From Deltaproteobacteria bacterium (lineage in GTDB: Bacteria > Desulfobacterota > GWC2-55-46 > UBA9637), in NCBI GenBank assembly GCA_030690165.1, contig JAUYHF010000007.1, positions 90,722 through 131,419 of the forward strand: 40,698 bases of DNA, in the 5' to 3' direction. Shown here piece after piece: positions 1 to 40,698 of the stretch; position 1 is the stretch's first letter; each line of letters opens with the position of its first letter. Under the pieces are notes generated by a model. That model worked only from the letters and a program-made list of their open reading frames with translations. It had not been told where the DNA came from and did not search any database. The position numbers and the translations under genes were made by a program.

Positions 1-1100
<1,100 letters not shown>

Positions 1101-1181
1101 TTAACAATCCTATGCGGCGGTTCCAAAAGCCTTTTATCAATACTCTAAAGAGAGATAAAAAGTCAAGTTTTAAAAATAGTA

Positions 1182-1985
1182 TTAGTTGATCAATATCCCC
1201 GCGTAACCCACCACATGCTCATAATCTCCGCTTGTATCGCCTGATGTAGCATAGTCAATAAGTTCAGCCCTTTTTGCGCCCAATTCCTTTGCCGCTACAA
1301 GGGCTATTGCGGCGGGTATAATCCCGCACATGCTTATATCTTCACTGGATACTGTTTCCATAAGTCCTCTTGGGTTTAATGCAAGGATTTTATCTATTGC
1401 CTTCCTGTCCTTTTTCTTTGTCACAGCATCTCTTTCGTAGTGATTCATATCCGAACTTACAACAATCAAAACCTTATCTTTATATTTGCGGATTGCATTT
1501 GCAACAGCCTTTCCCAGTTCTTCACATTCCTTATAACTCAGATACATTATCGTTACAGGGACAATTGACGTCTTTGGATTGAAATGCTGAATAAACGGCA
1601 GCTGCACTTCTAACGAGTGTTCTCTTGCATGGGCGGTTGTGTCGTCTGAAAATATATGAGACTCTTCTATCAAAAGATGCGCTATTTCCTGATTTATAGC
1701 GACCTTGCCAAAGGGCATTTCCCATTCGCCGCTTGACATCAACGCCGCTCTTTCCCCGAGTCCTGTATGGTTTGGGCCGAGGAGCAGGATATTGTCAGGT
1801 ATTTTCACTCTGGAATATACAGAGCCTGCCACCTTCCCGGAGTATATATATCCTGCGTGAGGCGCAATGATTGCAATAGCATCTTCCTTGAGAGATTTTT
1901 CTTTCACCAGAGATTCTACGGTCTTTTTAAGCGCTACGCGCTCGCCGGGATAAAACTGATATGCTACTGCAGGCCTTCTAATCAT
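1182..1985 (-). CDS. amrB: AmmeMemoRadiSam system protein B (MEMO-like)
   Basis: About 267 residues when started at ATG 1985 (MIRRPAVAYQFYPG). A longer reading frame to 2042 exists, but the MEMO family begins at the RxPAVAGxFYP-like motif, so the inner start is preferred. Diagnostic segments are APHAGYIYSGKVAGSVY, LLGPNHTGLG, HSLEVQLPFIQ, VVSSDMNHYE and a C-terminal SGDYEHVVGYAG. The family is related to class III extradiol dioxygenases and keeps several histidines. It co-occurs with AmrA and a radical SAM protein in many bacteria and archaea, with an undefined reaction. The partner genes are not in this window. It is divergent from yebC across about 100 bp. Confidence 0.9.
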   Translation of the reverse strand: MIRRPAVAYQFYPGERVALKKTVESLVKEKSLKEDAIAIIAPHAGYIYSGKVAGSVYSRVKIPDNILLLGPNHTGLGERAALMSSGEWEMPFGKVAINQEIAHLLIEESHIFSDDTTAHAREHSLEVQLPFIQHFNPKTSIVPVTIMYLSYKECEELGKAVANAIRKYKDKVLIVVSSDMNHYERDAVTKKKDRKAIDKILALNPRGLMETVSSEDISMCGIIPAAIALVAAKELGAKRAELIDYATSGDTSGDYEHVVGYAGILIN

Positions 1986-2089
1986 GGGCAAAATTTTAGC
2001 AGAAATATACCAGGATGTCCACATTACCTTTGCAAGAGGCAATGTTTTATGTTAATTTTATAGCGCTTTATTATATGGAGGTTTTTGAG

Positions 2090-2851
2090 ATGTCAGGCCA
2101 TTCAAGATGGGCGAATATAAAACACAAAAAGGCTAAGAGCGACGTAAAAAAAGGGAAGACTTTTACAAAACTCGTCAAAGAGATAATTGTGGCGGCAAAG
2201 ATGGGCGGAGGCGACCCTGACGGCAATCCACGTCTAAGAACAGCAATAGATAAGGCAAAGGCCGCCAATGTGCCGTCGGATAACATAGAACGTGCGGTTA
2301 AAAAAGGGGCCGGCGAATTAGAGGGCGTAAACTATGAAGAGTTTTTCTATGAAGGCTACGGTCCTGCCGGAGTGGCTCTGCTTGTTTCCGTTGCGACAGA
2401 CAATAGAAACAGAACAGCAGGCGATGTAAGGCACATATTTACAAAATGCCACGGCAGATTAGGCGAGAGCGGTTCGGTGGCATGGATGTTTGAGAAAAAG
2501 GGGATGTTTGTCTTTGATATGGGTTCTGTAAGCGAAGATAAACTCATGGAGATTGCATTGGAAGCAGGCGCCGATGATGTGATCACAAATGATGAAGACA
2601 AGGTATTTGAGGTTTACACGGCAGCAACGGGTTTTCATAAGGTTAAGGAGATATTTGACGCAAAGGGCATTAAATATACCCTGTCTGAAATCAGCATGAT
2701 ACCAAAAAATATAGTCAGGATAGAGGGTAAAGAGGCTCTTCAGGTTTTGAGGCTCATGGAAGAACTTGAGGACCACGATGATGTCCAGGCTGTTTATGCA
2801 AATTTTGACATACCGCAGGAAGAGATGGAGAAAGCAGGGGAGGTTTTTTGA
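2090..2851 (+). CDS. yebC: YebC/PmpR family protein
   Basis: 253 residues from ATG 2090 ([14 protein letters not shown], the invariant family N-terminus), with a GGAGG ribosome site shortly upstream. The frame is open further upstream to 2015, but that stretch has no family similarity. The body shows [36 protein letters not shown] and [11 protein letters not shown], all typical of YebC. Family members have been described as DNA-binding regulators and more recently linked to translation at difficult sequences; the sequence does not decide between these. The stop overlaps the TTG start of ruvC, so yebC heads a yebC-ruvC-ruvA-ruvB operon, a very common order. Confidence 0.95.
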
Positions 2852-3378
2852 GGGTGCTCGGCATTGACCCAGGTTCACATATTACAGGGTATGGCATGGT
2901 AGATAGCGAGAAGGGCAGGTTATTTCATGTCTGTGACGGCAGTATTGTGACCGCCCCCAAAAACCCTCTTACTTTAAGGCTCAATTCAATCTTTGATAGT
3001 ATTCAAAAAGTTATTGATGAATTCAAACCAGGAGCTGTTGTTGTTGAGGAGATATTTTATGCAAAGAATGCCAGGAGCGCTATTATGTTAGGCCACGCAA
3101 GGGGCGTGGCAATGCTGTGCGCTGCCCGGCATGGACTGCCTGTGTTTGAATACAGCCCGATGAAGATTAAGCAAGCGGTTGTCGGCTACGGTAATGCCAC
3201 AAAGGAGCAGGTGCAAAAGATGGTGAAGGCGCTTCTGAATATGGACTCTATACCAAAACCTGATGCCGCTGACGCATTGGCAGCAGCGATATGCCATATA
3301 CACCACAGTCGACATTCTACGAATGTCGCATTGCAAATTGAAGATTGTAAATTGAAAATTTTAAAATTAAGAAAATAG
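2848..3378 (+). CDS. ruvC: Holliday junction endonuclease RuvC with repeat-derived C-terminal tail
   Basis: 176 residues starting at TTG 2848, overlapping the yebC stop by 4 bases. RuvC cuts Holliday junctions symmetrically with the RuvAB branch-migration motor. The acidic active site is visible: D7 in [13 protein letters not shown], the E pair in [12 protein letters not shown] near residue 68, and the closing acidic motif [13 protein letters not shown] near residue 140. The usual family end is reached near residue 150. The last 25 or so residues are encoded by a perfect hairpin repeat (3310-3328) followed by A/T-rich repeats, and look like a tail gained by repeat insertion rather than a functional domain. 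Confidence 0.95.
3310..3328. repeat. Perfect 8-bp palindrome inside the 3' end of ruvC
   Basis: CGACATTC, a 3-base loop TAC, then GAATGTCG form a perfect stem-loop. It lies in frame in ruvC just after the conserved end of the protein. Together with the following A/T-rich repeat it makes up the extra tail. Small perfect hairpins of this kind in an otherwise conserved operon suggest a REP-like interspersed repeat. Confidence 0.7.
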
Positions 3379-3415
3379 ATTTACAATTTAAAATTTGCAA
3401 TTTACATTTTACAAT
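3331..3415. repeat. A/T-rich inverted low-complexity repeat between ruvC and ruvA
   Basis: Variants of the words AAATTG, TGTAAATTGAAAATT and TTTACAATTT alternate and are repeated in inverted form across the ruvC stop codon (3376-3378). The block reaches up to the ruvA ribosome-binding site. A similar AAATTTCAAATTTC run occurs at the start of the lipoprotein gene at 35831, so this class of simple repeat recurs in the window. Confidence 0.6.
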
Positions 3416-3424
3416 GGAGCGACA

Positions 3425-4051
3425 GTGATAGCCCACATTAAAGGTAAAATAATCCACAAATCGCCGGAGTCCGTCATAGTGGATGTTGGGGGGGTTGGCT
3501 ATGAGGTTTATATACCTCTTTCCACTTATTATAAACTCCCTGATTTAGAGGAATATGTAAGCCTCAACACATATACTCATGTAAGGGAGGATGCGCTTCA
3601 ACTGTACGGTTTTTTAACTCCGATGGAGAAAGGCATATTTCAGATGCTCATAGCCGTTTCAGGTATCGGGCCGAAGCTTGCTAGGAATATACTTTCCGGC
3701 ATACCGGCGGATGACCTTATTTCAGCCGTGTCATCTGCGGATATAGCAAGACTTAAAGCCATTCCAGGGATCGGCGGGAAGACAGCAGAAAGGTTGGTTG
3801 TTGAACTTAAGGATAAGATAGCAGTCATAGATAGAAGTCAGGGCGGGTGCCCTCTGGGCGCGGGCAGAAAAGAGGAATTTGGAAGCAGATACGACAGCAT
3901 ATCAAAAGATGTTTATTCAGCCCTTGTAAATCTCGGCTACAAAGGCCCTATGGCGGATAAGGCAATAGAAAAGGCCAAAAAGACTAATACAAGCGCTGCA
4001 ACATTTGAATCCCTGCTAAAGGAATCGCTAAAGGCGTTGGCTCATGGATAA
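3425..4051 (+). CDS. ruvA: Holliday junction branch migration protein RuvA
   Basis: 208 residues from GTG 3425 ([20 protein letters not shown]), preceded by GGAG at the right distance. An ATG at 3395 is in frame but would add ten residues encoded by the upstream A/T repeat, so the GTG is preferred. Domain I is an OB fold (residues 1-65). Domain II has two helix-hairpin-helix motifs, [13 protein letters not shown]-like near residue 75 and [12 protein letters not shown] near residue 112. Domain III (from about residue 155) binds RuvB. RuvA holds the four-way junction as a tetramer. The gene overlaps ruvB by 8 bases, typical translational coupling. Confidence 0.95.
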
Positions 4052-5072
4052 GAGAGACATTACACCGATCGTATTAGAAGACGAAAAGGTCTTTGATGCA
4101 ACACTCAGGCCTAAGTCCTTAAAGGACTATATTGGTCAGAATGCAATAAAGGGGAATCTCAAGGTCTTTATTGATGCTGCCAAGGGAAGGGGCGAGGCGC
4201 TTGACCATGTGCTTTTTTGCGGTCCCCCTGGACTCGGTAAGACAACCCTTGCATATATCATAGCCAATGAGCTTAATGTAAACATAAAGACCACATCAGG
4301 CCCTGTCATAGAAAGGGCAGGCGACCTTGCCGCAATACTTACAAACCTTGAAGAACACGATGTCCTCTTTATTGACGAAATTCATAGGCTCTCCAGTGTT
4401 ATAGAGGAGATACTATATCCTGCCATGGAGGATTATCACATAGACATAATCATAGGCCAGGGGCCGTCTGCGAGGAGCGTCAAACTGGACATACCAAAGT
4501 TCACGCTCATCGGCGCTACAACACGGGCAGGGCTTCTCACATCGCCGCTTCGGGACAGATTCGGGATTATCTCAAGGCTGGATTTCTATTCACCGGATGA
4601 GCTTAAAATAATTATCAAAAGGTCGGCAGGGATCTTAAATATGGAAACGGATGACGGCGGCGCAGAGGAGATTGCGCGACGTTCAAGGGGCACACCGAGG
4701 ATTGCAAACAGGCTGCTTAAGAGGGTCAGGGATTTTGCGCAGATAAAGGCAGACGGCATAATAACCAGGGTGGTGGCAGATGAGGCGCTCAAATGTCTTG
4801 AGATAGATAACAGGGGTTTTGACAAGATGGATAGACAGATACTCCTTGCCATAATAGACAAATTCGGCGGAGGCCCTGTGGGCATAGAATCCCTTTCAGC
4901 AAGTTTACATGAGGAAAAGGACGCGCTTGAGGATGTGTATGAGCCTTTTCTCATACAGGAAGGTTTTATACAGAGAACGTCAAGGGGTAGAGTTGCGACA
5001 AAATTGGCGTATGAACATATTGGAAGGGTGTATAAAGAAGGACAGAATAGTCAGCAGGAAAAGTTGTTTTAG
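4044..5072 (+). CDS. ruvB: Holliday junction branch migration helicase RuvB
   Basis: 342 residues, normal for RuvB, the AAA+ hexameric motor that drives branch migration with RuvA. Visible are the N-terminal [12 protein letters not shown], Walker [13 protein letters not shown] near residue 59, Walker [11 protein letters not shown] near residue 109, sensor 1 [10 protein letters not shown] with the arginine-finger segment SPLRDRFGI, and the [18 protein letters not shown] sensor 2 region. The C-terminal winged helix ends with the [13 protein letters not shown] motif. It is last in the yebC-ruvCAB block; a REPIN element follows immediately, before queH. Confidence 0.97.
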
Positions 5073-5103
5073 GTATAGTAAGCGCTAAAAATAAATAGAC
5101 ATC

Positions 5104-5164
5104 GTAGCTCAAGGCTTTAGCCTTGAAAGTCTTGAGAAACCTCAAACCTGAAGGTTTGAGCTAC
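5104..5164. repeat. GTAG-type REPIN (two hairpins) between ruvB and queH
   Basis: The element runs from GTAGCTCAAGG to GGTTTGAGCTAC. It contains hairpin 1 (CTCAAGGCT/AGCCTTGA) and hairpin 2 (TCAAACCT/AGGTTTGA), with inverted ends GTAGCTCAA/TTGAGCTAC. A GTAG tetranucleotide beside a palindrome is the established mark of REP sequences mobilised by RAYT proteins. A shorter copy is inserted in the adjacent queH coding sequence. Confidence 0.85.
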
Positions 5165-5186
5165 AGAAGAATGCCAACTTTAATTT

Positions 5187-5780
5187 ATGAAACTACTCGT
5201 CCACATCTGCTGCGGCCCATGTGCCATATATCCGCTCAAGAAAATAGTTGATGGGAGGATGGATGTATGGGGATTTTTCTACAACCCGAATATCCACCCC
5301 TATACAGAATATCAAAAAAGACTTGCTGCTGTGAAATCCCTTGCTGAGAAGATGGATATAGAAATGATTTACAGAGATGAATATAACCTTGAGGAGTTTT
5401 TGAAGAATACATTAAAAGCAGAAATTGTAACTCAAGGCTTTAGCCTTGAGAATATCAAACCTGAAGGTTTGAGTTACAATAGGCCTGCCCGATGCGGCTA
5501 TTGCTATTCCTCCCGGCTTGAGGCAACAGCAAAGGCTGCAAAGGAAAACGGTTTTGACTATTTTTCATCATCCCTTCTTTACAGCAAATATCAGAACCAC
5601 GATGAGATAAAAAATATCGGCAATGAATTGGCAGAAAAATACGGTATCCCATTTTACTATGATGATTTTAGAATCGGCTGGAAACAAGGCATTAAAGAAT
5701 CGAAAGAGATGGGGCTTTACCGGCAAAAGTATTGCGGATGCATATTCAGCGAAAAGGAGAGGTATTTAGCAGTTAAATAA
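5187..5780 (+). CDS. queH: Epoxyqueuosine reductase QueH (with in-frame REPIN insertion)
   Basis: 197 residues. QueH reduces epoxyqueuosine in tRNA to queuosine, the last step of the pathway, and is the non-cobalamin replacement for QueG. The family's N-terminal HICCGPCAIYP (adjacent cysteines for metal/FeS binding), FYNPNIHPYTEYQKR, a CGYCYSSRL motif and a C-terminal YCGCIFSE are all present, so the key cysteines are intact. Residues 81-97 (VTQGFSLENIKPEGLSY) are encoded exactly by a 51-bp REPIN copy and separate FLKNTLKAEI from NRPARCGYC. The insertion preserves the frame and falls in a loop just before the second cysteine pair. No other queuosine gene is nearby. Confidence 0.93.
   Translation: MKLLVHICCGPCAIYPLKKIVDGRMDVWGFFYNPNIHPYTEYQKRLAAVKSLAEKMDIEMIYRDEYNLEEFLKNTLKAEIVTQGFSLENIKPEGLSYNRPARCGYCYSSRLEATAKAAKENGFDYFSSSLLYSKYQNHDEIKNIGNELAEKYGIPFYYDDFRIGWKQGIKESKEMGLYRQKYCGCIFSEKERYLAVK
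5427..5477. repeat. REPIN copy inserted in frame within queH
   Basis: Runs from GTAACTCAAGGC to GGTTTGAGTTAC. It matches the 61-bp element at 5104-5164 over both hairpins, but with a shorter central spacer, giving 51 bp (17 codons) starting exactly on a codon boundary. Both palindromes are kept (CTCAAGGCT/AGCCTTGAG and TCAAACCT/AGGTTTGA). The terminal changes GTAG to GTAA and CTAC to TTAC occur on both ends and so keep the ends complementary; on the forward strand they also avoid a TAG. Confidence 0.9.
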
Positions 5781-5842
5781 ACATTCGGGCTTTGTAGATA
5801 TTGTAAGGATCCCCAAGTTGATATTTTTACTGTTATTTTTAC

Positions 5843-5871
5843 TTGACAAACATCGTTAATATAAATACAGT
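5843..5871 (+). promoter_or_regulatory. Sigma-70-like promoter before the porin gene
   Basis: A perfect -35 TTGACA (5843-5848) is followed after 17 bases by TACAGT (5866-5871), four of six matches to the -10 consensus, in an A/T-rich stretch. It would drive the porin, the binding-protein-like gene and the chemoreceptor as one transcript with a leader of about 135 bases. Confidence 0.5.
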
Positions 5872-5921
5872 CTACTCATAAAGATAGGTATTTTCAACTG
5901 TTGGTTTTTTTATTAAAGATT

Positions 5922-5969
5922 TAAGGAGGAAAACATGATGGGAAAATGATGAACATGGGATTAAGATAG
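5922..5969 (+). other. Strong ribosome site with overlapping mini-ORFs in the porin leader
   Basis: AAGGAGG sits six bases before ATG 5935, which opens only MMGK then a stop. Its TGA overlaps a second ATG (5946) encoding MMNMGLR and a stop at 5969. The porin's own GGAGG and ATG follow at 6015. This may be a leader-peptide arrangement or the remains of a deleted gene; nothing else supports function. Confidence 0.3.
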
Positions 5970-6014
5970 TTAGGGCAATTAAATAAAAAAATAAAAAAAG
6001 GGTAGGAGGTTACT

Positions 6015-7118
6015 ATGCAGAGAAAAGTAAACATTATATTTCTTGTTTTTTTATGGGCTGTTGTGATGGCTGCTACAGCACATTCAGCAGATTGGCGGTG
6101 GAACGGCTATTTTGGCGTAAACTATGAGGACGACACGCGGCAGAATCAGTCAGGGGGGTTTGATACCTATGTGCTCTCCCTTATCTCAAACATCAAGATA
6201 GATGAAAACCTCCGATTAGTGGGCCAAGTTGACTGGGAGCATGCGCCCTATATTGACTTTAGTTCAGACAGCACGGGCACAAAGAGCCTGGATCAACGGA
6301 CATCAGGAGAAGTTACGCTGTCCAACGCCTACGGGCAGTATACGGTTGCTGAATACCTGAAAATAAGCGCAGGGAAGTTTTTCGTTCCTGTCGGCATCTA
6401 CAACCAGATTTTTTATGCGGTGCCTACGTTTCCGACATTGAAGACTCCTCAAGAATCTGTCTATAAAAGAAGCGGCTCTACGGATAAGGACGCTACTTTC
6501 TTTCAGCGATATGCTCAAGGCGTATGGCTAAACGGAGATGCCGGTCTTCTTGCCTATGATGTTTATCTTACCAACGGAAGAACATTCCGGCAACATGTGG
6601 ATGACAACACGAATAAGAGCGTCGGCGGAAGACTGAAACTGAATCTCCTCGTTCGCGACGTGGGCATCACACCCCTTGTCTCTTACTACCAGGACAAATA
6701 CAGCGTGCCGGCTACCACGCCCACTCAAACAAAGAAACAAACTTCGTTTATACCGGGAATAGAAGTAACCGCAGGCGACCTGGTAGTGCGGGGTGAATAT
6801 GCTTCGAGCACCATAAAAAATGTCAATGCCTCGGGGGAAACAGACTTCTCCGCATACTATGCAGAGGCATATTATACGATAGCGGAGAAATTCACACCCT
6901 ATCTACGTTATGAGCTGTATGAGCCTAATAAAGATGTTGCAGACGACAAAGAGACGGAAACAACGGTTGGTGTTTCCTATCACATTATACCGTGGGTAGC
7001 GCAGGTTAAAGCCCATGTGAAGTTTCACGATTATGAAAAGGAAATATCCCCAACGGCAACATCCTCAGGCAAACAAGCGTATAATGTCTACGGCATAGGT
7101 CTGGCCCTTGGATTTTGA
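6015..7118 (+). CDS. Outer-membrane porin-like beta-barrel protein
   Basis: 367 residues with a clear Sec signal peptide (hydrophobic residues 8-22, cleavage near AHSA-DW) and a C-terminal phenylalanine (GIGLALGF) as in outer-membrane barrels. The body alternates polar and hydrophobic residues in strand-like pairs such as LRLVGQVDWEHAPYID, LKISAGKFFVPVGIYNQ, VVRGEYASS and YYAEAYYTIAEKFTPYLRYE. This resembles the OprO/OprP phosphate-selective porin type. There is no plug domain, so it is not a TonB receptor. The strong GGAGG site lies 6 bases before ATG. The next gene encodes a phosphate-binding-like protein, which makes anion or phosphate uptake a reasonable but unproven guess. Confidence 0.75.
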   Translation: MQRKVNIIFLVFLWAVVMAATAHSADWRWNGYFGVNYEDDTRQNQSGGFDTYVLSLISNIKIDENLRLVGQVDWEHAPYIDFSSDSTGTKSLDQRTSGEVTLSNAYGQYTVAEYLKISAGKFFVPVGIYNQIFYAVPTFPTLKTPQESVYKRSGSTDKDATFFQRYAQGVWLNGDAGLLAYDVYLTNGRTFRQHVDDNTNKSVGGRLKLNLLVRDVGITPLVSYYQDKYSVPATTPTQTKKQTSFIPGIEVTAGDLVVRGEYASSTIKNVNASGETDFSAYYAEAYYTIAEKFTPYLRYELYEPNKDVADDKETETTVGVSYHIIPWVAQVKAHVKFHDYEKEISPTATSSGKQAYNVYGIGLALGF

Positions 7119-7119
7119 T

Positions 7120-7596
7120 ATGCATCATCCGTACAGCACAATCTGTTTTTTTATTGCCATTTTTTTTGCAATGTTTATGCGCATGGATTTTGCGTGCGCG
7201 GAAATGGAAGGCCAGAATGTGGTTGTGATTGTCAATTATAACCTTCTCCATGAGAACTCGTTGCTGCCTTTGGAGATGACGCAGAAGGAGTTAAAAGATA
7301 TCTACCTGGGTGTCAAGGACAGCGAGAAGGGGGTAAAGCTCCTTCCTGCAGATCAGAAGGATAAAAAAATTTTTGGAGAGTTTCTTTCGCAATTCATTGG
7401 CATGTCAGCGACTTCGTATAAAAGCCACTGGGTCAAAAAATTATTTGCTTTAGGTGTCCCGGTCCCTAAGGTTATTGACGGGCATATAGAAGTGATAAAA
7501 TATGTTTCAGAGAATGCGGGCGCCATCGGCTATGTATGGAAAAGCGATATTAAGGGAAATGAAAAGGGGATACGCGCGGTAAAGATATCGCCGTAA
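7120..7596 (+). CDS. Small PstS-like periplasmic binding protein
   Basis: About 158 residues from ATG 7120, directly after the porin stop (an upstream in-frame TTG at 7108 overlaps the porin). An N-terminal hydrophobic segment (residues 8-24) ending in FACAE is a signal peptide. The mature part carries VVIVNYN, LTQKELKDIYLG-like and GAIGYVWKSD segments, typical of the short single-lobe phosphate ABC substrate-binding-like family. Proteins of this size lack the second lobe of PstS and are often found beside porins or sensors rather than ABC permeases. No permease or ATPase gene is present, so a sensing role with the following chemoreceptor is possible. Confidence 0.7.
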   Translation: MHHPYSTICFFIAIFFAMFMRMDFACAEMEGQNVVVIVNYNLLHENSLLPLEMTQKELKDIYLGVKDSEKGVKLLPADQKDKKIFGEFLSQFIGMSATSYKSHWVKKLFALGVPVPKVIDGHIEVIKYVSENAGAIGYVWKSDIKGNEKGIRAVKISP

Positions 7597-7611
7597 GACT
7601 GCGTAGATATA

Positions 7612-9696
7612 ATGCAAAAAAGTCTTCACTCAATAAAATTCAGATTTTTTGCGGGTTTTTTTTCCTTCATTCTTATATTCCTCAGCATGCTTCCTATTAT
7701 CTACACTACCAACAAGAGAAATAAAAATGATATGAGGGTCATTGTAAATCAAAGCGCCCAGCAGAGGCGGGTCTCTGAAATGGCTTTTCTGGTTAATCAA
7801 TATGCAACTACAGGGCAGGAAGATTTTTTGAAACACTTTAATAAAGAAGAAGAGGAATTTGAAAAAACATTCAGGGGCATTGCAAACCCTCCGCAGGAAT
7901 TGCTGGATTTGTGGAAATCCTATAAGAATATGTCTATAGCAATCATAGCGGAAGTCAAGAAAATATTTGCAGGGGAAGACGCATCCCTTGAGGAAATAGC
8001 CACATCGAAAAATAAATTGTCTGAGATTGGCGCTAAATTAGACGCCTCTATCAATTCCATGATTATTAATATAGAAAAAGAATCTCTCCATAGGGCAAAA
8101 ACTATATTTATTGTTACAATAATCCTTCTAACCCTTGCTATATTTCTGGGTATATTCTTTATGTACTCCAGCTCCCGCGTGACTTTGCGGCCGTTCTTAA
8201 AAATTATTAGTGAATTGGATTCGGTCAGCAAGGGAGATCTTACTAATGAGATTGATGTTAAAATCCAATTTTGGGGATTCACCTTTAATGATGAGATAGC
8301 CCATCTGGTGGACAGCGTCAATACGATTATTCGTAACTTGCGCGTTTCTATCGGGGGTATCCATCGCACATCTCAAGATATGTCAGATGTCTCCCGCGGC
8401 CTCAAAGTAACCTCTGAGGGCCTCAAAGAATCTGCCCAGACACAGTTTGGCGCAATGAAAGAGGCCTCTTCATCCGTAGATAAAGCCAGCGCATCGATGG
8501 GGGCAGTTGCAGAAAATACAGAGGAACTGCTTAAGGCGGCGGAAAGTGCTTCAGCATCATCCATTGAAATGTCGGCTGCCGTTATTTCTGTTGCTGAACA
8601 TGTTGAAAAGCTTGCAGTATCTATTCACAGGACATCTGCCTCAATCAGTCAGATAGGCGCTTCGCTTCAGCAGGTTGCTGCGCATGTTAACACCCTGTTC
8701 AGCACAACGGAAGAGGCAGCCTCTTACGCAACAGAGATAAATTATATAGTCAAGGACGTTGGCAATAGCTCACGGGAACAGGCGCATCTCGCTGAACAGG
8801 TGAAACGGGATGCTTCCACCTTTGGCGCAGAGGCAATGGATAGGACTATGTCGGGCATGGAAAAGATCAAAGAAGAGGTTGCTGTTACCTCGGCTGTTAT
8901 CAAAAGGCTTGCGGAAAGATCTGACGAAATAGGAAAGATAATCGAGGTTATTGATGAAATTGCTGATACCACAAACCTTCTTTCCTTAAATGCCGCAATT
9001 CTTGCGGCCCAGGCAGGGGAGCACGGGCTGGGGTTTGCCGTGGTAAGCAATGAGGTAAAAGGTCTGGCAAAGAGCACTGCGTCAAGGACAAAATTGATAG
9101 CTGAACTCATTGGTCAGATGCAGGATGAGGTTGTTGCCGCAACAAGTTCCATAGAGCGCACTTCAGCGCGCGTTGCTGAAGGACTTAAATTTTCAAGGGA
9201 AGCCGGTGATGCGTTGAGCAAGATTACTAAGAGTTCTGAAGTTTCCCTTGACATGGCTAAAAAGATTGAGAAGGCCGCTGAAGAGCAGTCTCAGGGCGTA
9301 AGTCAGGTTGTTGAGGCAATTCAGAAGGTCAACAGTATGGTTGAGGGTATTAAGAAGGCAACGGATGAGCAAACAATGGCATCAAAAGAAATAATGCAAG
9401 CTACTGAGGATATAAAAGGGGTAACACAAGGGGTAAGGCATTCCACCAAGGAGCAATCAAAACAAGGCAAATATATATCTCAGGTTATATTCGATGTGTC
9501 TCAAAAGATGGGTTTAATTGCGAATGCCATGAAAGAACAAAAAACCATTGCAGAAAAGATTGTCTATACTATTGAGACAATAAAGAAAAAAACGAATGAA
9601 AATCTCTTGCTTACTGTAGAGCTCGATAAGACTGTTAAAAATCTTGATACGCAGGCAGTCTCGCTGAATGAACAAGTGGGTGGTTTTAAAGTGTAA
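7612..9696 (+). CDS. Methyl-accepting chemotaxis protein with periplasmic sensor and HAMP domain
   Basis: 694 residues. TM1 is at about 12-29, a helical periplasmic domain at 30-165 (NQSAQQRRVSEMAFLVNQYATTG recalls NarX/PilJ-type four-helix sensors), TM2 at about 167-187 and HAMP at about 188-245. A long cytoplasmic coiled coil follows, with the signalling hairpin ADTTNLLSLNAAILAAQAGE near residue 450 and GFAVVSNEVKGLA. The usual NAAIEAARAGE is changed to NAAILAAQAGE, so this is a divergent hairpin. There is no C-terminal CheR-binding pentapeptide. It would signal through CheW/CheA to flagella or pili. It lies 15 bases after the binding-protein-like gene, which may supply its ligand. Confidence 0.93.
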   Translation: MQKSLHSIKFRFFAGFFSFILIFLSMLPIIYTTNKRNKNDMRVIVNQSAQQRRVSEMAFLVNQYATTGQEDFLKHFNKEEEEFEKTFRGIANPPQELLDLWKSYKNMSIAIIAEVKKIFAGEDASLEEIATSKNKLSEIGAKLDASINSMIINIEKESLHRAKTIFIVTIILLTLAIFLGIFFMYSSSRVTLRPFLKIISELDSVSKGDLTNEIDVKIQFWGFTFNDEIAHLVDSVNTIIRNLRVSIGGIHRTSQDMSDVSRGLKVTSEGLKESAQTQFGAMKEASSSVDKASASMGAVAENTEELLKAAESASASSIEMSAAVISVAEHVEKLAVSIHRTSASISQIGASLQQVAAHVNTLFSTTEEAASYATEINYIVKDVGNSSREQAHLAEQVKRDASTFGAEAMDRTMSGMEKIKEEVAVTSAVIKRLAERSDEIGKIIEVIDEIADTTNLLSLNAAILAAQAGEHGLGFAVVSNEVKGLAKSTASRTKLIAELIGQMQDEVVAATSSIERTSARVAEGLKFSREAGDALSKITKSSEVSLDMAKKIEKAAEEQSQGVSQVVEAIQKVNSMVEGIKKATDEQTMASKEIMQATEDIKGVTQGVRHSTKEQSKQGKYISQVIFDVSQKMGLIANAMKEQKTIAEKIVYTIETIKKKTNENLLLTVELDKTVKNLDTQAVSLNEQVGGFKV

Positions 9697-9878
9697 GGTT
9701 CACTTCAATAGCCGCGGCTGTCAATCTAATCCCCCTCTTTTATCAATCGATTTAAATAAATATCAACTGAGCCAAAGGTCTTATTTATTGACTATTGAAT
9801 AATTTGCAAATAAGAATTATCATAGCGTCGTATAGTTTAGAAACAAGGTCTTTACGGCCTGTTAATGAGGAGGGGATT

Positions 9879-10763
9879 ATGAAAAGGATGCTTGTTCTAT
9901 TGTTTTTCAGTTTGTTTATTGTGATTGGTTTATGGTGGGCAAAGCCCACCCTACTTTTTGCCGCCCAATCCACCATCACAGAATCCGAAGGCTATGCGTG
10001 CATGGGAGAAGATAAGTCAAGGAAGCAGGCTGAACAGACTGCAATGACAGATGCAAAGAGGAAGGCAGTGGAAAATGTGATGAGTTATATAAAGAGCGAG
10101 ACAAAGGTCAAGGACTTTCAGCTTGAAAAGGATGTTATTGAGGCTTATGCAAATGCAAGCGTAAAGATAAATCAGGAGATTGAAAAGGGCTGGTATAAGG
10201 ATGCCACAATGGGAGATTGCTATAAGATTAAGATTAAAGCGGAGGTTGTCCCTGATGAAAAGGCAATGAAAAAGGTTTCGCAGGCAGTGGACGACCCGTC
10301 TGCGCCGCTTGGCGTCAATGTCTGGACAGATAAAAAGGAATATAAACATGGTGAAAAGATAAAGATCTATGTCAAAGGCAATAAGCCATTTTATGTGAGG
10401 GTTGTTTATAAAGATGCTGATGGAAGTATTTTACAGCTTCTTCCCAATCCATACAGGCAGGATAATTATTTCAATGGGGGTGTGGTTTACGAAATTCCGT
10501 CAGGAAATGATAGATTTGAACTTGAGGTAAGCCCGCCATTCGGCGAGGAGAACATAATCGTTTATGCAAGCACATCGCCTCTGGGCGGTATAGAGCTTGA
10601 ATCTTTGGGAGGGGTTTATCAGGTAAAAACAAATACAAAAGATATAGGCGACAGGACAAGGAGTGTTAAGATTATGGAAAAGGTGGGCAGCAAAGCCGGC
10701 GCTAATGAAGTTTCAGCTTCGGAATTTTTTGAAGAAAAGGCAGTTGTAAAGACAGGGAAATAG
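9879..10763 (+). CDS. Secreted DUF4384 domain protein
   Basis: 294 residues from ATG 9879 with a GAGGAGGGG ribosome site (the open frame extends upstream to 9795 without family support). An N-terminal signal peptide of about 30 residues is followed by an LPP20/FlgT-N-like helical region (DKSRKQAEQTAMTDAKRKAV). From about residue 145 comes a DUF4384 beta domain: VWTDKKEYKHGEKIKIYVK, FYVRVVYKDADGSILQLLPN, YEIPSGNDRFELEVSPPFG. DUF4384 is commonly linked to bacterial caspase-like and kinase-type proteins. The signal peptide contains an in-frame REP half-element (WWAKPTL, residues 19-25). The same two-domain layout recurs in the gene at 32848. Confidence 0.8.
   Translation: MKRMLVLLFFSLFIVIGLWWAKPTLLFAAQSTITESEGYACMGEDKSRKQAEQTAMTDAKRKAVENVMSYIKSETKVKDFQLEKDVIEAYANASVKINQEIEKGWYKDATMGDCYKIKIKAEVVPDEKAMKKVSQAVDDPSAPLGVNVWTDKKEYKHGEKIKIYVKGNKPFYVRVVYKDADGSILQLLPNPYRQDNYFNGGVVYEIPSGNDRFELEVSPPFGEENIIVYASTSPLGGIELESLGGVYQVKTNTKDIGDRTRSVKIMEKVGSKAGANEVSASEFFEEKAVVKTGK
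9934..9954 (-). repeat. GTAG-type REP half-element inside a signal-peptide sequence
   Basis: On the minus strand the sequence reads GTAG, GGTGGGC, TTT, GCCCACC: a perfect 7-bp palindrome next to the REP-typical GTAG. It lies wholly within the signal peptide of the DUF4384 gene and is read as WWAKPTL. Confidence 0.75.
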
Positions 10764-10785
10764 CAACTTTGCAGTTAAGTTTTTC

Positions 10786-10817
10786 ATATTATCAAAGTAT
10801 AGATTTTGTGATAATAT
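10786..10817. promoter_or_regulatory. 9-bp perfect inverted repeat before the DUF433 gene, candidate operator
   Basis: ATATTATCA and TGATAATAT form a perfect inverted repeat with 14 bases between the arms, 37 bases upstream of the DUF433 start. Its right arm contains a GATAATAT sequence that could double as a -10 element. No T-run follows, so a terminator is unlikely. Autoregulation by a toxin-antitoxin pair is a plausible reading. Confidence 0.45.
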
Positions 10818-10854
10818 AAGAGGCGGTTAAATGCAATAAAAAGGGGGATTGAGT

Positions 10855-11091
10855 ATGGGAAAAGAGGATTTATTAAACCGTATTATTGTAAAACCTGAAG
10901 TGATGGTGGGAAAGCCGACAATAAGGGGATTGAGAATTACTGTGGAGCAGATATTAAAGGCGCTTGCAGGAGGAGTAACAGTTGAAGAACTATTAGAAGA
11001 CTATCCTGAACTTGAAAGGGAAGATATTCAGGCAGCCCTTATGTATGCTTCTGAACTCGTAAACGAAGAACAGGTCTTTGCTGTCCGTTAA
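10855..11091 (+). CDS. DUF433 antitoxin-like protein
   Basis: 78 residues from ATG 10855 (AAGGGGG seven bases before; an in-frame TTG at 10849 is less likely). The motif IIVKPEVMVGKPTIRGLRITVEQIL followed by GVTVEELLEDYPELEREDIQAAL is the DUF433 signature. It is a winged-helix-like fold found as the antitoxin or partner beside PIN-like DUF5615 proteins. The next gene is exactly such a partner, 15 bases downstream. A perfect inverted repeat lies upstream. Function as an antitoxin is inferred from family and context. Confidence 0.88.
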   Translation: MGKEDLLNRIIVKPEVMVGKPTIRGLRITVEQILKALAGGVTVEELLEDYPELEREDIQAALMYASELVNEEQVFAVR

Positions 11092-11106
11092 GAATAATCT
11101 CTTGCT

Positions 11107-11466
11107 ATGGCAATCAAACTAAAATTTCTTGTAGATGTTGGCGTTGGCAAGAAAGTAGAGAAATATCTTGCAGAAACAGGCTATGATGTAAAGTGCGTGA
11201 GGAATATAAACCCAAGGGCTGGTGATTCTGATATATTGCATCTGGCAGTTAAGGAAAACCGTATGGTAATCACAATGGATAAAGACTTTGGGGAACTTGT
11301 TTACAATTCAGGAAAATTGCATTCGGGGGTATTGATTTTGAGGCTTGAAGATGCTAATGGCGACAAGAAGGTAGAAACCGTAAAGAAAATACTAAGCGAA
11401 TATTCAGATAAGTTATACGGCAAGTTTTGTGTATTTCAGGGAGAAAGGTTAAGAATAAAAAACTAA
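11107..11466 (+). CDS. DUF5615 PIN-like protein, probable toxin
   Basis: 119 residues. DUF5615 proteins are small PIN-like (Mut7-C-like) folds paired with DUF433. Visible are the N-terminal strand KFLVDVGVGKKVEKYLAETGYDV, ARAGDSDILHLA-type central helix (GDSDILHLAVKENRMVIT) and MDKDFGELVY, with aspartates D37-type and D56-type positions that would form the acidic centre. The first acidic position reads FLVDVGVG where many relatives have FLxDExL, so one acidic residue seems replaced. It probably acts as an RNase-like toxin with the upstream DUF433 protein, but nuclease activity is not shown for most members. Confidence 0.85.
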   Translation: MAIKLKFLVDVGVGKKVEKYLAETGYDVKCVRNINPRAGDSDILHLAVKENRMVITMDKDFGELVYNSGKLHSGVLILRLEDANGDKKVETVKKILSEYSDKLYGKFCVFQGERLRIKN

Positions 11467-11496
11467 AGCGTCTCTGAATTAAAGGAGGAGGGCGCG

Positions 11497-13947
11497 ATGA
11501 AAACATTCAAAAAAATGACCCTGCCAAGAATTTTGTCTGTTATTTTTATTCTCTTTCTTCCCTCATGTATGGCAACGCCTGATATTCATGTTAAAAGCTC
11601 AGACATGTCAATTGCGATCAAGAAAGAGTCACCTGCGGTAATGCGTGTAGCGGTTTCTCTTGATGGTAAATATATATTGTCTGGAAGCATTGATTCTACA
11701 TTCAGGCTGTGGGATATTTCAGCAGGAAAAGAGATAAGAAAATTCATTGTAAATCCAATAAACACTAATATGGGGCAGGGTGTTCAGGTAGCTTTTTCCT
11801 CTGATGGCAAACATGCGATTTCGGTTGGTGCAGACAATTTTAAGATTTGGGATATTTCAACTGGTGGTGAAGTAAGCTCTTTTGATATTGGCAGTTCATA
11901 TGTGACGAGCATAAGTATATCTGCAGATGGGAGATATGCTCTGATACCATTCAATATCCTATTTTCATCAAGGCTCCACCTATATTTATTAGGTATTGGA
12001 TCCGACAAGGTAATAAAGTTGGGAAAGTCTGTAAAAACGTGGGGTAGTGATTTTGTATCAGCTGCTATTTCTCCTGATGGAAAATATGCTTTATCAGGTC
12101 ATGGTGATGGCAAAATAGAGCTATGGGACATTGCAAAAGAAAAGGTAATAAAAAAGATTAAGGGTAGAAGTTTTTTTCCGTCGGGAATTACTTCCGTGGC
12201 ATTCTCTCCTGATGGGAAATATGCCCTTTCAGGAGGAACTGATAATACTGTTAAGTATTGGGATGTGACCAGCGGTGCAGAAATAAAGTCATTCAAAGGG
12301 CATACCAGTGTTACAGGTATTCTTTCCGTAACCTTTTCTCCTGATGGCAAACTTGGATTGTCAGGAGGTTGCGATGCTCTTATTAAATTGTGGGACCTTA
12401 CTACTGGCGCTGAGTTAAAAACCTTTACAGGACACACAAGCGGAGGAGTGAATTGCGTTACTTCCGTCCAATTTACACCTGATGGAAGTCATATAGTTTC
12501 AGGCGGTGACGCCTCTGTGAGAATCTGGGATGTTGCTACAGGCGAGGAAATTGCCACTATGATCGGGTTCGAAGATGGTGAATGGATAGTTTTGACAACA
12601 GAAGGCTACTACAACTCCTCTGAGAAAGGTGCTCAATATCATACTGTTAAGATGGGGGGAAAAGACTACAGTGTTGACAGCTTCTACGACGTTTTCTACC
12701 GTCCTGACATGGTAGCAGCCAAGTTGAGAGGAGAAGACATAAAAGACTTAATCACAATCATCATGAAAGACGCAATCAAAACCCCGCCTCCTGTAGTTGA
12801 GATTAGCCCGATCGCATCATCTCCAACATCTTCAAAGGCAAAAGTCTGCTATAACATAAAAAGCACTGGCGGAGGAATAGGAGAGGTCCGGCTATTTCAT
12901 AACGGAAAACTCATAGAATCAGATGGCTTTTACAAAGAAGCAGCCAAAGCAGTTACAGAAAAGACCCAGCTTGTGAAACTCAACAGCAAGACAATATATG
13001 AAGACATGAGAAGCGTAAAGATAAAAGGCATAGGAGAGATAAGCCCTGTAACAACCAAGACAAAGGGAGAGGTCTTTAACGACTGTAAAGAGATAGAGGC
13101 AATATCAGGAGAAAACGAGATAAGCATAACAGCATTTAACAAAGGCAATACAGTCCAGGGCTATATGCAGACAGCCAAATTCACCTCAACAATAAAACAG
13201 GAAGAACCCCATCTTTACATCCTCTCCATAGGTATAGACCAATACAAAGACAACTCAATAAACCTCAAATACGCGGTAAAAGACTCAAAAGACATAGAAG
13301 AAAGACTTCTTAAACAGGCAAAGAGCATCTACAAACCCCGGAACATCCACTACGAACTCTTTACAGACGATAATGCCACAAAGGCAAATATAATAAGCAA
13401 AATCAATGAACTTTCACAAAAAATCAAACCAACAGACAGTTTCATACTTTTTGTTGCAGGTCATGGGATACTCCTTCAGAACCAATACTACATGCTTACC
13501 CACGACTTTGACGGGAAGGTAAATGATAATAACCTCATAAGCTCAAATGAAATCGTAGAGTTCTCAAAGAAAATCAAATCCCTAAGCCAATTATTTATCT
13601 TTGACACCTGCCACGCAGGAGGAGTTGACTACATAGTAAGCGGTCTTTACGATGCAAGGATGTCGGTATTGGCTAAGAAGATGGGCTTACACATCTATGC
13701 CTCAGCAAGCGACAAGCAGTCAGCGCTGGATGGTTATCAGGGGAACGGACTTTTCACATACATACTCCTTGACGGACTGAATAACAAAATAGAAGCAGAC
13801 AAAAATCAGGATAAACAAATCAGTCTCACAGAACTCGGAGGATACACAAAACAGACAACAACAGAGATATCAAAAAAAATAGGACATCAACAGACGCCAT
13901 TGATAATAAACTTTGGCAAGGATAATGCAGTTTATGAGTTGAGGTAA
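11497..13947 (+). CDS. Lipoprotein with WD40 propeller and C-terminal caspase-like (C14) domain
   Basis: 816 residues, strong AAAGGAGG site. The N-terminus has a hydrophobic stretch and lipobox LPSC (Cys about 24), so it is likely exported and lipid-anchored. Residues about 45-355 hold seven WD40-type repeats (for example VAFSPDGKYALSGGTDNTV then YWDV), the third degenerate. A beta-rich linker domain (about 425-560; GGGIGEVRLFHNGKL) follows. From about 570 comes the caspase fold: YILSIGIDQYKDNSINLKYAVKD, His656 in FVAGHGI and Cys705 in FDTCHAGG, the expected catalytic dyad. An EF-hand-like loop (residues 768-779, DKNQDKQISLTE) lies near the C-terminus. Substrate unknown; the propeller may recruit it. 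Confidence 0.9.
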   Translation: MKTFKKMTLPRILSVIFILFLPSCMATPDIHVKSSDMSIAIKKESPAVMRVAVSLDGKYILSGSIDSTFRLWDISAGKEIRKFIVNPINTNMGQGVQVAFSSDGKHAISVGADNFKIWDISTGGEVSSFDIGSSYVTSISISADGRYALIPFNILFSSRLHLYLLGIGSDKVIKLGKSVKTWGSDFVSAAISPDGKYALSGHGDGKIELWDIAKEKVIKKIKGRSFFPSGITSVAFSPDGKYALSGGTDNTVKYWDVTSGAEIKSFKGHTSVTGILSVTFSPDGKLGLSGGCDALIKLWDLTTGAELKTFTGHTSGGVNCVTSVQFTPDGSHIVSGGDASVRIWDVATGEEIATMIGFEDGEWIVLTTEGYYNSSEKGAQYHTVKMGGKDYSVDSFYDVFYRPDMVAAKLRGEDIKDLITIIMKDAIKTPPPVVEISPIASSPTSSKAKVCYNIKSTGGGIGEVRLFHNGKLIESDGFYKEAAKAVTEKTQLVKLNSKTIYEDMRSVKIKGIGEISPVTTKTKGEVFNDCKEIEAISGENEISITAFNKGNTVQGYMQTAKFTSTIKQEEPHLYILSIGIDQYKDNSINLKYAVKDSKDIEERLLKQAKSIYKPRNIHYELFTDDNATKANIISKINELSQKIKPTDSFILFVAGHGILLQNQYYMLTHDFDGKVNDNNLISSNEIVEFSKKIKSLSQLFIFDTCHAGGVDYIVSGLYDARMSVLAKKMGLHIYASASDKQSALDGYQGNGLFTYILLDGLNNKIEADKNQDKQISLTELGGYTKQTTTEISKKIGHQQTPLIINFGKDNAVYELR

Positions 13948-13976
13948 GAAGATTATTCTTATTGCTCCGAAAATAG

Positions 13977-14102
13977 CCCATCCCCACCCTAACCCTCCCC
14001 TTGAATGGGAGGGAACAAAAAAGTCTCCTCTCCATCAGGGAGAGGATTAAAGCTTGCCCCCGAAGTATTTATCGGGGGGTGAGGGTGGGGTTAATTTTCA
14101 TC
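13977..14102. repeat. Long palindromic interspersed repeat, copy 1 (with a nested hairpin)
   Basis: Starts CCCATCCCCACCCTAACC and ends with GGGTGAGGGTGGGG then TTAATTTTCAT. Inside are the hairpins CTCCCCTTGAATGGGAG and CTCTCCATCAGGGAGAG, and the two ends are complementary. A further perfect 7-bp hairpin (CCCCCGA/TCGGGGG, 14057-14078) interrupts it. The other copy, without this insert, is at 32731-32830 in opposite orientation. It fills most of the gap between the WD40-caspase gene and the MAT gene. Confidence 0.85.
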
Positions 14103-14157
14103 CCCCTTTGTGAGCCAAAGGCTCGTTAGGGTTTCACCTGATAAAGAGGTATAACAA

Positions 14158-15369
14158 ATGCCGAGAAATATCGCAGTAGAAATCCTTAAAAATAAACCTG
14201 TATCAGAGCAGGATGTTGAGATTGTTGAGAGGAAGGGTGTGGGACATCCTGATTATATCTGCGATGCCATAATGGACAGTATCTCCGTTGCCCTGAGCCA
14301 GGAGTATCTTAAAAGATTTGGGGATATTCTCCACCATAATATTGACAAAGGGCTTCTTGCAGCGGGACAGGTGGAAAGGAGATTCTGCGGCGGCAGGGTT
14401 TTAAAGCCCATGGAGCTTATAATCGGCGACAGGGCTACCTTTAAGGCCGGCGGCAAGGATATAGATGTGGAAGGCATTGCAGTTAAGACCGCAAAGAGAT
14501 GGTTTGAAAATAATCTGAGGTTTGTTGATTCGGAAAAAGATGTCAGATACAGGAGCGTGCTTGCGCCGTCATCAGAGGAGCTTGCAGATATCTTCAAAAG
14601 AAAGGGAAAAATCAGGGGCGCAAACGATACCTCCGCAGTTGTGGGGTATGCGCCATTTACCTCCACGGAGAGCTCTGTTTACGAAACCGAAAGGTTTTTA
14701 AATTCAGAGGAGATTAAGAACATTCATCCTGAAACAGGCGAGGATGTGAAGGTAATGGGGCTGAGAAAAGGGGATATATTGGAGATGACTGTTGCTGTGC
14801 CGCTTATCTCAAGATATGTTGAAAACGAAAAGGATTATTTTATAAAAAAGGATAAGATAAAAACGCTGATAAATAGGTTTGTCCATGATAAATTTAAGTT
14901 TGATAAAATAACCGTCCATCTTAATACCCTTGACAAGAAGGGAAAAGGACTCGGCGGCATATATCTTTCTTTACTTGGAACATCTGCAGAAGATGCAGAC
15001 TCAGGACAGGTTGGAAGGGGAAACAGGGTGAACGGCATAATATCACTTAATAGGCCAATGGGCACAGAGGCAGCTGCCGGCAAAAATCCTGTAAGTCATG
15101 TGGGCAAGATTTACAATATCCTTGCGCATAAATTGGCAAAGGATATATATGATAATGTTGAGGGGGTAAAAGAGGTCTATGTGTGGCTTTTAAGCGAGAT
15201 TGGGACAAGGATTGATAAGCCGCACCTTGCTTCTGCGCATATTGTATTGCAAAGGGGCGCTGATAAAAGGAAGGTTTGCAAAAAGGCGGAAGGAATGATA
15301 GAAAAAGGGTTAGCCGATATAGGTAGATTGTGTATGGAGCTTGCCCGCGGCAGGTATCCGGTCTGCTGA
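14158..15369 (+). CDS. S-adenosylmethionine synthetase, archaeal type
   Basis: 403 residues, the typical size of the archaeal-type MAT, which makes S-adenosylmethionine from methionine and ATP. Diagnostic segments are VEIVERKGVGHPDYICDAIMD, HHNIDKGLLAAGQVERRF, IIGDRATF, GANDTSAVVGYAPFT, SGQVGRGNRVNGIISLNRP and AAAGKNPVSHVGKIYN. The bacterial MetK signature (GAGDQG and others) is absent. AGAGG lies before the ATG. Archaeal-type MAT is known in some bacterial lineages, and codon use here looks like the neighbours, so any transfer is old or amelioration is complete. Whether a bacterial metK is also present elsewhere cannot be seen. Confidence 0.94.
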   Translation: MPRNIAVEILKNKPVSEQDVEIVERKGVGHPDYICDAIMDSISVALSQEYLKRFGDILHHNIDKGLLAAGQVERRFCGGRVLKPMELIIGDRATFKAGGKDIDVEGIAVKTAKRWFENNLRFVDSEKDVRYRSVLAPSSEELADIFKRKGKIRGANDTSAVVGYAPFTSTESSVYETERFLNSEEIKNIHPETGEDVKVMGLRKGDILEMTVAVPLISRYVENEKDYFIKKDKIKTLINRFVHDKFKFDKITVHLNTLDKKGKGLGGIYLSLLGTSAEDADSGQVGRGNRVNGIISLNRPMGTEAAAGKNPVSHVGKIYNILAHKLAKDIYDNVEGVKEVYVWLLSEIGTRIDKPHLASAHIVLQRGADKRKVCKKAEGMIEKGLADIGRLCMELARGRYPVC

Positions 15370-15461
15370 TTTTGCAGATTAGGCTCAATAGGTTTTAGAT
15401 TTGCTATTTCCGATTGATACTTTTTTAGTTATTCCCAAATCATTTTTTAATGGAGGTAATC

Positions 15462-16064
15462 ATGGCAAAGAGAGGACATGTATGGCGCAGATATTATATC
15501 CATGAGATTCAAAAGGAGTATGCAATAATGGTGGTCATACTCCTGCTGGTATATACCTTCATCCTGAGTCTGTTTCTTTTTGGACCGCCTGCGATTAAAC
15601 TATTTGCTGATGTTCCGTTACCGGAGAAGGCGGAGGCTTCCACACAAGTCCTGGTATTTGCAGATAGGCTCTGGCCGGCGGTAATCGTAAGCTTCTTCCT
15701 GAGCACTGCTATCAGTATCTATGCTACCCATCGTGTTGCAGGACCTATATACAGGTTTGAACAAACGGTAAAAAGGCTGATTTTGGGGGATATTTCGGTA
15801 AGGATTAAACTAAGGGAAAATGACCGGTTAGTCTGCCTTTCAAATCTTATCAATCAGATGGCGGATAATATGAGCGCAGCTATAAGCGACGTCAAAAAAG
15901 AGACAGTTGAAATGAAAGAAATACTTGATAAAATTTTGCCGGAACTGGGATCTCAAGGCCATAAAGATATGTTGAAATCTATGGAAGGCATTGCAGAACA
16001 TCGGGACAGGATAGAAAAGATGTTGGCAAAATTCAATGTAACCCAGGTTAAAAAAGCAGATTAA
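15462..16064 (+). CDS. Two-helix membrane protein with HAMP domain
   Basis: 200 residues from ATG 15462 with TGGAGGT seven bases before. TM1 is at about 25-47, a short periplasmic loop follows, TM2 is at about 70-88, then a HAMP domain begins RVAGPIYRFEQTVKRLILGDI and ends near residue 140. The remaining 60 residues form a charged coiled coil. There is no kinase, cyclase or MCP output domain, so the protein may pass a signal by protein contact. Similar stand-alone HAMP proteins occur beside pilin-like genes in delta-proteobacteria-like genomes, and here a pilin gene follows. Confidence 0.8.
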   Translation: MAKRGHVWRRYYIHEIQKEYAIMVVILLLVYTFILSLFLFGPPAIKLFADVPLPEKAEASTQVLVFADRLWPAVIVSFFLSTAISIYATHRVAGPIYRFEQTVKRLILGDISVRIKLRENDRLVCLSNLINQMADNMSAAISDVKKETVEMKEILDKILPELGSQGHKDMLKSMEGIAEHRDRIEKMLAKFNVTQVKKAD

Positions 16065-16094
16065 ACATTCTGTAATGATAGAGGAAAGGCCATC

Positions 16095-16544
16095 ATGCTT
16101 TTAGTTGATAGACCATTCCAAAAAAACTCATCCGGAAAAGGCATCACTGCCTTAAACAACCGCAAACAACCCCCGATGTTTTATTGCAAACCAGGGTTTA
16201 CATTTATAGAGTTATTGTTTGTTATGATAGTGATGGCAATTTTATCTATTATTGCAATTCCGTTATATTTTAGTATAATCAAAACTGCCAAGACTGTGGA
16301 GGCGCAGCAGGCATTAACAGAAATCCAGAGATTGGAAGAATTATATCTGTTTGATAATAACAACTATTCAAACAATCTTTCAGGAATAGGATTCAAGGAT
16401 CAGCTTAAATATTATTCTGTAACTATAGCGCTTAAGCCCAATGGTTTTACTGCCACAGCAACAGGAAATCTTGATAGCGATGCTGATATGGATACATGGA
16501 CAATAGATGAAACCAAAAGGCTTGTTCATGGAATTCAGGATTGA
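16095..16544 (+). CDS. Type IV pilin-like protein
   Basis: 149 residues. The prepilin peptidase site is seen in KPGFTFIELLFVMIVMAIL, with cleavage after G34 and the invariant Glu at position +5 of the mature protein, followed by the hydrophobic spine helix. The mature C-terminal part (about 115 residues) is small, with AQQALTEIQRLEELYLFDNNNYS, typical of class IVa minor pilins or PilA-N/GspG-like proteins. The start at 16095 has a GAGGAAAGG site but gives an unusually long 34-residue leader. An inner ATG at 16176 gives a normal 7-residue leader but lacks a clear ribosome site. Confidence 0.88.
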   Translation: MLLVDRPFQKNSSGKGITALNNRKQPPMFYCKPGFTFIELLFVMIVMAILSIIAIPLYFSIIKTAKTVEAQQALTEIQRLEELYLFDNNNYSNNLSGIGFKDQLKYYSVTIALKPNGFTATATGNLDSDADMDTWTIDETKRLVHGIQD

Positions 16545-16558
16545 TTCGGAGGATAATA

Positions 16559-16936
16559 ATGACGAGAAAATTGGCGAGAGATGAAATGTTTGAAAAAATG
16601 CTTATAGAAAAGAAGCGCAAGATGTGGAATGAATTGAGGGATGAGATTTTTAATAAGCTGGGCAAGGAATACCATAAGCAGTTTGATAGTCCGCAGGATT
16701 TGGAGGAGCAGTCTCTTATTGATTTGGTAGAGGATACAGGCCTTGCCGTTGCTGACATGCGGCGTGAAGAGCTTACAAAAATGGACGAGGCAATCGCAAG
16801 ACTTGAGGCCGGAACTTACGGGATATGCGAGGGCTGTGGGGCAGAGATAGATGAGGGAAGATTAAAGGTTGTTCCTTTAACGTCTTATTGTGTCACCTGT
16901 CAGGCAAAGAAGGAAGGGAAAAAGCCAACACTGTAG
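16559..16936 (+). CDS. TraR/DksA-type C4 zinc-finger protein
   Basis: 125 residues from ATG 16559 with CGGAGG upstream. The N-terminal two thirds are a charged coiled coil, and residues about 90-115 form the zinc finger: CEGCG, then 17 residues later CVTCQ. The motif GTYGICEGCGAEIDEGRL is typical of the family. DksA-like proteins bind RNA polymerase in the secondary channel and, with ppGpp, adjust stress-related transcription. The coiled-coil tip of true DksA carries two aspartates; here IDLVEDTGLAVADMRR has acidic residues near that place, but an exact assignment needs alignment. It lies 14 bases after the pilin gene. Confidence 0.9.
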   Translation: MTRKLARDEMFEKMLIEKKRKMWNELRDEIFNKLGKEYHKQFDSPQDLEEQSLIDLVEDTGLAVADMRREELTKMDEAIARLEAGTYGICEGCGAEIDEGRLKVVPLTSYCVTCQAKKEGKKPTL

Positions 16937-17013
16937 ACTGCTTACTGAATGTTCCAGACATCCTGCACCAAACTCCATGAAATAGGCCAACTCCGGTAAA
17001 AGATAGGGTTTGT

Positions 17014-17484
17014 ATGAAGTTAAAAACCGGAAGCCGTGAAACAAAAGCCAGCATGAAAACAGGGCGTCAAATATCTTCCGGCGGTGTGGTCTTTCGCAGG
17101 GTAAACAGTAGGACTGAAGTTGCGCTCATTGCCGTAAAAGAAGGTAAAGTGTGGTGTCTGCCAAAGGGATTGGTGGAAGAGGGCGAAAACATTGCCGGAA
17201 CTGCCCACCGTGAGGTGAATGAAGAGACCGGATTGGACGGTAAGATTATAAAGCTCATTGACCACATCCAATATTTTTATGCGCACAAAGAGGCGGAAGA
17301 GACAAAACGGTTTTTCAAGATAGTCTATTTTTTCCTGATGGAATATACCCAAGGGGATGTGAAAAATCATGACAGCGAAGTCAATGACTGCCGATGGTTT
17401 CCCATTGATGATGCAATAAAGATGGTTGAATATAAGGGCGAGAAAGAGATTTTGAAAAAGGCAAGGAGAATGATTGCAGTATAA
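17014..17484 (+). CDS. Nudix hydrolase
   Basis: 156 residues. The Nudix box is complete: G, five residues, E, seven residues, REVNEETGL (G58 region GLVEEGE through REVNEETGLDG), so Mg-dependent cleavage of a nucleoside diphosphate linked to another group is expected. The N-terminal ISSGGVVFRR strand and the WCLPKGLVEEGE segment resemble the diadenosine tetraphosphate/NTP-type members, but the substrate cannot be named. The first 13 residues before an inner ATG (17053) are poorly conserved in type, so the start is uncertain. It stands alone before a converging toxin-antitoxin pair. Confidence 0.9.
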   Translation: MKLKTGSRETKASMKTGRQISSGGVVFRRVNSRTEVALIAVKEGKVWCLPKGLVEEGENIAGTAHREVNEETGLDGKIIKLIDHIQYFYAHKEAEETKRFFKIVYFFLMEYTQGDVKNHDSEVNDCRWFPIDDAIKMVEYKGEKEILKKARRMIAV

Positions 17485-17523
17485 CTCTTGAATTCAGTGA
17501 CGTCAGTCTACTGGAGCGGCTTG

Positions 17524-17829
17524 TTAGACACTATCTATTCTCTTTTTAATCAAATCAGGGCTTCTTTTGCCATGAATTACAGCCAGAACAATTATTCTTT
17601 CTTTTTCAACGAGGTAGATTATTTTGTAAGGAAATCTTTTGATGAGGTGTTTCCTTGTCCCTTTATATTCAGGCGCATGGATTTCCGGTTTTCTTTCTAT
17701 GAATCTTAAACCTACATCAACCCGTAAAAGAAAGTCATATCCCAACCCAAGCCTGTTATCCTCATACCATGAAAATGCTTCCTTCAGGTCGTTTTCGGCT
17801 TCAGGTCTGATTATGACTTTGTATTTCAT
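17524..17829 (-). CDS. RelE/ParE-family toxin
   Basis: 101 residues. The ParE/RelE signature is visible in YKVIIRPEAENDLKEAFSWYE, LLRVDVGLRFIERKPEIHA and the C-terminal FPYKIIYLVEKERIIVLAVIHGKRSP. It overlaps the upstream antitoxin gene by 4 bases (ATG within its stop). Members of this fold either cut ribosome-bound mRNA or poison gyrase; the sequence does not show which. The stop lies near the converging Nudix gene. Confidence 0.9.
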   Translation of the reverse strand: MKYKVIIRPEAENDLKEAFSWYEDNRLGLGYDFLLRVDVGLRFIERKPEIHAPEYKGTRKHLIKRFPYKIIYLVEKERIIVLAVIHGKRSPDLIKKRIDSV

Positions 17830-18047
17830 TGTTTAGCTGCTATCCTTTTGTAAACATCTTCCCACGGAGAGCCTAAATCGGGGTTTCTATGATATGCCTC
17901 CAATCGTTCATCAATTATCTTTTTTTCCTCTGCTGTTAATTCGATAGCCTCCGGTTCAGCGGCTATTGTATCCCAGATGTCCTCTACGAGCTGAATTCTT
18001 TCAGGTATTGACAATGCAAGGGTGTCTGTTGCTGTTATCTGTTTCAT
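17826..18047 (-). CDS. Addiction-module antitoxin
   Basis: 73 residues. The layout LALSIPERIQLVEDIWDTIAAEPEAIELTAEEKKIIDERLEAYHRNP and the C-terminal SPWEDVYKRI match the small addiction-module component family (TIGR02574-like) that pairs with ParE/RelE toxins. The C-terminal part probably wraps the toxin. A GGAGG sequence lies just upstream of the ATG on the minus strand. It is translationally coupled to the toxin gene. Confidence 0.88.
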   Translation of the reverse strand: MKQITATDTLALSIPERIQLVEDIWDTIAAEPEAIELTAEEKKIIDERLEAYHRNPDLGSPWEDVYKRIAAKQ

Positions 18048-18165
18048 GGTTTATGCCTCCTGTTTTATCTTAAATTTGCACCGAACTATCCGATTATGTC
18101 GTAATGACAAGAAAGTAGACCTGATACCTTCTATGTATGACCCTCTATGTATTCCTGTTTTTTTC

Positions 18166-19863
18166 CTAATGTTCTTTGAACTTATTGATTACGAAATCAT
18201 GGTTTTTTTGTAGTTCTGTTGGCGTCCATTGGTTGTATGTAGTCAGTATGCGAACTGAGTTAGGAAATGTTTCAATATTCGACTTGAAATACTTTTCTTT
18301 CTTTTCTTTAAAATCATAACGGCCTTGGGAAGTATTCTTTTTTCTGCTCATGAGTACTAGATTCCCAAGTAGATGTGTCATTGAGTCCCTTTCTATATCA
18401 GTGAAATCTTTACACCATTGGCTGTTGGTTATCGGAGTTTGTGGCAATATGTGCTCAATGCTTATTTGCTCTGAGCCTGACTTCTTCTCAGAATGGCTTT
18501 GGAATAAATAATCAAGCTTAAGTAGAATGTACTTAGCCCATTTTCTTCCATATACCTTGCCTTCTAAATTCCTGAAATACGATTTGGTGTCGAAGTTAAA
18601 AACATTAGAAGCAATAACCTCATCCGATGTTGCGGAGGATTCAATTTTCTTGAGTATCGTATTCATATTTTCGATTCTGGAGGTAGGCGTTTCTTGTGCG
18701 ATCCAATCACCAGAAAATTTGTTATCAAGCTTTTTCAGAAATTCCAAAATACCTTTTGTTTTGAATTTGTCATAATAGGCCAAGAGTGGCGGGATCCAAT
18801 CCGATGCCTCGAATCCAGACTGCATAACTACAAGTAGATTATCAAAAGCCCAACTGTTGCATATATCATAATTGTTTTTCGAGAAAAGAGTAGAGTGATG
18901 TTCTTTGAATCGCTTGATATATTCAAGGGTCTCCTTTCCTTTTTGCAGGAGCGGCTTCTTATCCTTTCCTTGCGGTTCGTAAATTTTATCCTCAAACTCC
19001 TTTAATAGGTTTAGTCTTGCCTTATCTTTTACGAGAAGAGTTCTGATAAAAGACAAAAATCTATCAAAGTCGTCACCGAACTCGTTTTCAGTCTCAACCC
19101 AGAATTCACCGAATTTTTCCTGCTCACGAGCATCTTTTATTTGACCTAGATTAATTGCTTTAAGTATATCGCTATTCCGCAGTGGAATCCCACGCGCATT
19201 AAGAACAGTAAAAAGCCTGAATGCATCTTCAAGATCTTCAGTAGAAACATATATCATAAGAACATAGTTCAAGAGGAACTGGAAAAACTTGTCGACACCG
19301 ATTTTGTTGTCATTGTTGAAATATTTATGGATCTGAAGGATCGCACTCGCCATGTTCGATACGGAAACATCCCCTCCATTTTTCGCGTATTTTTCCAAGT
19401 CATCATGTTTTAATGTGCCTTTTAAAGCCATAACGTACTTCTCCATAAACTCCTGCACTTGTGGGCGAGCGGATATGATTCTCAAGCGTTCTGGAGTATT
19501 GGTATATGGATTCTTTTCCTGATAAACAAATTTGTGACAAGTGGTCCGTAGAATATCATCCTTAGCAAGGTCTCTTATTACAGCCATTAGAATAAGCAAG
19601 GATGTAAGACGTTGTTGGCCATCAAGCAAATCATTCTCGGGGAAATAAATGCCCTTATCTGGAACCGCTGGTCTATTCTGAAAAACTATAGATCCGACAA
19701 AGTATTGGCTGGTTGGATTGTTTTCTGCTGCATAGGCAATATCATCCAGCAGATCACTGATCTCCTCATTTCCCCAAACGTAAGGTCGCTGATATACCGG
19801 AATCGTAAACCACATATCGAAAACCTTTTTAACAAGGATCTTCTCACTCTTAATTTCACTCAT
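18166..19863 (-). CDS. DUF262/DUF1524 protein, GmrSD-like type IV restriction enzyme relative
   Basis: 565 residues. The N-terminal DUF262 (ParB/sulfiredoxin-like NTPase) motifs are clear: FTIPVYQRPYVWG near residue 18 and NDLLDGQQRLTSLLILM near residue 79. The C-terminal third is DUF1524, an HNH-type nuclease: ISIEHILPQTP near residue 470 and HLLGNLVLMSRKKN. Both halves occur in one chain as in fused GmrSD enzymes, which cut DNA with glucosylated hydroxymethylcytosine in phages. Other DUF262 proteins act in different defence roles, so phage defence is likely but the target is open. No methyltransferase is next to it. A short ORF with a strong ribosome site precedes it. Confidence 0.88.
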   Translation of the reverse strand: MSEIKSEKILVKKVFDMWFTIPVYQRPYVWGNEEISDLLDDIAYAAENNPTSQYFVGSIVFQNRPAVPDKGIYFPENDLLDGQQRLTSLLILMAVIRDLAKDDILRTTCHKFVYQEKNPYTNTPERLRIISARPQVQEFMEKYVMALKGTLKHDDLEKYAKNGGDVSVSNMASAILQIHKYFNNDNKIGVDKFFQFLLNYVLMIYVSTEDLEDAFRLFTVLNARGIPLRNSDILKAINLGQIKDAREQEKFGEFWVETENEFGDDFDRFLSFIRTLLVKDKARLNLLKEFEDKIYEPQGKDKKPLLQKGKETLEYIKRFKEHHSTLFSKNNYDICNSWAFDNLLVVMQSGFEASDWIPPLLAYYDKFKTKGILEFLKKLDNKFSGDWIAQETPTSRIENMNTILKKIESSATSDEVIASNVFNFDTKSYFRNLEGKVYGRKWAKYILLKLDYLFQSHSEKKSGSEQISIEHILPQTPITNSQWCKDFTDIERDSMTHLLGNLVLMSRKKNTSQGRYDFKEKKEKYFKSNIETFPNSVRILTTYNQWTPTELQKNHDFVINKFKEH

Positions 19864-19887
19864 CTTGGTCTCCTTAACAGGTATAGT

Positions 19888-19941
19888 TTAAGCGGGTAAT
19901 GGGGTCTTGAAATGCCAAAGTCTTGCAATATCATTTTTCAT
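19888..19941 (-). other. Short ORF with strong ribosome site upstream of the DUF262 gene
   Basis: On the minus strand AGGAGG lies five bases before an ATG at 19941 that opens 17 codons (MKNDIARLWHFKTPLPA) and a stop at 19888, 24 bases before the DUF262 start. It may be a leader peptide, a small protein, or the truncated start of a lost upstream gene. I do not recognise it. Confidence 0.35.
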
Positions 19942-20126
19942 ACTTTTCCTCCTATCAACAAAATAAAAACGGTGACAGCTATCATTTATTGCCTTTCTGA
20001 AATTGCCCACAAGACTATTTTGCACTTTATGAATTGTTATCGGCATTTTTATATCCACACGCATTTTTAAATCAATTTTAGGCCAACCTCTGCGGAGAGT
20101 CAAGGAAAAATCCGGGAAAATTTTCT
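19942..20126. other. Intergenic region between divergent DUF262 and ABC-F genes
   Basis: A/T-rich sequence with no convincing gene; a 71-codon minus-strand frame that includes the short ORF has no known features in its first half. The region must hold the minus-strand promoter of the DUF262 gene, but I cannot pick it out with confidence. No strong hairpin or repeat copy was seen. Confidence 0.5.
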
Positions 20127-20154
20127 TTGTAAATTATATTATGTGCGATATAAT
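20127..20154 (+). promoter_or_regulatory. Sigma-70-like promoter for the ABC-F gene
   Basis: TTGTAA (20127-20132) and a perfect TATAAT (20149-20154) are 16 bases apart in an A/T-rich stretch, about 70 bases before the ABC-F start codon. The -35 matches four of six consensus bases. Confidence 0.5.
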
Positions 20155-20222
20155 CCTATGTTCTCAAGCAAGAGTTTGCAAACGAGAAAACGAAAATAAA
20201 AAAGAAAGGAATTTGAACATCA

Positions 20223-22076
20223 ATGCTTAAAGTCAGCGGTTTGGAAAAGACGTACGGTTCGCAGGCGCTTTTTGATAATGTGAGTTTTGTCATGAATCCC
20301 GGCGAGCGCATCGGATTGGTCGGCAGGAACGGGCACGGCAAAACTACGCTCTTCAGGATGATACTTGGAGAGGAAGAGCCGGACGCGGGTGTTATCAGCG
20401 TTCCGAATTATTACACCATCGGGCATCTTTCCCAGCATATCCGTTTTACCGAGGATACGGTTCTGAAAGAAGGCTGCCTCAGCCTTCCGGTTTCGGAGGA
20501 TGGAATTGATGAAAGCTATAAGGTGGAAACCATTCTTATGGGTCTTGGGTTTTCTGTGGATGATTTTAATCGAAATCCGGCCGAATTCTCCGGCGGTTAC
20601 CAAGTCAGGCTAAATCTTGCCAAGGCGTTAGTCTCTGAGCCTAACCTCCTCCTTCTCGACGAACCGACCAATTATCTGGACATTATATCCGTGCGATGGC
20701 TGACGCGGTTTCTCCGTAATTGGAAAGGCGAGCTTATGCTTATCACGCATGACCGTGATTTTATGGACAGTGTAACAACACACACTATGGGTATACACCG
20801 CTTCAAGGTGAGAAAGATTGCAGGGCCTACGCAGAAACTGTATGAGCAGATATTGCAGGAAGAAGAGATACATGAGAAGACCCGCTTGAATGATCAAAAA
20901 AAGCGAAGTGAGGTTGAGGATTTTATCAACCGTTTCAGGGCTAAGGCTACCAAGGCAAGCGCTGTCCAGTCGAGGATAAAGGCCCTTGCAAAGATGGACA
21001 AGTTGGAAAAATTATCAGAAATAAGAACCCTTGATTTTTCATTCAGGGCCGCGCCATTTCCTGGTAAATGGCTGATGAATGCTGAGAATTTATCGTTTTC
21101 ATATAATAAGGACGAACCGCCGCTTATCAACGGTTTCAACATAGCTGTTGGAAAAAATGACAGGATTGGAATTATAGGCAAAAACGGAAAAGGTAAAACT
21201 ACTCTTCTGAATATGCTTGCAGGCGAGTTCCCTCCTCAGACAGGAGAAGTCAAACACAATCAAAACTTAGCTATTGCCTATTTCGGCCAGACAAATATTA
21301 ACCGGCTTAATGGCAAAAGAACCATAGAGCAGGAGATAATGGATGTGCATCCGGACTGTAACAGAGGTATTGCGCGGAAAATTTGCGGAATTATGATGTT
21401 TAGCGGCGACAATGCACTTAAAAAGATAGAGGTGCTTTCAGGTGGTGAAAAGAGCAGGGTTTTGTTGGGTAAACTGCTTGTAAGCCCGTCAAATCTGCTT
21501 CTTTTGGATGAGCCTACCAATCATCTTGATATGGATTCCATTGATTCGCTTGTTGAGGCGATTGAGGCTTTTGACGGCGGGACAATAATTGTAACACACA
21601 GTGAACTGGTACTGAATGCCTTGGCAACAAGGCTTATTGTATTTGACGGCGGCAAAGTTGGTGTGTTTGAGGGAACATATCAGGAATTTTTGGATCAGGT
21701 GGGATGGGAAAATGAGAGAGAAACCGAAGAAAATAAGCCGAGCAGCAGGCAGAGCAAGAATATAAACAGGAAAGAGTTGCGCAGGCTAAGGGCGCAATTA
21801 AATGAGAGCCGTTCAAAGACTCTCGGCCCTTTGCAAAAAACGATTGCGGAAATGGAAAAAAATATCATGCTTCTGGAAAAGGAAGTAGAGGCAGATAGCC
21901 ACGCGCTTGTTGAGGCTTCGGAAAAGGGTGACGGCGAGGCAATATCCAAATTATCAATTGCCATTCACGGATTAAACACGAAGATTGAAAAACAATTTAA
22001 AGCGTTAGAATCTGTGACTGCGGAGTATGACGCTAAAACAAAAGAGTTTGAGGAAAAGATGGCTGAGTTGCAGTAG
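20223..22076 (+). CDS. ABC-F family ATPase
   Basis: 617 residues with two complete nucleotide-binding domains and no membrane segment. Domain 1 has Walker A GRNGHGKTT (about residue 35), signature FSGGYQVRLNLAKAL and Walker B LLLLDEPTNYLD. Domain 2 has GKNGKGKTT (about 320), LSGGEKSRVLLGKLL and LLLLDEPTNHLD. Between them lies the P-site tRNA-interaction motif region (KKRSEVEDFINRFRAKATKASAVQSRIKAL), and the C-terminus is a charged coiled coil, as in Uup/YheS-type members. ABC-F proteins act on the ribosome, relieving stalling or giving antibiotic protection. It has its own promoter-like sequence and is followed closely by a small ORF and an MFS gene. Confidence 0.93.
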   Translation: MLKVSGLEKTYGSQALFDNVSFVMNPGERIGLVGRNGHGKTTLFRMILGEEEPDAGVISVPNYYTIGHLSQHIRFTEDTVLKEGCLSLPVSEDGIDESYKVETILMGLGFSVDDFNRNPAEFSGGYQVRLNLAKALVSEPNLLLLDEPTNYLDIISVRWLTRFLRNWKGELMLITHDRDFMDSVTTHTMGIHRFKVRKIAGPTQKLYEQILQEEEIHEKTRLNDQKKRSEVEDFINRFRAKATKASAVQSRIKALAKMDKLEKLSEIRTLDFSFRAAPFPGKWLMNAENLSFSYNKDEPPLINGFNIAVGKNDRIGIIGKNGKGKTTLLNMLAGEFPPQTGEVKHNQNLAIAYFGQTNINRLNGKRTIEQEIMDVHPDCNRGIARKICGIMMFSGDNALKKIEVLSGGEKSRVLLGKLLVSPSNLLLLDEPTNHLDMDSIDSLVEAIEAFDGGTIIVTHSELVLNALATRLIVFDGGKVGVFEGTYQEFLDQVGWENERETEENKPSSRQSKNINRKELRRLRAQLNESRSKTLGPLQKTIAEMEKNIMLLEKEVEADSHALVEASEKGDGEAISKLSIAIHGLNTKIEKQFKALESVTAEYDAKTKEFEEKMAELQ

Positions 22077-22087
22077 CATGGCTGACG

Positions 22088-22297
22088 GTGATTTATGCCG
22101 ACAGACTTGTGGATATAATCATGGACGGCATTGCCGATATCGGAGGCGATGAGTTGCAGGCTGAAAAAAGATTTGAGGAGATAGTCAGAACATATCCACA
22201 ATACGGCAAAAATGAGCAAACCCTGAATCGGTATCTCAACTATCACAACGAGATTCAGATATTGATGGCACATGCCAAAGGAAATTCCAGCAGATGA
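22088..22297 (+). CDS. Small hypothetical protein
   Basis: 69 residues from GTG 22088, ending in a TGA that overlaps the MFS start codon (ATGA, 22294-22297), which supports real translation and coupling. The sequence is amphipathic and helical (GGDELQAEKRFEEIVRTYPQYGKNEQTLNRYLNYHNEIQILMAHAKG). I do not recognise a family. The start is uncertain: no good ribosome site is seen, and the first in-frame ATG is 11 codons further in. Confidence 0.5.
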   Translation: MIYADRLVDIIMDGIADIGGDELQAEKRFEEIVRTYPQYGKNEQTLNRYLNYHNEIQILMAHAKGNSSR

Positions 22298-23475
22298 GAG
22301 CCAGCCCTTTCGCCTTACTTTGCACCACAGGCCTGTTCGCCATATTCAGTTCCACTATTTCCAAAAGCCCTGTGCTGCCGCTTTTTGCGAGCTATCTCGG
22401 AGCAGACCCGGCAAGGGTAGGCATGGTTGCCGCTGTATCCGCCTTTACCGGCGTAGTTGCGAGCATACCGGCGGGGATGCTCTCTGACAGATGGGGAAGG
22501 AAGAAGATGCTCATCTTATCAGCAGTTGCCTTTTCCTCCGCGCCATTCCTTTATCTCTTTGTTACCAATATCTATCAGCTTGCAGCAATCAGGTTCTATC
22601 ACGGGTTGGCTACTGCCATATTTGTGCCTGTTGCAACAGCCCTTGTCTCTGACCTCTTTCACCATGAGAGGGGTGAGAAAATCGGATGGTTCTCCACATC
22701 CACCCTTGTCGGCAGATTTATGGCGCCAATCGTTGGCGGATCTATCATTGGAACGTTGGCCTTGAATCCGGGTATGAGCTATAAGATTGTGTATCTGGTA
22801 TGCGGAGCAGCAGGTATAATAGTCCTGTTTCTCACCATAAAAATACAGCATACTGCTGAACACGAAAGCAAAAGGCAATCGTGGAGCGAAACGGCAGGAG
22901 CATTTAAGACAGCAATATCCGACAGGAACATTCTCATAACCAGCATGATGGAGGCATCAATCCTGTTTTCATACGGAACTTTTGAAACATTTTTGCCGCT
23001 CTATTCTATAGAAAGAGGCATGAGTGCATATGAAATCGGTATATTCCTCTCCGCACAAGTGATAACACTGGCATTAACCAAACCGCTTATGGGGAAATTC
23101 TCTGACAGACACGGGAGAAAGCCGCAAATACTTGCAGGCGCCATAATCGGCGCAGTCTGCATCGGAACTTTCCCCTTTTTTAAATCATTTATACCGCTCC
23201 TCGCGCTGAGCATATTATTCGGACTCAGCCTCTCCGTGGTAACATCTGCAACATCAGCCTTTATCGCTGATTTGAGTAAAAAGGAAAACCGCGGCTCTGC
23301 AATGGGTGTTTTAGGATCAATCATGGACATAGGCCATACAACAGGCCCCCTTATTGCTGGGATAGTCGCCGCTTATTTTGGATTTGCCAGGTCATTTATA
23401 ACGGCATCTTTGGTGATTATCGTATCCGCAGTTATCTTCGCAACAACTCTTGAGCGGAAACAATCTGGTTTTTAA
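22294..23475 (+). CDS. MFS transporter
   Basis: 393 residues with about 12 hydrophobic segments and the MFS motif GMLSDRWGRKKMLILSA between TM2 and TM3, repeated in the second half as GKFSDRHGRKPQILAGA. This places it in the drug/sugar-type major facilitator group of inner-membrane antiporters or uniporters. SVVTSATSAFIADLSKKENRGSAMG and GHTTGPLIAGIVA in TM10-11 resemble putative multidrug or small-molecule efflux members. Substrate cannot be named. It follows an ABC-F gene, a pairing that would fit antibiotic tolerance, though this is only suggestive. Confidence 0.9.
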   Translation: MRASPFALLCTTGLFAIFSSTISKSPVLPLFASYLGADPARVGMVAAVSAFTGVVASIPAGMLSDRWGRKKMLILSAVAFSSAPFLYLFVTNIYQLAAIRFYHGLATAIFVPVATALVSDLFHHERGEKIGWFSTSTLVGRFMAPIVGGSIIGTLALNPGMSYKIVYLVCGAAGIIVLFLTIKIQHTAEHESKRQSWSETAGAFKTAISDRNILITSMMEASILFSYGTFETFLPLYSIERGMSAYEIGIFLSAQVITLALTKPLMGKFSDRHGRKPQILAGAIIGAVCIGTFPFFKSFIPLLALSILFGLSLSVVTSATSAFIADLSKKENRGSAMGVLGSIMDIGHTTGPLIAGIVAAYFGFARSFITASLVIIVSAVIFATTLERKQSGF

Positions 23476-23522
23476 GCGCTCTCAATTTTTCTCTTGTCAT
23501 TTTATCCTATATTTGGTTATTT

Positions 23523-23583
23523 ACCCAGTTAGAAATATATGCTTAAATAAAATAGTATCAACACATGAAAATTTCTAACGGGG
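23523..23583. repeat. Inverted-repeat element CCCAGTTAGAAA...TTTCTAACGGGG, copy 1
   Basis: ACCCAGTTAGAAA at the left is the imperfect complement of TTTCTAACGGGG at the right (one mismatch), 61 bp in all, ending 11 bases before the purL start. The same end pair occurs at 37652-37728 before another start codon, with a different interior. Confidence 0.65.
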
Positions 23584-23593
23584 CTTACCTTTC

Positions 23594-25801
23594 ATGCAAA
23601 TCACAAAAGACATTATCTTCCAGCACGGTCTTACAGACGACGAATATCAGAGGATTTTGAAGGCTCTCAGAAGGGAGCCTAATCTTCTTGAACTTGGCAT
23701 ATTCTCAGTAATGTGGAGCGAGCATTGCTCGTATAAATCATCTAAAATTCATCTGAAAAATTTCCCCACAACAGGCAAGCATGTACTGCAGGGCCCAGGT
23801 GAAAACGCAGGCATTGTTGATATCGGCGACGGCATGGCGGTTGCCTTCAAGATGGAGTCGCACAACCATCCATCCTATATTGAGCCGTATCAGGGCGCTG
23901 CCACAGGCGTGGGCGGCATACTACGAGATGTATTTACAATGGGCGCAAGACCTATCGCATCTTTAAACTCCTTAAGGTTTGGCTCCTTTGACCATCCAAA
24001 GACAAGATATTTATTAAACGGCGTTGTGGCAGGGATTGCAGGCTACGGTAATTGCATGGGCGTGCCTACTGTCGGAGGAGAAATCTATTTTCATGAATCG
24101 TACAATGGCAACTGTCTTGTAAATGCTATGACCGTCGGCATCATGGAGAGTAATAGAATTTTTAAAGGAATAGCAAAGGGCGTTGGAAATCCAGTCATAT
24201 ATGTCGGTTCTAAGACAGGCAGGGACGGAATACACGGCGCAACAATGGCATCGGATGTATTTGGTGAAGGCGGCGAAGAGAGACGGCCAACTGTTCAGGT
24301 CGGAGATCCATTTACAGAGAAACTTTTGCTTGAGGCATGTCTTGAGGTATTTAAGACAGACTATATTGTCGGCATACAGGATATGGGCGCAGCAGGCCTT
24401 ACATCATCATCCGTAGAAATGGCATCCCGCGGCGGCACAGGCATTGACTTAGATGTGTCGCTTGTCCCAAGACGCGAAGAGGGAATGACACCGTATGAGG
24501 TCATGCTTTCAGAGTCTCAGGAACGGATGCTCATGGTTATAAGGCAAGGATGCGAGGGCAAGGTAAAGGAGATTTTCCACAAATGGGACTTGGAAGCGGT
24601 TGTCATAGGCGTTGTCACAAACAGCGGGCTTCTGCGCGTTGCGGAAGGGAATGATATCGTTGCCATGCTCCCTGTAAAGCCTCTGACTGATAATGCACCT
24701 GTATATAAAAGGCCGGTAAAGAGACCTGAGTGGCAGGATGATGTTAAGACCCTTGACCTTAAAAATATACCTGAACCCAAGAATTACAATGAAACATTAT
24801 TAAAACTCCTTTCTTCTCCGAATATTGCAAGCAAGGAATGGATATATCGGCAATATGACCACATGGTAAGAACAGATACAGTGGTTTTGCCGGGTTCCGA
24901 TGCGGCTGTTTTAAGGATAAAAGGCACAAAAAAGGCCTTGGCCATGACTACCGACTGCAACAGCCGTTATTGCTATCTTGATCCGTTCACCGGCGGCGCT
25001 ATTGCTGTTGCAGAGGCGGCAAGGAATCTTGTGTGCTCCGGCGCAAAACCCATTGCCCTTACAGACTGCCTGAATTTCGGCAACCCTGAAAGGCCTGAGA
25101 TCATGTGGCAGTTTGAGCAGGCTGTTCTGGGTATAAGCGAGGCATGCAAAAAAATTAGCATACCGGTAATAGGCGGAAATGTAAGCCTTTATAATGAGAC
25201 ATCAGGCACTGCTATATATCCTACACCCACCATAGGCATGGTGGGTTTGATAGAAGATATAAGTCTTCATGCTTCTCAATGGTTTAAAAGAGAAGGTGAT
25301 GTCGTGGTTTTGTTAGGCGAAACAAAAGAAGAGCTTGGCGGAAGCGAATATCTTAAGGTTATCCATAAACTTGACAAAGGAAGGCCGCCGCATCTGGATT
25401 TAGGTTTTGAGGCAAGGGTTCAAGATGCTTGTTTAAGTGCAATACAGAGTGGTATAATAAAATCCGCTCACGACTGTTCAGAGGGCGGGCTGGCAGTTGC
25501 GTTGGCAGAATGCTGCATATCATCCTCCATGTCATTTGTCGGTGCGAAGATTACATTGCCTGCTTATACTATGAGGAGAGACGCACTGCTTTTTGGTGAA
25601 AGTCAGTCAAGGATTGTTGTCAGCGTAGCCAAAGAAGATATTTCGGTATTTATGTCCATTGCTGAGAAGCATGACGCGCCGGCGATTGTTATTGGAAAGG
25701 TTGGTGGTGAAAGGCTTAAGATAGATGGGTTGATTGATATACCTGTTGATGAATTGAAGGCAACATGGAGAGGCTCGCTTGAGAGGCTGTTAAAGGGGTA
25801 G
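23594..25801 (+). CDS. purL: Phosphoribosylformylglycinamidine synthase subunit PurL
   Basis: 735 residues, the small bacterial PurL type that works with PurS and PurQ. It converts FGAR to FGAM with ATP and glutamine-derived ammonia in purine synthesis. Visible are [18 protein letters not shown] near residue 38, [27 protein letters not shown] near residue 85, [15 protein letters not shown], and the second-half [14 protein letters not shown] and [15 protein letters not shown]. These are the ATP/substrate-binding segments of the AIR-synthase superfamily duplicated fold. purF follows 2 bases later, while purQ and purS are not in the window. An inverted-repeat element lies directly upstream and may carry or disrupt its promoter. 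Confidence 0.97.
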
Positions 25802-25803
25802 AT

Positions 25804-27201
25804 ATGTTTGACAAATACAAAGACGAGTGCGGCGTGTTCGGCATATTCGGCCATACAGAGGCTGCGAATATGACATATCTCGGCCTTTATGCGCTTCAGC
25901 ACAGAGGCCAGGAGAGCGCCGGGATTGTCTCGTCTGACGGAAAAGAGCTTTATTCCCAAAAAGCAATGGGCCTTGTGGCTGATATATTCAGCGAGGATGT
26001 TTTAAAAAAACTCCCGGGTCAGGCTGCTATAGGTCATGTGCGCTATTCTACAACAGGCGACAGCCATCTCAAAAATGCCCAGCCGTTTGTTATTGACTAT
26101 TCCAGAGGCGCAATAGCTGTTGCCCATAATGGAAATCTGGTTAATGCCCGGATTTTGCGGGATGAGTTGGAGGCATACGGCTCCATATTTCAGTCAAGCA
26201 CGGATACGGAAGTTCTTGTCCATCTCATTGCCCAATCCAAAGCCAATACCCTGACAGACAGGATTGCCGACAGCCTGAAACGGGTAAGAGGCGCATACTC
26301 CCTTGTATTTCTTACAGGGACTCAGATGGTTGCTGTCCGCGACCCGAGCGGCTTCAGGCCGCTTGCCCTCGGCAGGCTGAAAGACGGATGGGTGGTTGCC
26401 TCTGAGACATGCGCATTTGACCTGATTGAGGCGGAATATGTCAGGGATATTGAACCCGGCGAAATACTTCTTATTGACAAGCTTGGCCCGAGGTCATTCA
26501 AGCCATTTGACAAAGTTCCATATACGCCATGCATATTTGAATTTATCTATTTTGCAAGACCTGACAGCAATATATTCGGGGCAAATGTATATGCTGTGAG
26601 AAAAAATTTTGGAAGGGAACTTGCCATAGAGAATCCTATAGATGCGGATATTGTTATTCCTGTTCCAGACTCAGGCGTTCCTGCTGCAATAGGGTTTGCA
26701 GAAGAATCTAACATACTGTTTCAAATGGGCTTAATCAGAAGCCACTATGTGGGCAGGACATTTATAGAGCCAAAGGACGCCATAAGGCACTTCGGCGTAA
26801 AAATAAAACTTAATGCGGTAAAAGAACTGCTTAAAGGCAAAAAAGTTGTTGTGATAGACGACTCCATTGTCCGGGGCACTACCAGCAGAAAGATTGTAAA
26901 GATGATAAGAGACGCAGGGGCAAAAGAGGTGCATATGATGATTAGTTCCCCGCCCACTGTCTGCCCATGCTACTACGGAATAGACACGCCCACCAAGAAT
27001 GAGCTTATCGCCTCCTCCCATAATATAGATGAAATAACCAAATACATTACAGCAGACACCCTCAGATATTTAAGCATAGAAGGCCTGTATAAGGCCGTTG
27101 CCGATGCAGGCGGAAATTTTTGCGACGCCTGTTTTACCGGAAAATATCCTATAGAATTCCCGACCGAGGGCAGGGAGCCGCAGTTGGCGCTGTTTAAGTA
27201 G
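25804..27201 (+). CDS. purF: Amidophosphoribosyltransferase (PRPP amidotransferase)
   Basis: 465 residues. It makes phosphoribosylamine from PRPP and glutamine, the first step of purine synthesis. The N-terminus MFDKYKDE is a propeptide; Cys9 begins the Ntn-hydrolase glutaminase domain ([31 protein letters not shown]). The PRPP loop is [14 protein letters not shown] near residue 355. Cysteines in CPCYYGID and CDACFTGK fit the iron-sulfur-containing B. subtilis type. The TAG stop (27199-27201) lies inside the GTAG end of a REP element, so the natural C-terminus may have been altered slightly. It is in one unit with purL. Confidence 0.97.
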
Positions 27202-27347
27202 TTGCGGACATTTATGTCCGCCGAATGGCCGACCTAAAGGTCGGCAATTACGTGGAAATGTAGCCGCGAACCTTTAGGTTCGCCAAAACTGCCGACCATA
27301 AAGGTCGGCAACTACGAAAAAATGTAGTTGCGGACATTTATGTCCGC
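27198..27347. repeat. REP array upstream of the RAYT gene
   Basis: Two full REPINs, at 27198-27251 (GTAGTTGC, hairpin GGACAT/ATGTCC, hairpin GCCGACCT/AGGTCGGC, ending AATTAC) and 27260-27315 (GTAGCCGC to CAACTAC), are followed by a half element at 27324-27347. All begin with GTAG and share the GCCGACC/GGTCGGC palindrome or the GGACAT/ATGTCC one. This is the arrangement called BIME in enterobacteria. The first element overlaps the purF stop codon. Confidence 0.9.
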
Positions 27348-27365
27348 TAATATTAGAAGACAAAA

Positions 27366-27830
27366 ATGCTATTCCCAAAAGTTCCAAGACTTAAAAAGTT
27401 TGATTATAAAGGTCCTTACGCATATTTCATTACCATTTGCACCAATTTTAAGAACCAGTATTTCGTTGAGAAGGAAACTGTTGAAGCGGTATTAAGTCTT
27501 TTGAAAGGTTGTGCATCTGATTACAGGTTTAAAATATTTGCCTATTGTTTTATGCCAGACCATCTTCATATCCTATTACAGGGAGAAGAAGATTCTTCTT
27601 TAAAAGAATTCATGAGGATATTCAAACAAAAGACAGAATGGTGTTTTAAGAAGAATAGACAAAAAGCACTGTGGCAAAAAAGCTATTATGACCATGTTGT
27701 GCGAAAGGATGAGGCTATTGAGGGAATCAGCCGATATATATTAGGAAACCCTGTTAGAAAAGGGATGGTCAATGATTTTAGAGATTATCCATTTTCAGGT
27801 TCAATGATTTTTGATATAAATAAAATGTAG
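27366..27830 (+). CDS. REP-associated tyrosine transposase (RAYT, Y1 family)
   Basis: 154 residues. The HUH-type Y1 fold is seen in YFITICTNFKNQYF, the metal-binding FMPDHLHILLQ near residue 62, and the catalytic-tyrosine helix GISRYILGNPVRKGMV near residue 122, followed by YPFSGS. RAYT proteins cut and move REP hairpins that carry GTAG, and are domesticated single-copy relatives of IS200/IS605. Arrays of exactly such REPs flank it on both sides. The TAG stop codon (27828-27830) is itself part of the first downstream REP. The ribosome-binding site is weak. Confidence 0.94.
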   Translation: MLFPKVPRLKKFDYKGPYAYFITICTNFKNQYFVEKETVEAVLSLLKGCASDYRFKIFAYCFMPDHLHILLQGEEDSSLKEFMRIFKQKTEWCFKKNRQKALWQKSYYDHVVRKDEAIEGISRYILGNPVRKGMVNDFRDYPFSGSMIFDINKM

Positions 27831-27946
27831 TTGCGGACATTTATGTCCGCCGAATGGCCGACCATAAAGGTCGGCAACTACGTGGAGAATGTAGCCGCTA
27901 ACCTTTATGTTCGCCAAAACTGCCGACCATAAAGGTCGGCGACTAC
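27827..27946. repeat. REP array downstream of the RAYT gene
   Basis: REPINs at 27827-27881 (GTAGTTGCGGACAT to GGCAACTAC) and 27891-27946 (GTAGCCGC to GGCGACTAC) repeat the upstream pair in the same order and orientation. The pair on the left and the pair on the right are nearly identical, so the RAYT gene sits between two copies of a two-REPIN unit. Confidence 0.9.
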
Positions 27947-27975
27947 AAAAGAATAATTAAAACAGGAGACGCATT

Positions 27976-29214
27976 ATGAAAAGGATATTTGGATATTTTT
28001 TAATTTTGAGTGTGCTTATTTTGCTTGCAGGGTGTGCAACAACAACGCCATTAATGAGTGCGATAGAAAGGGGTAATATTAATGCGGTAAAAGAATTGCT
28101 AAATAAGGGCGCTGATGTTAATGAAAAAGACAGTGGTGGCTGGACTCCTTTGCTGGGGGCGGCATATTGGGGCAACACAGAGGCTGCAAAGCTCTTAATA
28201 GACAAAGGCGCTGATGTTAATGCAACAAACAATCGTGGCTGGACTCCTTTGCTGAGGGCCGCATTGATGGGTAATACAGAAATTGCAAAGCTCCTTATAG
28301 AAAAAGGTGCTAACATAGATAAGGCTCTTGCAGCTATGGAGATAACTGCTATCGATATCGAGTACCCCCTCCACGCGGCAGAGGCAAAGGCTGGCATTAA
28401 ATTTCTTGAGAGGCTTAAACCAAAGCAGGAAGTTGCAAGCCAGCCATCTCAAGGCATCTCAAAAGAAGAACTCAAGACCATTGTGCAGGCTGCTGTTGAA
28501 GGCGCTAAGACCCAAAAACAAGAATCCAAGTCTCCTTCCGTACAATCAGACATTGACAAGCCTTCGTTCAATACAGCAGAAAAAATTATGGGAGACAACG
28601 ACCTCGCAGTGATTATCGGCATAGAAGGGTATCAGGGTATTCCAAAGTCAGATTATTCTTACGACGATGCAAATCTTGTGGGTGATTATGCAAAGGCCAT
28701 GGGCTTTAAGCCGAGAAACATAGAACTGCTTTTGGAGGAAAGGGCAACTAAATCGGCCATTGAAAAGATTATAAAGACATGGCTGCCTAACAAGGCAAAG
28801 CCCGACAGCAGGGTGTTTATCTACTATTCAGGACACGGTGCGCCTGAGCCAAAGACAGGAGACGCTTATATTGTTCCGTTTGACGGAGACCCGAACTATC
28901 TCTCTGATACAGGGTATCCTCTCAAGAGTCTTTATGACAGCCTCGGCAAATTGCAGGTTGCAGAGGTGACGGTTGTGCTTGACGCATGCTTCTCAGGAGC
29001 AGGAGGAAGGTCTGTTCTTGCAAAAGGCTCAAGGCCGTTGGTTATGATGGCAGATGTGTCTGTCCTTTCATCAAACATGGCAGTTCTTTCGGCAACACAA
29101 GGGACGCAGATTTCCACATCATCAACCGAGAAAGGGCATGGCGTGTTTACATACTATTTCTTGAAAGCTTTAAAAGACGGCAAAAAACGATTGCAGAGAT
29201 TTACGAATACATAA
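27976..29214 (+). CDS. Lipoprotein with ankyrin repeats and caspase-like domain (C-terminus frameshifted)
   Basis: 412 residues as read. Signal peptide with a classic lipobox LLAGC (Cys about 20). Residues about 25-115 hold three ankyrin repeats (GGWTPLLGAAYWGNTEAAKLLIDKGADVNA is one unit, quoted only in part). A low-complexity linker leads to the caspase fold from about residue 212: LAVIIGIEGYQGIPKSDYSYDDANLV, catalytic His287 in YYSGHGAPEPKTGDA and Cys338 in VLDACFSGAGG. The frame ends early after KDGKKRLQRFTNT. The conserved tail (IYEYIKP, NVQQSP) is found in the -1 frame from an A6 run at 29182-29187. No EF-hand loop is present, unlike its paralogues. Confidence 0.88.
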   Translation: MKRIFGYFLILSVLILLAGCATTTPLMSAIERGNINAVKELLNKGADVNEKDSGGWTPLLGAAYWGNTEAAKLLIDKGADVNATNNRGWTPLLRAALMGNTEIAKLLIEKGANIDKALAAMEITAIDIEYPLHAAEAKAGIKFLERLKPKQEVASQPSQGISKEELKTIVQAAVEGAKTQKQESKSPSVQSDIDKPSFNTAEKIMGDNDLAVIIGIEGYQGIPKSDYSYDDANLVGDYAKAMGFKPRNIELLLEERATKSAIEKIIKTWLPNKAKPDSRVFIYYSGHGAPEPKTGDAYIVPFDGDPNYLSDTGYPLKSLYDSLGKLQVAEVTVVLDACFSGAGGRSVLAKGSRPLVMMADVSVLSSNMAVLSATQGTQISTSSTEKGHGVFTYYFLKALKDGKKRLQRFTNT

Positions 29215-29318
29215 AGCCTTTGGTTGAAGACGAGGCAAAGCAGATGAATGTCCAGCAAAGCCCGAGCATAAATCCTGATGTTGAGAAATTAAAGGGACGG
29301 TTTGGGTTGAGGAAGTGA
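29182..29318 (+). pseudogene. Out-of-frame C-terminal tail of the ankyrin-caspase gene
   Basis: From the A6 run (two AAA codons in frame 0) the -1 frame encodes 43 residues beginning TIAEIYEYIKPLVEDEA and ending RFGLRK before a TGA at 29318. IYEYIKP and QQSP align with FNYIKP and EQSP at the same place in the caspases at 31207 and 33696, so this is the original C-terminus. Causes may be a one-base loss in the A run, a sequencing or assembly error, or slippage that yields a 447-residue product. Confidence 0.75.
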
Positions 29319-29355
29319 AGAGTTAAGGGGAGTTGTATTGAGATAGGTTGACACC

Positions 29356-30453
29356 CTAATGTAGTGTTACCAACGCTTCTTTACTTATAGATATTTTGCT
29401 CATAATAGATTGGACGGAAGCAGTCCAAGCGAATATTTTAGGGTTCTGATTATGAGACTCTATGTATTGTTTGATAACCTTAATAAGTTCTTTCAGATTT
29501 TTAAAAGATCCACGGCGGATTCTTTTTCTTGATATCTCGGCAAACCATCTTTCTACCATGTTTAACCAAGAGCTGGATGTTGGGATAAAATGAAGATAGA
29601 AACGTGGATGTCGTTGTAGCCATCTCTGAACCCGTGGATGTTTGTGTGTACCATAGTTATCAACTATTAAATGGAGATCCAGGTCTAATGGAGTTTTTGT
29701 ATCTATAATTTGCAGGAATCTGATAAATTCCTGATGTCTGTGGCGCGGCATGCAATCTCCAATTACCGTGCCATCGAGCATGTTTAATGCTGCGAATAAT
29801 GTTGTTGTGCCATGGCGGGTATAATCATGAGTTTGTCTTGCAGGAATGCCAGGCCGCAGAGGAAGTAATGGTTGTGTTCTTTCGAGCGCTTGAATCTGAC
29901 TTTTTTCGTCTACACATAAAACAAGCGCTTTGTCCGGGGGGTTCAGGTAAAGCCCGACAACATCATAAAGTTTTTCGAGGAATCGTTTGTCCCGGCTGAG
30001 TTTAAATGTCTCGACCAAATGAGGTTTTAAGTTGTGTTCTTTCCATATTCGTTGCACGGTTGCATTGCTGACTCTTTGTTCTTTGGCCATGGTTCTGGTG
30101 CTCCAGTGGGTCGCATCAGGAGGCGTTGTGTGTAAAGTGGCATTTACAATAGCCCTAACTTTCTTGTGGCTTACCCTTGGAATACGTCCTGGCCTGGGGG
30201 CGTCTTTCGTAAGCCCAGCCAATCGAAGAGCCAAAAAACGTTCCCGCCACAATTGTACGGTAGGGCGGGAAATTTTAAGCATCGCCGAGATTTCTTGATT
30301 TTCGTACTTATTGGATGCCATTTGAATTATCCGAGATCTTTGAACAATACGAAAGGGCATCTTTTTACTCTTTGCCCATGCGTCTATTGTAAACCGCTCT
30401 TTTTCTGTCAATATAATGGTTTCTGCTACTCTACACATAAAACCATTATACAT
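29356..30453 (-). CDS. IS630-family transposase
   Basis: 365 residues, apparently complete. The N-terminal helix-turn-helix region (RSRIIQMASNKYENQEISAML, LKISRPTVQLWRERF) and a winged-helix part (STRTMAKEQRVSNATVQRIWKEH) bind the ends. The DDE catalytic core is visible as D in ALVLCVDEKSQIQ, D in LHLIVDNYGTHKH and E in SSSWLNMVERWFAEIS. The coding frame runs through the left inverted repeat, and its TAG stop uses the TA of the target duplication plus one flanking base, so the exact C-terminus depends on the insertion site. Alternative start at MCRVAETIIL is possible. Confidence 0.93.
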   Translation of the reverse strand: MYNGFMCRVAETIILTEKERFTIDAWAKSKKMPFRIVQRSRIIQMASNKYENQEISAMLKISRPTVQLWRERFLALRLAGLTKDAPRPGRIPRVSHKKVRAIVNATLHTTPPDATHWSTRTMAKEQRVSNATVQRIWKEHNLKPHLVETFKLSRDKRFLEKLYDVVGLYLNPPDKALVLCVDEKSQIQALERTQPLLPLRPGIPARQTHDYTRHGTTTLFAALNMLDGTVIGDCMPRHRHQEFIRFLQIIDTKTPLDLDLHLIVDNYGTHKHPRVQRWLQRHPRFYLHFIPTSSSWLNMVERWFAEISRKRIRRGSFKNLKELIKVIKQYIESHNQNPKIFAWTASVQSIMSKISISKEALVTLH

Positions 30454-30493
30454 AATATTTTATATAAGTAAAGTTATTTATGTAACACTACAC
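29359..30493 (-). mobile_element. IS630-family insertion sequence
   Basis: Ends ATGTAGTGTTAC (left) and, on the other strand, GTGTAGTGTTAC (right) form terminal inverted repeats with one mismatch over 12 bases. TA flanks both sides (29357-29358 and 30494-30495), the expected IS630/Tc1-mariner target duplication. One intact transposase gene fills the element. It separates the ankyrin-caspase gene from an RHH/PIN pair. Confidence 0.88.
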
Positions 30494-30533
30494 TAATGAT
30501 GTAAGATATAAGATGTAGTCGGAGGTGAGGATT

Positions 30534-30788
30534 ATGGAAACGTCAAAGCACAGAACACAGATATCTCTTGAAGACTGGCAGTATCAGGTGCTGCAAGAAA
30601 TGTCAAAAAAGACAAAGAAAAGTCTTTCCGGCATCATCAGGGATTTGATAAGAGAAAAATTCTCAAAAGAGACTTTAAAAACAAAAGAAGATGCTCTCTG
30701 GGGCATAATAGGTCTTGGCGCAGGCAATGGTTCTCCTGTGGCACGTGAACACGACAGATTCCTTTATGCAAAAAGGATGAAGAAATGA
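30534..30788 (+). CDS. Ribbon-helix-helix antitoxin
   Basis: 84 residues from ATG 30534 with GGAGGTGAGG before it. The N-terminal strand HRTQISLEDWQYQVLQEMS and the following helices KKTKKSLSGIIRDLIREKF form an RHH DNA-binding fold. The C-terminal GLGAGNGSPVAREHDRFLY is a typical toxin-contact tail of VapB-like antitoxins. It overlaps the PIN toxin gene by 4 bases. The IS630 right end lies 40 bases upstream, so the insertion may have displaced its native promoter. Confidence 0.88.
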   Translation: METSKHRTQISLEDWQYQVLQEMSKKTKKSLSGIIRDLIREKFSKETLKTKEDALWGIIGLGAGNGSPVAREHDRFLYAKRMKK

Positions 30789-31186
30789 AAAGGTTATTTG
30801 TTGATACAGGGGCTTGGTATGCCCTCGTTGACAAGAACTACCCTGACCATAAAAGCGCCGAACATTTTTTGAGAAACAATAAAATTCCGCTTCTAACAAC
30901 AAATTTTGTATTTGATGAGACCATTACACTAATCCGAAGCCGCCTTGGATGGAACATCTCTAAGGATTTTGGGCAAAAACTCAAGCATAGCAAATTTGCA
31001 AGCATTGTTGCAGTAAAATATGAGGATGAAGAAAAGGCATGGGAGATTTTCCTGAAATACAAAGATAAGGATTTCAGCTATACGGATTGCACAAGTTTTG
31101 CGGTGATGCAGAGATTGAAGATGGATACGGCATTTTCTTTTGACAGCCATTTTCAGATAATGAGGTTTCAGGTAATGCCCGCATAA
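30785..31186 (+). CDS. PIN-domain toxin (VapC-like)
   Basis: 133 residues. PIN acidic residues are seen in LFVDTGAWYALVD (D7), TNFVFDETITLIR (E46 region), FSYTDCTSFAVM (D99 region) and AFSFDSHFQIM (D122 region), the pattern of Mg-dependent RNases such as VapC that cut tRNA or rRNA. It is coupled to the upstream RHH antitoxin. It is the third toxin-antitoxin-like pair in the window and the last gene before two closely related caspase genes. Confidence 0.9.
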   Translation: MKRLFVDTGAWYALVDKNYPDHKSAEHFLRNNKIPLLTTNFVFDETITLIRSRLGWNISKDFGQKLKHSKFASIVAVKYEDEEKAWEIFLKYKDKDFSYTDCTSFAVMQRLKMDTAFSFDSHFQIMRFQVMPA

Positions 31187-31206
31187 TTTTTTTCAGGAGG
31201 TGCATT

Positions 31207-32700
31207 ATGAAAAGGATATTAGATAAATATTGGAAGTGTCCCCCAATTATTCTTTCACGCATAGCGGGGGGTTGCCTTTTACTGGGCTGGCTCTTTGCTG
31301 GCTGTGTCAGTCTTCCCGAGCATCAAGACCCGTTGGCCGGCTTGAGGCCGGATGCGTCCGCTCAAAATACCTTCAAGAACCTGACCGTTGGCATCATTTT
31401 ATCGGAGAATTCCAAGAAAACCGCCGAATACATGGAGAGGTGGCAGAAAACGTTTCGAGTTCCTGTCAATATAGAAGCAATCTTCGGAGAAGTCATAGCC
31501 GCATTGCAAAGGAATTTCAAATCAGCGGTGCGGTTGGACACGATCGAGGATGCCCGGGCTGCTCCTACGGATCTGACGGCGGTGATCGACATCACAGCGA
31601 AAATGCCCGGTAGCATCTTTGAGGAGAATTGGTTCAACGCCAGCGTGGTCTTGTTGGCTCCGGACCAAACACGGATAGATACGGTTACTGGCCGAATAGA
31701 TAGATTCATCGTCCCCGACGGGACAAGAGAGATGGACGGTCTGCGCAAGGGTGCAGCTGAAGCGAGCCTCAAATTAGAGAACGCGCTGCTGTCCTCCAAA
31801 AAGGCCGCGGCTTTCGCTCTTGCAAAATCGAACGCCCCCAAGGCGGCGATAGCTCAGACATTTGCACCCCAAGCGGCTCCCGAACACAAAGTGACTTCGT
31901 CTGATGTCGACGAACTTCCTGCAATAAAAGCAAAACCCAACAAAAACTCCTATGCCATTGTAATTGGCATTGAACAATACCGTCAGAAACTTCCAAAGGC
32001 TGATTTTGCGACACATGACGCACAGACAATGACCGAATATCTAACAAAGGTGATGGGTTATCCAGAGGAGAATGTTGTTACGCTAATAAATGAACATGCT
32101 GCAAAGAGCGATTTTGAAAAATACTTTGAGAAATGGCTGCCGAATAATGCAGAGAAAGACGGCACAGTCTTTATATACTACTCAGGACACGGAGCACCTA
32201 ACCCAAAGACAGGGGATGCATTTCTTGTGCCTTATGACGGAGACCCGGCATTTATTGACCAGACAGGATATTCTCTGAAAAGGCTTTATGACAATCTTGG
32301 AAAACTTCAGGCAAAAGAAATCATAGTTGCCCTTGATTCGTGTTTTTCAGGCGCAGGCGGAAGGAGCGTAATAGCGAAAGGCGCAAGGCCGCTGGTTATG
32401 AATATGGAAAGCTTTACTATTCCTCAGAAGATATCAGTTCTTTCAGCCTCATCAGGAGACCAGATAAGTTCAACATACGAGGAAAAAGGGCATGGGCTGT
32501 TTACATACTTTATGTTGAAGGGAATCAAAGGAGAAGGCGATACAAATGGAGATGGGACAGTAGAGATAAGAGAACTATTCAATTACATCAAACCACAGGT
32601 AGAGCGGATTGCAAGAAAGGTCTATAACAACGAACAATCTCCGCAGTTGATTGCGCCATCGGAAAAGCAGGAGATGTTTTTGATAGAAAAGACAAAATGA
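31207..32700 (+). CDS. Caspase-domain lipoprotein with unknown N-terminal domain
   Basis: 497 residues. After a short basic extension, a hydrophobic segment with lipobox LFAGC (Cys about 36) suggests export and lipid anchoring. Residues about 55-210 form an unrecognised alpha/beta domain (LTVGIILSENSKKTAEYME, IFGEVIAALQRNF, ASVVLLAPDQTRIDTVTG). From SDVDELPAIKAKPNKNSYAI (about residue 236) comes the caspase module, with His328 in YYSGHGAPNPKTGDAF and Cys379 in LDSCFSGAGG. An EF-hand-like loop is at 445-456 (DTNGDGTVEIRE). The module is about 88% identical by hand count to that of the gene at 33696 while the N-termini differ. The AGGAGGT site precedes the ATG. Confidence 0.9.
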   Translation: MKRILDKYWKCPPIILSRIAGGCLLLGWLFAGCVSLPEHQDPLAGLRPDASAQNTFKNLTVGIILSENSKKTAEYMERWQKTFRVPVNIEAIFGEVIAALQRNFKSAVRLDTIEDARAAPTDLTAVIDITAKMPGSIFEENWFNASVVLLAPDQTRIDTVTGRIDRFIVPDGTREMDGLRKGAAEASLKLENALLSSKKAAAFALAKSNAPKAAIAQTFAPQAAPEHKVTSSDVDELPAIKAKPNKNSYAIVIGIEQYRQKLPKADFATHDAQTMTEYLTKVMGYPEENVVTLINEHAAKSDFEKYFEKWLPNNAEKDGTVFIYYSGHGAPNPKTGDAFLVPYDGDPAFIDQTGYSLKRLYDNLGKLQAKEIIVALDSCFSGAGGRSVIAKGARPLVMNMESFTIPQKISVLSASSGDQISSTYEEKGHGLFTYFMLKGIKGEGDTNGDGTVEIRELFNYIKPQVERIARKVYNNEQSPQLIAPSEKQEMFLIEKTK

Positions 32701-32730
32701 AACATCCATGACCTTCGGTCACAAGGGAAC

Positions 32731-32830
32731 ATGAAAATTAACCCCACCCTCACCTTAATCCTCTCCCTGAGGGAGAGGAAACTTTTTCGTTCCCTCCCCT
32801 TCAAGGGGAGGGTTAGGGTGGGGATGGGGT
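32731..32830. repeat. Long palindromic interspersed repeat, copy 2 (reverse orientation)
   Basis: The reverse complement reads CCCATCCCCACCCTAACCC, hairpin CTCCCCTTGAAGGGGAG, hairpin CTCTCCCTCAGGGAGAG, then GGTGAGGGTGGGG and TTAATTTTCAT. It matches 13977-14102 nearly base for base but lacks the nested 7-bp hairpin found there. It lies between a caspase gene and the second DUF4384 gene. Confidence 0.87.
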
Positions 32831-32847
32831 AAAAGAGGTATTTTCAG

Positions 32848-33663
32848 ATGAAAAAAATTGTCTTAATAATAATTCTACTCCTTATTCCACTCTTATCCCA
32901 TGCCTCTGAAAACCCGGTCTGGGTAGAGGCTGACGGCGAGGCTGTCATGGGCGAGATTGAGACCCAGAAGGAGGTAAAAGAACGGGCAAAGATAGACGCT
33001 CAAAACAAGGCTGTTGCGGAGGCGGTTGGGACTTTTATAAAATCCCACACCCTTGTCTCAAACAGCCAACTTGCAGAGGATTTAATATATGCCTCTGTCA
33101 GGGGAAAGATTGAAAAAACTGAGATAATAAAAGAAGGATGGGATGAAAAAGATAGAAACCTTTACAAGGTCAAACTCAAAGCCCTTATCAAACCCGTATA
33201 TCCCGAAAAAGGCGAGGGCATATCCATAAAACTCTCCCTTTCAAAAACAGATTTGAGAGAGGGCGATGAGGTAAAGATATTTTATCAGGCAAGCAGCGAC
33301 TGTTATATCTATATCTTTTCAGTCGCAGCAGACGGTTCTGTGACGCTGCTTCTGCCCAATTCAATCAATGCTGATAACAGCGTCAAGGCAGGCAAGGGTT
33401 ATCAGTTTCCTTCTGATGAAAGCAAAATAAAATTGCAGGCGCAGTTTCTGCCGGAGTATAAGGAAAAGACAGCAGAGGAGAAAATAAAGATTATCGCAAC
33501 GAGGCAGAAAGAGGATATAATCCCATTAGGATTTCAGCAAGGATTTTTCAAGATGTATGACGCAAAATCCACAGGCATGATAAGCGATTTGGTAAAGAGG
33601 CTTAACCAGCTTGAGCCTGCTGATTGGGCAGAGGCAACCGCGGTGTATGTGCTGAAGAGGTAA
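32848..33663 (+). CDS. Secreted DUF4384 domain protein (second copy of this architecture)
   Basis: 271 residues with a signal peptide (hydrophobic residues 4-17, cleavage near SHAS). An LPP20/FlgT-N-like region (VWVEADGEAVMGEI, QKEVKERAKIDAQNKAVAEA) is followed from about residue 125 by the DUF4384 domain: SIKLSLSKTDLREGDEVKIFYQ, CYIYIFSVAADGSVTLLLPN and GYQFPSDESKIKLQ. It parallels the protein at 9879 in domain order and length but is clearly divergent. It sits between two caspase genes and 32 bases before the second of them, so joint expression and a role with the caspases are likely. The domain's ligand is unknown. Confidence 0.83.
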   Translation: MKKIVLIIILLLIPLLSHASENPVWVEADGEAVMGEIETQKEVKERAKIDAQNKAVAEAVGTFIKSHTLVSNSQLAEDLIYASVRGKIEKTEIIKEGWDEKDRNLYKVKLKALIKPVYPEKGEGISIKLSLSKTDLREGDEVKIFYQASSDCYIYIFSVAADGSVTLLLPNSINADNSVKAGKGYQFPSDESKIKLQAQFLPEYKEKTAEEKIKIIATRQKEDIIPLGFQQGFFKMYDAKSTGMISDLVKRLNQLEPADWAEATAVYVLKR

Positions 33664-33695
33664 AGGTATTTAAATTTACCAGTAGAAGGCGGATT

Positions 33696-35174
33696 ATGAG
33701 AAAGATATTTGATAAATATGGGAAGTGTTCCCCCTTTATTCTTGTGAAAAGCAATTTCCTATCATTGAGGCGCAGTGCGCTTTGTCTGGCCGCGATGGGG
33801 TTGTTCTTCGGGGGCTGCTCCACGACTATCCACATGCGCTACCAGCCGAGTTCGGCGGCCCGACCGCTGGATCTCGATGTGAAGCCCCGTATTTTCTTGG
33901 ACCAGGTCGAGGACCGCACCGGAGGAGGACAGATAGCCGGGCTGGGCGGGAGGGGAGGGTTCGTTCCCTCGATCTCCGAAAGCCTTCGGGAAGCTCTGGA
34001 GGTGGAATTCGGACGGCTGGGGATCCCTCTGGTCGCAAGCAGGGCCAAGGCAGATGCCGCCCTCAGCGTTGCGGTAACGATGGCCAGCACTCGCGGAACC
34101 CCGCAGGGTCTCACGGCGGACCTCGCCTCCATCCTCACCGTGAAAGGCTCCAGGGGCGAGAACCTTTGGGAGAACACTCTGCTCGGAAGCGGGATCAGCC
34201 AAGGCTACAACGTTTCACCGTGGGGCCCCGCCTTCACGGCGGCTCTGGCCGATCTGATGTCCAAGATAGGGCCGGTCTTCCAATCTCAGGACGTCGTCTC
34301 CAAGATACTGGCAGCTTCCTCTGTCTCCGCGGGCGACGCCGTCGGTCGAAAGGCGCGAGCCGAGCCGCCCGTCGTGCGTTCCGATGTTGACGAGCTTCCC
34401 TCAATAAAAGCAAAACCAAACAAAAACTCATACGCCATAGTCATCGGCATTGAGCAATATCGTCAGAAACTTCCCAAGGCTGATTTTGCGGTAGCTGATG
34501 CAAAGACAATGACAGAATATCTCACAAAGGTAATGGGCTATCCAGAAGAGAATGTTGTAACGCTTACAAATGAACACGCTGCAAAGAGCGATTTTGAGAA
34601 ATACTTTGAAAAGTGCTTGCCTAACAATGTAGAAAAGGATGGTTCTGTATTTATCTACTATTCAGGACACGGTGCGCCGAATGTGAAGACAGGGGACGCC
34701 TTCTTAGTGCCTTATGACGGAGACCCGTCATTCATTGCCGAGACCGGATATTCTTTAAAAAGACTCTATGAAGCCCTCGGAAAACTCCCGGCAAAAGAAA
34801 TCATCGTTGCACTTGATTCGTGTTTTTCAGGCGCAGGGGGGAAATCTGTCATTGCAAAAGGAGCGAGGCCGCTTGTAATGACAATGGAAAGTTTAGCAAT
34901 CCCTTCAAAAGTAGGAGTCCTTTCTGCCTCATCAGGAGATCAGATAAGTTCCACATATGAAGAAAAAGGGCATGGATTATTTACATACTTTATGCTCAAA
35001 GGCTTAAAAGGCGATGGCGATGTCAATGGAGATGGAAAAGTTGAATTAGGAGAACTGTTTAACTATATCAAGCCGCAGGTGGAGCGCATTGCCAGAAAAA
35101 CTTATAATAATGAACAGTCGCCGCAACTAATTGCGCCGAATGAATTGATGAAACAGAAACTAATGGAAAAATGA
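33696..35174 (+). CDS. Caspase-domain lipoprotein with GC-rich foreign N-terminal domain
   Basis: 492 residues from ATG 33696. A hydrophobic segment ends in FFGGC (Cys about 44), a probable lipobox. Residues about 50-215 form a domain (LDVKPRIFLDQVEDRTGGGQ, SISESLREALEVEFGRLGIP, ADAALSVAVTMAS) that recalls YajG-type outer-membrane lipoproteins, at low confidence. From SDVDELPSIKAKPNKNSYAI comes the caspase module with His325 and Cys376 (LDSCFSGAGG) and an EF-hand-like loop 442-453 (DVNGDGKVELGE). Bases 33841-33960 are about 62-72% GC by line count, while the caspase part is near 40%, so the N-terminal piece is foreign to the rest. A pair of large overlapping frames in this part is an effect of the GC content. 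Confidence 0.9.
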   Translation: MRKIFDKYGKCSPFILVKSNFLSLRRSALCLAAMGLFFGGCSTTIHMRYQPSSAARPLDLDVKPRIFLDQVEDRTGGGQIAGLGGRGGFVPSISESLREALEVEFGRLGIPLVASRAKADAALSVAVTMASTRGTPQGLTADLASILTVKGSRGENLWENTLLGSGISQGYNVSPWGPAFTAALADLMSKIGPVFQSQDVVSKILAASSVSAGDAVGRKARAEPPVVRSDVDELPSIKAKPNKNSYAIVIGIEQYRQKLPKADFAVADAKTMTEYLTKVMGYPEENVVTLTNEHAAKSDFEKYFEKCLPNNVEKDGSVFIYYSGHGAPNVKTGDAFLVPYDGDPSFIAETGYSLKRLYEALGKLPAKEIIVALDSCFSGAGGKSVIAKGARPLVMTMESLAIPSKVGVLSASSGDQISSTYEEKGHGLFTYFMLKGLKGDGDVNGDGKVELGELFNYIKPQVERIARKTYNNEQSPQLIAPNELMKQKLMEK

Positions 35175-35187
35175 GAAAAATAACAAT

Positions 35188-35242
35188 GTAGATGCGGACA
35201 TTTATGTCCGCCGAATGGCCGACCATAAAGGTCGGCGGCTAC
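35188..35242. repeat. GTAG-type REPIN between a caspase gene and pyrE
   Basis: Runs GTAGATGCGGACAT/ATGTCCGC, CGAATG spacer, GCCGACCAT/AAGGTCGGC, ending GGCTAC. It is a further copy of the same REPIN found on either side of the RAYT gene, 7.3 kb away, and follows the caspase stop by 13 bases. Confidence 0.9.
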
Positions 35243-35265
35243 GGAAAAAAGGGAACAAATAATCT

Positions 35266-35829
35266 ATGTCGATAGACCAACTAAAATCCCGCCTTCTTCA
35301 AATCATTAAAGAAAAATCTTATGAAAAAAAAGAGGTAACCCTTGCCTCAGGCAGAAAGAGCGATTTTTATATAGACTGCCGCCAGACAACCCTGCACCCT
35401 GAAGGGGCATATCTTGTTGGTAAAATCCTTTATGATATGGTAAAGGGATTAGACAGCGTCGTTGCGGCAGTGGGCGGTCCTACAATGGGCGCAGACCCGA
35501 TTGCAACCGCCATAGCAGTTGTGAGCTGGCTTGAAGGCGATCCGCTTCCGGCCTTTATTGTAAGAAAAGAGCCAAAAAAACACGGGTTTGGTCAATGGAT
35601 AGAGGGAAAGAAAAACCTTGCCAACGGCGCAAAGGTTGCTATAGTTGAGGATGTGGTAACAACAGGAGGTTCGTCTCTTTTGGCTGTAAAAATGGCTGAA
35701 GAAGAAGGATTAAAAGTTTGCGCTGTCTTTGCAATAGTTGACAGGGAAGAAGGAGGGGGAGAGAAGATACGAGAGGCTGGTTATGAGTTTAAGGCGATAT
35801 TTACAAAAAGGGATGTTGTTGGAGGATAG
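35266..35829 (+). CDS. pyrE: Orotate phosphoribosyltransferase
   Basis: 187 residues, usual length. It joins orotate and PRPP to orotidine monophosphate in pyrimidine synthesis. Visible are TLASGRKSDFYIDCRQTTLHP near residue 23, AVGGPTMGADPIATA near residue 65, the flexible-loop FIVRKEPKKHGFGQWIEG near residue 97 and the PRPP motif VAIVEDVVTTGGSS near residue 124. The next gene starts directly after its stop. It is a lone pyrimidine gene between the caspase region and a signalling group. Confidence 0.96.
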   Translation: MSIDQLKSRLLQIIKEKSYEKKEVTLASGRKSDFYIDCRQTTLHPEGAYLVGKILYDMVKGLDSVVAAVGGPTMGADPIATAIAVVSWLEGDPLPAFIVRKEPKKHGFGQWIEGKKNLANGAKVAIVEDVVTTGGSSLLAVKMAEEEGLKVCAVFAIVDREEGGGEKIREAGYEFKAIFTKRDVVGG

Positions 35830-35830
35830 G

Positions 35831-36499
35831 ATGAGGAAAATTTCAAATTTCAAATTTCAAATTTCAAAATTTACAGGATTTTTATTTATGCTTTTACTCA
35901 TCACTCTCAACTCATCACTCATAACTGTTTTTATAGGGTGTGCTGCAAAAAATGCGGATGTTGCGCAGCCTGCAAAGGATTATTTTACTGGTCTTCAGAG
36001 GATGACAAGACATGAAAAAGTCATAGACCGTCTTGAGAGCAAGCTGTTTGTGTATGCGACCTATAAAAGCCTTGCATTGAGAGAGGCGTACATTGACGAA
36101 TATGCAAGGCGGTACAAGATGTATGATCACCAGAAGGATAGACTTGCCAAGGCAGAAGTGGAGATGGATGAGAAGTTTAACGAATTCTTCATTGCAGTAT
36201 ATACCCCCGAAGAGAGGTGGAATGATTTTAATACACCTGAATCTATATGGAAGATTTATCTGGAAGATGAAAAGGGTGACAGGGTCTCTCCTATCGAGAT
36301 TAAAAAGGTGGATGTAAATAGCCCCATCATAAGAGAGTTTTATCCCTATCTTGATCTGTGGAGTTCGGGTTATGTCATAAGATTTCCAAAGTATATGGTA
36401 GGTGGAAAAGAACCGCTCCCCAAAAAGAATGCTAATTATTTCAGGCTTATAATTACAGGCGTCGTGGGAAGCGCGGCATTGGAATGGCAGCTAAAATAA
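35831..36499 (+). CDS. Hypothetical lipoprotein
   Basis: 222 residues from ATG 35831 (GGAGG just upstream; one base after the pyrE stop). The first 15 residues (MRKISNFKFQISKFTGF) are encoded by an AAATTTCAAATTTC simple repeat. A hydrophobic stretch and the lipobox-like FIGC (Cys about 37) follow. The mature part is helical and charged, with TGLQRMTRHEKVIDRLESKLFVYATYKS and LYEDEKGDRVSPIEI-like segments and no family I recognise. It may be an outer-membrane or inner-membrane lipoprotein. It is followed by a FecR-TPR gene in the same direction, so it may belong with that group. Confidence 0.7.
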   Translation: MRKISNFKFQISKFTGFLFMLLLITLNSSLITVFIGCAAKNADVAQPAKDYFTGLQRMTRHEKVIDRLESKLFVYATYKSLALREAYIDEYARRYKMYDHQKDRLAKAEVEMDEKFNEFFIAVYTPEERWNDFNTPESIWKIYLEDEKGDRVSPIEIKKVDVNSPIIREFYPYLDLWSSGYVIRFPKYMVGGKEPLPKKNANYFRLIITGVVGSAALEWQLK

Positions 36500-36572
36500 G
36501 TGTCAGAGAGTCAAAGTGTCAGAGTATCAGAGTAAAAACTTTGACTCTGTGACTCTTTGGCGCTTTGACTCT
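36500..36572. repeat. Imperfect inverted repeat built of GTCAGAG / GACTCT words
   Basis: The left half repeats AGTGTCAGAG and GAGTCAAAG; the right half repeats TTTGACTCT and GTGACTCTTT. The two halves are partly complementary around a short AAAA centre and could fold into a long imperfect hairpin. It starts directly after the lipoprotein stop codon and ends before the FecR ribosome site. Confidence 0.6.
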
Positions 36573-36589
36573 TAAAATTGGAGGTTTTT

Positions 36590-37651
36590 ATGCGTAAAAT
36601 ATTCTTTATCGTTTTAGTTTTGATTTCTGCCTACTGTTTACTGCCTGATGCTTACTGTTATGCAGGTATTGGCAATCTATCAAAAGGGAGCGGCGCAGTC
36701 TATTACAAGGCAAAGGGAGAAAAGAAATGGGCTGCCGCATCAGCAGGGATGGAGATAAATGAAGGGGACAGGGTAAAGACAGGGAGCGACGGGAGGATTG
36801 AGCTTTTACTGCAGGACGGCAGCAGGCTTACCATAGGAAATAATACAGAGATGGAGATAACAAAATTTTTACTGGATAAAGACAGGCGCAGCGCAACCAT
36901 ATTTGTTCAGGGAAAGTTAAGGGCAGCTATTGCAAAATTTTTCGGCAGAACCAATATGTGGGTTAAGACCCCTACTGCGGTTGCAGGTGTAAAAGGAACT
37001 GACTTTATTGTGATGAACGAAGGCAAGGCAAATGTCTTGTTCGGTCAGGAAGGAACTGTAGAGGTTAAGGGTAATGATAAAGAATCAGTATCGCTGTCAC
37101 CCGATACAATGACAGAGAACACGCAGGGCCATACGCCGATTGCCCCTGTTAAGATAGAACCAAACACACCTCTATCAGATGCAAGGAAACAGCTTGAGGC
37201 AGTGACAAATGTTGATGCCCCTGTGGAATGGCAGGAGGCGGGAAAACTCCCGCAAATCCTTGCAAGATGGAATATGAATTACGGCCATTATCTTGCCGAC
37301 AGCGGCAAATACAAAGAGGCCCTTGAGGTTTTTCAGATTGCGGCGGATCTGACCGATATACCTGAGATAGTAGCTGAGAGCCGCGTCCAGAGAGGCACTG
37401 TTTATTCAAGGAATTTAAGCCTCTATCAGGAGGCGCTGAAAGAATATCAGGCTGTGCTTGACAAATATCCGCAAATGCCGCAGGCTGAAAATGCCCTCTT
37501 TTCCATTGGCATGATATACAAGGATATGGGTGAAAAGGAAAAGGCAGGAGAATATCTGCAAAGATATCTTAAGCAGTATCCTCAGGGTAAGCACACATCC
37601 ACTGTGGAAACACTAATCAAAGAACTTGAAAAGGAAGAAGGCAAACAGTGA
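36590..37651 (+). CDS. FecR-domain protein with C-terminal TPR repeats
   Basis: 353 residues from ATG 36590 (GGAGG seven bases before). Signal peptide of about 27 residues (LVLISAYCLLPDAYC). Residues about 30-170 match the periplasmic FecR-type domain: GAVYYKAKGEKKW, EINEGDRVKTGSDGRIELLLQDGSRLTI and WVKTPTAVAGVKGTDF. From about 225 come TPR-like repeats (GHYLADSGKYKEALEVFQIAADL, YQEALKEYQAVLDKYPQMPQAENALFSIGMIYKDMG). Such FecR-TPR proteins are commonly next to CHASE2 cyclase or kinase genes, as here, and are thought to give a periplasmic signal-sensing partner; iron uptake is not implied. The stop is within a base of an inverted-repeat element. Confidence 0.88.
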   Translation: MRKIFFIVLVLISAYCLLPDAYCYAGIGNLSKGSGAVYYKAKGEKKWAAASAGMEINEGDRVKTGSDGRIELLLQDGSRLTIGNNTEMEITKFLLDKDRRSATIFVQGKLRAAIAKFFGRTNMWVKTPTAVAGVKGTDFIVMNEGKANVLFGQEGTVEVKGNDKESVSLSPDTMTENTQGHTPIAPVKIEPNTPLSDARKQLEAVTNVDAPVEWQEAGKLPQILARWNMNYGHYLADSGKYKEALEVFQIAADLTDIPEIVAESRVQRGTVYSRNLSLYQEALKEYQAVLDKYPQMPQAENALFSIGMIYKDMGEKEKAGEYLQRYLKQYPQGKHTSTVETLIKELEKEEGKQ

Positions 37652-37728
37652 ACCCAGTTAGAAACTCATTGTTAATGAATTATCTGCTTTTGGCGGGTAT
37701 CTTTAAGAGAGGAGGTTTCTAACGGGGT
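37652..37728. repeat. Inverted-repeat element CCCAGTTAGAAA...TTTCTAACGGGGT, copy 2
   Basis: ACCCAGTTAGAAA and TTTCTAACGGGGT are imperfect complements at the two ends of a 77-bp stretch that fills the whole gap between the FecR gene and the cyclase gene. The cyclase GTG start lies inside the right end, and its GGAGG site is in the element. The other copy is at 23523-23583 before purL. Confidence 0.65.
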
Positions 37729-39859
37729 GAAAGAAAGGGCAGGATTTGTAGCCAATAAATTCTGGGTTTTTCTATTCTGGGGCATTCTGGCCTCTTCACT
37801 ATCTTTGATTATTTATGTGGCGAAGCCTTCTTTTATAGAGGGCGTTGACCGGACAGCCGGCGACGCCAGATTTAAGGCGAGGGGGGAGGCGGCCACTGCT
37901 GATGAAGTTATTATTGTTGCTATAGATGAAAAGAGCGTAAATGAGCTTGGCAGATGGCCGTGGCCCAGGACGACCATGGCAAGGCTTATAGATAATCTTG
38001 CGCCTGCAAAGGTTGTTGGCCTTGACATAGTTTTTTCCGAGCCTGAGACATTAGAAAGGGACAATGCCCTTGGAAACGCTGTAAAGAAGGCAGGAAATGT
38101 AGTCCTTGGTTATTTCTTAAGGGAAGAGGCAACGAACGAGCCTGATAAGAAGGCTATAAATCAAATTAACCGCTCAAAGATAAAGATCGTAAAAATGCTT
38201 GAAAGCACCTCCTCTGTTCCTATCGTTGATCTCCCGGGCATAGAGACAAATATACCTGTAATAGGAAAAGACGCCTCAGGTTTTGGCCTCTTTAATATAA
38301 TTCCGGATGGAAATGACGGCATTCTAAGAAGATCACAGATTATATTTCTCTACAAGGGCGACATATATCCCTCCCTTGCGCTTGAGGCGCTGAGAAAATA
38401 TCTAAAAGGCGATGTTGTATTGCAGATTGCGCCTTACGGTGTGGATGGCCTTTCTATAAACGACAGGGAACTTCCTGTAGATGAGGGAGGCAGTTTTCAG
38501 CTTAACTTTTACGGCAAAGGCGGAACATTCAAGACATATTCTGCGGTAGATATTATAAAGGGGAGGCTGCCAATAGAGGCAATCAAAGGAAAGATAGTCT
38601 TTGTAGGGGCAACAGAAAAGGGGATATATGACTTAAGGGTTACACCATTAGATCCCATCTATCCGGGGGTTGAGGTTCATGCAACAGTTGCGGCAAATGT
38701 ATTGCAGAAAAGGTTTTTAATACATGACAGCAGAGTTGTTGCCCTTGATATATTTTTTATAATCTTTTTATCTGTCGGCCTGTGCGCATCCCTTACATGG
38801 GTTCACAGGACATTCATCAGTCTTATTATATTTTTGGCATTCCTTTCACTGCACACTGCCGTCAATTTTTATCTCTTCTACTCCTATAATCTTGTGGCAA
38901 GCGCGATATATCCTTTCATAGGCATATCCCTTTCTTATCTCCTTGCAGAGGCGTACAGGAATATCGTTGTTGAAAGCAAGGGGCGCTATCTGAAAAAGGC
39001 ATTCGGCACCTATGTCTCCCCTGATCTTGTATCAGAGATACTAAAAGACCCTGACAGATTAAAGCTCGGTGGGGAGAAGAAGGAGATAACCATACTTTTT
39101 TCCGATATCAGGGGGTTCACATCATTATCTGAAAAGCTTACTCCTGAAAAGTTAGTAGCTGTATTGAACGAATATTTAAGCCCCATGACCAGGATAGTTC
39201 TGGAAGAGAAGGGGACTCTGGATAAATATATAGGCGACGCCATAATGGTTATCTGCAATGCGCCTATTGACCTTCCTGACCATCCGCAGAAGGGTTGCAA
39301 AATTGCTATTAGATGGATTAAAGAATTGGAAAAATTAAACGGCGACTGGAAGGAAAAAGGTTATCCATCCATAGCTATAGGTATCGGCATCAATACCGGC
39401 GATGCTGTTGTCGGCAACATGGGCGCAGACCTTCGTTTTGATTATACCGCCATCGGCGACAATGTGAATCTTGCTTCAAGGCTTGAGGGTATGAACAAGA
39501 CATACGGCACAGCCATAATTGTGAGTGAAAGCACCCAGAGATTGACGACTAATGATTTCCTTTTCCGCGAGCTTGATATGGTGCGGGTAAAAGGAAAGGA
39601 AACCCCGGTTGCGATTTATGAATTAATGGATTTACTTCCGGGTGATGTCTTAAAGAAAGAACTTGCAAACTCTTTTGCAGAGGCCTTATCTCTTTATAAA
39701 AGTCGCATGTTTGAAGAGGCAAAGTCCGGGTTTGATGCCATACTTGATAAATTTCCCAAAGACGGCCCTAGCGCTTTATATGCGCAAAGATGCTTAGATT
39801 GCCTTAAATTGCCTCCGCCGTCTGACTGGGACGGCGTTTATGTTGCAAAGACAAAATAG
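37727..39859 (+). CDS. CHASE2 domain class III adenylate cyclase
   Basis: 710 residues from GTG 37727. TM1 is at about 12-31, a large extracytoplasmic CHASE2 domain spans about 32-335 (SVNELGRWPWPRTTMARLIDNL, DASGFGLFNI, GKIVFVGATEKGIYD), three membrane helices lie at about 340-405 and a class III cyclase domain at about 450-630. Metal-binding aspartates are D460 in FSDIRGFTS and D504 in DKYIGDAIM. Lys500 before the second aspartate and the FDYTAIGDNVNLASRLE motif favour ATP, hence cAMP, over GTP. A TPR-like tail ends the protein. It would convert an external signal into cAMP; the FecR-TPR protein upstream is the likely partner. Confidence 0.93.
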   Translation: MKERAGFVANKFWVFLFWGILASSLSLIIYVAKPSFIEGVDRTAGDARFKARGEAATADEVIIVAIDEKSVNELGRWPWPRTTMARLIDNLAPAKVVGLDIVFSEPETLERDNALGNAVKKAGNVVLGYFLREEATNEPDKKAINQINRSKIKIVKMLESTSSVPIVDLPGIETNIPVIGKDASGFGLFNIIPDGNDGILRRSQIIFLYKGDIYPSLALEALRKYLKGDVVLQIAPYGVDGLSINDRELPVDEGGSFQLNFYGKGGTFKTYSAVDIIKGRLPIEAIKGKIVFVGATEKGIYDLRVTPLDPIYPGVEVHATVAANVLQKRFLIHDSRVVALDIFFIIFLSVGLCASLTWVHRTFISLIIFLAFLSLHTAVNFYLFYSYNLVASAIYPFIGISLSYLLAEAYRNIVVESKGRYLKKAFGTYVSPDLVSEILKDPDRLKLGGEKKEITILFSDIRGFTSLSEKLTPEKLVAVLNEYLSPMTRIVLEEKGTLDKYIGDAIMVICNAPIDLPDHPQKGCKIAIRWIKELEKLNGDWKEKGYPSIAIGIGINTGDAVVGNMGADLRFDYTAIGDNVNLASRLEGMNKTYGTAIIVSESTQRLTTNDFLFRELDMVRVKGKETPVAIYELMDLLPGDVLKKELANSFAEALSLYKSRMFEEAKSGFDAILDKFPKDGPSALYAQRCLDCLKLPPPSDWDGVYVAKTK

Positions 39860-39869
39860 ATTATATTAT

Positions 39870-39920
39870 GCAGGGCAACCCTTCAGGGTTGCTACAGGCA
39901 TGCTTAAAGCCTTGCCCTAC
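39870..39920 (-). repeat. REPIN of another sequence family before the MscS gene
   Basis: On the minus strand it starts GTAGGGCAAGGCTTTAAGC, has a central TGTAGCAACCC, hairpin GCAACCCT/AGGGTTGC, and ends GGGTTGCCCTGC. Its ends are complementary but for one base, and GTAG is present at the start and repeated inside. The sequence differs from the GCCGACC and CTCAAGG types, so at least a third REP family is represented. Confidence 0.7.
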
Positions 39921-39937
39921 TGTTTGCTGATTTGCTT

Positions 39938-40698
39938 ATGATAATACCAGAACCCGCATCATCAGCTAATCTTAAGTCTTCTACCAGCGCAAGCGTCTGG
40001 AAGCCGCTGGCGGTTGTCCTTCTGTTTTCTCTTGTTGCCGCAGGTTTTAAGATTATATTCATTATAGGCAGGGATGTTTTGCCGGGGCAGGGCGCCAGGA
40101 TAATAGACGGAGCTTTTATATTGTTTACCGCCCTTGCCGTGATGTTTTTTGTAAGATGGGTTATCTCAGACGCCCCGCTTGCCTTTCTGAGACACTTTAC
40201 CATCGTTCCCCTGCTCAGAACCCTTATAGGCCTCATCCTTTATTTCATAACTGCTGTCTATCTTTTGCACCGCCTTGTAGGGATAGACCTGTCGCCCCTC
40301 CTTACAACATCCGCAGTGCTTACAGGCATTATCGCCCTTTCCCTTCAGGAGACATTGAAGAATTTATTTACAGGGATATGGATAAATACAGAACGGGTTG
40401 TGGCAAAAGGGGACTGGGTGAATATAGCCGGCAAGGAGGGTCGTGTCATGGATGTGACATGGCGGACCACAAGGCTTCTGACCTTTTCCAATGATTATGT
40501 GTATCTTCCCAATAAACTCCTTTCAGAAGGCTATGTGGATAATTATACATATCCCACGCCGCTTCATATTGCGGAGATCGATGTGGGCGCAAGTTATCAC
40601 GACCCGCCCAACAAGGTAAAGGATGTCCTTATTGAGGTCGCATTAAAAGAGCCAGGGGTACTCCGCGACCCATACCCCGAGGTCTATCTTACAGCATT
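39938..40698 (+). CDS. MscS-type mechanosensitive channel protein (N-terminal part, cut by window edge)
   Basis: Open from ATG 39938 (a TTG two codons earlier is an alternative) to the end of the window, about 253 residues. Three or more hydrophobic segments are visible (about residues 23-45, 60-85, 92-115). The MscS core follows: LLTTSAVLTGIIALSLQETLKN, FTGIWINTERVVAKGDWVNI and GRVMDVTWRTTRLLTFSNDYVYLPN, matching the pore-lining helix and the beta domain. MscS-type channels release solutes on osmotic downshock; some family members have other small-ligand roles. A cyclic-nucleotide-binding domain might follow in the missing part, which would fit the adenylate cyclase upstream; this cannot be seen here. 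Confidence 0.88.
   Translation, partial: MIIPEPASSANLKSSTSASVWKPLAVVLLFSLVAAGFKIIFIIGRDVLPGQGARIIDGAFILFTALAVMFFVRWVISDAPLAFLRHFTIVPLLRTLIGLILYFITAVYLLHRLVGIDLSPLLTTSAVLTGIIALSLQETLKNLFTGIWINTERVVAKGDWVNIAGKEGRVMDVTWRTTRLLTFSNDYVYLPNKLLSEGYVDNYTYPTPLHIAEIDVGASYHDPPNKVKDVLIEVALKEPGVLRDPYPEVYLTA

Follow-up and report, generated by a model that had tools for sequence, protein, structure and literature searches.

How can a gene for a conserved enzyme carry a dispersed palindromic repeat within its reading frame and stay intact? The locus that raises this question is the queH gene in a window of 40,698 nucleotides—the whole stretch of DNA that was analysed—and the repeat is a 51-bp REPIN, that is, a codon-phased inverted pair of 23-nt REPs inside the intact frame. 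A preliminary description of this DNA had reported such an in-frame REPIN, starting on a codon boundary, keeping both hairpins, and adding 17 residues, and these features are confirmed (Table 1). The element features the layout GTAACTCAAGGCTTTAGCCTTGA, a 5-bp spacer, and TCAAACCTGAAGGTTTGAGTTAC, with the arms inverted. The REP pattern occurs four times in the window compared with 0 matches expected from 100 shuffles of the window, and reversed-pattern controls gave 0 matches in every searched genome—hence, a chance origin is excluded. As single-stranded DNA, the REPIN folds with an energy of -15.2 kcal/mol (z -7.5). Two copies in G009, both apparently intergenic, match it at all 51 bp (G000 denotes the own genome of the window, and G002–G014 denote relatives and outgroups).

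Table 1. Features at the queH locus, in positions of the window
Feature	Position	Strand	Description
MITE-like repeat carrying the 61-bp REPIN	5074..5189	+	alignment of 7 copies
REPIN, GTAG subfamily, 61 bp (the longer copy)	5104..5164	+	7 own-genome copies, all with the same flanks
queH, epoxyqueuosine reductase QueH, 197 aa	5187..5780	+	intact frame with insert; Pfam PF02677, E 1.1e-62
REPIN (two inverted REPs)	5427..5477	+	translated VTQGFSLENIKPEGLSY, QueH residues 81-97
Left REP arm	5427..5449	+	GTAA tag and CTCAAGGC/GCCTTGAG hairpin; 0 mismatches to the family pattern
Spacer GAATA, 5 bp	5450..5454	+	between the REP arms of the queH REPIN
Right REP arm	5455..5477	-	GTAA tag and TCAAACC/GGTTTGA hairpin; 0 mismatches to the family pattern

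The length of 51 bp is a whole number of codons, and the REPIN has one open frame per strand (frame 0). Its tags had been taken as matched changes from GTAG to GTAA and from CTAC to TTAC that left no TAG on the forward strand. This part of the preliminary description does not stand: an out-of-frame TAG persists in TTTAGCC, and GTAA is the norm of the family, being carried by 251 of the 299 arms in the fetched loci, with GTAG carried by 33. Avoidance of TAG is rejected as an explanation, a GTAG version being open in the same single frame 0 per strand as the GTAA version. GTAA is one base off the REP tag as described, which is GTAG or GTGG in the accessible text of PMC6006769; a sister family in G005 bears GTAG.

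The product of the gene is recognized as QueH by phmmer against the solved QueH of T. maritima (E 8.6e-34), and its predicted fold matches the same protein (7lc7; Foldseek E 4.4e-18). All seven cysteines—C8, C9, C12, C103, C106, C183, and C185—are invariant among 25 aligned QueH sequences, and dN/dS against relatives is 0.08–0.11 (five pairs); queH is under purifying selection. The AlphaFold2 model has a mean pLDDT of 85, with residues 85–98 below 50. The insert is predicted as a loop: it is a low-confidence stretch flanked by helices 68–82 and 101–120, the remaining fold being confident. In this model, the 17 residues look like a flexible loop adjoining the Cys103/Cys106 pair; the low pLDDT may also stem from the thin alignment at this place, where only one relative among the 25 sequences, G006, has a similar insert.

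The REP arm belongs to a family with 76 matches in G000 (2.2 Mb), 89 in G009, and 50 in G010, with 0 in the reversed control. The exact arm is found in 11 of 63 genomes of the class, which are all 11 searched genomes of the order, and in none of the 52 class genomes from outside the order. REPs and REPINs are typically imperfect palindromes of 20–40 nt, dispersed in many copies, and the family with its 23-nt arms agrees with this. Its arrangement was assessed in 155 REP clusters from eight genomes, taken from loci fetched around pattern matches; this set omits the places in G006 and G007, most of those in G005, and some with a weaker match or an isolated position in G002, G003, G004, G008, G009 (two), and G000 (one). 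Inverted doublets are the main form among these clusters, as in other REPIN families, with 65 convergent and 56 divergent pairs; 29 of the convergent pairs measure 51 bp. At many places that seem to be intergenic, the 51-bp REPIN forms the tip of a larger hairpin, TTTATTGGGCG.ATT ... AA.CGCCGATAAATC (L051:982-1032, L172:1647-1697, L191:1600-1650, L049:937-987, and others), which suggests a nested element.

A gene on contig C8 of G000 (L055:4686-5171, minus strand) encodes a 161-aa Y1 transposase and lies between a 59-bp and a 50-bp REPIN. The protein matches the NCBIfam model NF047646 REP_Tyr_transpos (REP-associated tyrosine transposase) with 102.7 bits at a cut-off of 80. Its homologue in G009 (contig C34) is identical at 145 of 161 residues, scores 103.9 bits with the same model, and is located between the same REPs. 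The family is, hence, accompanied in both genomes by a cognate RAYT flanked by the family's own REPs, as expected of a REPIN system. Judged by its sequence and surroundings, the RAYT of G000 is likely the mobiliser of the family, and it would also have moved the REPIN of queH. A second Y1 transposase gene is present in the window itself (27423-27740; G000:C7:118144-118461) and is flanked by a different REP-like repeat family (27195-27350 and 27824-27954).

The window carries further repeats. The longer copy that had been noted 260 bp upstream of the insert exists as a 61-bp REPIN, yet it is not a close counterpart of the insert, since it belongs to another subfamily and is nested in the middle of a MITE-like repeat. 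This repeat directly follows the ruvB stop codon, has imperfect terminal inverted repeats, and is present in seven copies in its own genome; on the right, it breaks off at ATTTATG, and this end provides the start codon of queH. As part of a seven-copy repeat with other ends and another spacing, the 61-bp copy is unlikely to be the source of the queH insert. Elsewhere, long inverted repeats lie 18.6 kb apart at positions 13974-14118 and 32714-32831 (77 nt at 94% and 41 nt at 85%), and three related coding-like direct repeats (28813-29047, 32167-32401, and 34647-34881) are perhaps paralogous genes.

The queH loop was compared at the DNA level in 11 genomes of the order and outgroups. The 51-bp REPIN occupies the same codon in G000, G009, and G010, the latter two belonging to another family, and the 17 residues are absent from QueH of G002, G003, and G004 (same genus), of G008 (same order), and of the outgroups G011 and G014. 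A relative with the peptide and no repeat would have spoken for native sequence; in fact, the peptide is always accompanied by the DNA repeat among the relatives, and those without the repeat lack the residues. The empty loop is 20 codons shorter, so that filled and empty sites differ by 60 bp rather than 51, and no target-site duplication is readable in the comparison of the 11 genomes—a clean insertion event is, therefore, not seen.

Two further genomes carry other elements in this loop. In G006, a divergent 17-codon REPIN, VRHGFSPAFSKPKGLPC, lies at the same codon. Its arms match the GTARGGC sister family at 21 and 20 of 23 positions and the CTCA family at 18 and 17 of 23, which makes the sister family the better fit. 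G005 has 37 matches to that family and G006 has four, one of which is the queH arm; given these few copies in G006, a drifted old CTCA copy is the alternative. The loop of G005 features a perfect GGGGACAGATTT palindrome (GTDFKSVP), which also occurs in loci of other genomes. The QueH loop, hence, holds three element types across five of the compared genomes. Near residue 23 of QueH, G010 and G005 carry in addition a 27-bp palindromic piece (PVPEGLNQG and HALEGLNQE), and related pieces recur elsewhere, also within ORFs.

The inserts of G000, G009, and G010 are identical at 49–50 of 51 positions compared with 77–80% in the flanks (241/300, 407/513, and 230/300), the pairs not being independent. 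Where an assumed dS of 1.2 would predict 6.2 synonymous differences in the insert, 0–1 are observed. The arms show 0 differences in 46 positions among the three queH copies and likewise among three copies in ppc, and arms outside these two genes are also very alike, with a mean of 1.7 mismatches in 46. Such identity could stem from recent arrival, from conversion by other copies, or from constraint. The near-identical insert between diverged flanks and the few synonymous differences would speak for independent or recent arrival. The common codon and 15 bp of left flank that the filled sites share and the empty sites lack would favour a single event, inherited or transferred. The 5-nt spacers are only weakly gene-specific, random triples being at least as alike as those of queH in 3137 of 20000 draws, as those of ppc in 1355, and as both jointly in 408.

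REPs had been said to avoid coding regions as a rule, and the copies in coding sequence are a minority in this set as well. Counting a cluster as internal if it lies at least 12 codons from the start and stop of an ORF of at least 140 aa, 19 of the 155 clusters (in 14 genes) are inside ORFs compared with 2135 of 3100 windows placed at random in these loci. The remaining 136 are not internal by this rule, in line with the mostly extragenic placement of REPs, and in G000 alone the only internal cluster among 39 is that of queH. Convergent pairs of 51 bp are internal in 8 of 29 cases versus 1 of 36 for other lengths (Fisher P 0.008), as expected if the survivors are frame-keeping copies only. The hosts named by Pfam are QueH, PEP carboxylase, a UvrD-like helicase, a RecN-like SMC_N protein, an outer-membrane efflux protein, O-antigen ligase, a GAF/HD protein, NAD(P)HX epimerase/dehydratase, ACPS, thiamine-phosphate synthase, and a TPR/GHL13 protein, with CobO, PALP/TrpB, and a MauG-like protein as N-terminal cases. 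Doubtful among the 19 are CobO and TrpB (perhaps upstream of the true start), the MauG-like protein (in the region of the signal peptide), ThiE (beyond its domain), and the interrupted ppc copies of G009 and G010.

Filled and empty sites were compared with relatives for five genes. The ppc insert is present in G002, G009, and G010 and absent from G000, G003, G006, G007, and G008. In G009 and G010 (L046 and L045), frameshifts that lie at a distance from the REPIN or directly behind it break the ppc frame in two, through either decay or assembly error. In recN, one and the same loop holds a divergent pair in G010 and a single REP in G003. The single REP of G003 (L220:1627-1649) substitutes eight native codons at unchanged protein length, as does one in nnrE of G004 (L240:1641-1663); such length-neutral replacement is unlike simple insertion and might reflect a loop that was trimmed later. 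The UvrD-like helicase carries different REP-like hairpins in the same loop in G003 and G006 and none in G000, G004, and G005. Another palindromic repeat, of the GTCCCCGAAGGTTTTAATCGGGGA type, is in frame in several ORFs (L010:2011, minus strand; L204, L202, L288, and L290); one host with this repeat in the same loop in two genomes is presumably an SMC-like protein.

It is, in our judgment, highly probable that the queH insert is a REPIN that was mobilised by a RAYT, landed in a permissive loop, and is translated as a tolerated flexible loop. The non-autonomous element would have inserted in its sole open phase and would be read as a flexible connection between the helix that ends near residue 82 and the one that begins at 101, shortly before Cys103/Cys106; it would be tolerated because the QueH fold and cysteines stay intact. 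The insert-bearing enzyme is probably made and active, and the added loop would be neutral. Counting against this reading are the GTAA arms compared with the described tags, the 60-bp size difference, and the lack of a target duplication. An origin of the 17 residues as native sequence of QueH, with coincidental hairpins, is extremely improbable, given their absence from four relatives of the same order and both outgroups, the same 51 bp at unrelated places, and the lack of chance matches.

The frameshift-split ppc genes of G009 and G010, which carry the same REPIN, indicate that some REP carriers may decay or be misassembled, so that the insert could also mark a queH gene on its way to a pseudogene. 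This is very unlikely for a gene that is full-length in G000 with all conserved cysteines and a dN/dS of about 0.1, and whose insert is common to three genomes without frame loss in the available sequence (the G009 copy runs off its contig). An insert kept for function would act either in the protein, as a loop tuning QueH, or in DNA or RNA, through an mRNA hairpin or one at the fork, with the arms conserved by selection. The unchanged arms within the queH and ppc triples, set between diverged queH flanks, would agree with this, and the additional codons shared in the left flank point to a common origin of the inserts in queH; but arms elsewhere are likewise very similar, so that recent arrival or conversion explains the identity as well, and sister species lack the insert or, in G006, have a divergent one. 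We regard such a function as unlikely. Beyond the REPIN of queH, several unrelated families of palindromic elements could land repeatedly in certain protein loops of this order. The 51-bp REPIN would then be compatible with coding sequence, and either conversion or selection would preserve its arms inside genes as the flanks drift. The mixed occupation of the QueH loop, and likewise of loops in the UvrD-like helicase, recN, and the SMC-like protein, is the basis of this idea, which is tentative and rather doubtful in its full extent.

Intragenic in-frame REPs as such are known already. The accessible text of Di Nocera et al. 2013 (PMC3733652) describes in-frame REPs and REP dimers, the latter encoding 20–30 residues, in genes of UvrD/REP helicase, recombination/repair, and tRNA modification (truA/truB), with recB occupied at the same site in two Xanthomonas. 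The elements studied here resemble these GTAG REPs in their in-frame single and dimeric forms, in helicase and tRNA-modification hosts, and in repeated same-site occupation, and differ from what is described there by the mostly GTAA tag, a new host lineage, and several REP families in one loop. The genes queH, ppc, recN, nnrE, and acpS do not appear by name in the main text of that paper as far as accessible, its gene list being in the supplement. Unusual here are the GTAA tag and the repeated occupation of the same loops. No prior report of in-frame REPs in this lineage or in queH was found in searches of open-access PMC papers.

As far as the available text of Bertels and Rainey 2011 (PMC3116915) goes, REPINs mobilised by RAYT share with the present family the dispersed inverted doublets and the RAYT gene flanked by the same REPs; only 14 of 1,067 sixteen-mers overlapped genes in that work, unlike the proportion of internal clusters found here. 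The Rickettsia palindromic elements, to which the preliminary description had compared the insert, are an older parallel. They are about 150 bp long (PMC10969869, in part) and, where REP-like, CGTC-tagged (PMC3733652, accessible text). The analogy is fair—both are palindromic repeats in frame within housekeeping genes with stop-free translation, here in 19 clusters within 14 genes, among them unrelated ones—but incomplete, as GTAG-type in-frame REPs had already been reported in several bacteria (PMC3733652, same text). The Rickettsia elements also differ by their length, their tag, the lack of a RAYT, and their lineage, the tag here being GTAA/GTAG and the relatives being Deltaproteobacteria MAGs.

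REPINs, usually regarded as confined to extragenic DNA, contribute sequence to conserved enzymes in this little-studied groundwater lineage, and one protein loop can be occupied by different element families in related species. With and without inserts, queH, recN, the helicase, and ppc are natural test cases for the gain of new loops by proteins and for the insertion sites of RAYTs.

Follow-up and report, generated by a model that had tools for sequence, protein, structure and literature searches.

Caspase-like genes at two insertion sites

The window, that is, the whole 40,698-nucleotide stretch of Deltaproteobacteria bacterium DNA analyzed here, holds four of the five Peptidase_C14 profile matches of its 2.2 Mb genome; the fifth lies on another contig. 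All four window caspases are encoded on the forward strand and score 56–63 bits against PF00656 (curated cut-off 21.4). They comprise a WD40-caspase (11497–13947; PF00400 and PF00656, C14 E value 4.8e-17), an ankyrin-caspase (27976–29214; 3.5e-15), and two proteins, N1 (31207–32700; 1.5e-15) and N2 (matched over 33624–35174; 5.2e-15), the N-terminal modules of which lack a Pfam match. The N2 start is most likely the ATG at 33696, not 33624, giving a gene at 33696–35174. An alignment of 21 proteins shows no variation at the catalytic His (SGHG/AGHG) or Cys (D-x-C); profile matches and alignment agree with an initial sequence-only reading, which had described three C14 genes within 27976–35174 together with the WD40-caspase, each with an intact His/Cys pair and a different N-terminus.

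The ankyrin-caspase carries a frameshift near 29183–29190. Compared with GGCAAGAAAAACATCGCAGAG in its relatives, the window has GGCAAAAAACGATTGCAGAG and is one base shorter, a difference that places the final ~45 residues in another frame, up to position 29318. This out-of-frame remnant of the C-terminus (29190–29318, forward strand) encodes TIAEIYEYIKPLVEDEAKQMNVQQSPSINPDVEKLKGRFGLRK, as in relatives. The lesion is either a mutation or an assembly error; programmed frameshifting at the A6 run is not favored, because the relatives have the extra base and stay in frame.

Two genes encode DUF4384 proteins, likewise on the forward strand, scoring 99.1 and 75.4 bits against PF14326 (curated cut-off 27) and bearing, by inspection, Sec-type non-lipid signals. 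DUF4384-A (E value 1.5e-28; match range called at 9795–10763) most likely starts at the ATG at 9879, which is preceded by a ribosome-binding-like GAGGAGGGG, and occupies 9879–10763. DUF4384-B (32848–33663; 3.8e-21) combines the DUF4384 domain with a FlgT_N-like N-terminal part, a weak match below the cut-off (E value 0.0045), and has a dN/dS of 0.13; a fold search returned scattered beta-sandwich matches with low TM-score, which were not used. Both proteins had initially been described as lying with the caspases; only DUF4384-B is inside 27976–35174, and DUF4384-A lies with the WD40-caspase.

The caspase and DUF4384 genes are insertions at two conserved sites, both empty in near relatives. Insertion A (5781–14157, unstranded), between queH and metK, contains porin, PstS-like, MCP, DUF4384-A and WD40-caspase genes; in the related genomes G001, G004 and G005 the queH–metK gap is 15–37 bp with none of these genes, and in G003, G007 and G009 the site holds a caspase and DUF4384. 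Insertion B (27202–35265, unstranded), lies between purF and pyrE; in relatives devoid of caspase and DUF4384 the gap measures 81 bp (G004), 389 bp (G005) and 52 bp (G008). The WD40-caspase lies ~14 kb upstream of the three-caspase group, with housekeeping genes between the two groups, and the cluster also contains an IS630 element, an IS200-like Y1 transposase and a PIN-domain gene. Within one genus caspase presence is patchy, with G001 negative and G002 and G003 positive. The adjoining FecR and CHASE2-cyclase genes were rejected as parts of the system, since they are also found beside empty purF–pyrE sites and track the caspases weakly or not at all, far less than DUF4384 does (33 and 36 of 59 related genomes for CHASE2 and FecR, respectively).

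Export signals and exchangeable N-terminal modules

Export was called by a rule-based scan together with lipobox reading. A lipoprotein-type signal, as initially proposed, was read on each window caspase; the lipobox of the ankyrin-caspase (LAGC) is standard, and those of the WD40-caspase (LPSC), N1 (FAGC) and N2 (FGGC) are atypical, the Phe at −3 being non-standard yet recurrent in this lineage. Among 117 complete caspase relatives, 99 possess an export signal (80 lipoprotein-type, 19 other), as compared to lipoprotein-type signals in 30 of 528 background genes under the same scan. Asp at +2 is found in none of the 80 lipoprotein-type relatives, which by a sorting rule derived from E. coli points to the outer membrane. 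By these predicted signals the family would lie outside the cytoplasm, which supports the view of a multi-member, envelope-anchored caspase set.

The C14 parts of N1 and N2 are 86% identical, and their N-terminal parts are unrelated. An AlphaFold2 model of N2 (pLDDT 79) yielded Cj1090c, DUF330, CsgG, GNA1162, LptE and PqiC as the best Foldseek matches of the N-module, which is thus modeled as folding like outer-membrane lipoproteins of the LptE/PqiC/CsgG/GNA1162 type; a PDB sequence-profile search with this domain gave no credible match. For the N1 N-domain neither a PDB sequence-profile search nor a structure model furnished a credible match; N-module clustering found it on eight other caspases. 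A PDB profile search with the alignment of complete caspases returned overwhelmingly ankyrin matches. The WD40-caspase belongs to a different C14 subgroup from the other window caspases and has its own DUF4384 gene; its relative in G006 (62% identity, lipobox LISC) also adjoins DUF4384-A.

We surveyed 78 further loci from several phyla, chosen by similarity to this subfamily and thus not a random caspase sample. More than 20 unrelated N-modules are found there on closely related caspase domains, with tandem arrays of up to six genes. Caspase pairs from the same locus share an N-module in only 18 of 65 cases, while their C14 identity reaches up to 90%, and the C14 tree requires no fewer than 26 switches of the ankyrin/other label. 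Ankyrin repeats make up 51 of 108 N-modules; WD40, the outer-membrane-lipoprotein fold, PDZ/S41, thioredoxin, LamG, PEGA, DUF2846 and others are also seen. The envelope-like modules further include an S41-PDZ protease with a CtpB-like N-domain, a DsbA-like thioredoxin and PEGA; a BamE match was weak and below cut-off. A conserved acidic linker joins the N-module to the C14 domain, in which the His is retained in 122 and the D-x-C in all of 124 relatives. A C14 dN/dS of 0.05–0.06 (about 0.06 for N1) indicates strong purifying selection.

Association with DUF4384 across genomes

Among 59 related genomes, caspase and DUF4384 are found in the same 11 and neither in the remaining 48 (p = 3.6e-12). 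Over 247 genomes of the phylum, 38 carry both, 17 DUF4384 only, 29 C14 only and 163 neither (odds ratio 12.6, p = 5e-14). Since the genomes in both tests are related, these p-values overstate independence; the initial profile search also misses some copies (four of five C14 genes recovered in G000). In C14-positive phylum genomes, 38 of 65 DUF4384 domains are no more than 3 kb from a C14 domain, six of them fused in one frame. The partner is not obligatory, because C14 matches are missing from 17 of 55 DUF4384 genomes, and DUF4384 matches from 29 of 67 C14 genomes, about half; DUF4384 without caspases also occurs in Thermus, Deinobacterium and Thermotoga.

At the 78 further loci, DUF4384 is by far the most frequent non-caspase neighbor (29 versus 8 for the next), and in 24 of the 29 cases it directly follows a caspase, eight times with a 4-bp overlap; it was not found in the fetched flanks of 49 loci. 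The expectations that the neighborhood would recur in related genomes rather than scatter, and that DUF4384 would track the caspases, are therefore borne out. The description of the set as self-contained in one region was too strong, given the two insertions, the fifth caspase on another contig, the C14 genomes without DUF4384 and the frameshifted member. A phage-borne or plasmid-borne origin was considered and rejected: phage records gave no match to the caspases and no close copy, and plasmid records held no close copy, with at most 31% identity among the matches listed.

A candidate envelope sensor-protease system

Bacterial caspase homologues have been studied mainly as cytoplasmic death or defense proteases. 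Taken together, the recurrence in several phyla of caspase sets with predicted envelope tethering suggests an undescribed protease system that watches the envelope. We give a probability of about 0.5 to a modular, envelope-anchored sensor-protease system with DUF4384 as common partner. Each caspase would be exported, mostly lipid-anchored, and probably located at the outer membrane on the periplasmic side. The variable N-module may recognize differing envelope partners or conditions, and the near-constant C14 domain would give all members the same output, cleavage C-terminal to Arg or Lys, with which the D-x-C motif is compatible; in orthocaspases this motif fits an acidic pocket and a preference for cutting behind basic residues (PMC6426788). 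The secreted DUF4384 protein could act with the protease as a substrate, scaffold or regulator common to the array. Export and modularity are read from the sequence; the purpose, an envelope stress response or defense, we infer, as we do the substrate and the trigger. A recurrent envelope system of this kind, with a constant catalytic domain under strong purifying selection and a swapped front end, would offer a clear handle on the role of exported caspases, and the system would link the uncharacterized DUF4384 to a testable protease pathway in several phyla.

A conflict-free role in envelope housekeeping or stress proteolysis, in which the N-module picks a client for maturation, turnover or quality control of outer-membrane proteins, is rather unlikely. 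Envelope maintenance typically involves PDZ, S41, thioredoxin and lipoprotein-fold modules, purifying selection is strong, the chromosomal sites adjoin housekeeping genes, and caspase arrays in Elusimicrobia adjoin BMC genes rather than defense genes; rapid module exchange, however, would be unusual for maintenance, and the patchy presence within one genus together with the frameshifted copy suggests an accessory, dispensable system.

Such patchiness at insertion sites, with IS, VapC and GmrSD genes nearby, would suit defense by integrated decoys: N-modules that mimic the envelope targets of phages, toxins or rival cells, damage to which frees the caspase to kill or arrest the cell. The resemblance of several modules to envelope proteins, BamE weakly so, and their frequent exchange on a constant effector are consistent with this reading, which we nonetheless regard as unlikely; ankyrin repeats, which are ordinary binding scaffolds, account for about half of the modules, phage and plasmid records hold no close copy, PADLOC gives generic caspase-domain matches only, and the BamE match is below cut-off. 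Its broader form, an immune or danger-sensing repertoire of exchangeable envelope-protein decoys on one lipid-anchored caspase, with expandable arrays and one DUF4384 partner, would formally resemble plant integrated-decoy receptors, placed in the periplasm; we consider it doubtful.

A gathering of unrelated lipoprotein-caspase genes by duplication and insertion hot spots, functionally untied to DUF4384, is very unlikely: the C14 parts of N1 and N2 duplicated recently, the insertion contains transposases and both sites recurrently receive insertions, yet several phyla show DUF4384 linkage with tight overlaps at chromosomal positions unrelated to one another, caspase–DUF4384 fusions exist, and co-occurrence is complete in the 59 relatives. 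Contact-dependent killing of neighbors, with the caspases as displayed toxins and DUF4384 as immunity protein, is highly improbable, even though an exported protease adjoins a small exported gene with overlapping start and surface fratricide by exported metacaspases has been proposed (PMC3501461): the caspases are lipid-anchored by predicted signal, no recurrent secretion or delivery partner lies nearby at the 78 loci, the constant protease is C-terminal with variation at the N-terminus where polymorphic toxins vary C-terminally, and many caspases are without DUF4384, which is therefore not an obligatory immunity gene. The initial suggestion of proteolytic signalling or kin interaction is unsupported by the sequence evidence here, as is joint action of the proteins.

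Assignment of the sensor-protease candidates to a named defense system through NCBIfam or PADLOC was rejected. In NCBIfam the C14 domains match the EACC1-associated caspase (NF047832, Kaur et al.) best, at 51–89 bits, under its cut-off of 140, and neither an EACC1 partner nor an NTPase was found in the neighborhood; among five proteins scanned, the PADLOC model PDLC02987 ‘caspase’ matched in its N-terminal third only, and no partner genes were called. Caspase-like domains also occur in polymorphic toxin systems (PMC3482391), which likewise consist of exported, modular proteins whose parts can be exchanged; in those systems it is the C-terminal toxin that varies, followed by immunity genes, whereas here the C14 end is constant.

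Both exported caspase homologues and fusions with DUF4384 had been reported earlier. Asplund-Samuelsson et al. reported in 2012 46 bacterial metacaspases with C14 behind an N-terminal signal-like helix and proposed an extracellular or surface role for them (PMC3501461); that survey describes no lipoboxes, arrays, module exchange or DUF4384, and no account of the array-and-partner system came up in the literature searched. In cyanobacteria and alphaproteobacteria, caspase and DUF4384 form one fused protein (PMC7475262, PMC6426788), whereas here DUF4384 is mostly a separate secreted downstream gene. The window caspases resemble orthocaspases and prokaryotic metacaspases (Peptidase C14) in their caspase fold family by sequence, their His/Cys dyad and their WD40 or repeat domains joined to C14, a combination already known (PMC3501461). 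Typical described orthocaspases are single, and cytosolic or NACHT/AAA-linked; the type found here, in contrast, forms tandem arrays of predicted lipid-anchored proteins in which one conserved C14 domain carries many different exported N-modules and the DUF4384 protein is operon-linked.

Predicted export signals and catalytic residues of the caspase family

The 2.2 Mb draft genome encodes five Peptidase_C14 (C14) matches, four of them inside the window. Three lie together, the ankyrin-caspase at 27976–29318, N1 at 31207–32700 and N2 at 33696–35174, and the WD40-caspase (11497) is located upstream of them; the two DUF4384 proteins are encoded at 9879 (DUF4384-A) and 32848 (DUF4384-B). Alignment demonstrated that the catalytic His and Cys, claimed as intact by the sequence-only reading, are retained in all four window caspases. 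The ankyrin-caspase keeps this pair; because its gene has a one-base deletion relative to its relatives near 29183–29190, with the loss of ~45 C-terminal residues, the gene may be inactive or its sequence mis-assembled. The fifth C14 gene resides on contig C8 (locus L066; L066:1442-6175 and L066:10855-12132), where genes of lipoprotein type (GNA1162-like, CsgG-like, LPP20-like and TPR/SLH) are clustered close by.

The window caspases possess the lipoboxes LAGC, LPSC, FAGC and FGGC, with Phe at −3 in two and Pro at −2 in one, and lipoprotein status is doubtful from these atypical motifs alone. Judged by predicted signals, the caspase family settles export better than single window genes do. A scan of genome contigs furnished at least 547 confirmed relatives, from which 78 loci were kept for similarity to the window subfamily; by record title, these belong to Nitrospirae, Deltaproteobacteria, other desulfur-reducing groups, Nitrospinota, Elusimicrobia and one Nitrosomonadales. 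Using a home-made rule, lipoprotein-type signals were called in 80/117 complete caspases from these loci versus 30/528 background genes (p ~1e-47, kinship ignored), and another signal or a membrane helix in 19/117 versus 128/528. Asp at +2 occurred in none of the 80; among the 18 caspases left without a call, several had, by inspection, overlong or truncated start choices.

Variable N-terminal modules on a constant C14 domain

The variable part ahead of C14 (N-module) is ankyrin in 51 of 108 cases among the matches listed for the 78 loci, the remainder falling into more than 20 groups that include PDZ/S41, thioredoxin, LamG, PEGA, DUF2846 and CARDB. Only 18 of 65 same-locus caspase pairs have a common N-module, at C14 identities of 34–90%. 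As a quick C14 tree with weak inner support requires at least 26 ankyrin label changes, versus 36 with shuffled labels, the distribution of N-modules reflects both inheritance and exchange. The C14 dN/dS against nearest relatives is 0.05–0.06.

Two window N-modules had been considered unrecognised. This stands for N1, for which no match was found and whose eight relatives sit on other caspases. The structure model of the N2 module (33741–34400; pLDDT 79) instead resembles outer-membrane/periplasmic lipoproteins, its best PDB matches being Cj1090c, DUF330, CsgG, GNA1162, LptE, PqiC and PelC, with E-values between 1e-6 and 1e-3 and by-target TM-scores reaching 0.63. The N-terminal part of DUF4384-B has a weak FlgT_N-like match, under the Pfam cut-off.

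Insertion sites and partner genes

The queH-metK spacing is 15–37 bp in the relatives G001, G004 and G005, which possess neither C14 nor DUF4384, and 8.4 kb in the window, including DUF4384-A and the WD40-caspase. Likewise, purF and pyrE are separated by 52–389 bp in G004, G005 and G008, and by 8.1 kb in the window, including the three-caspase cluster. Both sites are occupied by caspase and/or DUF4384 genes in other relatives, so that a repeated neighbourhood is indeed observed. The queH-metK insertion also contains porin-like, PstS-like and MCP genes (6015–9696) missing from empty sites; the purF-pyrE insertion contains an IS200-like Y1 transposase (27366–27830) and an IS630 transposase (29356–30453). 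A PIN-domain (VapC-type) gene (30785–31186) adjoins the caspases, with similar PIN proteins near arrays in the caspase loci L078, L079 and L081. A GmrSD-type restriction endonuclease gene (18166–19863, minus strand; PF03235 and PF07510; PADLOC Orf5/HEC-06 matches) is a candidate separate defence gene.

Presence and absence were called from draft genomes via a first-look filter that once missed one of the five C14 copies of the source genome; by these calls, C14 occurs in 11/59 relatives and DUF4384 in the identical 11. Across 247 genomes of the phylum, 38 possess both, 17 DUF4384 only, 29 C14 only and 163 neither (odds ratio 12.6, kinship ignored); in these counts DUF4384 tracks with the caspases. 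In C14-positive genomes of the phylum, 38 of 65 DUF4384 domains are located no more than 3 kb from a C14 match, and six are fused to one. The control families CHASE2 and FecR are present in 33 and 36 of the 59 relatives, respectively; CHASE2 occurs in 11/11 caspase genomes and 22/48 others (p 0.001, kinship ignored), and the FecR link is not significant (p 0.17). Since FecR and CHASE2 genes are kept beside the empty purF-pyrE site, they were rejected as cassette members; the FecR-TPR and CHASE2-adenylate cyclase genes (36578–39859) are conserved beside pyrE with or without caspases.

Among the matches listed for the 78 loci, the largest array comprises six caspases, and DUF4384 directly follows a caspase in 24 of 29 cases, with a 4-base overlap in eight. 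The next commonest neighbour family among these matches, in eight loci (L073, L075, L077, L079, L092, L094, L098 and L118), is nucleotidyltransferase-like and reads like the MNT toxin-antitoxin type. In the Elusimicrobia loci L148, L095, L137, L144 and L145, caspase genes have neighbours of bacterial-microcompartment type (EutN/CcmL, BMC shell, aldehyde dehydrogenase); at L148:7576-11285, the caspase end is overlapped by the EutN gene.

A working model and its precedents

Most likely, variable anchored front ends would recognise differing envelope conditions or partners, one conserved protease, C14, would supply the output, and DUF4384 would be the common partner. Of this model, the genomes display the architecture of the cassettes alone; protease activity, its substrate and trigger, and any cellular benefit are inferred, and defence, envelope stress response and housekeeping would each fit these data. 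The earlier kin-interaction reading found no support in these results. Full-text searches of openly accessible journal papers found no account of caspase arrays that are lipid-anchored and paired with DUF4384. A 2012 survey had already noted exported bacterial metacaspases and suggested that they may act at the surface (PMC3501461), and DUF4384-caspase fusions are reported in two further papers (PMC7475262, PMC6426788).
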